Shown: piece after piece, positions 1 through 64,000 of the stretch
Position numbering within the stretch: the first letter of the stretch is position 1
Layout of the letters: each line of letters begins with the position of its first letter
NCBI GenBank assembly: GCA_964023275.1
Contig: OZ029927.1
Location: forward strand, 22,830,980-22,894,979
DNA: 64,000 nucleotides
DNA from: Norana najaformis
Lineage: Eukaryota > Annelida > Clitellata > Crassiclitellata > Hormogastridae
Reading direction: 5' to 3'
The notes under the pieces: model-generated
Told to the model about the DNA's origin: nothing
Database searches by the model: none
Seen by the model: only the letters and a program-made list of their open reading frames with translations
Position numbers and translations under genes: made by a program

Positions 1-127
1 AATAAAATTTAAATTTAAAATGTATCATTTATTCACTGATATTATTATATTTGGAACCAATAAATTTGGGAAGAATTGTGAGTAAAATAACAAACATAAC
101 TGTCAGATTGTTTAAACAACGTCAGAG

Positions 128-2153
128 TCACGGCTTGCAGCTGGTGCAAATGTTCTTTGAATGCTCTTTGCAAGCAGTACGCCCGCATTCAGCACAACAA
201 ATGTGTGTCTTTTTGTGTTTTTCCCTTGGGCAGTAGTCACAGCGAGTCCGTTTCTTGGCAAGTTTACCTGATGACATAGGCATAGGTTGTTTAGCAACAG
301 TATTTTGTCCAATTAGCTCTTTACCTAGCTGTAATAGAAAGTGGCGTCTCTTGTGCTTTGCTTGAACATGCCACTGTGGATTTAGTGCAATCCAGACAAC
401 AAATCGTTAACCGTATATTGCACGCTGTGAATCCTGGGCAACATACCTGTATTACGGGATGTTGTACGCTGTTAACTTGAAGACACAATCAGTTTTGCTG
501 CTATGGCCATCTAGCGAATGTCAATGAAGCTAGCAAATGCTCACTAATGCCCAACATGTTGTAGAATGTTGCCATGGGCAGCGCCTTGTCATTCGTTTTA
601 TAGTGTACATACGAAGCATCTGATCTGCAGTGTCAACACCACCCTTGGATGCATTATAGTCCAGGATCATTGGTGGTTTTTTCCAGGATGGTTGTTATCA
701 ATCTCGGCTTGGTCGTGCAGGCTGCTGAGGAGAACAACAACTTTACCTCTCTTTGGACAGTATGACACAAGTGTGGCATCATTTCGGAAGGCAAAGATGG
801 AAGATAATGCTTCACGACCATTTGAGTTTATGGATTCTGGGGGAAGTTCCTTTCTGTTTTTCCGGATAGTGACGAGCAGAGTCATCTTTTTTGGACAGCT
901 TCTGCGATAGACTAAGACTGGTGAAAAAGTTGTCAGCTGTGACATTTCTACCAGAACCTTGCATGTTGCTGGTCAGGTCAAGGACAACACGTTTTCCTTG
1001 ATTTTGTTCCCTGTCCTGACCTTCCTGTCTTCCGGTGTACACCTGCAGGCGATAGACATAGGAGGTAATGCTGTCACAAAGCATCCAGAGCTTGAATGGC
1101 ACACTTGCCAGGCTTAATTGGGGATATATTGTTTGAATGGTACTCGCTCACGATATTTTTGTCTTTGTACAGTGTTATTGTAATGACGCTTATCACCTCG
1201 ATATGACGGCGTCGTTAAATAAACGTTATCAAACCGGAAATCGCTCACGATATGTCAGCAACTGTTCTTCAACTGTGACATTTCATCTGGTTCAAAAGAA
1301 TCCTGTAGCGTTTTCTTCCACATGTCAAATACTCTTCTTATAGGTGCAAGTTTGTCAGGATCTTGTCGTTCCCTTCTGGGCGTCGCATCATCAAATCTTA
1401 GGGCACGTGATATCTTCTGGAAACGATTTCTAGCCATGCTGTTGCTGAAAACTGGACGCCCATCGTCTGAACTCCACATCTGCTGTACTGCTTCATTCCT
1501 TGACTTGTACACGCCAGCCGAGATAGAAAGCCCTAAAAACACAGCAGCTCCTTGTCAGAAATATCATTCCATGTCTCGCCGTAGATGGCACTGCCTTCCT
1601 CATTTGTCCACTTTAGTATTTCTTTTAGGATAGAACTCATAAATAGTTGGAAGGATGTTAGTGGACTGTCAACCTTTTTGGCAGCAAATCTGGTTGGACC
1701 CGGAGCACTGTACATGACATCTGCGGTTTTCTGTCGTCATGAGGCTTGCTTGACGGCCGCTTTCTGCCATGAAGTTTTTCCATCTTTTGATTGCCAAGAT
1801 TTACTCTGATGACCCACTGAAGTTCTGTTTTCCGTTGTCACTGCAAAAGGTCTGTGAACGTCAGGCAGCGGCCTACGTCCTCTACTCCCAGCACGACCAC
1901 GGGAGATGCCTCTTCCTCTACCTCTTCCTCTTCCATTTGCAGCACTATTCGCCACAGGTTCCACGGCTGCTAGATGTTCAGGTTCGCTTTGATCACTGTC
2001 TTCGACTTCAGAAAAATCAGTACTTGCAGACGATGGCTGATAATCATCTTCGCCTTCGTCCGAATCGTCTACTGAAGCTTCAGATTGATCCCTGTCAAAA
2101 TCTTGTAAAAGAATATTCCTTACTTCTTGTGCTGAATATTTACGTCCAGCCAT
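128..2153 (-). pseudogene. piggyBac transposase pseudogene
   Basis: Piggybac-derived transposases cut and paste the element at TTAA. The start is the ATG at 2153 (MAGRKYSAQEV), followed by an acidic Ser/Asp-rich N-terminal region typical of the family, then an unusual GRGRGRG basic stretch. The conserved core is read in several frames: 1715-1533, 1542-1255 (NRFQKISRALRFDD) and 1102-667 (VYRLQVYTGR, VTADNFFTSL, a typical DNFFTS block). The C-terminal cysteine-rich zinc finger is intact at about 265-131 (RCDYCPREKHKKT, then paired cysteines, ending CTSCKP). Frame changes and the nested insertion mean it cannot make a full transposase. Host domestication is unlikely. Confidence 0.82.
1157..1241 (+). 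mobile_element. 5'-truncated retroposon nested in the piggyBac transposase
   Basis: The 12-base string CGCTCACGATAT occurs at 1145-1156 and again at 1242-1253, framing 85 bases that interrupt the transposase reading. This is a target-site duplication. The insert ends with a TCGTTAAATAAACGTTATC-type tail. A longer copy of the same 3' end lies at about 50280-50387. It is a short 3' fragment of a LINE or SINE inserted after the piggyBac was already in place. Confidence 0.75.
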
Positions 2154-2584
2154 CTTTGTTTCATTCATAGAGCAATAAATGCGCAAGTACAACATAACCA
2201 ATTGAGAGAGAGAGTATGATCTAAGCAAAAAGGTTTGATCGTGTGTAATAAAATACACTAAATAATCAATTTTAACAGTTTCTCTTTGTAAATACACTTT
2301 CAAAAAATGAATTTCATTTAAATAACAATGTATTTTCTTGTATTAACATATGCCATAATCAGACAGTTTACATTGGGGTCAAAAACGACGCCATTGGCAC
2401 TCAGTGTATAAATGCAATACCTACGCCATCTGGTGAGAGAAAATGCAGAATAAAATTCGGAATTTGGTATAAAACAGGAATACCTATAAAATCAGAAGAT
2501 TTAGTTTCGATATCACTTATGGGGGCTGAGCAGCGCTAATGAAAACAACCTTTGGGGTCGTTTTTGTGGTAATTCGAGTGTTAA

Positions 2585-3033
2585 CTAGTTTTTCAAAAGC
2601 TTAAAAATAAAACGCAGAAAAAAATATATCAAAATCGAATGTTAGTGCTTGCATATATTAGTTCCTGATCTAGATGTTCACTGTGGCCTCCCTTTTTTGG
2701 CGTTCTGGTTTTCGAATTGGTACACTTGGAAACTACGCTACTTCCTGTTTCTCAAGGAAACAACGAGCTAGATGTGTACGCATTGCTGTGACATCGTATG
2801 AAGCAACCAGGTTTTTTGAACCAAGAGCCGATTGGAAAAGAAATGCTGCAGCATAAACTCCACAATCAGACATTATATATTTGGTTGTCGTTGGCAGAGG
2901 ATAACTTTGTCTTTTAGATTGCCACTGTTGGTAAGATGCGAGACATACATTTGGCGCGTCTGACGTTTCACGTTATTAGAAATTCCTCCATTCATAGAGT
3001 CAGCATACAACACGTTATTGGCGATAGATGCTG
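2585..3033. other. no gene seen
   Basis: About 450 bases of AT-rich sequence right of the piggyBac TTAA. The short open frames here match nothing I recognise, and no exon of receptor gene 1 is visible. Confidence 0.4.
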
Positions 3034-3560
3034 TTACCACGCCGTGATTTGTGTATGAATGATTTGGATTCCTTCCCCAATGATTGATTGAAATCCACTG
3101 TCAACTTGAAACTGCAATCGGTTGACAGCATGCATCAGCTTGCCGTTTAACCACTTGCCAGAAAGTAGATTGTATCGGCCAAGCTCGTGCGAATTCAACT
3201 CCTTAACCCACCGTGCTGTTATAGCAGCTGGCGAGTCACCGAACTGAACGAGTTTCTTATCAGTTTCAAAGTTTGCGGTCAATTTTATTTTCTCTGAATG
3301 CAGGGTTTTCTTTCCTGTTAATGGGGTGCCATTTAGCGAAATGGAAGGTGCTATCTCATCTCTTTTATTTGAAATACGAGACTTGATCGGTGTCCTTTCT
3401 TAAAACCATCTTTTTAGATAAACGGCATTGGCTTCTTGTTTATCATCTTCTATTCTTGTTTAGGACGACACGTTCCACCTCCAAGCACTTCAACGATCTC
3501 GTATGGTCCAGTGAAACGTGATGCAAACTTGTCACCCATATGCCAGTTAATACACAATTG
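3034..3560 (-). mobile_element. fossil of an integrase-bearing element (Ginger-like or LTR kin)
   Basis: Reading right to left, the segment first shows a short integrase C-terminal signature (FASRFTGPYEIVEVLG, about 3540-3480). It then shows a stretch resembling the Ulp1-like cysteine peptidase part of Ginger/KRBA2-type elements (about 3282-3034, with WLNGKLMHAVNRL). The order integrase tail then Ulp1-like domain favours a Ginger-type DNA transposon, but an LTR relative cannot be excluded. It is a broken, old fragment without recognisable ends. Confidence 0.45.
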
Positions 3561-3889
3561 TCTTTAAAGAACACTCACAGATTCGAACAGTGGGTCAACC
3601 TACATCTCAGTGGTGTTACTATAATATGTTGTGTGGGCTAATGCAATAAAACATTTATTTCATATCCAAATGAATGAACACAACATTACAGAAGCCATTT
3701 ATTTCGATTATGTATAATATTGAATTCTATTAAAATGAAGAGAAAATGGGAGGCGGCGGCTTTAAGTGGTCGCGAGTTTGTATTGTAGATGGAGGAGATT
3801 CTATTTCAATGGGAGAGACTTTGTTCCGAAATTGTCTCCGTGGAGACATTATTCCAGCTTAGTGGAGACTCTGTTTGGGCAGACTTTAT

Positions 3890-3975
3890 TTCATGACACG
3901 TGCAATGGACGAATCACAAGGTCCTGGACACGGGACCAGCGCATCGCAGGACTTGCCATTTACTTTCAAACTTAC
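3890..3975 (-). mobile_element. SINE-A fragment
   Basis: On the minus strand this matches the middle of the SINE copies at 9750-10025 and 22855-23065: a block reading like TGGCAAGTCCTGCGATGCGC followed by a CTGG...CGTGTCCAGGA stretch and GATTCGTCCATT. It is a short internal piece without head or tail. Confidence 0.55.
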
Positions 3976-4014
3976 GCTTACGCTGGTAACAAATATATGT
4001 ACATTTTGGGTTAT

Positions 4015-4085
4015 TTTATATAGCACCTTTTGAGAACTTTACAAAGGCGGTATACATGGCTATCTAACCTATAGGTTGAAAATGT
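4015..4085 (-). mobile_element. L2-type LINE/SINE 3' end fragment
   Basis: The minus strand shows a GCCTTTGTAAAGTT...AGGTGCTATATAAAA block, the L2-like 3' end type seen repeatedly in this window (for example 33655-33720 and 38885-39262). Confidence 0.45.
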
Positions 4086-4376
4086 TTGCATGATATAACC
4101 TAATCTTATTACACCGTTTAACCTCCTTCTTGGGCTGATAGTCATAAGGATGGACTGCTGAGTTGACTCAAATGTGCTGTATTCCATGGATGGTCATCTA
4201 TCCAGGTATTGATCTAACTCGAGACTGTTTAACTTCCGTTTGCTTGCTAGAGTCGTTTCCAAATGTAATAAATGATTTAAACGGTGCCCGGTGCTGATCC
4301 CCGCCGAGGAGTCCAAACCAGTTTTAATGAAAAACAACGCTTCATTCATGGAACTCAGAGGTTTTTTATATTACAG

Positions 4377-5456
4377 GTTTTAAGCCTTTGCCTGAATTTG
4401 CTCCTACCATCACGTACTCATCTGTATCACATCTCGCCTCTGTAATTGGAGACAGTGTTATAATGAAGTGCTTCTTTTCAGCAAAGTTCGTCAATTTTCA
4501 CTCTACCGCTTGGAATAAATATTTTCTCGGCTCTACTGGATTAGTTTCTGAATTTTGTGCCCCATTTTATTATAAAAATACAGGCTAATTATAAACGACA
4601 ACTTGGAATTCATTAATAACTTTTTGGTTAAGATTATTTTCTAAAGTGCGTTATTATTACTGTTAATAGTGGTTATAAAACTGTTGATGATAATTTTGAA
4701 TATCAGTTAGCTTACAATAAATCTTACCTTTTAAATCAATTTACAACTAAAAACAGTGGCTGCTTGACATGGAATATTTAACCTGAATACCACTTACATT
4801 TGGCTGTTTAATGCTCAATTTTACATATCATGGCTCGGGCAAAATTTTAAATGACGCAGCCAGAAATCTGTTGGGGTTAACTGTGAACGCATGATTGCGT
4901 TGTTGAGTCAGCAGAATAAGCATGCGTTTCATTGTAATTTTCCACGACGTCATAACGATGTCATCTCAGTTCAGCATGCTGACCACTAGACCATAGCGCA
5001 CCTCTCTCATAAATTTATATTTATATAAGGACCACCATGTACAGAACAATAATTCTTTACATAATGACAATTTACAAAGTTCAGTCGTCTTCTGTACTCC
5101 ATCACCTTTGCAATTTTTCAGCTATCATAATTTTCAACTTTGAGGGCTTAAAGTGATGGGTGATTCGTATTTATAAATGGCTTTCAGTTTGCAATGCCTA
5201 ATCTTGTTTGTACAATGACAGTAGTGACGATATTCCTTATTATTGCACCTCTGCCATTGTTTCTTCAGGCCGTTGCCTGAGATCAGATGGAAAGGACCAA
5301 GGTATTATGGTAGACACAATATCTCTGCTTTCGGAACGGAACTTACCATTTCTAACATAACCGAATCTGACGAAGGAATCTACAGTTGCACTGCTTCATC
5401 CAACATTCAAAATTCAACATTCATCATTCAACAGAGTCTTCTTGTTTGGGTTGGAA
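4377..5456 (+). CDS. gene 1 Ig3 domain (two exons)
   Basis: Exon 4377-4485 (phase 1 in, phase 2 out) gives the first half with VIGDSVIMKCFFSA. Exon 5269-5456 gives PEIRWKG, then ESDEGIYSCTASS, the D-x-G-x-Y-x-C signature. The split inside the domain matches genes 2 and 3 exactly. The first donor, gttcgt, aligns with gtaagt in the paralogues, so it has diverged and may splice poorly. An open run-on past it to 4588 has no Ig features. The loop NIQNSTFIIQQ holds an N-glycosylation sequon. Confidence 0.75.
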
Positions 5457-8400
5457 GTATGTCTAAACCTGGTGCTGTATTTCTTGCAATCATTTTGCAC
5501 AATTTTGTAGAAGTAGGGCCAACACAGTTAAATCCATAAATAATCAGACATTTGGACTTCAATTGGAAACACCATGTCGTAATATTCGGCCAATTCTTGT
5601 CACTTTAAACCGAACACAACAAAAAATTGACTACTTCATATCTAACCTGAATTGCTATGTTACAGTAATCTTCACCCGACCGAAATTATAGTTTACGGTA
5701 TCATTTGATGTAGATTACAAAATCATCGATATAAGCATGCGTACGTTTGAACTTTAAATTATGGCTTTCCAAGGCATATCTGTATATCTGCCTAAGTATC
5801 AATCGATTAGTTTGTATATCTATATTGCCAATTTAATTCCATTATCCTAGATAAAATCTAATACTGGAATTTCAAGTGGTTCATAATTTCTTGACTTTGA
5901 ACAAAAGAATAAGAGTAAATTGCAGAAATCACCTCATTATCAATACATTGCAAACTAAGGCACACAATCTGACTCAGTGCACGTTTGACCATTAAGATCT
6001 ACAGCCATAATCTGTTTTCTGAGATTGCCATGTGATATTTTGGCCACAAGCTTGTCTAGGACAGCTAACATTGAGTTCCCCTCATTATCAATCAATTTGA
6101 AATAAGTCACGCCAGTGTTTTTAATGTTGGCAGATCTAACTATCAACAGAATAGCAATAGGAACAAATAGGGTTATGGCTTTGAATTTCCACATCTTTCC
6201 ACGTTGTTATCATGCTACTATTCTCCTTTTCTACATCAGTGTTAGTCCTGTTTTACAGCTGAGCCTAAGTTCATCCGACAGTCTGATGGTCCACACAATA
6301 TTAATGTGACAGAAGGCGAGTCCGTTACGTTCAACTGCAGCGCATATGCCAAACCAGAAGCTGATGTTGTCTGGCTCCAGAATGGACTACTAATAGACGG
6401 TAAAACACAAGCAACGTTGATTTAAAATACAATACTGCATTATGAGGTTCTGATTGGCATGTATGATGACTGAGGAATGGATACAATGCAGGTGGCGCTT
6501 CTGGCGTTTATTCGCCGACGTGGCTTTCTGATCGGATTATTGGTGTGCTGGTATCAAATTCATAGGGCAGCAGCCTCTGACGAATCAGGGTTGTACTGAA
6601 AGAAGTGTTTGTTTGTGAGTCCTGCGATGCGAATGTGTCGCCAGCGAACACAAATCTCTTTTTAGGGTATGGTGGCGAGCGGTGCTACTGATATGGTTTA
6701 ATCTTCGGGGGACTTTAGCCTTTAACAGCACGCGGGTTCTTGAATGGATCCGTTCGACCGTACAGAGACGTAACGACGATTATTTCTTTCACACGTATAT
6801 TACAAATATATACAACGTATATACAGCAACTTCAGCAAAATCAGAGTCTTCGATTTGCGTCGGCCTATTAATCTAGCGTGGCTGTTTAAGAGATACAGTT
6901 TCACTATTTTTATTCTGTTCTCCGGAACCTAACACCTCTTTCGACCGTTGTTTAGCGAATGCCTTCTTCGCTTCGCACCCTTCCTTAACTTTCCCCTTCA
7001 TCTGTCAATCATCCAACTTCTCCCTTTCGCCATCCAATCAACGTCTCTCTCTCTCTCTCACTCGTTTACCTCTACCTCTCAATCACGGGCGTCATCTCCG
7101 CCTCGCGTTGATGATAGCTTCGCCTAACTGTTCCCAGTGTTCCGTACAAATTAATTACACAAACACATAAGCTAAATAATCTGACATAATACGATCTACA
7201 ATATGCAAAAACCTAAAATCCTCATTGTTTTCCAAATTTTAACTACAAGGGTGTACTGCAATACTAGCAAATTTCGCAATTTTAAGCCATCAGAAAGATA
7301 GGTAGCGGGGGCCGAAATCTGCTGGAAAAAGTTAGTCTTGAATCTTGATAATCGTAGAATCGTTCACTCGAAAATTTTTAAACACTCTTTAAAGCTAAGC
7401 GTAGGTACCAATTAATTTTTAAGCGCTGCGTCAAGGCAGAAGGCATAGATATCATATGAAGTGGTAGATGAAGTGAAGATTGGGTTCGTAATGGTAATCT
7501 AATTCTAAACTTGAGATTCCTACAGCGCCCAACGAAAGCTAAGTCATGGGAACCAGGTTTTTCACAGGCGCTCAGGCGAAAAAAATCGAAAGGCAGGAAA
7601 GGTCAGAGTCGGTTGCAGCTCAAGATCCAAAACTCAGGCAGGCAGACATTCAGAAGGCCACGGTGGATGGTACTTGGAAATGGAGCGAAAAAAGCCATGA
7701 GAAGAGGAAGATTCATGATAGGATTGGTAGAAGAGGAGTTTTTCAGTTTATGAGTGAAAGACCTGCACAGAGATTGCAAAGGGTGAAGTGTTGGTGAGTT
7801 TGTAATTGTCGTAATTCTGGCGGGAGTTTATTTGGGTTGGGGATTGCCGGAAGGAAAGAGAGGGAAGGACACAAAGGAACTGTTACGGTGCGTTCTATCT
7901 AGGTTGAGAGAAATGGAAAGACAGAGTAATGTATGGATCAGAGTATGTCCTCAGTATTGAATGAAAAGCATGTGAAGTGTTAAATATAGGGGCGTAAGAC
8001 AGATAATTCTGTCGGACTACCTTAAAGCTACGTTACATTATTTTATAACTACACGATAAAGATAAGCTAATTGTCATGCATAATTATTATGGTGCTTCCT
8101 AGACCTGCCTTGATAAGTCCCTTCAGACCTCGTCAATTAGTCTTAATTATTTAAAATATCGAAGGCAAACTCAGCAAAGCAGATTCGTATCGTTTCAATA
8201 ACAAGTACAAATGATATGGTTATGTTTTTGATAGTCAATAGAGCTCCCCATAGATTTGCGTTCAGCAACGATAAGAAAAGTCTGACAATCAGAGACATCT
8301 GTAGAGACTGCAAGGACCGATGGAGGCAGACGGACCTGATGGTTATTCAATGCTATGTAAGCAACGTTCACGGATGTGCCCTTGCTTCGGGATACCTGAA

Positions 8401-10232
8401 CGTTCTACGTAAGTAAACCAGGCATTGTTGCCGCAATTTTGGTAACTCATAACCTAAGCCAAAACAAGAGCAAGTTGTTGGCCTGTGTATTCCTGTTAAA
8501 CTTTAAAGCGCAAGAAGTTAGAGTTGTCTTGTATCGATGCTTAGGACATTGTGCGAATTTTGTCGATACAATACATTTAAAGTGCAATAATATTTTAAAG
8601 AATATATTACTCAAAAATAGCTGCCTAAGTGAACTCGGTTCGAAATGTTTTAAATTGTTGTACGGAAGTTGAATACGATGATATTCTAAATCACAAAAAA
8701 GGATGTAAACGAATAATGAATGGTAGCAAGTAAGGCTTTCAATGAGCTTCTTTTAACGGGGCGGGGTAGAAAACCGAATTCCTTCTTTTGGACTTTTCAT
8801 CTGGCTTACTTCTATTCATTTATGTGGATTGGTCGTTGCCAGTAATAAGTCTTCACGTAATTAAGGCGTCATTTTTCCCAGCACGTCTACCTCAGAACGT
8901 TTTCAAGCTGTCTGCCTTCTACAAACGTTACCAGCACTCAGTCGATATTTGGTGCGCCAAACCAGAACGTTATTCGGTTCCCGGTCTCTGGAATTCGCTA
9001 CATTTGTCTATCCGCTCTGTTCATTGTATGTCTGAAGTCTCGCTCTTTCTGAGAGTTCATCAGCCGTAGCTTGACATCCATCCACTGGAGCCTCGTTGAT
9101 GCGACTGGTTCTGTTCAATGGATTGTTATTTCGAAGTATTTTTCCCTAGAAGCGACCATCGACTTGTGGCTTAGACTAGACTGGAATAGATCATCGTAAT
9201 CCTCGTCATCATCATTGTCATTATTTTGTTTCTAGGTAGGACAAAAGTGTCGCTTCCTGGTTCAACCTCCGTATTAGTTAATCTTACAACGTCAAGTCAG
9301 TTCCATTTTGACTGCAGTGCAACGTCTGATCCGAGCACACCTCCAACAGTTCAATGGTACAGGATTGGACCTCACGGCCAGGAATCTGTTCAGAATGTGC
9401 CCCCATATGTCTATGTAATGAACGACATCTTAACCATAAACACTTATTCAAACTGCTCCACTACATGTGATAAATATCTCGGAGAATACAGGTGCGTTGC
9501 TGACAGTGGATACAGCCGAGACGTTGCAACAGTGACACTCTATGTCAAAAGTAAGCATTGTTTCAGACAATTTCAGGTAAATATGAATCTGAGTTCGTCA
9601 CGTTGTTCTGTTGCTTTACAGATACGCCTGAAAGAAAAAACACCACATTTCTAATCAATATTTCGTTTTATGAAAGTAACTTTTGTATTGCCTACAAACG
9701 ATGTACTAATTAGAAATTTAATGGTTACCTTGACCTGAAAATCAATTTGTGCGGTACGGTGATCTATCGGTAACGGGTTTGGTCATTAATCATGCGGTTG
9801 CGGGTTCGACTCAGTGTAACGATCCTGTTGTTTGCCATATCGTGTCCCTGTTAAGCAGTATAATTTGGACCCAGCGCATGCTGGGCAGTAAACGGCAAGT
9901 TCTGTGATGTACTGGCCTCGTGTACAGGACATTGGGATTCGTCCATTATTGGTTCAAGGGCCTAAAGAAAATGAAATGAGCGCCTCCCCTATGTCTCACT
10001 TGTGGAATATGGAATACTTTACTTTAAAAAGAAGATCAAGAAAACCATCGCATCTCTAATTGCCCAGATGAAGTAGTTTAAGACAGTGTGTTCGGTAACC
10101 CGGGCAACGCGGACACTGCAAAAAATCCAAGTGAACCATCAGCGGCCACGAGTTAACCGCAAGGACAGCTGACAGTTATGGTTGGTTGACATTTGGCCGC
10201 TCTACTAGTAATTATATAATAGCATAACAAGA

Positions 10233-10307
<75 letters not shown>

Positions 10308-13300
10308 CAGAAAATCCAAGTGAACCATCAGCGGACAAGAGTGAACTGCAAGGACAGCCATATTGTTGATATTTGACCGCCCTAATAGTAATATATATAT
10401 ATATATATATATTACTCTTGTTATTACTATTAGTATAATTACTATTAGTATAATTACTATTAGTGCGGTCAAACGTCAACCATCCTGTCAACTATCCTGG
10501 CAGTTCACTCTTGGCCGCTGATGGTTCACTTGGATTTTCTTGCAGTGTCCGCGTTGGCCGGGCTACCGAACACACTACACTGTCTTTAATTACGTCATCT
10601 GCTGAGGTCTTACCCGTGAAGGCTTTCCTGCAATTAAGGAACCGGCCTTTCTGTCCAGACCGATGACAAAAGACTTGATGGTCTTTCTTAGATGCAATAA
10701 TGGTAGGGTACTAGTTTGACTTTGAACGTAACAGAAACAGATACCGTGGCTCCTTGTTACTTATACCTGCAACCTCTACACTGCTCGGAGCTGCATCAAA
10801 ATTGGCAGCTACCAGGAAAAACACCAAATACAAATACTTCAAATTTAGCACTTTTTCAACTGCTTTTCGAAACTTTGGGACCCATCGACATCACTGCAGT
10901 CGCTTTCCTTTCCCTATTAAAAATGGGCCAGTACCTAGCTCATTTTCTGGAAATTACAACGACTAGTTTAAAAAATCCAATCCTACTTTTTAATGCAGTC
11001 GTCTTCCGCAACATTTTTGCACTTTCAGATTTTGACGAGGCCCAGCCTCTCCAGATATTATCTTGTAACCAGCGCACATATTTGGAATCCCATGTCATCA
11101 GAGCTACCTTGGTTTAGCCTACAAGATTATTAATATATAATTATAGTTGCGTTTAATTCTGTTTCGCAGTGAAGATAAAAGTGGAGATTAGAGGCTCAAA
11201 AAACGTATCAGTTGACTTTCTGGAAGAAAAGCAGTTCGTCTTTCAGTGTCATGTAACTTCTGTTCCGAGTACACCTCCGACGGTGCGTTGGTACAAGGTA
11301 CAACCGTATGGTGACTTAGTTCGTGATGAGCCGCCTTACGTCTATGCCACAAAGGATATCTTGGTCATAATGATTTATCCAAACTGCTCTTCTTTTTGCT
11401 CTAAATACCTCGGAGAATACAGGTGCATTGGTGACAATGGATACAGCCAAGACAATAGCACGATTACTCTTACCTTTAAGCCTCCAACAGGTGAACCCAT
11501 TAAAAGCAAATGGTATTTATTATAAATGTGACGCTATCATTCGGTTTAACACTAGACAACTCCTGACATTAAATGAAAGATTTAGAGTAGTAATTGAACA
11601 TTCACAGATAGATATTTATAAAAGAAGGATAAAAACTTCTCAAGCTTTACTTTGCTTAGTTACGCTAAGTAAAGTATCAAAATTTATGAATAGCCATCAA
11701 GTGCCAGATATATGTTATATTTATAAAGGAATAAAATTTCAAACTCCTGTTTTGTTTAGTTGTCTCAAAAGTCATTTTGGAATTTTTGCGTTGCGGTAAA
11801 TATCTTTTACAGACGCTGTCAAGGAGAACGAAGTGTGGAAGATAATTCCAGGAGTCGGAGCTGTTGTCCTATTTCTGTTTCTCATCGGAGTTTTCTTTGG
11901 CTTCTGTCGGAAGCGATACTTTGGTGGTAAAGATGCAATTGCGTTTTAATTTTTACAAGGTCCTAGTAGAGATAGCAGGAAGGACACTTGCACCGGGCCT
12001 CAACATCTTTTGTACCTAGAATATTTTGTATATGAGTATCTGGACATTTTTAGCGCCTTTTAAGGTCATTTGTCTTGATCTGATTATGTAACTTACAAGA
12101 AAAGGTTGTGCTTTTTTGAATTAATGCTGTGGTGGTGAAAGGTCTGTAAACACCAGGACAAAAGGTTTTATAAATGTTGTGGACGCAGTGGATGTAACTA
12201 TAACATATAGCTAAGCAATATGTAGAGATAAAATGAACTCTATTCGCTAAGTAGATATTAATTACAGCATGATTGCTATGAATATGTGTAGTATATAGGC
12301 CTAGGCAGAGTCAGGCGTTATGTAGATTTATGTCCCTATGTCTTTAAGGATACATCTGGCATATGCAATGATCCCCAGTCGCCTAGATTTTTGTAACTCG
12401 CTTCTTTAAGATGTCACATAGTTAAACCTGCAGAATTTGTAGATAGTTAAGAACTCTGCAGCTAAAGTCATAACAGATACATCACGATATGAACATATAA
12501 CACCTTTACTTAAATCCTATTCAGCAAAGGAGTTTCAAATTGGAGCTTATAGTTCATGAAACATGAAATTGTGGCCGACCACAGTACTTTGAATAATTCC
12601 TTATTTTCCTGCTTTATCAGTTTTCAGCTAGGTCGTCTGATTGTCTTTCTCTACTTATTTAAAAACCAGAGCTTTTCGTGGTGATGGTTCTCTCGGTTAC
12701 TGGTTCTCGATTTCGGAACACTGCTCCGTCTCCCATGTCAACTCGGTCTCGGTGTACTCCCTTACCTCACTATAGACTTCCTTCCTGTTTCAATGGACTC
12801 ACCTTCTGTGTACTGACCGCCCTAGAGCTTGGTTTGGGATGCTTTCTGCGTTAGACATTGGCGTTAAAACTTGCTAAGTATTAGTTTGTATTGCTGTTTT
12901 TATTAAACTGAATTTTAAATCCTTTATAACCTAAATTAGACAGTAAATTCTAATAGTAAATAATGATTCCGTCGCCTATATTATTTTACATTTTAGAAGC
13001 GAACAGACGAACCAAAGAAAGGAGATTGCCCAATCTTCCTAGCATGTACGAGCGTGTAGACTATGATGCAGTAGCTCAGCCTCTGGAAGCAGAAGGAAAC
13101 AATGAAGGATCGATGCCACGAGCATGCAGCATGTATGAACACATAGGTTATGATTCTATTGATCAGGTACTCGAAGAAATGGCAAACAGAGAAAGAGCGA
13201 TGCCGCAATCTCCTGGTGTCCATGAATTCAACAGATATGAGTCAACAGATGCGCCACAGAAAGAAAAGACAAACACAGGTAGACGGATGCTCGATGAAGA

Positions 13301-14898
13301 TACCATGTATGACCTCATGGGGTATGCAATACTTCTGGAAGAAATCAAAAATCGCAGGAAAATAGACCAACTTGATCACTTAAGAAATTCGGATAAGAGT
13401 CCAAAAGAAGTGACTCTCAACTTGGATTTGGTTTCAAACGAATTGAATCCTTACTTGAATTTGGTTTCGAACGAAGTGAATCCCTACTTGGATCTGAGCC
13501 CGAAAGAAGAGAATCCCTACTTGGACCTGGTTTCGAAAGATGTCAATCCTTACTTGGATCTGGATCCGAAAGAAGTGAATCCCTACTTGGATCTGAACCC
13601 GAAAGAAGTTAATCCCTACTTGGACCTGGTTTCAAAAGAAGTGAATCCCTACTTGGATCTGGTTTCGAAGGAAATGAATCCCTACTTGGATATGGGTCCA
13701 AAACAAGTGAATCCCTACTTGGATATGGCTCCCAAAGAAATGAATCCCTACTTGGATATGGGTCCAAAACAAGTGAATCCCTACTTGGATATGGCTCCCA
13801 AAGAAATGAATGCCTACTTGGATATGGGTCCGAAAGAAGCGAATCCCTACTGAATCTGGTTCCAAAAGAAGTGAATCCGTATTTGGAAGTGTGTAAGAAG
13901 TAGATCCGAACTTGAATCTAGGTCGGGAAGATGTTGATCCCCACTTTTCTCTTACTCTAGCTAGACACGGTCTTTACGCCACGTGTACAACCTTTCGTGA
14001 AGCGGATCATCTGGTTCTCAAGAACTAGCAAGTCACATTAGCATTTTAATGTTAGCATCCCGACTAACCATTATGTAGCCATTTGTTGTCGTCCCCGAAT
14101 ACGGCGTCTGTAAAGCTCTGCTTCGTAATTAATGCATACATGTACGAAAGCATGCATGGTGTATACATGCAAGGAGATCTGTATGTATGTAAGTATGTAT
14201 GCACCCGCGCTCAGATAATTAGGCTACATGTTGTCGGTATCCCTTTAAAAGGAGGTGTCTGAATGCCGTCCAAAACACAAAATCCGAGACCATCACTAAG
14301 AATAACAGGACTACGGTGTGCTGATTTGGACAAAGAAGTATAGCGAACGCACAAGCAGAGCTTCGTATAAATTAAATGTGCCGTCTAAACTGAACAAGGC
14401 GTTAGACGGCCGCACAATCATGCATCATCGGTTGACGCCTTGTGCATAAAAACACCGGCGCAATAAAAGTTTCTAATTAATAACTACGCCGTAGCAGATC
14501 CAAAGTTTAACCTCCGATAAAATTTTGCTGACGTTCAACGAATCACGGGTTCTATGTATTTACCTTTAATACTCTGCTTTTCAGCTGCCAAGAAACGGAA
14601 AGCTATCTCCAAAGATACGGCGATGATCCATCCTAACACCCTTTACGAAGACATCGGATATGATTCAATTGATGTGTCACGGGGAAATGTCGTGAACATG
14701 GAAAATCCAGTGCCTCAGGCAGGTAGTAGGCCTATATACGAACACGTGGGATATGATTCAGTAGATGTGACTCAAGAAGAAGCCAAAACTTCAGCGAAAA
14801 TAAACCAGTTCACTGAGAAATCAAAAGAAGTGAATCCGTACATGGACCTGGCTCCAGATCCCGTTCCTCCACCAATGTATGCGGCTTTACGTACTTAA
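4377..14898 (+). CDS. receptor gene 1: L1CAM-like Ig receptor with tyrosine-motif array tail (5' end missing)
   Basis: A single-pass surface receptor. Exons by my splicing: 4377-4485, 5269-5456, 6259-6399, 8235-8408, 9236-9550, 11170-11490, 11813-11926, then either 12997-13853 (tail A) or 14585-14898 (tail B). They join in one frame: 738 visible residues with tail A, 557 with tail B. Order: Ig3 and Ig4 (L1CAM/neurofascin-type halves), two IgX domains, one TM helix, cytoplasmic tail. No FnIII repeats are seen, unlike true L1CAM. Signal peptide, Ig1 and Ig2 were not found upstream and may lie beyond the window or be lost. The donor at 4486 (gttcgt) is weak. A ligand or adhesion role with phosphotyrosine signalling is inferred from architecture only. 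Confidence 0.78.
6259..8408 (+). CDS. gene 1 Ig4 domain (two exons)
   Basis: Exon 6259-6399: ESVTFNCSAYAKPEADVVW, ending LLIDG before gtaaaa. Exon 8235-8408: HRFAFSNDKKSLTIRDICRD, then VIQCYVSNVHG and GYLNVL. The second half closely follows L1CAM/neurofascin Ig4 (consensus ...QC.a.N.hG.l.a.ayl.V). I set the acceptor at 8234 (gatag) because phase 1 is needed; an upstream cag at 8182 would give the wrong phase. An extra CRDC pair sits near the tip. The intron between the halves holds LINE debris (7340-7770). Confidence 0.78.
7340..7770 (-). mobile_element. two LINE 3' fragments of the ATTACG-tailed family
   Basis: On the minus strand 7770-7490 shows the family's 3' block (GATCTTGAGCTGCAACCGAC, a CTTTCGTTGGGCGCTGTAG-like piece, then the tail). 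A second, older end lies at 7430-7340. Both are in the gene 1 intron between the two Ig4 exons. The coding-looking frames across 7511-7797 are by-products of this repeat. Confidence 0.6.
8780..9080 (+). mobile_element. LINE RT C-terminal fragment in gene 1 intron
   Basis: Translation contains PGLWNSLHLSIR, the C-terminal signature shared by L2/CR1/Jockey-type reverse transcriptases. The related fragment at 51640-51740 (gene 3, before the same IgX exon) indicates that the insertion came before the duplication that made the two genes. Confidence 0.6.
9236..9550 (+). CDS. gene 1 first IgX domain
   Basis: One whole Ig domain in one exon with phase-1 borders. [19 protein letters not shown] resembles L1CAM Ig6 (C-x-A-S-x-D-P-S pattern), and GEYRCVADSGYSRD gives the second core cysteine. 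A second cysteine pair (NCSTTC) sits directly before KYLGEYRC. The same exon, with alignable flanking introns, occurs in gene 3 at 52008-52322. Confidence 0.85.
9750..10025 (+). mobile_element. SINE-A, tRNA-derived, near full length
   Basis: A tRNA-like head with A-box-like GTGATCTATCGGTAACGG and B-box GCGGGTTCGACTC, a body with AAGCAGTATAATTTGG and CACTTGTGGAATATGG, and an A/T-rich tail. A second copy is at 22855-23065 and a fragment at 3890-3975. Confidence 0.65.
10082..10584. mobile_element. fold-back MITE with TTTAA target duplication
   Basis: Arms of about 130-150 bases (10082-10215 and 10430-10584) are inverted copies, starting GACAGTGTG and ending CACTGTC. TTTAA flanks it at 10077-10081 and 10585-10589. 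The centre holds a (TA)n run (10237-10306) and a third partial arm copy (about 10306-10400). There is no coding capacity. It sits in the gene 1 intron between the two IgX exons. The TTAA-type target suggests mobilisation by a piggyBac-like transposase, which is inference. Confidence 0.75.
10237..10306. repeat. (TA)n microsatellite
   Basis: About 35 TA units in the centre of the fold-back element; a shorter run lies at 10390-10412. Open frames of alternating Ile/Tyr across it are not genes. Confidence 0.95.
11170..11490 (+). CDS. gene 1 second IgX domain
   Basis: A diverged tandem copy of the previous exon: [55 protein letters not shown]. Phase 1 in and out, so it can be added or skipped without frame change. 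It leads into the TM exon through a short linker (TFKPPTG). Confidence 0.85.
11813..11926 (+). CDS. gene 1 transmembrane exon
   Basis: Encodes AVKENEVWKIIPGVG, a hydrophobic stretch VVLFLFLIGVFFGF of about 22 residues with its start, and a CRKRYF stop-transfer cluster. This orients the following exons to the cytoplasm. Phase 1 out, compatible with both tail exons. Confidence 0.85.
12997..13853 (+). CDS. gene 1 terminal exon A: cytoplasmic tail with tandem NPYLDL array
   Basis: 285 codons. The first part has SMYERVDYDAV, SMYEHIGYDSID and TMYDLMGY. From about 13400 the exon is a tandem array of 33-base, 11-residue units: NPYLDL followed by VSKEV, SPKEE, DPKEV or, later, NPYLDM followed by GPKQV or APKEM. 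About 12 units carry the tyrosine. Successive YLDL motifs are separated by seven residues, the spacing of ITAMs (YxxL x6-8 YxxL); YLDM fits PI3K p85 SH2 sites. The TGA at 13851 falls inside a unit and recognisable array continues to about 13900, so a one-base loss shortened the array. An alternative role as YxxPhi endocytic signals is possible. Confidence 0.85.
13400..13900 (+). repeat. 33-bp coding minisatellite
   Basis: Head-to-tail copies of a unit containing AATCCCTACTTGGATCTGG. Copies toward the 3' end form a higher-order two-unit repeat (GPKQV/APKEM alternate twice), the mark of recent unequal exchange. The last copies lie after the stop codon. Copy number is likely variable between individuals. 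Confidence 0.9.
14462..14467 (+). promoter_or_regulatory. candidate poly(A) signal for tail A transcripts
   Basis: AATAAA about 610 bases after the tail A stop and just before exon B. Its place between the two terminal exons fits use by the tail A form. Inferred from position only. Confidence 0.35.
14585..14898 (+). CDS. gene 1 terminal exon B: short alternative cytoplasmic tail
   Basis: 104 codons after a clean ctgcttttcag acceptor, phase 1, the same phase as exon A. It carries TLYEDIGYDSID and PIYEHVGYDSVD, homologous to the motifs in exon A, and a single KEVNPYMDLAP, followed by a proline-rich end (PVPPPMYAALRT) and TAA. Since exon A ends in its own stop, B must be an alternative last exon of the same gene or the tail of a lost neighbour. 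B looks like the unexpanded version of A. Confidence 0.75.
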
Positions 14899-15458
14899 AA
14901 CGGCCTCGTTCCCGAGAAATTAGAAGCCACCGGCTGGTAGCTGATATTCTGCCTAACGCTACTACTGAATACTTGTATTGCTTTAGTTAAGTCAATGTCA
15001 TAACGATACTAACATATTGTAGGCATCTAGGGGCTGGCTCCATTCAGGTGGAATAACAGTATAAGTCCTTTATTTAAGCAAGAGATACATAACACCTTAA
15101 ACGGAAGACATAATATCCGTATTGAAACACTAGAACATATTGACGTAATGCTTAAAAACTCTTAGAAAAGAGTTTGGCCACATCATTACTCAACACAAAT
15201 TGTCTAATCTCAGAACACAATCCTTGATTCAATGTCCAAATTACGACTTCACTTGGAGTGCGCTTGCACTTTTGTTTATTATATGCATTATATTCTATTT
15301 TACTCCTGATGGTTAAGTGCATGTTGTTACTCAGGTTTGTTAAACTCTCTGTAACTATTATTCAAGACATTTAAGTCATTTCTCTTTGTTTAGGTTTTAT
15401 GTATAATGCTAATACATTTACATGTATTCAACGTTTTGACAGTATTAGCCTAACAGAA

Positions 15459-15464
15459 AATAAA
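15459..15464 (+). promoter_or_regulatory. candidate poly(A) signal for tail B
   Basis: AATAAA about 560 bases after the exon B stop; positional inference only. Confidence 0.3.
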
Positions 15465-15836
15465 ATGGCACCTCGGAATTCAAATAAATGCAAAAATTTT
15501 ACAAGAATAGTGTGTTATAAAAGAAACTGAAACCAAGCGTGGTTGAGCACGAGACAAAAGCATATTAGGTATTGCAACAACTCAGCATACAAATCTTGCC
15601 TTTTATACGCTACTCGTATCCAGACTAATTTTGCAAATCACACATACGATTTGGAATTAGCCTTTCTTAGCAAAAGTCATCTATATGAACCCACCTTCAT
15701 TGTACACCTCCGACGTTTAGCTCTTAGTTATTCAGTCTCAAAAGACATTCACGTTCATGGTCTGTAGAAAGTTAAGTAGTCTGTAACTTCTTATGCCTTC
15801 CTATAGAAGCTTGGATTCGTTTTAAGATCTTCCTAC

Positions 15837-16140
15837 TTGGATGATCTTCGCTGGTCGACACTGCCCCGCTATACAGCAAAGAGCTTTCTGTTCCAGCTTT
15901 CAGTGAACCTGGGCGCCGATCACACGCTCTGTTGCCGTGGAGATCCACAGGCACCTCGCATTCGCACATTATTACGAGCTCATCGGGCATTCTCGTGCAC
16001 TGGCCATTCCTCTTGGAACAATCTTCCCTTAAATGTACAAATAGTTTCAATTGATTCGTTCAACATACGTTTTTTTGTTTACCTTAAGTCGCACGTTCTT
16101 AGCTATATACCCATGAGATCAGCGTTTCTGGGAGATGATT
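15837..16140 (+). mobile_element. LINE RT C-terminal fragment
   Basis: An open frame with RAFSCTGHSSWNNLPLNVQ followed by FVYLKSHVLSY matches the end of L2/CR1-type reverse transcriptases (…GPSLWNSLP… F…LKTHLF). 5'-truncated; the stop at 16140 is probably the natural ORF end. Confidence 0.6.
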
Positions 16141-17010
16141 GAAGAGGGTTATATAAATTGCTCGTTACACTACATTATATATAATGTCAAAAAGTTGCTT
16201 CAAATGCTACATATTAGTGTTTTTCTTCTTAATATGCCACAGTTGGGTAAAATCTATTAGTATATAATCTGGAAACTTCGATCGTGTCGTTATTTGCCTT
16301 GTGCATATCTTGAATGCATGCCTCCGTCCAATGGTTTATGATTTGCAATGAGGTTTTGCTCAGAAATGACTATCGATTGCTGCCTTGTGCGTCAAGATAA
16401 CAGTGTTATAGAAGTTTTCAGACTATTTTAGACTTGAAAGAATCAATCGTTTGTGCTGCTAAGAAAAACCGCTATCCTTTGGGTCTAACCAGTCGAGATC
16501 GATGAAGCCTCAGAGACTTAAAGACAGGCTACGAATGATCTAAAAGCCTAAGCAGGTGGTCGGTGCTGCTTGTAAGCAAAGGCGCAATCGCCTACGATTC
16601 CTCGCTCAGCCGATTGACATATGGCGTGTTAACAAATGTCTTACTACTTACTTCCTTACAATCCTTTGCGTAGTTTTAATTGAGATCTGTAAGGCCTGGA
16701 GTCATGAAGACAGGCTATCGAGGATATAAAAACTAAAGCTGGAAACTGTGGCTACATGTAGACAAACAGTCAAATGTAAAGAGATCGCTCTGCCCTGCAC
16801 AACACGTTTACGATGAATAGGCCTATCATATCCGTATTTTTTAACGTTATTATGCTTAATTGCGTTCGTGTGAACTGGTCGTCTGATGTGTGAGACGAGG
16901 TGCGAGGTTTGGTGAACTAGGGATTAGACATCAGACGCAGGGGGAGCAGAACTCAAGCTGTGGTAGGAAACTATTCACTGTCATCGGTTGAACAGATTCT
17001 GCAAAGCCGA

Positions 17011-17125
17011 ATGTCCTCCGTGTTCAAAAAGATAAACTGTTTTCATGAGATGTCGAAAATGAGGATTGAGAGTGTGCTTGTCATCATTGTTCACTTTTTT
17101 TTCTTCACAGCTTCTGAAACCGACC
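17011..17125 (+). CDS. gene 2 exon 1: signal peptide
   Basis: From the third ATG (17059) the protein starts MRIESVLVIIVHFFFFTASE: a short N-region, a strong hydrophobic core and a small-residue cleavage region near TAS. The exon ends in phase 1 before gtgagt, matching the phase of the Ig1 exon 2.2 kb downstream (joining to ETDLQLPPSITRSP). Confidence 0.8.
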
Positions 17126-20100
17126 GTGAGTTGTGTACCGCTACTTTGCCAGTTTACCTGATAATCTAATCTAATGTGATCTCATCTAATCCAATCTAAT
17201 AATCAATTCAATTTAATAATGATCAGTGTAATAGTTATCAAGGCATTAATCGATTGTGACTGATAAATAAAATTAGCATCTCTGCAAAAAGACTTCAACA
17301 GGTATATACAGTTGTACCTCTGGTGAATAGTTGTTTTATTCAAACAATAAACTCTTGGTTTGAGTTTGGTGTGACCACGTCGCCGGCAATTTTCTGGTTA
17401 AAATAGCTTCATCTTTAAACCATATTTAAGATACTGCATGCTTATTACAACTTACTTTCTCACATATCACACTTTCAAATCGATTATTGTTGCATTAAAA
17501 TAAATACATGATATTATGAAGTTGGTGTTATTGCATTTTCGCATTATTAAAATGATATCTATGATTTTATAAATTTGGTGCTGTATTAAATTCATTTATT
17601 TGGAAAAGGTTTTACATATTTGGGATTGTCAGCAGTCTTTTTGAGCAATTTTGAGTATATGAAACTTATTGGAACTGAAAGAATGGTTTCCGTTTAAAAG
17701 AGCAACCACAATATCAACTTCACTCAACAACTTTTGGGTAAAAGTCGTTCACAGTATGATGGGGCACCCAATGCCGATGTAGAGGAGATAAGGTAGCCTA
17801 CCAAGTAAGATATTAGTTTATCACCTCCACGGCCTTGATTCGAACCCAGAGCCCTTCATATGAAATCGACATAGATCGCATTTTGGAACAGTGCTTAACC
17901 TCGGTATCTGAGATATTTATTTGCTCATTATTATTGTTCCTATTACGCGCCCAAGGTCAGCAAATCTGAATCTGAGGTGCAAGGAAAGTGCGCGAACAAA
18001 TTGTAAAGGGTCATTACAACGAGTCGAGTTCGCTCAGCAGGTTCGAAGCCGCAATCGTTGAATTACAGACTCAGGACGGTGCCGAATTAGCCACCTTGCA
18101 GCACAGTATACCATCTGGCACATAGGAATGATGATCCTCCGTATTTCTAACATCGTAATACCGAATAAAGAAAATCTTTACTAGGTCTGTTTACTGTAAT
18201 CATAATCGTAGAGCCGAAATTTCTACATCGCCCAACGAAAGTTAAATCGCAGGAACAGGCGCTCAGTCGAAACAAAATCGATAGGCAGGAATGGTCATAA
18301 TCGGTTCTAGTTGAAGATCCAAGGGTCAGGCAGCCAGACAGTCAGTCGGCTGTGGTGGAGTTGGAGAGGAGAGAGATAAAAGAGGGAAGAGCCGGAATCA
18401 GGGTAGGCTTTATGGAAGAGAAGGCTTAATTGTAGACCTGCATGAAGTCGATGCAAACTTGAGAGCGAGGCCATTAGGTTCAGCAGATGACTGGGTCATT
18501 CGGTTCAGAGTCTCAGTTAGTAAATTTTTACACAGTACTCAATAACAACATAATTATGTCATCCATCTCGCTTCAGACGTATCTCCGGCTCATTCGTTTA
18601 CCGATATTCTCCACTGCACACTAGGCCACTAAAGTTCCGCTTAGCATTTCTGTCTGTAGACAGTCATGGGCGTTTTAAAAAGAACCTTGGAAGAGAAACG
18701 ACGCCAGATGGATGGTAGGATATTCATTGGTGAAAGGAAGAAGAATCCATTTCAGAAAAAAACAAAAACTCTAATGCTGCAATTCGAAAAAATCAAATTT
18801 TCTTTCCAAGTTTTTCACGATGATACAAATTTTATGTTACCGTAAAGGTAAAAAACAAACACAGCGCTTTTTTGATCATGAAAAGCCAGAAGTAGCTCGC
18901 TACCTACGATGTTAAATAAACTGCCTTACTGACTTTATATTACATTTGACCTTCGTCAGCTTAAACTCTCCTATTCCACAATTCTATTCTGATTCATCCT
19001 CTTCTCCCAAGTATCTCGCGGCTTCAGTTCTAAACACCATCCACCGCACAGTAACCATCTGATTGTGCGGTGGACCCTAGATCACGATTTAGTACCGCAC
19101 TTTAAATTACCCACCCACATTTTTGTGTGAGCGCCTGTGAATAAGCTGGTTGCTGTGTCATAGCTTTGTTGGGCGCGGAAGAAATTTCAAGATTACGATT
19201 ACGAATACTTTACGAATTGGATTGCTTATTTGTTCTTGGGATGTGTGCTTTTGATGAATTTTTATAAAGTTACATGGCTAATGAGTCTGATGTATCATTT
19301 TGTTTTCAGTGCAACTTCCACCGTCCATTACAAGAAGTCCAAAGCCGCATGTTTTCTATCTGCCAGGTCAGCGAATCGACCTCAGATGTGAGGCTGAAGG
19401 CAGTCCAGCTGTGAAGTACGTTATCACGATAGGCCTATTATATCTACAGCTTATAAATTCATTCAGTACACATTTGACGCTGTAAACTAGAAAAGTCCAT
19501 TTGAATGGAGTCCACCATAATGAAGTCAGTGAAACCTTTAAAACTAATTGCAATTGTGGATATAAATGAGCCTAGTGGAGTGACGTTACAATAAGACGCG
19601 TTCCCAAATAAGAATAAGCTTTAGGTCCAAATTGGCTTTGAAAGTTCTTTCTAACGGAAGTATCGTTTATAACAGCTGAAGAAAGTCCAATGTCGTTTGC
19701 ACGAACTTAGCAACCTCATAATATCTTGTATTTACGGTTAACTCTTATTAACCAACATAACTCCTTCCTATATTACGATATGAGTAATATACGGAGAGTC
19801 ACCTCTGAAAAGTCTATCTTGTGTTCATTCCATTTCATAATGTTTATTTAACGATGCCGTCATAATGAGATAATAGTCGTGGTCCGCTCTGTAGTCTGTG
19901 TATGTTTGCAGAGCCATTACATCACATCAACGACTATATATCAACCAGAGTCATCGCAACTACGAATAAGTCTATTATAATTATATACAGTTCATGATAA
20001 CCTTCAATAATATATCTGTGGTTTATCTTTGCAGCATACGTATTTCATAATAATCACAAGTGCTTTGTGGGGGTACTAAAGAACGCTATGTGAAGGCGTC

Positions 20101-23100
20101 TAGACTAGTAGGCGTAACTAAATAATTAAGTGCACTGCAATTAAACTCGCGACACGACCACGCCACCTGTTTGTTTCCGTCGGCTATAGACCCGGCCTTG
20201 ATTAGGACATACCCTTGCTTGTCTGCGATGAAAGACCAGCTCTGCGTATTTTTATTTCTGCCAGCTCACTAATGACGATGTATTAATTTCAGGAAATTCA
20301 CGTGACAAGGATGCATCAGACTGTTTATTTCGCTAGTTGTTAGGACAAAAATTACCGCATAGAGGGGAATAGTAGCCATTATAAAAAACACAGTATTTAC
20401 TTTCACCCAGCCTCAGAAATGTTTGGTGTGATCTTGCGGTTCAAATCTTACATACTAAAGGTTTTTAAATTAGTTACAGTGTATTCGCAAGACCTTATTA
20501 TTATTATTGTTGTTGTTGCTGCTGCTGATGATGCTGATGATGATGTTGTTGTTAATTAACTAATTAATTAAAAATTTATGTAGCACTAATTCAAGACGCA
20601 GTCAGATAAGTATCCAGAAAGTCAGCCCACTGAAACAGAGAGGAAGCCAATGCAAAGATTTAAGTACAAGGGTTATATGTTCATATCTTTACCTATCAGT
20701 TATGGCTGCTCTATCCCAAAAGTCTTGAAGTCTTAAGTCTCTGAATGTTTGACGATGTGATACCGGTATGAAGCGAGTTACAGTAACCAAGGCGACTGGA
20801 AACCAATGCATTTTCCAGAGATATCCTTGAAGACCTCGAGACATAACACCTAATTCTGGATATTACTAATTCGCATGTATATTTGTAACATAGTATGATC
20901 CTAACTTACTAAAATGTAACCCAAGAGTAAATGTGGATTTAGCTGAAGAAATGTTTCTCGTCCTTACAGATACACGTGGACTAGGAACGGCGTTGAAATA
21001 AAAGGACACACAAATACATATCAGCCATACATAGATATATCTGAGGCAACACCAGATCACGCGGGATTCTATCAATGTGCTGCTACTAACCCATACGGTA
21101 CAGTTCTCTCAGATAAGTCGCATGTCCAACTGGCCAATATCAAAGAACTGGTACAACGACATCAGAAACAAGTTGAAAAGATAACGGTTACGGAGGGGCG
21201 GCCATTTTCAATTTCCGCTCCTCGAATTCAAAGTGTCCCCAAGTCAGAGGTTTGGTGGTTTGCCTCGGATGACTGCGAAGAAATAAAAGGTACAATTTCA
21301 GGACTTGTACGACGGACAAAACGAATTCAGAAGACGGCAAACGGTAAAATTCTCAGAAATTCGTGTTATTCTCTCAATCTAATAATTTATCACTTGCTAG
21401 TAATAAAATCTAAACTCCCGAACGTCAACTTGCGGCGCATTGAGTGCAGGTGGGTTGTTCATCTTCTTGCGTCAATACACGAATCGGGAAAAACTCAGAT
21501 TAGGCTTTTCTATCATTTTGTATACTTATTTTTGTGTGGGACACGGTAGTCGATTGGTTAGAGCGCTCGGCTTTTAACGTGAAGATTATGGGTTCGAGCC
21601 TCCTTCCCTGAGACAGTTACTTTGATCAAGTCAGTCACTCACAGTTGCTTAGTGCTATCGATTGATGTTGAGTCACTAGATAGTGACGCTTAATAAACGA
21701 AAAAAATTCAGCGCTCCACAAAGGCTTCCCGAGCGAGGCTAGCTCATTTTGACGGCGCTAAATGAATAGTTATTGGCTATCGCGCATACGAGAAAATATG
21801 AGAAAAAGTTCTTTAAATTTACACATAATTTATACTTAGTATATGCCGAGACTCGTCAAGATATTTACTGCCTAGTCTTGATCTCAGTGGATTTCGACCA
21901 CGGCACTGAATCTAATCCAACAACCTTCCCCACACTCCACTAGGGAAATGAGGACCTTACTTTGCCATCGATTGATGCCTTGTGCTTTAGAGAACGGCGC
22001 TATCGAAGTTACAATTTATAATGCATCGCATAATCAGCATGTCTTAGTCGTTAGACAGAGGCGTTTATAAATGCAGAAATAAATTAAATCACTACCATTA
22101 TATTCTTTTCAGGGGATCTATACTTTGCTTATGCAGTACAGGAGGACGATTTCATGTGTTACCAGCCGGTACTTTCAAACTATTTTATGCCTTATGCTGT
22201 GGGCAATTTCACTACTATAACGGTGATAAGAGGTAAGCTGCCTTATTTTAGTTGTAATTATATTTACAAATTCTTATAGCACTTCTTTAAAAGAAATTCA
22301 TCAGAAGCGCTCTGACAACGGATTATGAATCTCTACTATGAATGATCTCAGTTCAAGCGATCATTGAATGATGTCTTGAAAATTATGTTAACGGCGCCAT
22401 AAAAGTCATTAGACCAGATAAGATCATCAATAGATTTGATGTCTATAGCAATTAGATTAGATTAGATAGAACTGATCTAGTGTAACCGGGTGTGATCTGA
22501 TCAAATCTAATGTAACAACTCAAATAGCGTCGTCATCGTATTGCACGATGGATCGTGAAACGCACAAGGCGTTCTTAATACTAATCGTCAATTTTTATAG
22601 ATTAAAAAAGTGGCTAAACAGTAGCTTTGGATGAATCAGTACAAGCTGGAATATATATGTATTGATATAACGCCAATTCAGAAATGGCCAAGTATCAGTA
22701 GATGCAGCTAATCAATTATGCACGAACGACTTACTAAAGGAGCAGTCACGAAAGCTGAAGGCTGTAGCCCGTACTCTCAGCCTTACGAGGAGAACCCTCA
22801 GATGTAATTTTGAAGGCTTACATTGCACAACAAGACATTACACGACTCCGTGTAAAGACCCCGGGCAAGTTGTTTGTCCACACCGTGCCTCTGCCACCAA
22901 GCAGTATAATTTGGTACCGAAGTAAGCTGTGAAGTAAACGAAAGTCCTGAGATGCACTGGCCCCGTGTCCAGGGAAATTAGGATTCGCCCATTGCCGGCT
23001 CAAGGCCTAGGAAAGAAAATGGGCGCCTCACCCACGCCTCATTTGCGGGATATGGGAAGCTTTACTTTTCACACAACATTATATTTAATTACTACAAATC

Positions 23101-23547
23101 CTTGTACTTGGATTACATGCTTGCGTTACTATATAATTTCACATTACATATATTGTTGCATTACAGTTGATGGCAATTCGCTCCAATCGGAGCCAACACT
23201 CAGACATTTCGACGCACCAAGTGTAGCTCTTATCGGGAGAAATGCGTCCTTCAGATGCATATTTTCAGGATAGTAAGTGAAATTTTGCTATTTCATAAAT
23301 GACCTTCCTTCTCTTTCTCTCAACAAGAAAAACTAGTAAATGACTGTTTTGATGATTAATTTAGCAACAAAATGTCTACAAATTTAATCTTCTTTCTTCT
23401 ATTCCTTGTACTGTTTTGCACTTAGTCTTCCTGACAGCTCTCGTAAGTATGAGATATACGACTTTTGGTTGATATTGACTTGGTGCGTATGCATGCATGC
23501 TTGCATGGATGTATGTATGCATGTTTATATATATGTATGTATGTATG

Positions 23548-23579
<32 letters not shown>

Positions 23580-26500
23580 CATGTATATATGTATGTATGT
23601 ATATATATATGTATGTGTACATATATATTGCGCCAAGTGTGTATGCGTGTATGTATGTATGAATGTATGTATATATGTATGTATGTATGCGGTTGCATAT
23701 TTCTAGTCCCGATCCATCTATATCCTGGACCGGGCCAAGCAATCCAAGTTCCACTCCGAGACATCAGCTGAAATTGAATGAAACTCAGCTATTCATTGTC
23801 TACGTTGAAGCATCGGACGAAGGAAAATACAGCTGCGCTGCGTCGAACTCTGAAGGCAGCGTTGGACAGGATTTTCACGTACGCGTTGAAGGTTAATTCT
23901 TCACTTCTACGCCTGTTCGTAGTTAAATTAATATTATTACTTGAAATTCTGTGAGTTACCTTTCACCTCGGAGAGAGTCACTTTCATTGGATCCATTGCC
24001 TGTATTTCCTTTGCAATCGATAGCAACTGAACACTTGCTACAGATGCCAAGATGGCCCGATCAAAGTGGACGTCTGAAACACGTGCGCATGTGGTGAGCG
24101 TTAGCATAGTAATTTGAGTGGCAATAAGTTTAGATAAGGTTGACGTCAATTGACCTGGTATCCATAACATGTCGTTAGACACTGGATACTCGCCAGTTTT
24201 TGCAGTTCTTCTAACACATATTACGTGTCTTTGAAACCACTTAAAACCCAAGTTATGTTTATATGCTGTTAAAGGCTGTGCTGGAATCTATTTCCAATGC
24301 ATTGCACACATCGGCATCTACGCCTACCAGCAACTATTTAACGACTTGCTTAGTAATTATTTCTTCCCTTGCTGGTCTTCACATCGGATAAAACAGCTTC
24401 TCCACTCACCTCTGTTCGTCGCCAGTCCTTTAATCTCATTCCACGACATCTCCAGACATTCCTCTTTCACAGATCCTATCCTGACACCCTTTCTTCCTCT
24501 TATCTCTCTCTCCTCTCCAACCCCAAACACCATCCCCATGGCTGCCACGCTGTCTCCATCTGACTTTTGGATCTTGACCTGGAACCGAACCCTTTTGCCT
24601 ATCGATTTTGTTTTGACTGAGCGCCTGTGAATAAGCTTGTCCCCGCGACGTGGCTTTCGTTGGGCGCTGTAGAAATTTCGGAATTACGATTACGATTACG
24701 ATCTCAGGTTATCTCTGCTGGTCTCTTATTTACAAGGTTTCAGATTTTACCAGGAAGTTTCACCTTATCTCAGAGACCATCCATCGTGGCCGTCTGCTTG
24801 ACTGCCTTCCCGACCTTTGGATGTGGACATGGAACCGAACCTGACTATACCTCCCCCAACGATTTTTGTATTGAACTTAGAGCCTGTGGATAAGATGGTT
24901 TCCGAGACTTAGCTGTTTTTGGTCTTTGAAAATATATGGAGATTACGATTACTTTCCACTACAAATGGCCTCATGTATGACAACATTCGTGTAGAAAAAT
25001 AAGCTCTGATCACTAACCTTTGGCTAAGTTAGCATGTTGGTTGTGGTTGTTTTTTACAGCTGTGCCCTCATTCAAACAGATATCCGACCGTCCACACAAT
25101 ATCGATGCTATAGAGGGCAGCACTGTCACTTTCGTATGCAACCCCCATGCCAAACCTGAAGCCTTGATCGGCTGGTTTCACAATGGAAAACTAATAGACG
25201 GTAAAGCACAGGACCAGACAAAAACAATGGTCTCTAGACTTCCAAATTCAGAATTGATGAACGTAAACGATCAGGATTAAGTAATCCATGTGGTGAACTT
25301 TGTTGGATGACTTCCACATGTTCGATATTGTGCTAGCACATGCCATCAAGAAACTTGAAAATCAACTGTAGATCTGTAAAAATTTGCTTATACCTCTGAC
25401 AGTCACACCTGCCCTTAACCTTAAATCTGCAAAACAGGATAATCTGGTTAATTCACGCTTCCGCGCTTTAACAGTGCAACTTGATAGCTTCGCCGTTGTC
25501 AGCCCTTCATAACTGAAGAGACTGTCATGAAACCTGCGATAGGAGCTTCTTGTTCTTTTTCTTTCTCCGTTTTGTCAGCGGTGGAAGACTAGTCTATTTG
25601 ATGGTGCTAATTAGACTTAGCACTCCGCATTACAAGATGTGCATTCATTCGGCCACACTGATTCTGTCTCATGGTGATGTTATTACTAGATCTGTATGTA
25701 TTAAGCGCCACTACCTAACGAAAATGCATCAATCGATGGCATTGAACAGTCGTGCGTGAAGTTCTTCCTCAGTAAGTTTCTTATGGAAGGCTCGGACCCG
25801 TACACAACGCGTACAAGACGAGCTTTCAACCAATCGGATACGGCCTCGCATGCGTATCACTGAGGCGACTCATATTGCATCAATGTATGCCTATTGTAAA
25901 TTTGTAATGTAATATAAATTTCTCATTGCTACGCAAAAGCTGTCTCAGGGACATCAGCTTTCTCACCAGCGTCAGATGAAATCAAGTCCGGAAGAGAAAG
26001 TTTAAGGCGAACAACTGGTTGTTCTGATCTTTCAGTTAACGATCCTCCCAGAAGATTTGAAATCTCTGACAGCAAGAAAAGGCTGACTATCCATTACATT
26101 TGTCGAAAATGCACAGACCGGGAAAGTGAAACGGACTTCATGGTTATTCAGTGCAATGCGAGCAACGTCCACGGATACGCCTTTGTCTCCGGATACCTAA
26201 ATGTGGTCGGCAAGTACTCTTTAAATATTCTACTGATGCTTAATACTAAGTTATGATAATCTGCATAAATATAATTCTCAGAGGCGAAGAATCTGGATGG
26301 CAGGATATTTGGCTAAAGCACAATCACGACAGTGGTATTGAACAGCCGTTCTCCAATAATTGCAAAATGCAAAGAAAAGTGAACAATTCACCATTACTAT
26401 TTTTTATTTATCAATTGCATTATCTACGTGCACAAGGTTAGTAAATCGGAATCTAAGGCACAAGACAGTTGCCTGAGAACAACTTGTCCAGGGAAACTTG

Positions 26501-28549
26501 CAAAGAAAAGAGAACAATTCACCATTACTATTTTTTATTTATCAATTGCATTATTTACGTGCACAAGGTTAGTAAATCGGAATCTAAGGCACAAGACAGT
26601 TGCCTGAGAACAACTTGTCCAGGGAAACTTGCAAAGAAAAGAGAACAATTCACCATTACTATTTTTTATTTATCAATTGCATTATTTACGTGCACAAGGT
26701 TAGTAAATCGGAATCTAAGGCACAAGACAGTTGCCTGAGAACAACTTGTCCAGGGAAACTTGCAAAGAAAAGAGAACAATTCACCATTACTATTTTTTAT
26801 TTATCAATTGCATTATTTACGTGCACAAGGTTAGTAAATCTGATTCTAAGGCACAAGACAGTTGCCTGAGAACAACTTGTCCAGGGTCGTGACAAGGATT
26901 CCGCTCACCATCCCGAACTGTTAACTATTTCAGACTATCACTCACTGAAGATACATTTCCCCATATATTTGTTCCTGGCACAAGTCTCCAACACTTGTAC
27001 ATACCATAAAATGTACGCTATTTACAACGTGCGTAACTTGGCACAAACATACATCATTGATTCAGAAACATTATAATCGTGATACAATGTTAACCCTAAA
27101 CATGTGATTTCTAACCGCAGATGTTGCGGATTTTGCTCCACGCTAAACCTGAATGTTATGCATTCTGTTTTGTAACAGCAGAACCTACGTGCAAGGGGGC
27201 ATGGCTTGTTGATTGGTGGATCGTTCTGGTTTCTTCCGTGTCCATTGGTGTCCTGCTTTTCTTCGTTGGACTCTGGATTGGATTGCGGTGTAAACAGTGC
27301 AACAAATATCGGGGTAAGCTTAAACTTTATGTCTGCAGTTTAGGATATGTCTAGTTAGTTGTCGTTAACGTTCGACCTCAAGATGATATTGCAACAGTAT
27401 AGAGTACAACGAATACTTTTGATGACGAGAATTCTTTTATCTCAACGACTTTTTCCTGTGTTTCACTGGAGCCGCACAAGAAACTTAGACCCCTAGCGAA
27501 AGCCGATTTAGTTAATCTTATAGAAAAGCAAAACGGAGAACAGCAATATTCTTTTTGTGTTTGTACCCCCACGGTGGTCTAGTCGGAGCGCTCTGGCCTA
27601 TTCAGCGATTTTGATTTCGAACCTATTGAGTGGACTCCATGTAATCATAGCCAATGTAATCATAGCCATAGCTGCCCCACGCCTCTGGAATAAGCTCCCG
27701 CCAGAATTGCGGCAGTTGTCTGGTCCATCATACAAACTCACCAACACTTCAACTCTTTCAGTTTCTGCGCAGGTCTTTCACTCAAGACTGAAAACACTTC
27801 TTTTCCAAAAATCTTATCCTGATTCTTCCTCTTCCCCTTATCTCTCTTCTCGCTTCAATTTCAAACATCATCCACTGTAGCTGTCCGACTGTCTGACTGC
27901 CTGAATCTTGGATCTTGACCGGAACCGAACCCTTTTGCCTATGGATTTTATTTTGACTGAGCACCTGTGAATAAGATGGTTGCCTCGACTTAGCTTTCGT
28001 TGGGCTCTGTAGAAATTTCGAGATTACGATTGCAATTACGATTAATGACCCTGGCGCGTCAGATTCATATTTTCTGGTCAGGCGCACGTAACATGTGCAA
28101 TGATTCTTGTTGTATTCTTATGTTTCTTAATGTTTCCCGTTTCCAGGCTTCCAAGTGCACTAATTAACTTTTTAAGGAGACATTGCAAAATTTCAGCTGT
28201 ATTATTTTATAGCATATAAATTAGCAATAAATACTTTCTTTCAGTCATCGAGAGACGAAATCAAATCGAATGCAGGAGGAGGAATAACGCAGACAGTTTG
28301 TACGAGTTCGTCCGAGATGAAACATTCAACCTGCAACCGGTTGGAACATCTGTCACTCGACCTGTGCTCCACACCAGCTTCATTGAACCGCAGTCAGCCC
28401 GTCCTTTGGTTCGTCTTCCTGAAGAATCTGAGCAGCCAGGACCAGAGGGTCACTACTACACACAGATGAACGAGAGGTCACCATCCGTCAGCGGATCAGA
28501 TGGTTACGCACCAGTGAAGCAACCCTATTATCTTATGCTCGCCGATTAA
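17011..28549 (+). CDS. receptor gene 2: L1CAM-like Ig1-Ig4 receptor with short tyrosine-motif tail (complete)
   Basis: A single-pass surface receptor, complete in ten exons: 17011-17125, 19310-19415, 20970-21343, 22113-22232, 23167-23272, 23707-23891, 25060-25200, 25940-26209, 27182-27313, 28245-28549. All phases agree and the frame closes at TAA. Three in-frame ATGs (17011, 17050, 17059) are possible; 17059 gives the neatest signal peptide and 601 residues, 17011 gives 617. Order: signal peptide, Ig1-Ig4, TM at about residues 467-490, tail of about 100 residues. The domains follow L1CAM/neurofascin Ig1-Ig4 but lack Ig5, Ig6 and FnIII. The last Ig4 exon uses a GC donor (ggcaagt). A recognition or adhesion role with phosphotyrosine signalling is inferred. 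Confidence 0.82.
17825..18130. mobile_element. possible tRNA-derived SINE remnants
   Basis: The minus strand at about 17850-17815 has a B-box-like GGGTTCGAATCAAGG, and the plus strand at 18030 has AGGTTCGAAGCCG. No full tRNA head is recognisable, so these are old and uncertain. Confidence 0.3.
18205..18440 (-). mobile_element. ATTACG-tailed LINE 3' fragment
   Basis: Minus-strand copy of the family 3' block (GATCTTCAACTAGAACCGAT, CCTATCGATTTTGTTTCGAC), closing with TCGTAATC-type material at its left. Intron 1 of gene 2. Confidence 0.65.
18960..19215 (+). mobile_element. ATTACG-tailed LINE 3' fragment
   Basis: Plus-strand copy ending AAGAAATTTCAAGATTACGA with TTACGAATAC, just before gene 2 exon 2. 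It contains an internal palindromic-looking duplication of CACCGCACAGT / TGTGCGGTGG. Confidence 0.65.
19310..21115 (+). CDS. gene 2 Ig1 domain
   Basis: Exon 19310-19415 has QLPPSITRSP and IDLRCEAEGSPAV. This matches the start of L1CAM-family Ig1 (PP.IT.Q.P... CEA.G.P). Exon 20970-21343 continues YTWTRNGVEIKG and HAGFYQCAATNPYGTVLS, also an L1-family signature (G.YQC.A.N..GTA.S). The mid-domain split is phase 2, as in gene 3. Confidence 0.88.
21116..22232 (+). CDS. gene 2 Ig2 domain, core disulfide missing
   Basis: The rest of exon 20970-21343 plus exon 22113-22232. EGRPFSISAPRI replaces the usual cysteine-bearing strand, then KSEVWWFASD. NGDLYFAYAVQEDDFMCYQ matches the L1CAM Ig2 'DGNLYFSNV...D...C' block. 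The first core cysteine is absent, so the domain cannot form the standard bridge. Confidence 0.8.
21538..21730 (+). mobile_element. SINE-B, tRNA-Lys-like head
   Basis: The head reads like a tRNA: GATTGGTTAGAGCG (A box), CTTTTAA anticodon loop (TTT), GGGTTCGAGCCT (B box). The anticodon stem does not pair, and a body follows that ends TAGATAGTGACGCTTAATA. Minus-strand copies at 25636-25850 and 39395-39565 share the end. Not a functional tRNA gene. Confidence 0.65.
22855..23065 (+). mobile_element. SINE-A copy, 5'-truncated
   Basis: Matches 9830-10025: AAGCAGTATAATTTGG, a block around GATTCGCCCATTG, then a CATTTGCGGGATATGG end. Lies 100 bases before the gene 2 Ig3 exon. Confidence 0.65.
23167..23891 (+). 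CDS. gene 2 Ig3 domain
   Basis: Exon 23167-23272 has VALIGRNASFRCIFSG; exon 23707-23891 has PDPSISWTGP and EASDEGKYSCAASNSEGS, followed by FHVRVEG. Both core cysteines and the tryptophan are present. The 434-base intron between them contains a (GTAT)n tract. Confidence 0.88.
23485..23695. repeat. (GTAT)n microsatellite
   Basis: About 200 bases of ATGT/GTAT units with interruptions, inside the intron that splits Ig3 of gene 2. It stays open in most frames on both strands; those open frames are artefacts. Confidence 0.95.
24390..24960 (+). mobile_element. two tandem ATTACG-tailed LINE 3' fragments
   Basis: 24390-24705 and 24715-24960 each end in GATTACGATTACG-like tails. Both contain the TGACTTTTGGATCTTGACC / CCTTTGGATGTGGACATGG block followed by GGAACCGAACC. 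The first copy retains a little RT C-terminus. Head-to-tail arrangement suggests insertion of one into the tail of the other. Confidence 0.7.
25060..26209 (+). CDS. gene 2 Ig4 domain
   Basis: Exon 25060-25200 has EGSTVTFVCNPHAKPEA and GWFHNGKLIDG. Exon 25940-26209 starts with an extra serine-rich stretch of about 35 residues not seen in the paralogues, then [33 protein letters not shown]. Splicing leaves the exon by GC (ggcaagt). The extra stretch depends on the weak acceptor at 25939. Confidence 0.8.
25636..25850 (-). mobile_element. SINE-B copy
   Basis: The minus strand shows CCGATTGGTTGAAAGCTCG (A-box region), CTTGTAC loop, CGGGTCCGAGCC (B box), then the family body ending TAGGTAGTGGCGCTTAATA. 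In the intron between the two Ig4 exons of gene 2. Confidence 0.65.
26370..26888 (+). repeat. 131-bp tandem repeat, four copies
   Basis: Nearly identical 131-base units containing CACCATTACTATTTTTTATT and AGTTGCCTGAGAACAACTTG, at about 26370, 26502, 26633 and 26764. It lies in the gene 2 intron between the last Ig4 exon and the TM exon, where genes 1 and 3 have IgX exons. The frames are open across units (repeated METHIONINE-initiated 89-residue shadows) but have no splice logic, so I read it as noncoding. Confidence 0.92.
27182..27313 (+). CDS. gene 2 transmembrane exon
   Basis: PTCKGAWLVDWWIVLV opens the helix, which continues SSVSIGVLLFFVGLWIGL and ends at RCKQCNKYR. Phase 1 in and out, like the gene 1 TM exon, but with no sequence similarity to it beyond hydrophobicity. 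Confidence 0.88.
27566..28045 (+). mobile_element. tRNA-like head plus ATTACG-tailed LINE 3' end
   Basis: 27570-27635 resembles a tRNA-derived head (GGTCTAGTCGGAGCGCTC, B-box-like TTTCGAACCTA). 27650-28045 is the best-preserved 3' end of the ATTACG family: APRLWNKLPPELRQLS, then a K-T-L-L-F block of the RT C-terminus, a 3' UTR, and a GATTACGATTGCAATTACG tail. It may be a LINE-SINE composite or two adjacent insertions. Located between the TM and tail exons of gene 2. Confidence 0.65.
28245..28549 (+). CDS. gene 2 cytoplasmic tail exon
   Basis: 101 codons after a clean ttctttcag acceptor. Tyrosine sites: SLYEFV (fits SxYxxV, ITIM-like), HYYTQM (YxxM, PI3K p85 SH2 type), GYAPV, and a C-terminal PYYLMLAD. 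Proline/glutamate-rich between. No similarity to the gene 1 tails, so the two genes share ectodomain but not output. Confidence 0.85.
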
Positions 28550-28573
28550 CGATTGTGGTACTCGAAAGGCGCT

Positions 28574-28825
28574 ATATAAATGTTTAGCTACGTACATACT
28601 TAGATACATACATACATTCATACATATATACATATAAATCATACTTTCATACATACATATAAGCATAAATGCATAAATACATAAATACACACAGATACAT
28701 ACATATGTACATACAAATATACAAACATAATACATACATACAAAATATACATATATGCATGGTTACATACATACATGCATACAAACATACAATATACATA
28801 TGCACGGATTTATACATACAGAAAT
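28574..28825. repeat. (ATAC)n microsatellite in or after the gene 2 3' UTR
   Basis: Imperfect ATACATAC units starting 25 bases after the stop, directly following an AAAGGCGCTATATAAATG L2-type 3' end. No clear poly(A) signal is found between the stop and this tract; the nearest AATAAA is at 29447. Confidence 0.9.
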
Positions 28826-29008
28826 AGAAGCCTCCCAGAAGATTTGACATCTGAGACAACAGGATACGCCTTTGTCTCAGCATACCTAAATGTGGTTTCA
28901 ATCATGAAATATGCTATTGATACTTAATGGTAAGGTAAGACAATCTGTCTGAATATAATTCTAAGAGGTGAAGAATCTGGATGGCAAGATATTTGGGCTA
29001 AGCATATT
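28826..29008 (+). pseudogene. decayed duplicate of the gene 2 Ig4b exon and its intron
   Basis: Matches 26045-26330: CTCCCAGAAGATTTGA, then GGATACGCCTTTGTCTC and ATACCTAAATGTGGT, then intron sequence with AGAATCTGGATGGCA. An internal deletion removes the segment that held the CRKC and VIQC cysteines. It lies downstream of the gene 2 stop, so it is a dead partial copy from an unequal exchange. Confidence 0.82.
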
Positions 29009-30220
29009 AACATACATGTAAAGCCACATACATACAGACCTACATACATACATACCTGAACATGCATACATACATTTCATGTTTATTTGCACAGGTTTCC
29101 ATACATCGTTTGCATGTGTTATTCCTTTTTAGAATTTGCTTTGCTTAGAGACCTAATGAAAACTGACATATAGAAAGCCCGTTAAAAGATAACGGGTTCT
29201 TAATGTGTACTGGTTCTTTATGATCTACATGTATAAGTGTTTCGGTAACTGCGACACCTTGCGATTGCGACGAGAAAATAGCTGTCCATATTGCGACGAC
29301 GTATGAACCAACCGAAATGATCGATGACCTAGCGTTATCGACAAACTAACATACAAATCGACAAATCTTGGCTGTTACATTTGTTATGATTTTATCAGCA
29401 AGAACGTTTAGGAAAATTCAATTGAGAGAGAAGAGAAATTATTTTAAATAAAGTTATGTTACGTCACATTAAATTATGCTTTAAATAATATTTGTTGCAT
29501 TACGTCTAAGAAAGCTAGGATTGTTCTTAAAATTTAACATGTCTATCTAGATCTTTAGTCTTTACGGTTACTGGGTGCTCCCGGCGGCCACGCATCGAAC
29601 ACTTGTTGGCTGGTGTGATTGGATGGCGGCGCCCTGCGTGCAGACGGGCTGACGTTAGCAGTGTTCCTTGACGAAGAGCAATTTTTAAGTGAGCGATCGC
29701 GCGCGAAAACGTCAAGCCAGCGGATGAGTCAGCGGATTTTGTTAACATTCCACAATTGCATAATACAGGAAGGCGAGTCTAAACTAACTTGAACTGGTTT
29801 GCTGTCGTGGCTGGCAAGTGCCTAAAAATTGCAGTCGCGGATGCATTGTGGAGAGAGCGCAAAAATAGTTGGTATCGAAAGTGTGTTGTGTGCAAAGCTC
29901 AAAGTTTGTTACAAATGTAGTTGAAAGATTCGTGCGCTTTGAAACTGTGACAATTCAAGTACTGTTGTGATTGAACTGTCCGTTTTATCAACTAATACGC
30001 AATCAAAAATCAGAGACTGTGTCTTTTCTCGAGCTAACGCTACGTTACAAATCGGGTGAGTCGGCGGTTCGAATCTCTGCAGGTGACAACTTTGGAATGT
30101 CATCGACAGAGACACAGAGAAACAAAGTAAGCAATAGTAAGAACAAACCCTTGTTTGTATTTGGAGAGAAGAAGAGGAATATTCGATTTTGTGTATAAGA
30201 GAGGTGTTTGTTTGTGTGTG

Positions 30221-30221
30221 T

Positions 30222-30271
<50 letters not shown>

Positions 30272-30390
30272 CAGAGAGACAGAGAGACAGAGAGACAGAG
30301 AGACAGAGAGAGAGGGAGAGAGTGAGCCAGACAGAGAGACAGACAGACAGATAGACAGAGGCAGAGATCGGCAGACAAAAACAGAGGCGG
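30221..30390. repeat. (GA)n / GACA-rich low-complexity tract
   Basis: A GAGAGA run followed by ACAGAGAG units. The Arg-Glu and Leu-Ser frames across it are not genes. Confidence 0.95.
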
Positions 30391-31799
30391 ACATACAGAG
30401 GGGTTGAAGAGAGTAAGTAAAGGTCAGTACAACCTCATATTTGGAGTTGGAGAGAAGAAGAGGAATATGCCCATGTTGCAGTTTGATGTATATCTAAGCG
30501 GAACTGATATGAAATAATAGTAGCCTGCGTAGGCATCTGTTCTTCGGCTAATTGGTGTTTTTATAAGTGCCACCATTAATTCAAATGTTCTCGAACCATT
30601 TGTGATTGGCGAACTCTACGACCTAATGACCCTTGTATAATTTGATGCCAGTAAACATAATATGTGAGCTTCAGATATACGGATGGAAGAAAACTCAGTT
30701 TAATATTCTTAGTTCAAGTTCGCCATGATGCACTGCCGTTACAACTCGAGCAGCAGCTCTTGATTGCATGACTTTTACTGAATGCATTCTCGAGGCTGAA
30801 TAAACGCCATATTAGTTAGTAATTCGGTAGCTAACACTACTACTATTACTATCATAATTGCTATCATTATCACCATCACCATCACTATATCTATTACAAT
30901 TTTAATACCACCTTGTGGGGTGGCAGGAGAGGGGTGCTACTGCTAGCTGTATAAGCCACTACTATAATTCTGCTACTCGATCGCTAGACTCTTTTAAAAG
31001 ACCCCGGAGAGCCGTACCCCACTGTAGCTGCACTGAGACCATTTCACAACTTTCTGGGCAAACCATTCTTTCTGACATTCAGTCTAAGTCGTTTCTAAAG
31101 AGTTCTAGCTTCACGGAAACCTTGGTAATCTGTTCCGTTGCTTGATATTAGAGGCGTGGAATGCACGAGAGCACATGACAGTTCGTGGCTCAAGCAAAAG
31201 CCATTACATTACCCTTCCCATCTGCTCCGCTTTACAAGTTTTCCAGTTAACAATTACAACAGTGATAACGTTATAACTTCACTGTGACCTTCGTTGATAT
31301 CGGCCGGATTCTAAAAGTTTAAAAGAGGAAATGCTAGATGCATAAAAAGATCTATCACAGTTGTATCAGTTGGATTTCCGTTGAAAGATAGTTGGAGATC
31401 TTAACTTAATCAGTCAAGTCTATCCATATGTGGGCGACCAGTTTAGGCTGTGTACGTATGACACTTGTGTCTGAACTGCGTCAGTCGAATATCAGATGCC
31501 ATTAGAATATTGCAGTTCTCAAAAATGATTATGCCTACTATATTTGTATTCAGACCGGATTCTAGCTGACACATTATGGTAATACTTAGCAATCTTGTAA
31601 TTGTACTTGGAATCGTTCGTCATAAAAGCGCTCATTCAATACTAGGTCCAAGGACCATGGTTATTGACACCTACTCAACTGCTGTCGGACTTACAGATGG
31701 TGCGCAGCGTTGAGAAACATTCACACTATTAGAAGAGACTGCGATTTATTTGAACACTAATTAGTTGTACTGAAAATACAGGGTCACATACAGCATCAA

Positions 31800-32284
31800 A
31801 ATTACAATATATACCATCATCAACTTCTTCTTCATCATCGCCACTACCATTATTATCAATATCACCACCATCATCATCTCCATCATCATCACCACTACAA
31901 CCACAACCACCATCATCCTCATTATCATCATCGTCGGTTTCTGACACCAACCATTTGGTGTCGCTGGGTCCGATTATATGATCTCCATTTTCCTTTTTCA
32001 TTTGTCAAATCCAGTGCTACACTCATGTTTAGCTGATTTCCTGTTATGTCCTCGTTTATATTGTCTATCCAGAGAGGAATTGGTCTTCCTTTTGTTTCTC
32101 TTTGCTCCAATTCTTGCTGTAATGCACTGTGTGGAAGTCGATCCCCTGCCATTCTCTCCATATGGCCAAACCACCATAGTTGAAAGCTCATGTCTACTCC
32201 AATAAAACTGTATGTATTGTGAAAACAGATGGTTGAAATCTCATATCTATTCCAATGGGCATTCGATCCGACAGTGTTTTGCAC
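31800..32284 (-). mobile_element. LINE 3' end with (GAT)n tail
   Basis: The minus strand gives LWWFGHMERMAGDRLPHSAL, then GRPIPLWIDNINEDI and KWRSYNRTQR. This C-terminal pattern is common to several LINE groups: (W-x-GH-x-x-R-M ... GRP ... W ... W-R). It is followed at 31927-31800 by a GAT-rich tail. A related end with a (GAT)n tail is at 43000-43310. Confidence 0.7.
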
Positions 32285-32574
32285 AGGCCTTCTTTACATA
32301 ACAACACATTTACGATAGTACACGGAAAATGTTTAAAAATAACGTGCAATTAACACATGAAATAAATCAGATTCTGTGCAGGATATTCTCAGTTTCTACA
32401 CTAATGGGGTTACCAGATAACAGGCGCTGGAATTATATACTGTCCTCTACACTAATGTGTTTAATATAATTATTGTCGACTAGTATGGAGATATTTATAG
32501 TTTCTCTTGGACTGTTGCTATTCATCGTACATTCTCAATTCGCATCATTAATAAATGTAAGGTCGGGCGGATGT

Positions 32575-32760
32575 TAGAGAGAAAGAAACAGAGCGAGAAT
32601 GACAGACAGACAGAGAGAGAGACAGGTAAACAGACAGAGAGGAGGAGAACAGGCAACGAGTAAAAGAAAAGAGGGAATTAGGGAGAAAGAGAGTACAGGA
32701 GAGAGAAATAGAGAAAAGCAAAGATATAGAAGAGAGAAAAACGAGAGAAAGAGTGAAATT
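32575..32760. repeat. GA/ACAG-rich low-complexity tract
   Basis: Purine-rich imperfect GAGA, GACAGACA and GAAAGA units; no coding signal. Confidence 0.85.
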
Positions 32761-33654
32761 ATGAAAGTAACGGGTAGAGATAATTAGATAGGTCATATTT
32801 GTGACCTTATAATTTTCGTAGTTAAGATTTAAAATATATACATAACAACGACGCCTTTGAATTGCATATTAATTGGTGGCCCTAACTAAGCGGGACTATG
32901 GTCCCTTCTGGGTCTACCGCTTGTTCCTGATAACCTGACAATGTTTCATGTCAAATTTGTATATTGACTGTTGTTAATTTCTTTTTTTGGATCAATAAAC
33001 GAATAACGACGACGATGAACAGATAGACACAGAGAGAGAAAGATAGGCAGATATTCAGACAATTGACTGGATCCGGCCGCAGAAGATAAAAAATATACAT
33101 TATCTAAGAAGAAGGTTGAAGGATTTCTGAAATCCTAGTGTAAGAAAGGTGGACAAAAGAAGAATGGAGAGGGAGCACTGGCTCAACCATCTGCAGATCA
33201 CCAATACACGTTGGACTTAGAACACTTTCTATGCTGGGACATCTAGTGTCAGTTCTTGAAACTTCCTCAGACAGAGGCCAACTATACTTAAACCATTCAG
33301 TCACCCCATGAAGCACATCGCGTCAGAATCCCTTAAACAATTAAAAGACATATTGCAGCTTTTTTCTTCAGCCACGCTTGGTGAGACATCACAGACAGTT
33401 TTGTCTTCTCACTATGGAGGGTATCACTCAGTATGGTCTGTAAGAGACATTCAGTGTGGCCATCCTTTGGGAGTCGGACAAGTGATAGGCTGCTGACCAC
33501 ATTAACTGGCTCCTTTTTATGTCAGAAGGCATAAAAGAACGGGCTAGTCACTTTACATGATAATTACCGTTAGATGCAATTTGTGTCCTTTGGGAAGGAA
33601 GTAATTGCGTAGGAGCTGGGTCGACACTACTCACTGCAGTTTCCGAATTGTATA

Positions 33655-34105
33655 TATGTATGTATGCATCACTAAAATTTATAAAGCGCCTTTTAAGTAA
33701 CTCACAAAGGCGCTGCAGCACGGCTACCTAACGGTCTCTAAATAGGAACGTCTTGAGACGGGCAGAAAATGTTTCTTGAATTGTTGAACAGGCAAAGGAT
33801 CGGATATCTGGTGGAAGAGTGTTCCAGAGAGACGGCCCCACAGTGGAGAAGGCGCGGCCCGCCCGACCAGACGTACGAGAACGCGGTACAATGAGTTGAC
33901 CTAGAGTTGTTGTACGTTGTATGTTGGCTTTCTGGAACCGTTTTGTCGAGCAGCCGGAAAGACAAACAGACAACCCTCCTCAACCGTATTTGTAACTATG
34001 GAACTCTGTGAGGTGGCATCAGTAAATGCGCTCTGAATATGTGTCGTGTATGAGAGAGCTGTGTCATACCGATTGTTAGCAAAACACTGGTAGAAGCCTT
34101 CGTTC
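33655..34105 (-). mobile_element. L2-type LINE 3' end
   Basis: The minus strand gives AFSTVGPSLWNTLPPDIRSF and then FSARLKTFLF, the RT C-terminus. It ends with AAAGGCGCTTTATAAATTTT and ATACATA units. Confidence 0.75.
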
Positions 34106-34855
34106 ATCTTTGTCTTTGGATTTATTACGTTGCCATCTACACCTTTATTGATCTTAGAAAGATTAAGTTGAGATCATTGCCGTTCATTTTACATAAATGC
34201 TAAAAAATAAAAGAAAATAATTTTGTTTTCTGAGATATTATTATTATTATTCATTACATGAGGTCTAAGAACTTTGCTGCTGACTTAAAGAGCAATAACA
34301 ATATAATTTTTTATTATAGAATTATTACTATTAATTTTGTCTTCATAATAATGATGATGATAATGATGATGATGATGATGACGACGACGACGATGGTGAT
34401 GAAGATGATAACAATAATCTTGAGGAATCAGATGTACCTCGGGTAAAAAATAAAATAATGATAATAAACAGAAAAGTAGTAACGTTTAGCCAAAGGCACA
34501 ACTTGGTTCCGTCATACATATGATCCTCTCTTCACACCGACACTATACAGCCGATGTGCTCATTTTTTAGCTGAGCACACAAACCCGGGGGCACTTGTGT
34601 AACAGCAACTTTCCAATGTCTTATCCCGTCCTTGCTGTGATTTCGCTTGACAGTGAAGGACTCCTAATCACTAAGTAATTGCGCAACCCCATAATAATAA
34701 TAAACAATTCACAAGCAATATAATACATTGCTATTGAAATATCATACACTGCTGTTGATAGTATCAAAGCCTTCGCATTGTGGGCATCCGCCTGCAGGCA
34801 TGCTCTCACTAACGTGCATAGATATGGAGGTTATTGAGTACACCCCGTCTTCCTC

Positions 34856-35041
34856 TGAACTCTCTCTCTCTCTCTGTGTCTCTCTCTGTCTCTCTCTCTG
34901 CTCCAATCCGAACACCACCCACCGTGGCTGCCACGCTGTCTGTCTGCCTGACTTTTGGATCTTGACGTGTAACCGAACCCGTTTGCCTATCGATTTTGTT
35001 TTGACTCATCGGCTGTAAATAAGCTGGTCCCCGTGATGTGG

Positions 35042-35125
<84 letters not shown>

Positions 35126-35295
35126 CCAATCCCAAACACCACCAACCGTAGCTGCCACTCTCTCTGCCTGATTTTGAATCTTGACGTGTAACCGAACCCG
35201 TTTGCCTATCGATTTTGTTTTGACTGAGCGGCTGTAAATAAGCTGGTCCCCGTGATGTGGCTTTCGTTGGAATCTCGCAATTCCGATTACATTTA
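34856..35295 (+). mobile_element. two tandem ATTACG-family 3' ends with (CT)n
   Basis: 34856-35040 and 35041-35295 repeat the same order: CT-rich run, CCAATCCCAAACACCACC-like block, TTGACGTGTAACCGAACCCG, TTTTGTTTTGACT, AATAAGCTGGTCCCCGTGAT. They are near-identical in the unique parts, so they are a recent tandem duplication or exchange within the (CT)n. Confidence 0.72.
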
Positions 35296-35390
35296 AACCC
35301 ACATCACGGATTACATTGCAAACGCCTTCACTAAGGACCGATCATATTTATTTCCTGCGCCCGGCATTCTGCTATCAAATCACCGGTTAT

Positions 35391-37442
35391 CCCTTTCCAC
35401 CCCGTTGGGTCCAATTGGACCCAAGCATTTGTAGATGATATAAAATCAATATGAACCCCTATTGGGTCAATTTGGACCCATAGATACTACCTACAGTTAT
35501 GTTTCATAAGTTTGCAAGTCACACACACTGTGAGTTTTGGATATTGGTCACGTGACATTTGTTGTTTTGACGAGTATAATTGGCGAAAATTTTACCAATT
35601 TTTCAAGAAGAATTCAAAAAAGGGTAAGGCAGTTATAAAATTTTGGTACTATAAAAATATTTTGTAGATTTGTAGGCTAGAGTGTATAGATTAGGTATAA
35701 TGCATTTATGAAATGTCAAAATAGCTGAATATAATTCACAAAGTGAATGGGTCCAATTGGACCCAAAGGGAATTAGCGATAAAGACACACTGAAGACACT
35801 CACACATGCACACACACACATTTCTACACTAAAGATGATTTATATATTGAACAGTGTTGTATGCAATAATGTCCAGCATTTCTATGATATAGTTCAGATT
35901 TTGTTTTGTGCTATAACATGTTTCGTACATATTTTTATGCATGGAATATGTTCGATAATTTACAGATACCGACGAAATGCTGAACAGGGGCAGAAGTCCT
36001 TCTGCTGATGGAAGGTGACATTTCTGATGTTGATATACCGCTAGAAGAATCAGATGATGAGACTGAGCCACTGCAACCCACACAGCCAAAAAGATCTGCT
36101 CCAACGCTAGACAGCAAACTATGCCTACAACAGTTTAGGTCGAGTCAGCCGATTTGGGAATAGTGATGGTGGAGTGGAGCTGACCTGTTCAGATGATGAA
36201 GATGACATGCCTTTTAGACACCAGATCCAGGCAGCACCAACAAAAAGAAACTGCAACCAGATGCAGACAAAATCAGTCGTTGAAATGAAAAGCTCGTGAC
36301 ATGATGAAACCTGCTCTTCTGCCTTCACGGAACCATGTGATGACTCTAGGACTTCATCATATTTTAAGAAATTTGTAGATGATGACATGATCAGCCATAT
36401 AAAGGACCAGACAAACCTGTACTATGTCCAGAAGACTGGAAGTTCTTTGAATGTGACAAAAGAGGAGATCAAACAGTTTATTGGAATCCATATTCTGACA
36501 GGCATCGTGAAGATGCCTAGTTACAGGCAGTACTGGGCAGATTCTACACGTGTTTCCACTATTGCTGATGTCAAATCACAGCAGATTTGATCAAATTTGA
36601 TCTTTTCTCCATGTGAATGACAACTCCAACATGTTACGTCGAGCTGACCCAGGATAATGACAAGCTCAACAAAGTACGGCCATTCATTGACTGTCTGCGC
36701 AAGAACTTTGCTAAAGTTGAACCAGAAGACTACAGCGCTCTTAATGAAATTGTAATTTCATTCAAAGGCCAAAGTACTCTGAGGCAGTATATCAAGAATA
36801 AACCACACAAATGGGGCATAAAAGTATTTGCAAGAGCTGGAGCTAATAGTTTTTTTCTATGATTTTGAAAGTTATGTTGCCAAGGGCACAGTAGCCAGCA
36901 AGACAGGAATTGGAATTAGCGGTGATGCAGTTTTGCATCTCATGGAAGGCTTGCCCACTGGAACAAATTACAAGGTATTCAAGGACAACTGGTTCACATC
37001 ATATCGGTTGATTCTGGAGCTGAAGAAAGCACACTTTGCAATATCTGTTGATGATGCGCGATTTGACATCTTTGACCATTGGCCTGAACATTCATCCAAC
37101 AAGCACCGCTATGCGATGTGTAAGGTCGCAAAGTCCAGGTTTTGTTGTATGAAATGTAATGTTGCACTGTGTCTAACTAAAGACAACCACCTTGAAGCTT
37201 TCCATAAGCACGGATAGATTGGTAGGACAAGTTATGATGGTGCTTGGACTCCCTGTGCATATACAGTAGTGGACTGAACTGGCAATTCCCATTGGGTCCA
37301 AATGGACCCTTTTCTGAATTTTTTTAAATAAATTGAAATAAAATAAATTTTTTGCAGTTCTTATGTATTTTAGGTGGGAATGATAAGATTTTGTGGTACA
37401 AATTTTCTTTGGACCATTGTAATTAATTTGGGCTGGAAAGGG
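35391..37442 (+). mobile_element. second piggyBac-like transposon, full length but decayed
   Basis: Ends CCCTTTCCACCCC (35391-35403) and GGGCTGGAAAGGG (37430-37442), 13-base inverted repeats with one mismatch. Flanks are TTAT (35387-35390) and TTAA (37443-37446), the target site with one changed base. The palindrome GGGTCCAATTGGACCC occurs at about 35407 and 35748, with near copies at about 35463 and 37288, always near the ends and never in the coding middle. Length 2052 bases. Confidence 0.88.
35967..37217 (+). pseudogene. piggyBac transposase pseudogene
   Basis: Fragments in several frames: an acidic N-region (DVDIPLEESDDETE), FIGIHILTGIVKMPSYRQYW, KGQSTLRQYIKNKPHKWGIK (the conserved K-x-R-Y-x-x-x-KP-x-K-W-G-x-K block), FKDNWFTSYRLILELK (the DNFFTS-like block) and a short C-terminus with CKVAKSRFCCMKCNVALC. 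Frame changes separate the pieces, so it is not functional. It differs clearly from the 1-2580 transposase, so the two are separate families. Confidence 0.82.
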
Positions 37443-37446
37443 TTAA

Positions 37447-38117
37447 AGGACAATAACCCCCCGGACAATAACCCCCGGGGCATTAACCCCCATGCCAAAA
37501 AAACCCGGACAGTAACCCCCTATACTGACATATTAATTATATAAATATACAAATAATGTATATTAATCATACAGTTTATATATTAATTCCTTAGACATAT
37601 ACGTCTCTTTTCGCACTCAAACGACACTACACCATTTGCTAAATTTTCTGCTTTACGTATACATAACCTTCAAAACTAAGTTTATCTTTTCCTTGATCAG
37701 ATTTCATAAATTCCATCACGGATAGAAATAGTTCAAATTTTTAAACTTTGTTTTTCCATAAACCATTTCTATTATATAGTAGTTTACCTCTTCCATGTTG
37801 CATGGTTATTCTTTCATGTCTACTTTGTGCCCAATTGTCTAATAATTGTCTAATAATTAGTGTTTGATGTATGGTAATTCTTTCATGTCTACTCTCTGCC
37901 CAATTGTCTAATAATTGTCTAATGATTAGTTTTTGATGTATGGTAATTCTTTCATGTCTACTCTCTGCCCAATTGTCTAATAATTGTCTAATAATTAGTT
38001 TTTGATGTATGGTAAGTCTTTCATGTCTACTCTTTACTGTATGTGTTGTAGCAGTATAGGGGGTTATTGTCCGGGGAGGTTTTTGCATGGGGATAATTGT
38101 CCGGAGGTTATTGTCCT
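37447..38117. mobile_element. non-autonomous fold-back element (MITE) with internal minisatellite
   Basis: Arms of about 80 bases at 37447-37530 and 38040-38117 are inverted copies. They are built from short direct repeats of GGACAATAACCCCC and end at TATACTG. The left arm starts immediately after the TTAA of the second piggyBac. The centre holds a 69-base tandem repeat. No target duplication is certain: flanks read GGGTTAA and GTTACCC, and these also look inverted, so the arms may extend further out. Confidence 0.78.
37806..38035. repeat. 69-bp minisatellite inside the MITE
   Basis: Just over three copies of a unit containing TTCTTTCATGTCTACTCT and TAATAATTGTCTAATAATTA. Because 69 is divisible by three, the minus strand stays open and gives a repeated 23-residue peptide (RHERITIHQ, LIIRQLLDNWAE). 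I see no gene context for it. Confidence 0.88.
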
Positions 38118-38884
38118 GTTACCCAAATCACCAATCTACAGCATTTTGTCCATTTACAAGCAGAGTCATAGCCATGACTGATTATGAGTAAAACCACGAA
38201 CGAATGAGTGAATGAAGAAGCGTATGGTTATAGGAATTAATAAGATAATGAAATGAGCAGATTAACAAATGAACAAATATTGAAAGAACAACGAAAATAC
38301 TAATATCGTAGGCTGTTGATTTGAAAAACAATCGTATGCTACACTATATGCAACCTCTGGATTCCATACAAAAGTCTTCGTGTTGAACTGGACTTACAGT
38401 TGCTTGCAATTTAAAATTGTCATTTCATTTGTGCTATCGAACTAAAAGCAGTTGGTCCGTCAAAAAATTAAATAATAATATGTAAATTTACTTTTAAATA
38501 TAGTGCTGTTTAATCTTTGTTTGACCTGCTGATGATCCAAGAAAGCTATTGTTTCCCTTTACATTGATAAAATTACAAAGATTGTTCTTGTTTAATCGAC
38601 GACAGCGTGGACATGCATCGGAATTTTAGCACAACATTCTAGGCTTGAATACGAAGGTACCTTCTTTCTCGAAGACGGCTTATAAGTTATGGAAGAGTCT
38701 TTCGGAGGTAAGCACAAGGCATCACACAAATATATTGTTACATTATATTAGAGACAGTTTGCTGGGAATGTTTTTGCGCCTTAGCCGAATGGTCACTGAA
38801 TAACCATTTACGATGAACTTACGGAGACGCATTAAACGTATCCTGTCTAATGTTGTGATTGTGAGATCATAAAATACATATGAA

Positions 38885-39262
38885 TATTTCTAAAGGGCCT
38901 TAACAGAACTCTCAAAGGCGCTGGATTTAATGACCCAGGCTCCAAAATATCTTTGTGATCTTATTCGGCCTTCACACTCTAGTACCTCATCTCGCTCTTT
39001 ACGTTCTTTAGATCGTCTAGATCTATTTGTTCTTCGTGTTAAGTCCTCCCTTGCTCAACAGAGGGCTTTTGCTGCTGTTGGACCATCTCTGTGGAATGAA
39101 CTTCCGCTATCGCTTCGTGCAAGGGTCACTGTTGTTGATAGAGCTCAGTCAGCTCGTTGTTTAAAGACGTTCTTATTTCCCAGGGGGTGTCATGCTGGAA
39201 GCGCCTCTGAGTAGTTTGTTCTGTAAGAAGCGCTATATAAGTTATCAAATCAAATCAAATCA
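38885..39262 (+). mobile_element. L2-type LINE 3' end with (CAAAT)n tail
   Basis: Open frame with AFAAVGPSLWNELPLSLRAR and CLKTFLFPRG, then stop, a GAAGCGCTATATAAGTTA block and an AAATCAAATCAAATCAAA tail (about 39247-39266). Confidence 0.85.
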
Positions 39263-39394
39263 AACCCTGTGCGCGTAATAACTGGAATAAATAAAGATGA
39301 ATAAAACTTCCTCCTTCGGATTACATTGCTACCATACTTTTGTGCTATCGAACAGAGACTAGTTATGGTGTAGCATATTAACAATCACTCTTCT

Positions 39395-39565
39395 GCATTT
39401 AATAAGCGCCACTACCTATTAAAAAGTACCAGTCAAAGGAGCTGAGCACTTGTGCGTGAAGAATTTGCCCCAGGTTCCTACGTAGCTACGAGGCTCGAAC
39501 CCTAACACACCGCACAGTCAGCGTTACAAGACGAGAGCTTAAACCAACCAACTACATAGGCCTAT
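39395..39565 (-). mobile_element. SINE-B copy
   Basis: The minus strand has TAGTTGGTTGGTTTAAGCTC (A-box region), GGGTTCGAGCCTCG (B box) and the body ending TAGGTAGTGGCGCTTATTAA. Confidence 0.65.
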
Positions 39566-39681
39566 AAAGGATCTTGCTTTCGTCAGCTGCGTGGGATCGC
39601 TATCATGCGGCGAATTTTATTGCTAGTGAAAATATACCACTCTTTAAACGTCTCCTATTTAAACTTTGGGCCCGATATATG

Positions 39682-39770
<89 letters not shown>
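39682..39770. repeat. (CT)n microsatellite
   Basis: About 44 CT units. Confidence 0.97.
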
Positions 39771-39771
<1 letters not shown>

Positions 39772-40474
39772 CTCCTCATCTCCGATCACCGCTTATGAGT
39801 GCTTGTGGTGTCAAAAACAGTTTTACTTAGAAACCATCACATGTGTCTTCAATTACGTCCCGGGATTCCGGCAAGTCAAACGAAATGAGTCGAGATACAA
39901 CTGATTTCATGTTGTCAGTCTGTTGTGGGCTTCTGATGAGCTGTAGGAAAAAGCTGGATTGAGCTCGATTCTTTGCAAGCAACAATTGTAAACGTATGTT
40001 ATACATTTTCTACTTGGAGTCGGTTTGGATCAAACAGTTACTTATTGTGCTCTCGATACCGAAAAGTAGAATAGAAAAGAGAAGTAACTAAATCTTAAGG
40101 AGCAAGTTTTAGCACGTTGAGCTATAGCATGCCTAGCAAAGTTTCGTATACATCATCTGCAGTCCGTCCTCAACTGTAATGCCGAGTTTTAGTCGACTTG
40201 CCTTAACTCTCGCATACATACGCCATCTTAATTAAATGGTGTGGCACCTATTCAAACAGAAAACGGTGGCGAAAGATCTCATCTTAATCACCAGATGGTG
40301 GCTTGACTTTGACTTCGATGCGTTTTGATCAGATGATGCATTGTGCATTAGACACATGCACTTTAGAAGCTATTAGTTACAATTACTACCCAATGAAAAC
40401 ATGAAAAATGAGCAGGTTCGAATCCATACGGTCGCTATAGAAAGACGAGCACATTTACATTTATATGCGTCACC

Positions 40475-40705
40475 ATATCATTATTTATCCGCTGTCTTCT
40501 TATTTCTCTCAACTTAAATACAACCCACCCTAGCAGCTCCTTTCCTCTTCTCTCTCTGGTCTCCAGACATCCGGACTCGGTTCTTGACATGGAGTCTCTG
40601 GACAATCCCACTGACTTGATGCAGCGCTTGTGAATAAGCTTGTGTCCCACGCATAGCTTTTAAGTAGCGCTTCAGAAATTTGGAGTTTACCATTATGATT
40701 ACTTT
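40475..40705 (+). mobile_element. ATTACG-family LINE 3' fragment, old
   Basis: Contains TCTTGACATGGAGTC, GCGCTTGTGAATAAGCTTG and GCGCTTCAGAAATTTGGAG, followed by a degraded ATTATGATTA tail. Just upstream of gene 3. Confidence 0.6.
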
Positions 40706-41045
40706 CTGGTTTTTCCGCTGAGACCAAGAGGTTCACATTTTTTACTGGTCTAGAGTATTTTCTGAATGCGATCTATGTAGCTTATTGTTTGTTAATGCAG
40801 GATCTGTTTCGCAGTTTGTGATGGTGATACTTCGTAGTAAAAAACTTACATCACATTAGTATAGACTACGTGCAGTGGTCTACAATCACGCAGAGAATTT
40901 GTTGGTTGTGATACTTCACAGTTATACACTTGCATAACATTGGCGTAGACTACGTGTATAAGCACAGAAGTCTGCAGTTACGCAGAGAAAGCGTTTGAAA
41001 GGAATACTGAGCACTCAGCAACAGTGAAGTCACGTTAAACCTGTC

Positions 41046-41131
41046 ATGGCGAAAATAATCGATGGTCTATCATGGTCTGCCAGGCTACTAATCATCGCCA
41101 TTTGTTTTTCGGCAACTCAGTCAGAAAACAG
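41046..41131 (+). CDS. gene 3 exon 1: start and signal peptide
   Basis: ATG at 41046 gives [20 protein letters not shown] then FSATQSEN: a charged N-region, hydrophobic core and likely cleavage near SATQS. Ends in phase 2 before gtagac. Only ATG in frame before the hydrophobic core. Confidence 0.8.
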
Positions 41132-44100
41132 GTAGACCATAAAATTAATCGTTTACATTTTTATGGTAGTAAGGACGCATATCAATATTCTTGAAGAAGC
41201 GCTCTATAAATCTGTGATTACAACTCCATTTACAATTCTTCCACTCACACCAGTCATACGTAAGTAGATATATTTTGGGTCTTGTTTACTTGATGTTACA
41301 TTAGTTTGTGTTCATATCTTAATGACTTCATTTCGATCAATTAAAATTTGTTTTGTGTGACTGATAATACTAGACTATATATTGTCATTTTTTTGATGAA
41401 TTTTATAAAATGTCTTAGAAATCGCTTTGCATTTGTAGTCACGCAGAAAATTACACAGTAAGGATTGCGAATAATACTGGTCAACAGGTGTGTCCCAATT
41501 GCGATCAAAATCTTCACCAGTGCTGCAACGCGAACACGTATGTATCGAAGAAAATATTGTCCACTTTTAACCTAATCTACGTAGGCCTTAAAAACTTAAA
41601 GTCCATCAATAAAATGTATTTTGTGTGGAGATAAAACTAGTCTACATTGCCTTCATTTTGCCGAATTTGATGAAATGTCTCTGAAACCGCTTTGCATTTG
41701 TAGTAACAAAGAGACTTCCACGGTAATCGGAAACTTTTCTACCACTTCGTACACGTGCAACTGCAATCAATCGTGGGTTAACGTATGCTGCTACAAGAAC
41801 ACGTATGTATCGAAGAAAATGTTGTCCACTTTTAAGCTCATCAATCATGTTGGTATTCAATTCAGCCTTTTGTTAAAGCTGGAGTGTTCAACATCTGAAC
41901 ACATACATGTACAGTACTTTAATTACTACTGGTTAGATTGGCCGAGGACATATGCGGATTTTCAGTAGGTAGCTATCGATTTTATATGACCAAGAGCTAC
42001 CCACTGATTACTTACACATACATTAAATCATTAAATTACATTAATTCGAACTTGGTATGCTATTTTTAGGTGCCTTGAGGTAGATTTTGAATATGAACAG
42101 CGGACAAGATGTCAGCGTGGTTGGGAAGGACCTGCCTGCAACATAAGTAAATTATATACGCTTCTACATTTGATACACATAGCATCTTATGCATCAATAC
42201 ACCAGCAGCAACAGCTTTAAATTATTATTATTATTGCCTTGAGAATTCAACAGCCAGCGACTGATATGTATGGAAGTGAAATAATTCTAATTATTCGTGT
42301 TCTTTTTGTTGCTCAAGAGCTCATGCCTGCAAATCTATGGAAATCAGTAGAGAGCAAGGAAGTTGGTTTAATTTTTATGTGGAAAATCAGAACTCGTTAC
42401 GTATCGTTATTTTCGAAAGATTCAATTCGCGGACCCATTTGCTGTAAAAGGCCTAAGACCCCAAAGTGTAAGCAGCTAATCATTAGCACCGCTTGCCACG
42501 AAAAAAGAACAACAGATTTTTTGTTCACTTGCTGACTTTTTTGTCGACGTGACGCACTCTGCAAGAATCTTCTTTCAGTGCAGTTCATGCAAAAACTTTC
42601 AAGCTTTCGCTCCCTTCATTCCGTCGGAGGTTGAAAACCATCTTCTTTGATGGTTGATTGATGTTTTCCGGTAGGACACCTGCTCAAATGTTTCTTTATG
42701 GGAGTGGCGCTGTATAAATGCCGAAATTACATTACATTACAATTTCTCATATATATATGTATGTCTGGATACGACTTCATTTGACTTCCATAATAACAGA
42801 ATACTTGTAAGTCCATAGTTGTATTCCGGTGTATTTATGAGTCCAGCGATGTTATTCGTAACCCTAATCGTTTACAATACATATATACTGGTCGTTCTCC
42901 TGCAATGAATTGGAGGCAAAGCTCTATGCCTTTCAACTGTCGTGTCTGAGCTGAATATTGCGCCTTCCCTTAACGGTTCACGCCATCGATATACGCTGAG
43001 GTATATCAACGAACGATGCACGTCCTACTGTCGGAGATGATTGGGACGATATCTCACTTTGCCACAGCGAACAGGACCTGGATGCTAGTCCTCTGCGAGC
43101 TGCGATATAAACCCCACCAAGAGGTTGGAAGAGGCCACATGGACACAAGCGATGGAGTATGACCTGTACTTGCTGAAGATTTGACAACACACGGCCTAGA
43201 GACTAGCCCACAATAGAAACGGCTGGCAACTTGTTATTGAAGTGGCAATGCCCTGAGAGCAGCAAGGCACAGATGATGATGATGATGATGATGACGACGA
43301 CGACGATGCACATCCCCAATGTACAGTGTTGAAGATGATCCAAACAATGAGGCTACGACTGTCTGGACACATCGCGCTTTGTTGTTGATGACAATAATGA
43401 TGATGATGATGACGATGAATGGTTTTCGAATGGGGTCAGTAATAACTGTATCTCATCACATTCGATTGATGGCTATTATACTTCAGTTCAAGCAAACTGT
43501 TCTAGCTCGATTTATTGTTACTAAATACCAAGTTTTCGTGTAATTGAGTGCGATCATGTCTTTTTGTATTGGAAAAATGTCTATATATTACATCATGGAA
43601 CCTGTTTTTGCTATAGCGTTAAAACGATGCCAAATGCCAAATTTTGTTTTCTTTTATTTTTAGCTCGAGGAACATCTGACGCAAGTAAGCGAACATATAA
43701 TACACATAATAAGCGAACACATAATACACATAAACACACGAATAGTAGATAGGTAGATAAAGTGATTGATTGATTGATTGATTGACTGACTGACTGACTG
43801 ACTGACTGACTGACTGACTGATTGATTGGTTCACAGATACATAGATGAATAGGCACGGACATTGTAAGGTTTCCTTTGGGTCAATGGTATACACATACTA
43901 AGAAATCCGACTCTGACATGGTGAATACTTATGAATGAATCCCAACCATATTCGTTAAATTAAGTCTAAATAAAAGACATCACTTTCAGCTTGGGTCTAC
44001 TCGCTAACTGATGCAAAGCTTTGAAATTCATTGACCAGTTCAGTTCGATCGGTTAATTCTTTGTCATTCAGGTCAAAACTAAGGACTCATCTCTTTTAAC

Positions 44101-47100
44101 TTGTTTACCCAACGTAGCCTGACTTCTGATTTCTCTGACTTAGCGGAATTGGACCCGACGTTTTAGCGAGGAAGCTGACCTTCTAAAAGGCCTGGTGTTT
44201 GGTTCTTCGTCCTGCATGACTGTTTTGTTGCCAGTATCCTAAGTAGTTTTGTCAGCCTTTCTGACTTGATGACTGGTCCTTTGTGAGTCGTTTTGCGTCA
44301 CCGTCACAATTGCTTCAGAGTGATACAAGGCACCGAAAAAATAACACTAGCTTCATGCTTTTTTAAAATGTCGTAATGTTTTCAGTACGAATGCCACCTA
44401 GTATAACGAGAGGTCCAGGAAAGACCGTCTACTTCCGAAGTTGCGAATATTTTGAATTGGAGTGTGAAGCCGAGGGAACGCCGGCTGTAAGGCAAGTCGC
44501 TAGAATATTATTTGTTGAATCGCTTATTTCTTCTGACCATTCAAACAGTTTGGTCTGGCGGATCTCTGTGGACTAGTATTTTAATGACAATGACAGAGTT
44601 ATTATTGTCGTGTGACAGTTTTATGACTTCTTCATCTGCAGCTGTTTTCAGTAATATGTGGCTTTGGTGGCATACAGCAAGCTCCACGATCCATCAAAAA
44701 GTGAATAGTTTTGTTGCATTCACTGATCAATACCAAGACAAGGTATGGCGGCATGGAACTGTGGATATGACACTGGCAAGAACAATTATTTTAAGCAATT
44801 CGAACCCGGTTAGACCTTTCATGAGTGTCCGTCTATGAAGTAACAAGCTATACGATGTGAACGCAGTCAGCCATTGTATGGGGTTTCGTTAATAAATATC
44901 AAGGCTATTTGGAAGGTTTAAATGATGTCGTGTGGTTGGTTTGCTGTGGCTGTGTTTGCAACCCAGGCTAAAGATCCTTTAAGCGTTATTCGACCCTGGA
45001 AGCAGGCTTCTAAGAGTATCAGGTGTGCTACCTTTACATCCTAAAGCGATTGGCTTACTTCTGTTAACATGGGTGTGATAGCTAGTAATCATACTGGATA
45101 ATTATTACTGGTTGCATTATTTGCTTTTATCTTGTCCTCTTCCCATCTCGTTGAGGATACTTGCAAGTCGATTCCTTTTCATATACGAGGTTTTCGAAAA
45201 ATAAGGGCGCTGTTGCTTCAACCTGTCTTGTATACGTTGCAATCAGAACATTTAATTAGTAATTGCCAAGAAAAGGTTGTACATTTGAAGAGTCTATGAA
45301 TTATCTACAGATATAAATGGAACAAGAACGGTTTTGAATTAAACAAAAATCTTCCAACTATCAGCGAACGTAAAGATGGCACCATAAGAATTTATCTGGC
45401 CACACCGAGTGCCGAAGGATTCTACCAGTGTCTTGCTACGAATCAGTATGGCACAGCTCTTTCAATAATGGCACATGTTCAGCTAGCATTTCTGGACACC
45501 ACTTCAGGACCTCCTAATGTTGTTCAGACATCCGTTCAAGAGGGGATGCCATTTCATATTCAAGCCGTTCCACGCAACAGTTTTCCAAAGCCTACTTATG
45601 GTTGGGAGGTGGCGGCTAACACTACGGACAAAAATTCAACTGCACTAATTCTTTCAAAAAGGATACAAATTAAGGAGAATGGTAATTTTGATCATATTTT
45701 TGTTAATGGAGTCATGTTGTTGCAATTCTGTGAGCCATTATGACTATCAAGTATGCATTGCAAATTCGATGTCACCTGTATCTAGATATTTCAGGTCCAA
45801 AGCTTTGTTAATTAGTTGCTTGGTTAATCAGTTATCTGCGTAATTAACATAGCGCCGTTTCGTACCTCACAAAGGCACTGGCTATCATAGTCTGAATGGT
45901 GTTTATTTGTCGCCAGTGCGTTTGTGATCACATTTCAGTCACATATAAACAGATACAGTTCAAAGACGTAGAATATATTGCGGAATCGAGAAATAGCTCC
46001 TTAATCCAAACTCATTAACAGTGGATCTCTTTATATAAATGACTTAATTTAACAGAATCGATGATACCACTGTTTTATTTTAAAATCCTACGTCTGGTAT
46101 TTTCTTCTATCTGGATCTGTTTTTGTTTACAGGTGACTTATATTTTTCTTATGTTCTTCCGGAGGATAATCTTAATGGAAGTATTTACAAGAGCATAACT
46201 CACAACACTTACCTGAAGGTCAAAGCAGGAGAAAGTTATACGCAACTAACGGTGACAATAAGTAAGAACATTTCGTAACCGGTACATCAGAATAAATTAA
46301 TGAATAAATTATTTTAAAGTAAACAATTCTCAGTAGGTATTTCCTTAAATAAATAAAAACTTTAATTTATCGCCTACTTGCCACTCAATGTCTTTCATGT
46401 TGTTTTCATGTTACAGATCCAGCAGGCGTAAGCGAGTTTGCTCCAACGTTAGCATTTTCTTCCGAAACACCAATTGTTGCTCTCATTGGAGAAAGTGTAA
46501 AACTTAGATGCTTTTTCTCTGGATAGTAAGTATACGTAGATAAGGAACACTTCTAAGTCGCTGGCTTATATGCATGGACATCTCTTCAGGAGGTCAAAAC
46601 TGTCCACGCTTTCGAAAAAAACAGTTGAAATTCTATCTATTATGTAATTCTCAGTACTTGAGCTGCCAATTGACATTGTAAAGCAACATTGAAGCAGCTC
46701 GATGCTTAATAATTTGTCGTCAATACAATTACTGTTTTGCAAACATGACGAAAACTCTTTGGAGCTTCGATAAGATTATCGCTAGAACTCTAATTACTAT
46801 GAGAAATGCATGCATGTATATATCTCTGTATGTACTGTATGTATGCATATGTTTATATGTATGCATTAATATACTTGTATATTGATTTATGTGCGATTGT
46901 GTTTGCGTATGTATGACTTGTATGAAGTAACAATCCAGCGCCTTTCAGAATTTGCACAGTGCTTAAATGGACAATTATATTACCGCAATTATCGTATCGG
47001 AACACCCTTGCAAAGGGCGCATCTTAATTTTCATAAAGCAATACACAGGCCTAGAACGACTTTTTGGCAAACATTATTCTTGGGCTGTATTAAAGATTAA

Positions 47101-50100
47101 TTAAGGTTATTTGTCAATGGGTTAGTAGTATACCCGCCTCTTTCGATAGGTTATTTGACACCAGCTTTATCGGAATCTTATATCCGTTTAGTTGTCCTTT
47201 GCATCATATCCTCTTGTTTAAACTGTTCTGTTCTACCGCGCATGGTTATTTATCCATGAGGCATACATACGTTTCAGCATCGTCACTCAGACATAAATAT
47301 AAACGAAAAGCCAAAAATGAACAGCAGCTCGTTTTCCTTTCAGCGCTTTTCAAGCATTTGCACACTTTAAGAGATATTGAATTTTTCTGTAACATTGCAA
47401 TGCTTTTCGTATCTGTTCAATCAGTCCAGAGCCAAATATTTCCTGGTCGGGACCATGGAATACGCTTCCCATTCGGAGATACACCCTGAATAATTTTAAT
47501 ACAGAACTGACTATCAACAAAATAAATACATCTGACGAAGGATTCCACCACTGCACAGCTTCAAATACACTAGGAAACAACACGCTTAGCCTTCAGATAC
47601 TTGTTGAAGGTATGACATTTAAAACTAAATAATGTGGTGTATTGTATTTAATTAACTTTTGAAACTTTTGCTGCACGTCTAACAGTTGTTATTAAAGCTG
47701 GATTCTCTTAATTTTCAAAAGATGAAACGGACGACGGCAAACGACGTCGCGATGACTGGATCGTATAATTGCTTACAACTAAGCAAGCAAACAAGTAAGC
47801 AAGCAATGCATTTGTTAACATGCCATACATCCATCGGCTGAGCGAAGAATCATGGCGGCAGTATAGTGCAAGTGCAGGCTTGAAGAAAACATTTTTAAAA
47901 GTTGCTATATGGAAAGAGTCCAATTGTAAGCCATGAACAACTTCAAGTATTCACGAGGAAACTTTTTTGCGTTGTCTGCGTTAACTTTAAAGTTTTAAGT
48001 CGCGTTAAAGGTCTAAAATGCAAATTATCTACTACAAGAAGAATTTTTCCTATGGAATTTAATGTGCTTTTCCCATTGACTCTTGTAATTGGCTCGGTTA
48101 ATCAATTTTCTTTCAACCGGGACAGAAAAAAATGAGGTCCAAGCTTGGATCCCTTCTGTCTTAACGCAGCATTGTATTAACCCATTGCAAGCGTCCAATG
48201 TTAGCTTTAAATTTGAAAATTGGTTTTGTAAACAGCTGCGCCGAAGTTTAACAGCATGAAAGATGGTCCATGCAATGTCAACTTAACAGAAGGAGACTCG
48301 GTTACCTTCAACTGCAACGCCTTCGCCATACCTGAGGCAACTTTTGTCTGGCTCCAGAATGGACATCCAATAGACAGTGAGTCTTACATAACAATGAATC
48401 TGTTACAGTATTTCTTTTTCAGTGTCTGAGACTTGCTTAGAGCGACAACCTGCTGTCTTAAATTGCCGACTCGGACGAGAAGCTCGGTTCTTCGAATGAT
48501 GTTGAAGTAAACAACTTATAGTAAATAAATAAGTAAATAAGAAAATAACTTATTCAAAGCAACTAAAGAGTTTTTGGTGATGTAGAACTTGCAGCGAGTA
48601 AACCTTTTTTAAGTATGCACATTTGGAAGATGGAACAAGTTTGCGCACAAATTTGCTCAATTTGCTTGAACTAATGTGGCTAGAAAATAAGCGAGAGTGG
48701 CCCTACCAACCCTCTAAGCAACTTCGGAAATGGTAGGGTGGAACCAAGGCTGTGGTGTGCGCTGTACTAGTCTCTTGGTACTAAAAGAAATTCACTTGTC
48801 AAGAAACTCATTTAAAGTAGGATGGAATTCCTTATCCAGCTCATTAGATGTTTGTGCTGAAGATAACCATAGCGGAGATGTTAAGATATGCTGCTTGAGT
48901 TTATTTAATTCAATTTTATGTCAAGGGCGAAATTTAACAGTTTTTCAATTTGGAGATGGTTTAAACAAGAAGTCGAGTATTGAGATAAGTGCAAGATGAT
49001 CTGACAGATATGCCTCAAAAGGAGCGACAGAATGAAGCGCTTTTTAATCAAAACGAATTATATAGATGTGGCTTTTATTGCGTTTTTAACGTAATCACCT
49101 GTTTCGTGTCAAACCATTCCAATATATAAATAAATGCCCATCAACATCAAGATGAATATTAAAGTCACCCATAGTGATTATTTCAGAAGGGGAAGAAACT
49201 AAATATTCAAAAGTGACTGAAATCCAAAATCAGTCACGAAAGGGACGATGGACAATAAATTTTCACAAGTAACGCCTGTTTACTACTAGAGATGAGAGTA
49301 GCAGCGAGGATCTCAAATGACTTGGGTGCTAGAAAAGGCAAAGTGAATCTGTGCAGTGGGAGGTTTGAATTGAAACTAAAAGCATAACCTCGACATTTTC
49401 CACTGCTTCAAGGCTCATTTAGGATAGACAAGCTTGAGGAAGTAATGTCAGAAATGAATGCAGGTATGTCAATAGGCTTGAAGCAGGTGTCGGTAAGAAC
49501 AAATATAAGCAAAAAATGCTCACAGAGAAAGCTATGAAAGCTTTATATCGAAGGGAACAAATTTTTTTTGACTAATATCCAAACTCTGAAGTTCGACTGG
49601 TCCAGGATTTTTTCAACATCACCAGCCTAAAGAAGCTACAGAAACAAATGCACAGACTATCTGTGACTTCCAAAAAACGAGCGTGCCGTATAGCCAAATA
49701 TGGTCTACAAGAATTTACATTCAAACCAGGGCGGAAAATAATGCTAGTGGTATTACATAGCAGCAGAACAGATGACCGAATTGGAAAAGCAGTAGCCCTA
49801 CTGGGAACCAGATAAAAGGAATGGGATTGAGTGGCGTTCATAAATAGACCAGAATGTGGCGATGCCTGTGTAAATCCAGCAACAGACCTTTATCTGCCAG
49901 ATTTGGCAAGAAAGAATAACACGAGCAAAATACAGTATAAAAGCAAGCAACGCTCTGAGGCAGCCAAACAAGGAATATGACCCGGATAACCCTGGCGGCC
50001 CTTGTGCTATTAAACAAGGAAGAAGAAAGAAGACAAAGAAGAAGAAGGTAAAGAAGAAACAAATCAAGAAGAATTAGAACGGACATTCTAGTTTAGAACC

Positions 50101-53100
50101 ACACCAGTGAACACTTACAAATTAGCATACTTAATAGTATTTAGGAAGCCCACTCACATGTGACCAAGACAGGGGGGGGGGTAAACCCATGTCAGCTGCG
50201 TGAGCATTGGAAAAATCCTTCCCCCAGTCTCCTTATCGGGGTTTTCTGGTTGGGTAGCCGGCCGCCAGCTCACCTGTCTTGGAACCCATAGTTTAACGCA
50301 AGCCCTGTAAGCTGTACTATGTTCTTGTTATGACGTCAATCATCTTGATATGACTGCGTCGTAAAATAAATGTTATCAAACCCCAGGCAGCCAAAATCAG
50401 AAACACAGAAATTGAAAACACAAGGAAACCGAGCTCAGCAGAAGAAAAGATGTGATCTCAGAAAGAAAATAACAATGAAAAAGTTTGCATAATAATAGGC
50501 CTCAGCATGTCTCCTCAAACCTCGTCAATTAGTCATAAATTATTTAAAATATCTAATGACAAGCACATTATTGCAGATTCGCATAGTTTCAATGACATGT
50601 ACATATGATGTGGCGATTTGTTTGGTAGTCTATAACTGGTCCAGCAGATTTGTGTTCAGCAACAACTATAAAAGTCTAACAATCAGAGACCTTTGTCGAG
50701 ACTGCGCGGACCGAAGTAGTGGGACGGACCTGATGGTTATTCAGTGCAATGCAAGCAACGTCCACGGATATGCTTTTGCATCGGGATACCTAAACGTTCT
50801 GCGTAAGTAAACCAGGCGTTGTCACCGCAATACAAGTAACTGCTAACCCCATGCCAAAGTAAGAGTAAGTTGTTAGCCTATGTGTTCGTGTTAAGCTTTT
50901 AAAAGCTGAGGAGTCAGATTAGCCTTGTATCAATGCTTAGAAAACTCTGCAGTTCAGATGGCGGAAAGTTAGAACGTGAAGATACAGCGGGACAGTGAAG
51001 GGTCTGTATGGAACCCTGACAGCGAAGGTCCTCTCTACAGTATATAGCCTTCGCTCTTTGCGCACCAACTTTTGTCCCGACCTAAACACGATGGGGTCCG
51101 ACCCCGCACAACAGTCAGTTCTTCGAGTTGTGTGTTGTGACAAGCCTATATGGAGTCGGTATCAACCATGTCGATTCCTATTCTACCGGGGTAACCCGAG
51201 CCAGACTCTGACGTACCTGTTTCATGGTCTGCATTAACCTCTCTTTTATGTGGTCTCGGTTAGGTGTGGACTCTTTTGGCCTTCACCTTGAAGCACTGAC
51301 TCGCTAGATAATCACGTTCGAACTTTCCACCGTCTGAACTGCGGCAAGGAGTAATAGAGGAATATATTTCCCGAGTTTCGCAAGATATCTTATCTTCTCG
51401 TTATCTAAAATCAGTCCGACTCGTGACTGTGCAACATAGTTGGCCGAATCCCCGAAATCTGAACTTTAAGCCGGTTTCTGAATCAGGAAGCGAGTATTTC
51501 GGTTGTGATTCGGGAGTACAATGACTAGTTCTCAAACTGCACCAGTAGTCCAAGCTTCCGTAACCTTGCAACTCTTTTACACATACTTGTCATTTGGTTG
51601 ATCTCATTTGCCCGTGTATTCCCAAAACGTTGACCTCGCCCAATCAATGTTTTGAGTTTTGTGCCCAAACCAGAACCGTAACCGGTTCGCGGTCTCTGGA
51701 ATTCGCTACCTGTTTCTATCCGCGTCGACTTCTAGCCTGGATTACTGTAGTCTGGATTAGAATAGATCATCATAATCGTCATTATCAGGATCAAGGGGAA
51801 ATCAGGTCCCATTTACTTACATAATTGATTATATACGGGCAGTACGACAGTCTAGGAAGAGTCGAGGTTATGGCGGTATGAAAAGACTGTTGAAAAGACA
51901 CAATGAGAGATGAAACTTATGAAATCTTATTTATGACTTGTTCCTGAGCCTTGACTTGGCGATTGGCTTGCGACAGTCGTGATGACATTGTAACTTTTTG
52001 TATCTAGGCAGGACAAAAGTGTTGCTTCCTGGTTCAACTTTCGAATGGGTTAATCGTACTGAGGAAAATCAGTTCCAGTTCAACTGCAGTGCAACGTCTG
52101 ATCCGAGCACTCCTCCAACAGTTCAGTGGTTCAAGGTGGGACCACACGGCCAGGAATCGGTTCACAACGAACCGCCTTACGTCAATGTGATGAACGGTAC
52201 ATTGAGCATAAACATTGATCCAAACTGCTCCACTGCATGTGATAAATACCTCGGCGAATACCGATGTGTTGGTGACAATGGATACAGTCGAGATTTTGCA
52301 ACAGTGACACTCAGTGCCAAAGGTAAGCATAATTTCAGTCAATTTTAGGTGAATATGAATCTGAGCTTGTCTCGATGTTTTGTGTCTTTATAGATACCCG
52401 TGAAAGGTAAAACACCACATTTCTGATAAATGCCTGTTTAAAAGAAAGCATGACTTATAAAATCCACATTTGTCGCTCATATAAACGAGGTATTAACATA
52501 AAAATTTCCTTGGTTCTCTTGACCTTAAGAAGGTCCATCTCATTTCTAATGAGTGGAGGAAAATCAGTCCAGTCTGAATTTGACTCAATTCCCATACGAA
52601 TCAATGGGAAGACACCAGCGTTTAGATGACTTTTGAAGAGAAGTTTCGAGCTATAAAGATTTTTATTAGCGATATTAGAACCAAATGTCATTCGCCCGAA
52701 GAGATAAAACTGTTGTTACAAAAACCGGTCAAGCTGTATTGATTCTTTCTCTGTTGGCATTCGGACAGGAAAACCCAATTCTGGACACTACAGCACATTC
52801 ATAAAGGCGACGAGCGTAGTGGCTCTTTCACAGCCAAATAATTTCACTTGGGCAATGAATTCTTACTGGTGTTAATGAGAATTTTGACCTTTCAGATAAC
52901 TACTGCAAGGAGGAACTCGATGAAGTATATTCTATTCGCTGGGGTGATACAATTCCTGGCAGAGATATTTCTCATCTATGTCCTGGGAACGCCATTGGTA
53001 TGTAAAACTTGCAAGAAATACGTGCACTGAAATATTCTATATTTGCCTTAAACAAATGTCTCCTCCATTTTTGGGTGACAAATATTGCCTTCGTCATAAA

Positions 53101-56100
53101 GGACGCCATTTTGCATTACGACTAGTTAAACATCAGTTATTCAAATTATTTCCAACAAGAGATGTGTCTTTAGCTACAGTATAGCTGGCTTTAGAAGTGC
53201 ATTTCTAGCCTGGTTAGATTTTGCTACTAATATGTCATCATTGTAATGATAGTTGGTATAGTTATCTACCGTATTTTGCATAATTATGTGCTTGTGACGA
53301 GCAAATAAAAGCTAATTACTTATTTATTTTGAACTAATGTCATTTTTGAGGATGGATCACATTCGCCATGTTCTTTCTGAACAAGTGACTGACTTGGCAG
53401 ATTGATATAGCCACTTCGATCTTCTTCGTCTATCGTTGCTTCTCCTGTAGCAGACTTTAGGCTGCAACAACTAATCCCAAAGCAGAAGATTTTTAATTCA
53501 TATCTGTTATTCATTCTAGGAAACTGTACAAGAAAATGTTTTCTGAACAGCGATGCGATTGCCGTTTGGTCTCCGCCGAACTGCAACAGTTGTTTTGACA
53601 AGGAATTTAACGAAATACTAGAAAAGGTAAATACAAGAACAAGCTCTCCATAATTCATATGAAAAAGTACATATAGCAAAGTAATGCATTTTGATAGAAT
53701 GGTTGGCATATACTCATATGGGTGTAAGTTAGATTGTTAGAACAAAACTGCCAGTAAGTTGGAGTTGAAATGACGGAACAAACTAGTAATGGAACATGAC
53801 GGAACAAACTAGATTAACCACATGAATGCAAGTATAGCTAGAGATGGTTTGCAAATTTTGACTGCAGTTTCACTTGAATTGACTATCGATTGATATGTTG
53901 TGCAACATGAAAACGGTGCTGTAGATCAGATTCCCGCTTGTCCTAAATTAATGTGAGATTTTGAACAACATTTACTCTTTTCCTGTGCTGGGAGACCGCG
54001 TCTTGTGTTAGGATTTCCTAAAGATCAATGTTAGGCTGACATTGAGTTATTTAGGCCTCTAATATATTGTCAAATAAAGAGTCAGTGCTATCACAAATCT
54101 CCTTCAGCGAATCATCATATTGTAAGGGTTCAACTGAATGTATGTGTAGATGTATGTATGTATGCATGCATGTGTGCATGTCTGTCTGTATGTTTGTATG
54201 TATGTATGCATATATGTATATATATGTATGTATGCATGTAAGGACAAAATGCTTATGTTTGTATACATTGGTGTACATATGTATGTATGTTGGAATGCAT
54301 GTATTTATGTTTGTATGAACTATGTATGTATGGGCTATCTATGCATAAATGTATGTGTGTATGTTTTTATGTATGTATGTACCTATAGTGTTTGTATGTA
54401 TGTGCGTATATTCCAATGCACTTAATATAGCGCATTTAGGTAACTCTGAAGAGCTGTGCACTTATGACCGAATAACTGAATCAGTTTATTAGTATTGGTC
54501 TGCACACTGAAACCTTACTCAGTAATTTTAACACTTTAGACGTTATCTAGCTATGCAATTCTGACGTTACAATACTGAATATTTCTTATCAAGCTCTATC
54601 GACTGGATGCATCCGAGTTGAAAAACCAGGATCTCTTTGCTAAGATCGCCAGCAGTTTGTCAGATTTGACAAATGATAGAGAAGGCCTATCGGCTGGAAA
54701 TCTCAACGCCTCAGTCATGATTGTAGACCGACTGGCCGTTCTCCGAAATAATTACAGCAACTACTACCCAAACGAAGAAGAAATCAAGGTAAGACTTCAA
54801 ATGTTGACATTCATCCAATACGCACGCACGCATGTATGCACTCGCGCATATATACATACATACATATCAACCTATATACATTCATACATACATACATACA
54901 TACATGTGTGAATACACAGATACAGAGTTAAATACACACATACATACACAGATATATATACATACATACATACATGTACTTACATATATACATGTACATG
55001 CAAACATACCTGCATACATACACAGATACATAGATACACACATCTACATACATAAATACATTCAACTGTACATACAAACAAATATACGCACAAAAATACA
55101 TACACATGTGACTGAAGTAGTTTTAGTTAGGTTTACTTTGAGAACTAAATTATTTTGATTTCTTGAAAATTAATTGTTTTTCGTTTTATGATTTAAATCG
55201 CGATGCAGGCGATTGTTCAAACTGCCAGCAATATTCTTCAACCGAACAACTCCAAACCCTGGACAGAACTTCGGGTGGTAAGTCAGAAACGTGCCTTTGA
55301 ATCAAAATATCTTTACTGAACAAATCAATTTTCCTGTAGCAATTTCACTGTTAGACTCCTATACTGCAGTCATTCAAAACTACAGAAAAAGTGCTTGCGA
55401 CTTTTCGAAGCAGTTTGTCAAACAGTTAACCTTACCTTATGAAGTAAGAATTTCAAGCGACGATTAAAGCGTAAATCTAATTGATTTTTCTCATGTTCAT
55501 TGCTTAGTTTCTTCATGTATTTGTGTAATCCGTTATATCGGTTCAGCCCTAGAATACATCAGAGAACTCTGAGTTCCTGTTTTGTGCCTGTGGAGTCGGC
55601 AATCGTTGCGTTCAGCGGCCCGTGGAGACTTGTTGGTCCCGTGATGCTGTACGACGACGATATCTCGTGCATTGGGTTGTCCTTCTGTATAGTGTCTCAT
55701 TAAAATACCTACCATTCCATCACAGACAACTCAAGAAATATTTTCAACTTATCTCAATTTGCACCATTTTAGATTTATTAGATTGTCATGTTTAGAGCCC
55801 TTGTGGGGTTCATTAAGGCGCAACACAAATAGCTATATAAAAATATATACTTGTCTGCATACATATATGCATACATACATTAATATATACATACGTTAAT
55901 ACATTCATATACATATTCGATGAAGCTCCGGTTTTTATGAGTAATGTTGTGTTATTCCATGTGTGTTTAATTGTAGGTTAATACTACTATGGCGTCTGCC
56001 GTCTTGTTCTCGTCCAGTATTTACGGTCAAAGCCTCTCAAAGATTCAGAAATCAAGCCACAGCGTCGCAAATGCAGATTTCATGGGTAAGAGGACACAAT

Positions 56101-58909
56101 AAAAAGATGCATATCGAACATTAAATCAACGATGACGATTCAACCATGTGTGGTGACGGTCAAGCTTCGATTGTCTCTTAACTTAAAGGGATTTATTGAG
56201 TGAGTTGATTATCTACGGACCAAATACAGCACCTTTCAATTGTATTAGATCCATAGATAGCCTAGTTGGTGCTAAAGTTCGTTTAAAACAAAATGTTTAT
56301 CAGCTAACAAAAAGTGCTCAGATAACTAGAAAGTCACCTCTCTTGGGTTCCCAAGCACTCGGAGAGCCCAAACGACGACATTCTCGCGAGACTTCGTTCA
56401 AATGTGAGTTGTCTTAGGAGAAATTTAACTATAAATTACGTTGCAAATGAATGCAACAGTCGGCGGTTATTTTAAACAAAACAGTGTGTGACAAAACTAA
56501 ACATTTCACATACCATCGGAATAGATTTACATAGCCTATATGACATTCAAATCTGCCGTACGTTCATTCAAACAAAGCAATGTTTTTAAAAGATTATATT
56601 TCGAACCCAGTCGTTCACGGAAACATTGTCAACATGACATTTGAAGGTGCCATGCAAAACCCAGATATACATTTACATGCAGGCATATTCTATGAAGCTT
56701 AAAGCATCACGTGATGTTTTTCAATCAGCCATACGTCTAAATCCATCCTGCAACAAAATGCTCTCCAAGTACCAAATTGATAATGGCTGGAAATATAATG
56801 GAAAACAAAAATGTTATTTCGAACGACATCTATGCTTACAGTCAATCGCTGCGTTTTGATTTCAAAGGTGTTTTACCTTCAGTTCATTTATTTGTTATGA
56901 CAAAAGTATGCTCAATTTAGTTGTAGAAGCATGGACATTGGAAAAGTCAAATCTGCCTCGTACACTTGAATTTCCAAGTAACTCATTTTCGGGCGAAAGC
57001 AGCAGCGACAGGATATCTCTATCTGTGGAAACGTTAATGAACAGTAAGTAGCGAAATTTTCTATAAAATCTCTTAGATGCTCTTTATTGCAGTTTCTTAG
57101 GCACTTCAGGCCTTTTACATGATACTTTAAGCTGTATATGGGGAGTTTCACCATTCGTAAACTAGAAACTCTTTAACCGTAGGACTTCAGATATGCATGG
57201 GTGATTAAACTGAATAAGTTACAGTGGTGTAAGCAATCACGAAGATTACGGTTGATGTGCCGCTACCAGATTTATTTAGAATACAGTTTTACTTTGCAAC
57301 AGACACTTGTAATCAATAGCAATTAATTCCTCGGTTCCAGCGACCATTCTATATTAGATAGCCTAGCAGCCAACGACAAGATCTCCTTGGTCTTTCTTTG
57401 CTACTTTTCAGTAAAAATTTGGAAAACCACTGTATGTATGATCTCTACTGTCACATCGAAGAGGTACTACACAAATTCGAGATTACGATTACAATTACAA
57501 TTCCAACCTTAAATAAAGCAGGCATAACAGAGAGTACGCCTACATATTTAGTGGATAACTGTAGTTGTAATTGTTATTGCAATCGGCAATTTATATAACG
57601 CATCTTCAAAAGAAACTAAGTGCCATAAGTGAACCATTGGATGTACACAGATACACTATTAAATGCTCTTTCGTTCAAGTGCATTTCTTAACGCTTCTTA
57701 CTGTATGGTTTTGCAGATATTTCGGCAGGAAGAACTTTGAATGTATGGGGTTCGTATTATCGAACTATAAATGACTACCTTCCAGGAAAGAAGTAAGCAG
57801 CTTTACAGGGTTTCATTTGTGCTACGATGATTGCATCATAATCATAACCTCGAGATTTCTACAGCGGGAAACAGCTTTTTTATTTGAAGTCAGCCATTTT
57901 TATTATTCTAACACGCCTAATATGTTCCTAGTCCGTAACCTTGATGCAAATATATGTTATCAATGTGCAAATAATGAATACAATCATATGTTTTTATGCC
58001 GATGAAATTGTAATTAATATCACGTATTGTAGACCGTGATAAGAATGTGAAGCCGAAATTATTGGCCACACACCCACCCACAATCACACATTAACACAGG
58101 ATGTTCTCTATCTAAGAGAACATACTTGCCCACCATAACCTGACTATTGGTTTCTCTGATCTATAGGAATTCGTCCTGGCTTCCCCAGTGGAATATAATT
58201 TTGATTGCGATTTCACTTGAAACGACCATCTCTTCATGCCTTGGGCATTATGATAACAGCGTTATTCAAGTCATTGGATTGGATAGAAATAGTATGCGAC
58301 AAATGTAGCTGCGGTGAATTTAGAGTGATAACCAACTTTAGCTACTTACTATCAGTATTATTAATTACTGTTATTAATCTTAAGGTACTGTGTATCTAAG
58401 GACAATCGTTTGATGTGTTAAGTAGGTGGGGTGAATCTGTGTGCTAGAAGATGAAGATCGGTCCCTTTGCCCAACGCCCAACATACCCATAAGTGCGCAG
58501 TGTAGTAAATTGTAGGCTTACATGTACATTTACTTGAGCTTCAAAAGCTCGTAAATAACCTTGTCTGATATTGTATGGCTTGTATTGTAACAAAAAGAGT
58601 TGCGTGTAATACTGATACTGTAGAGACACTGATATCATCAATTCAAGAGTCTTATCGCTATCAATCGGAGGACTCAAGACCACCGAAAAACTGAAGCAAC
58701 CAGTCATCATAACCATGGAACATAATCAGGTAACATTTGTAACCTCCTCCATTCACCTCTCTTCTCGTGCCTTTAGCATTATTTGGTTCAAGCTACTCTA
58801 TCAATCGCTCTTCAGGCACACGATTCGAAACGAAAACTCCACTTCTAATCCATCCAGTCCTATCGCCTTCCCATTTCTTCAACCCATCGTGGCAGCTCCT
58901 GTGTTCCCT

Positions 58910-58950
<41 letters not shown>

Positions 58951-61900
58951 CTGGCAACCAAATCTATGTTCTTCATATGGTATCTCTGGGTGACCCTTCT
59001 TCTCTTGGCAACCTAATCTTGTTCTTCATACGGTATCTCTGGATGACCCTTCTGACTTGAAGCAACGTTCTTGAATAAGCTAGTACCCTGCACTTTGGTT
59101 CTCAGGAGTGCTTTAGAATTTGACGACTTTACGATTACGATTGAATCGTCATAAATAAGTCAAACATAAATACAAGAAACGATGTGACACTGGGTTCCAG
59201 TTGATTCCTGTTTAACCCACTCCAAATTATCAGGAAAGGGTATAAGTGCCACATCTCTGCGGCTATTGATTCAATATTTCGCCACCAATCTGCATACTTC
59301 ATTTTCCTTCGCATCATACTTTCAACCGTCCTTCAGGTGTTAATCCTCACTGCAGCTGCGTTTTGTTGCGCCACGGTTGGTGCCTTGTGCATTAGACATC
59401 GGCGCTATAGAAATTGCTAATTTATTATTAATATTATTATCACAAAGAGCATCATCAGCAATACGATCATCGTGATGATCATAATGGCCATCATCAGCAA
59501 TACGATCATCGTGATGATCATAATGGCCATAATCAGCAATACGATCATCGTGATGATCATAATGGCCATCATCAGCAATAAGATCATCGTGATGATCATA
59601 ATGGCCATAATCAGCAATACGATCATCGTGATGATCATAATGGCCATCATCAGCAATACGATCATCGTGATGATCATAATGGCCATCATCAGCAATACGA
59701 TCATCGTGATGATCATAATGGCCATTATCGCATACTATGATCATCATAATCGGCGTGATCAACAGAAAATCAGGATCATCATAAGTATCTGATAGCTTTG
59801 ATGCTCATGCGTTCTTGTCTTTACTGAGCTATTCAGATTTTCTGAATACAGTCTTAGGTGTGAAGTTTTAGTTGTATCGAATTGTTGTCTAGCCATTTTA
59901 TGTTCATTTGACGGAATTCTTCAAATGGACTAATTATTGCAAATGCAGGCAAAAGGGGCCAGTTTTCGAAGAACGTGCAGCTTCTGGGACTTCGAGAGGT
60001 AGACATTTGATTCTACACTATGACTAACCTCAACGATAACATTAGTAATAATAAATTCAACAATAACAGTGGTTGATGTTTCAGCGCCCGGCCTAGTTCG
60101 CCGAGAAATAACTTACTTTCTAGCTTTATTTGGGCTATCGCAATCGTAATCATAAACACAAAATTTCTAAAGCGCTATTTAAAAGTTAAACGCAGGTCAC
60201 AAGCTTATTCACGAGCACTGAGTCTAGTCACTGAAGTTGTCCAAAGATACCGTCAAGAACTGAGTCCGGTTGCCAGAAGACCAGAGAGACATAAAGGGGA
60301 AGACCTGTTAGGGTGGGTTGTGTTTAAGCCATATTGCCAGACTGGGTTCATGCATTGAACTGGTTTTCTTAGTTGTGACATTTCATTTTTATGGTGTGGC
60401 TTATACGCCCCAACTGGTTCTCGTATTTTGCTCAATGTATTAGGGGCGAATGGGATTCAACTGGGTGTTCGGTTACATCAACGAATTTCACTCATACGAT
60501 CTGTAGTTGCGATCATTTGACAAACTTCGCCATCTTGATGAGCAGATATCCTTCGGTGAGCATCTGACGTCAAATTGTTTTTTCCAAATAGAGCAAGTAT
60601 TCATTTTCAGGCACATCATCCGGCCTATCTACACTCCTTTCTCACCACTCATGTCATCAAATATTGCACACGATCAACGGCCATATTTTACTTTTGTAAA
60701 AGTTTCGATAATATGATATTATTCACCAATATAGTAGTGTTGTATATATATAATATATGTGCATGCATTATTTATTTCTTTCTTTTGCACTTTTTCCGCG
60801 CTCAAGGGAGGACCGTGAGCAACTTGTGCGGCGACCACAGTCACCGGATTCTATCGCGCAATGGTTGATTAACAGACCCAACATCGAGTAGAGTGCCGCA
60901 CAGTTTTGAATAATATTTTGCTGTTCGGCTACTTACTGTGTTTTCTGTAGTCTTACTAACATCAAAATAATAGTCTGACCCACCACAAATGTGTCTTGTG
61001 CAGTACGACAAGGCATTGTCCGTTTTATCAATCATCGGCTGCAGTTTATCGGTCGTTGCTCTCATCCTCACTGTTATCATCTACGCCTTAACGTGGAAGT
61101 AAGTCATTACATCTGGGTAAAATCTGCAGTTCTTTAAAAACTAAATATTCTTATCTAAATCTTTGCTTATCTGAATCCTCAGTAGTTCTTTCTCGCTGCG
61201 GTGTAGTTCTGGTGACTCAAACCTCAATCTTAAGGCGTGATAATATAGTTTCACGCACTCGAAAATTTCTAAAAGTGTTACATGAAAGTAAGCACAGGCA
61301 CAGACTTATTCACGGGAATGTATAGTCACGAGGTAGTGGCGCATAATAAATGTAAAAATACTAATATAAAAATAAAGTCAGTGCGGTTTCCAGAAATACC
61401 GTACGAAGAGCAAGCTGCTGTTGCCGGGAAAGCAGAGAAGGAAGAAGTAAGCTTATATCACCTGCAGTAAAACGAAGCTTTCAGGTAAATCCCACTGTAA
61501 TGTGATTTTGAAAAACAGTTTTACATAAAGATGGTGCCAGTGGTGATGTTCGGACTCATCTGTTACATAGTATTCTTGTTGCGATGTGGTTTGTTAACAG
61601 ACAGTCCAAGTCAGCCCAGGCAACAGTTCTGCTTAATCTCTGCGTCGCTCTAATAATTGCTTATATCATTTTCATGGCTGGCGCAGACAAAATCGACTCC
61701 GAGGTATTCATCACATACCTTAAATAAGCATTGATCTGTAAAACGGTAGCATTTAAACATTATTTCTCGTCGCTACTGTTCTAAAATAAACTTTTATTCA
61801 GCATGGGCTTATGACCTCGCAACGCATTTTGACTTAAGCTTTAAGCTCTGCATTTGAGCGAAGATAATTTATCTGTATACTGAGCACTTTTTGTTTAGAG

Positions 61901-63976
61901 GTTAATTTTTTGTTGGTAACAAACTTAACACAAGTTAGGTAGCGACCAATGCTACTAATGGGCGCCATATAAATATTCAGTTACATCATTCACATTTCAT
62001 TACATTACAATCTACTGTTAGTAAAATCAAAGCATGCGAATAACACGAATTTCCTGCAGTATGAGACACGTGTTCAGCTCCTCATTGCATTTGAGTTGTG
62101 GTGTATTTCAAAGTATTTTAAAGCAGTGTTTCGGTAAAGAAAGACATAGACTCATAAGATGACCATTGCAAATCAAATGCACTGATTTATGAACCATATT
62201 TTGTTGTTCTGTAGTACGGTTGCAAAGCAGTTGCTGTTCTGCTACATTACTTTTTCCTGGCCGCTTTTTTCATCATGTTGGCCGAAGGAATCGAACTTCT
62301 GCTCTATGTAATCTTCGTCTTCCACGTCAGACGCACCATCGAAACCATTCTGCTGGTTGCCGCCGCTTGGGGTAAAACATTTTCGCCAGTTATCTTCAGG
62401 GTAGAATTTGTGGTTGGGAACAGATCTAAGGGCGGAAGCAAAATGTAAGAGGGAATTGCAGCTTGGGAAATAATCTGGACGGGGGGAATGTATGAAGACA
62501 ATGTGTCGTCAGTTGGAAACACAATCTGAACGATAAGAACGAAATGTTTGGAGAGGCGTGTTTTCAGTGGAAGGAAGTCTTACGTTTTGAACCCGTCGAG
62601 GAAATCCCATTTCACAAATTGAACCCTAATATTATCTTGCTACTCAAAGAACTAAGATATGCATTGTATCATTCAAGATGCTTCAGCCCTTAGACTGTTT
62701 TTCTGTTAACAAACGACGATTACTTTAATCGCTTACTGGTGATTGCCTGTTGATTAGATTAAACTGCCACCGAGTTTTGTATCTGAACACCTTTGTAGCG
62801 CGTTTTATCACCTCATAAATGCCCTGGTGCATGGCTATCTCCCAGATCATAACAGGTGTGTCGAACTTAAGATAAGCTGAAGATGTCTCTTGAACTTCCT
62901 GTAGCAGTAAAGTTTTGTCATCATGCTGGAATACTGTTTTATAAGGCTGGTCCAATGCAAAAGACAAATGATGTGGCCGAATAGTTGAACGGGAGTGCGG
63001 AACCAATAGAACCCTCGCGCCACAGAGAGCAGTTTCGTCGAACAAGTTGGCTCGATACAGGAACACATTTCTCTAGTGTTTTGGCCTTGTACATTTTCCA
63101 CTACATGTTCTGACTCAATACTCAAAGTTTTTTCTACCTGTTCAGCCCTACCGCTGATCATTGTGGCCATATCTACTGGAACGACACACGCCAAAGGATA
63201 CGGCAACGGTCTAGCGTGAGTTATTTTCTAATCACATAAATGTAACATAGACACAATTTAAATAGAATGGGTTCACTATGCAGCTGAACACCTACACGGC
63301 ACATTTTCCCCTGATAGTAACATTCGTTGGGTCCACACTGGGCCCATAGCTTGCCATCACTTAACCCCATTAGCACCATACCGGCACCATATGTTGCTTG
63401 ATGTGTCTCTGGGGAAATGGTAACATAGTCAATTTATTAACAGCAACCACCCTAGCACATTTTCCATTTCTGTTTAATGAACAATTCACCAATGCACTTA
63501 ATGAGAGCAAACTCGATGCAATGAGAAGAAAGTAGTGCCCGAACGTTCGAAAGGATGTGTTAGTCAGATCCTGTTGAATAGGTAGTTTTAATATTAGTTC
63601 TAATATTGAAACAGCATCAATTTATTTAAACTATGAAAACATTAATATGTAGGATGTATGTTTCGGTTTCATTAAGATATCTGAATGAAGCACCAAGATT
63701 TCTGCCAAAGATTATAAATGAAGTAACCAAATAAACAACTCATTTTTCTAAATGCGTTTTTTCTGTAATGCAAAATTTAGGGTTTTGTCTTTAAACTGAG
63801 CGGTTCAGTGATAAAATGATAAGTAAAAGCAGAGTTGAAAAAATACCATATTTATTTTTGACAACATTTCTGATAAGTAAAGTTGATAATCGGCTTTGCT
63901 TTATTACAGATGTTGGTTGTCAGACGAGAAAGGTCTCATGTGGGCTTTCATTGGCCCTGTTCTGTGTATAATAACG
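41046..63976 (+). CDS. receptor gene 3: adhesion GPCR with L1CAM-like Ig ectodomain (3' end beyond window)
   Basis: A seven-helix surface receptor of the adhesion class. Exons: 41046-41131, 41439-41537, 41704-41802, 42070-42146, 44386-44491, 45311-45681, 46133-46261, 46417-46525, 47425-47609, 48236-48376, 50629-50802, 52008-52322, 52896-52997, 53520-53626, 54594-54788, 55209-55277, 55977-56085, 56921-57043, 57717-57792, 58624-58729, 59949-59998, 60444-60555, 61004-61098, 61601-61703, 62215-62371, 63146-63215, 63910-63976. They sum to 3432 bases, 1144 codons in one frame. Order: signal peptide, cysteine-rich pair, EGF-like half, Ig1-Ig4, IgX, HormR, GAIN, GPS, TM1-start of TM5. GC donors at 44492 and 63977. 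The stated role (contact sensing, G-protein signalling) is family knowledge. Confidence 0.87.
41439..41537 (+). CDS. gene 3 exon 2: cysteine-rich module, first copy
   Basis: 99 bases, phase 2 in and out: [19 protein letters not shown]. Four clustered cysteines, one N-linked sequon (NYT) and another (NNT). It resembles no family I can name. It is a tandem copy of exon 3, with far better conserved flanking introns. Confidence 0.72.
41704..41802 (+). CDS. gene 3 exon 3: cysteine-rich module, second copy
   Basis: Also 99 bases, phase 2-2: [19 protein letters not shown], with an NFS sequon. Shares the C-x(1-2)-C ... CC layout with exon 2. Being symmetric, the two exons could be both included, skipped or mutually exclusive. 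Confidence 0.72.
42070..42146 (+). CDS. gene 3 exon 4: EGF-like C-terminal half
   Basis: [24 protein letters not shown]: the C-x-x-GW-x-G-x-x-C ending of an EGF repeat. Together with the cysteines of exons 2-3 it may complete EGF-like folds. Phase 2 in, phase 1 out, which sets the phase for all following Ig exons. Confidence 0.7.
42541..42735 (+). mobile_element. L2-type LINE 3' end with (ATTAC)n tail
   Basis: [18 protein letters not shown] is the RT C-terminus, followed by GTGGCGCTGTATAAATGCCG and ATTACATTACATTACAA. A similar end with CATTACATTAC lies at 61960-62012. Confidence 0.75.
43000..43310 (+). mobile_element. LINE 3' end with (GAT)n/(GAC)n tail
   Basis: Ends with AACGGCTGGCAACTTG (RNGWQL), ATGCCCTGAGAGCAGCAAGG and a CAGATGATGATGATG tail. 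Same tail type as 31800-32284. Confidence 0.6.
43765..43830. repeat. (GATT)n-(GACT)n microsatellite
   Basis: Runs of GATT passing into GACT and back, about 16 units. Confidence 0.95.
44386..45492 (+). CDS. gene 3 Ig1 domain
   Basis: Exon 44386-44491: [23 protein letters not shown]. Exon 45311-45681 (first part): [29 protein letters not shown]. Same L1CAM Ig1 signatures and the same phase-2 split as gene 2. The first exon leaves by a GC donor (AG/gcaagt). Confidence 0.87.
45493..46261 (+). CDS. gene 3 Ig2 domain, both core cysteines missing
   Basis: Second part of exon 45311-45681 plus 46133-46261. [13 protein letters not shown] replaces the first cysteine strand; [16 protein letters not shown] matches the L1 Ig2 block but the following cysteine is replaced (GSIYKSI). 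Aligns with gene 2 Ig2, which has lost one of the two. Confidence 0.78.
46417..47609 (+). CDS. gene 3 Ig3 domain
   Basis: Exon 46417-46525: [16 protein letters not shown]. Exon 47425-47609: [34 protein letters not shown]. Phase-2 split identical to genes 1 and 2. Several N-linked sequons. Confidence 0.87.
48236..50802 (+). CDS. gene 3 Ig4 domain
   Basis: Exon 48236-48376: [24 protein letters not shown]. Exon 50629-50802: [39 protein letters not shown]. Acceptor set at tttggtag (50628) by phase. The intron between contains a minus-strand LINE (48560-49850). Confidence 0.83.
48560..49850 (-). mobile_element. LINE ORF2 fragment: endonuclease and start of RT
   Basis: The minus strand shows, in several frames, [18 protein letters not shown], an IYxPSS block, [12 protein letters not shown] (APE endonuclease GDFN motif, near 49180), [15 protein letters not shown] and [10 protein letters not shown] (the endonuclease-RT linker). 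The RT core is missing. Disrupted and old; inside the gene 3 Ig4 intron. Confidence 0.72.
50221..50387 (+). mobile_element. retroposon 3' end, TCGTAAAATAAA type
   Basis: Ends TGACTGCGTCGTAAAATAAA TGTTATCAAACC; the same 3' end as the nested 85-base insertion at 1157-1241, here at least 160 bases long. Confidence 0.6.
51600..51800 (+). mobile_element. LINE RT C-terminal fragment in gene 3 intron
   Basis: Contains [13 protein letters not shown] and a following ATAGATCATCATAATCGTC tail, parallel to 8780-9230 in gene 1; an ancestral insertion shared by the two duplicated introns. Confidence 0.58.
52008..52322 (+). CDS. gene 3 IgX domain
   Basis: [47 protein letters not shown]. Close match to the gene 1 exon at 9236-9550, including flanking introns. 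Phase 1-1. Confidence 0.88.
52896..53626 (+). CDS. gene 3 HormR (hormone receptor) domain
   Basis: Exon 52896-52997: [20 protein letters not shown] then [14 protein letters not shown], the W-x-x-T-x-x-G...CP...G core of HormR. Exon 53520-53626: [20 protein letters not shown] then C..C, the second half with its conserved W. In adhesion GPCRs HormR typically precedes GAIN, as here. Confidence 0.82.
54135..54415. repeat. (ATGT)n microsatellite
   Basis: Imperfect ATGT/TGTA units over about 280 bases in the HormR-GAIN intron of gene 3. Confidence 0.95.
54594..58729 (+). CDS. gene 3 GAIN domain
   Basis: Six exons: 54594-54788 (helical A part, [19 protein letters not shown]), 55209-55277, 55977-56085, 56921-57043 ([19 protein letters not shown]), 57717-57792, and 58624-58729 ([20 protein letters not shown] then VIITMEH, the last strands before GPS). 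Phases join without conflict. Long introns carry ATGT/ACAT microsatellites and LINE ends. The domain mediates self-cleavage in the family. Confidence 0.82.
54825..55110. repeat. (ACAT)n microsatellite
   Basis: Imperfect ACAT units over about 285 bases in the next intron of gene 3; complementary in type to 54135-54415, so the two could pair across the GAIN-A exon in the transcript. Confidence 0.93.
57470..57505 (+). mobile_element. tail-only remnant of the ATTACG family
   Basis: ATTCGAGATTACGATTACAA with more ATTACA units; nothing else of the element is left. Confidence 0.45.
58740..59145 (+). mobile_element. ATTACG-family LINE 3' end with (CT)n
   Basis: A short RT C-terminal trace ([17 protein letters not shown]), a (CT)n run at 58909-58944, an internal duplication of the GGTATCTCTGG...TGACCCTTCT block, and a TTTACGATTACGATTGAATC tail. 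It begins ten bases after the last GAIN exon. Confidence 0.68.
59452..59725. repeat. 39-bp minisatellite, about seven copies
   Basis: Unit of 39 bases containing ATACGATCATCGTGATGATC and ATAATGGCCATCATCAGC. The period is a multiple of three, so several frames stay open on both strands ([26 protein letters not shown]). It lies in the gene 3 intron between GAIN and GPS exons; no splice sites support coding. Confidence 0.95.
59949..60555 (+). CDS. gene 3 GPS motif
   Basis: Exon 59949-59998 gives [11 protein letters not shown]. Exon 60444-60555 gives [12 protein letters not shown] and [17 protein letters not shown]. All GPS landmarks are present: four cysteines, two tryptophans and the H-L/T cleavage triad. 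The second donor is TCG/gtgagc at 60556, phase 0, joining TM1. Autoproteolysis is expected from the intact motif. Confidence 0.9.
60130..60240 (-). mobile_element. ATTACG-family 3' end fragment
   Basis: The minus strand reads GTGCTCGTGAATAAGCTTGTG, a GCGCTTTAGAAATTTTG block and ATGATTACGATTGCGATAG. In the intron within the GPS. Confidence 0.6.
61004..63976 (+). CDS. gene 3 seven-helix region, TM1 to start of TM5
   Basis: 61004-61098 TM1 ([20 protein letters not shown]); 61601-61703 TM2 ([20 protein letters not shown]); 62215-62371 TM3 and start of TM4 ([20 protein letters not shown], then LLVAAAW); 63146-63215 rest of TM4 (LPLIIVAIS) and loop; 63910-63976 with [20 protein letters not shown], the class-typical loop 2/TM5 block. 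The TM2 exon follows K-QSKSAQ where most family members have R-x-x-IHxNL. TM6-7 and the tail lie beyond the window. Confidence 0.9.
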
Positions 63977-64000
63977 GCAAGTATTTAATATGCAATGACG

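Follow-up and report, generated by a model that had tools for sequence, protein, structure and literature searches.

Immunoglobulin (Ig) receptors with ITAM or ITIM tails are already known, and what appears to set the receptor reported here apart is a long tandem array of tyrosine motifs in its predicted cytoplasmic tail. CgIgIT2 of the oyster Crassostrea gigas is an invertebrate receptor with five Ig domains, a transmembrane (TM) segment and a classic ITAM in its tail, and acts in microbial recognition and ERK signalling (review PMC11999971); the portion of that review drawn on here names one ITAM and describes it without a tandem array. The Fester co-receptors (FcoR) of Botryllus and the Alr receptors of Hydractinia, which together with CgIgIT2 come closest in build, are clustered, duplicated Ig receptors whose tails carry ITIMs, hemITAMs or single Yxx[ILV] motifs (PMC12065747). 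A tandem tail array is not described in the parts of that source used here, and FcoR ectodomains differ in mixing Ig and sushi domains.

Two further systems are close in the logic of the tail. The ITAMs of the TCR-CD3 complex are distributed over several chains and follow a strict consensus, in which they differ from the tail described below, and the YxxP repeats of p130Cas are not known to keep a fixed-period spacing. The likeness of TCR-CD3 lies in the multiplicity of its tyrosine motifs, ten ITAMs that amplify signals by their number (PMC4428620). The substrate domain of p130Cas is likewise a many-site tyrosine strip, with 15 YxxP repeats that are substrates of Src-family kinases in a proline-rich disordered stretch (PMC3983058), but it belongs to a scaffold rather than a receptor tail and is built of YxxP and not YxxL/M. 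No tandem tail array of comparable kind was found in the literature surveyed, in which subscription journals were thinly covered. The explanation that we prefer for the present locus, with a probability of about 0.5 as a whole, is that the array-bearing exon (tail-1) encodes the tail of a type I Ig receptor from a large clustered family, and that this tail works as a flexible docking strip with many phosphotyrosines.

Gene structure and the two tail exons

The window, the whole stretch of 64,000 nucleotides that was analyzed (C15:22830980-22894979), contains six Ig exons and a TM exon followed by two tail exons, all on the + strand. Exon A1 (4377..4485) was assigned from its frame, its phase and homology to the exon at 46419-46523 of the related gene C, and closes at a weak-looking donor (AAA, then GTTCGTCA past the boundary). 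Exon A2 (5269..5456) was assigned from frame, phase and comparison with gene C, with Pfam Ig_3/I-set matches on the joined protein, and exons A3 (6259..6399), A4 (8235..8408) and A5 (9236..9550) from the joined frame and comparison with gene C, together with a genome search in the case of A5. The membrane-proximal A6 (11170..11490), close copies of which precede tail-1 exons, rests on the joined frame and genome search. The TM exon A7 (11813..11926; KIIPGVGAVVLFLFLIGVFFGFCRKRYFG, donor phase 1) was recognized from the joined frame and its hydropathy (mean 2.59 over 21 residues), and it also precedes tail-1 in the paralogous regions L036-L039. These seven upstream exons are bordered by AG/GT, the first intron being of phase 2 and the others of phase 1.

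Tail-1 (12997..13853) was defined by its open frame and an acceptor pattern common to the paralogues. Tail-2 (14585..14898), defined by the joined frame and paralogues, has an acceptor of the same phase and contains one KEVNPYMDL and a C-terminal YMDL-x9-YAAL. Joined to A1-A7, tail-1 yields 739 stop-free residues and tail-2 yields 558 residues, so that Ig domains, a TM helix and a cytoplasmic tail lie in one open frame, as in a type I Ig-superfamily receptor. The joined ectodomain matches Pfam Ig families, and its best matches among solved structures, of part coverage, are the Ig chains of contactins (contactin-1, E 2.1e-25), Robo and neurofascin in the PDB; the tail is without such a match and hit no Pfam family above cut-off. 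No signal peptide was identified within the window, and a protein search with a joined Ig5-Ig6-TM-tail query returned no protein at E 0.01. When exons A1-A5 were compared with those of gene C over 300 codons, dN/dS was about 0.32, a value indicative of constraint on the ectodomain. Gene C, which begins at about 45300, is one of two related genes downstream, and its Ig exons lead into GAIN and secretin-family 7TM pieces; the other, gene B at 20947-28549, has another tail.

The preferred explanation, whose overall figure applies here, includes the reading of tail-1 and tail-2 as cytoplasmic tail exons of one type I Ig receptor, used either as alternatives or in succession. Splicing can exchange ITIM and hemITAM at the oligomorphic FcoR loci (PMC12065747), and the two tail exons of the window may be a comparable case. 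Splicing from tail-1 into tail-2 was considered and rejected, as a donor-like GT (13894) appears only past the stop and in another frame, and tail-1 is favoured as a last exon because the paralogues L004, L007, L009 and L011 have stops of their own.

The stop in question, TGA 13851-13853, lies inside the array and truncates the tail encoded in the window, and unit-to-unit comparison makes it look as if it is reached through the loss of one base within the array. Beyond it follow about three further units of rising degeneracy and then the former C-terminus, to about 14028. This continuation (13854..14028, + strand) occupies two other frames and was delimited by alignment with the homologue P0004, whose C-terminus aligns to 13897-14025 with 35% identity (E 0.001 when the window alone was searched); the two sequences finish alike, in LVLKN-stop.

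Paralogous tails and their linkage to Ig exons

A search of the genome (608 Mb in 17 contigs) with the tail exon gave at least 20 rows at E <1e-20, which correspond to 19 loci including that of the window, two rows being one locus; these counts are lower bounds, as only the best candidates were scored. All of these loci lie at 22.48-23.34 Mb of C15 except one, which is on C11. We set aside the weaker rows from other contigs (9-41% identity) as repeat-driven hits to the array portion of the query. For exon A6, 54 rows were obtained at E 0.001, and 50 fall at 22.46-23.81 Mb of C15. For the analysis of linkage, 21 tail places (weaker fragments dropped) were set against 25 of the 54 Ig rows, including all those of at least 71% identity. 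Of the Ig exons that share 71% or more identity with A6, the window's included, 12 of 13 were followed by tail-1 on the same strand 1.4-2.8 kb downstream, the one without a tail being a partial row (C15:22595463). Nine of the 21 listed tail places lacked an Ig exon of this kind in the 6 kb upstream, in a test that covered the places on the + strand (one lies on the - strand). Because 12 of the 13 A6-like Ig exons have tail-1 downstream, the tail exon is assigned, by genomic linkage, to the Ig receptor family.

The order Ig-TM-tail was present in all four paralogous regions fetched (L036-L039), which were searched with the window's exons, and L039 carries A1, A2, A3, A4, A6, A7 and tail-1. The preliminary description had taken the exon for the cytoplasmic tail of an Ig receptor, and the genomic evidence bears it out: an open joined frame, GT/AG introns, a TM helix, the common exon order and the linkage of 12 of 13 exons. 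That description had made its reading depend on a transcript containing the exon and on its junction to a membrane-spanning Ig receptor; the linkage, seen at the level of the genome, goes a good part of the way to answering this.

The acceptor position was identical in 15 of the 16 tail exons compared (the anchor in L028 was misplaced and L010 was left out). The genome also has a smaller group of exons of the tail-2 type, which share with the tail-1 type a common splice position and related C-termini. Stops are present in several paralogous tails; the frame stays open as far as the conserved end in L004, L007, L009 and L011, but not in L002, L003, L005, L008, L010 and L012.

The tandem array and its motifs

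Tandem Repeats Finder reported 14.8 copies of a 33-bp unit at 13400-13887 (81% matches, score 563), and the array is a real feature of exon 12997-13853. Repeat finding and translation resolve it, in the frame of that exon, into 12 full units of 11 residues and a thirteenth that ends in NPY-stop (13431..13853, + strand), with the consensus x-[PS]-K-E-V-N-P-Y-L-D-[LM]. The 33-bp period leaves other frames partly open, and coding in another frame was rejected on homology, splice phase and the paralogues, which select the + frame. The spacing of all 13 tyrosines is exactly 11 residues, in agreement with the dozen tandem motifs, seven residues apart, of the preliminary description. In order of type, the full units contain NPYLNL once, NPYLDL six times, NPYLDM four times and NAYLDM once, so that NPYLD[LM] proper occurs 10 times and the residue at +3 is L in seven units and M in five. 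Since the repeat period dictates the spacing of the tyrosines, their equal distances count as one event and not eleven, and when the unit is permuted at random and then repeated, 20.5% of the resulting arrays reach at least 10 relaxed ITAM pairs.

This spacing is the starting point for the reading of the tail as a canonical ITAM amplifier, in which every adjacent pair would serve a Syk-family kinase and output would rise with the number of units, much as ITAM multiplicity amplifies signals in the mammalian TCR (PMC4428620). The earlier claim that every adjacent pair fits YxxL-x(6-8)-YxxL holds for the spacing, but L or I stands at both +3 positions in only six of the 12 pairs (relaxed Yxx[LI]-x7-Yxx[LI]; 11 of 12 if M is allowed). 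The strict pattern [DE]xxYxx[LI]x6-8Yxx[LI] is matched by one of the 12 adjacent pairs, and the array as a whole falls outside the strict ITAM class to which it had been referred. That single match, of the form [DE]xxYxx[LI]x7Yxx[LI], is at unit 2, KEENPYLDL, whose E codon is at 13509; an acidic residue at -3, previously described as absent, is indeed missing from every unit but unit 2. Besides M at +3 in five units, the amplifier reading is opposed by the scarcity of the strict pair, which occurs in two of 11 tails, the window's included (the relaxed pair in nine), and by a conserved C-terminal pair spaced x9, outside the range of 6-8. We consider it unlikely, although the array may act like an ITAM strip while lying outside the strict class.

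The shift of later units to YLDM, noticed at the outset, is confirmed: YxxM, the docking pattern of p85, matches six times in tail-1, five of them within the array, and not at all in tail-2 (pattern only). No NPxY site was matched in the tail, and a PTB reading was dropped. With 18 YxxPhi and 12 NPY pattern matches, tail-1 could also be an unphosphorylated endocytic or actin-linked tail, bound by AP-2 or by I-BAR proteins; ELM holds an NPY-I-BAR class, with human instances unvalidated (PMC7145657). However, P at -1 is found in 17 of 57 units of database homologues, though in 61 of 105 paralogous units, so that NPY seems not to be the conserved core, and the double-tyrosine modules described below would be left unexplained; we hold this reading to be distinctly improbable. 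An amphipathic 11-mer helix of apolipoprotein type, with a structural role, is suggested by weak PDB matches to apolipoprotein A-IV (E 0.0039) and A-I (E 0.028) and by the helical moments of three consensus units, which rank within the upper 5.8%, 19.4% and 3.9% of permutations. The matches are low and repeat-driven, and 20 prolines were counted in 139 residues where a helix of that type would be proline-poor; we consider it very improbable.

The tyrosine at position 0 is kept in 70 of 105 paralogous units, a low estimate, as the unit picker takes in some stretches outside the array, and in 35 of the 57 database-homologue units, which were registered by hand with irregular units left out and have E at -4 in 46 and N at -2 in 42. 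With the tyrosine lost in about a third of units, a reading of the array tyrosines as what the tail chiefly conserves finds no support. In the window the codons for N, Y and L(+1) are identical across all 12 units, silent sites included, an invariance for which recent duplication may account equally well as selection. The NPYLD core has pN 0.027 and pS 0.227 against 0.266 and 0.426 in the linker (window units), a contrast drawn from few events.

The main rival to the docking strip is a coding minisatellite, in which slippage adds and removes units that are tolerated, the membrane-proximal modules and C-terminal pair do all the signalling and extra units add little or nothing. It would account for arrays that range from about 2 to 13 units among the paralogues with decaying tyrosines, for the frameshifts at the 3' end of the window's array and the stops in several paralogous arrays, and for units 8-9 and 10-11 of the window, an almost exact 66-bp duplication. 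Against this, frame and 11-residue register are held over 12 units in the window and nine tyrosines in L004, and of the four positions that played no part in picking units, Y is kept most often (the next, P at -1, in 61 of 105). Units of one array differ from each other less than from those of other arrays in L001 (8.5 differences against 11.0) and L018 (3.9 against 9.2), are also clearly closer within L020, and barely so in L004 (10.6 against 11.8; nearest unit in its own array for 3 of 13); greater likeness within the array was not found in L005, L007, L008, L009, L011 and L012. This gives a weak indication, from L001 and L018 and barely from L004, that arrays were homogenised separately while keeping Yxx[LM]. 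We regard the minisatellite as a serious possibility, if on the unlikely side.

Conserved tyrosines outside the array and a proposed working of the tail

As aligned here, the family's tail has three parts: membrane-proximal double-tyrosine modules, the array and a C-terminal pair. Translation and motif scan identified the first module, YERVDYDAVA (13047..13076, + strand), and, together with the paralogues, the second, YEHIGYDSID (13134..13163, + strand), which lies in the best conserved block, SMYEHIGYDSIDQ, each column of which is kept in at least 10 of 11 paralogous tails. The module pattern Y[DE]xxxY[DE]x[IVL] is present in eight of nine database homologues, the exception being P0002, whose frame starts later, and shuffling of the pre-array stretch gave a mean of 0.001 modules against the two observed. 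The pre-array tail, with a dN/dS of about 0.6 over 55 pairs, is weakly constrained, which tells against the docking strip. In the C-terminal YxxL-x9-YxxL, read in 12 C-termini (11 loci and P0009), the distal Yxx[LI] is kept in 11, the proximal in nine and both in eight. Among the sequences compared, the ITIM-like modules and the C-terminal pair are better conserved than the array tyrosines.

The Y[DE]x[IV] tyrosines of the modules presumably resemble the Src-SH2 preference. The ITIM pattern [ILVS]xYxx[LVI] matches four times in tail-1 and twice in tail-2 (pattern only), and by eye the four matches in tail-1 are the four module tyrosines. The tail could thus be inhibitory or of dual sign, with SMYE[HR][IV] and GYDSI as ITIMs for SHP-2-type phosphatases and the array supplying further sites. 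SHP-2-like SH2 exons are present in the genome (C8:26.29 and C15:17.80 Mb), but the array tyrosines, with N at -2, misfit the ITIM pattern, and we judge this alternative to be rather unlikely. No strict kinase catalytic patterns were seen in the 9.9-kb stretches beside 11 SH2 pairs, and a Syk-type kinase may still be encoded. An activating sign for the tail cannot be assumed, as its best conserved tyrosines fit the ITIM pattern and look Src-SH2-like.

If tail-1 is a docking strip, clustering of the receptor by ligand would lead a Src-family kinase to phosphorylate it; the SH2 domain of the kinase could bind to the conserved YE[HD]I-type modules while the NPYLDL/M sites are phosphorylated serially, and these could then dock several SH2 proteins in parallel. 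YLDL is preferred by PLC-gamma-type SH2 domains and YLDM by PI3K p85. The two kinds of unit would recruit these proteins respectively, and the relaxed ITAM pairs could engage a protein with tandem SH2 domains, for example a Syk-type kinase or SHP-2.

The proximal half of the C-terminal pair in tail-2, KEVNPYMDLAP, equals an array unit, and because of this identity the array probably grew by duplication of that half. On this account an ancestral C-terminal YxxL-x9-YxxL pair, retained in tail-2 exons, would have given rise to the array when its KEVNPY[LM]DL half was duplicated in tandem; the length of the array would then have drifted between genes and left paralogues with different numbers of sites. 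A further and doubtful proposal is that the family sets signal gain genetically, through duplication of an ITAM-like half-pair (about 2 to 13 phosphotyrosine sites per paralogue) and two interchangeable tail exons, so that gain and sign would evolve by slippage and exon choice and not by new adaptors. How signal depends on ITAM multiplicity has been studied in altered T-cell receptors and CARs (PMC4428620 among others); if the units are docking sites, the present family would offer a natural series of receptors differing in site number for such tests, and a cluster of recognition receptors that alters its intracellular output through minisatellite slippage. Among the tails read, the window has the longest unbroken array, and L004, on another chromosome (C11), has a second long one, with nine tyrosines 11 residues apart, units like VSKEVNPYMDL and seven relaxed ITAM pairs against the window's six.

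A receptor cluster extending beyond the window

Searching the species' own genome with one Ig exon, the membrane-proximal exon of the tyrosine-tail receptor (11170-11490), retrieved 50 matches across ~1.35 Mb (G000:C15:22459184-23813322), all except one of which lie on the + strand. This region is a large tandem receptor cluster. The sole strong family match on another chromosome was the paralogous tail locus L004 (G000:C11:3273498-3277340), whose long tail is open as far as the conserved end and carries seven relaxed ITAM pairs.

Genes B and C

Gene B (20947-28549) is an Ig paralog with a short tail (SLYEFVRDETFNLQP...YAPVKQPYYLMLAD), unlike the tyrosine-array tail; a Pfam search of it returned no match. 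Four copies of a 131-bp unit (26368-26886, 98% matching) were found within a gene B intron.

Gene C (45300-64000) comprises Ig exons, GAIN and secretin-type 7TM pieces and, as assembled by eye, appears adhesion-GPCR-like. Within the window it shares one cluster with the tyrosine-tail receptor, and the Ig exons of the two come from the same family. On this by-eye assembly, two receptor classes, represented by gene C and the tyrosine-tail receptor, would draw on common Ig exons.

A probable relic and repeat sequences

An Ig fragment on the - strand (33946-34164), similar to the Ig exon that comes first in genes B and C, is probably a relic. The open frame at 36822-37217 gave a sub-threshold match to DDE_Tnp_1_7, and ~1-2200 on the - strand looks, by eye, like a candidate PiggyBac-like stretch. 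We also observed a minisatellite at 59450-59745 (39-bp unit, 7.6 copies).
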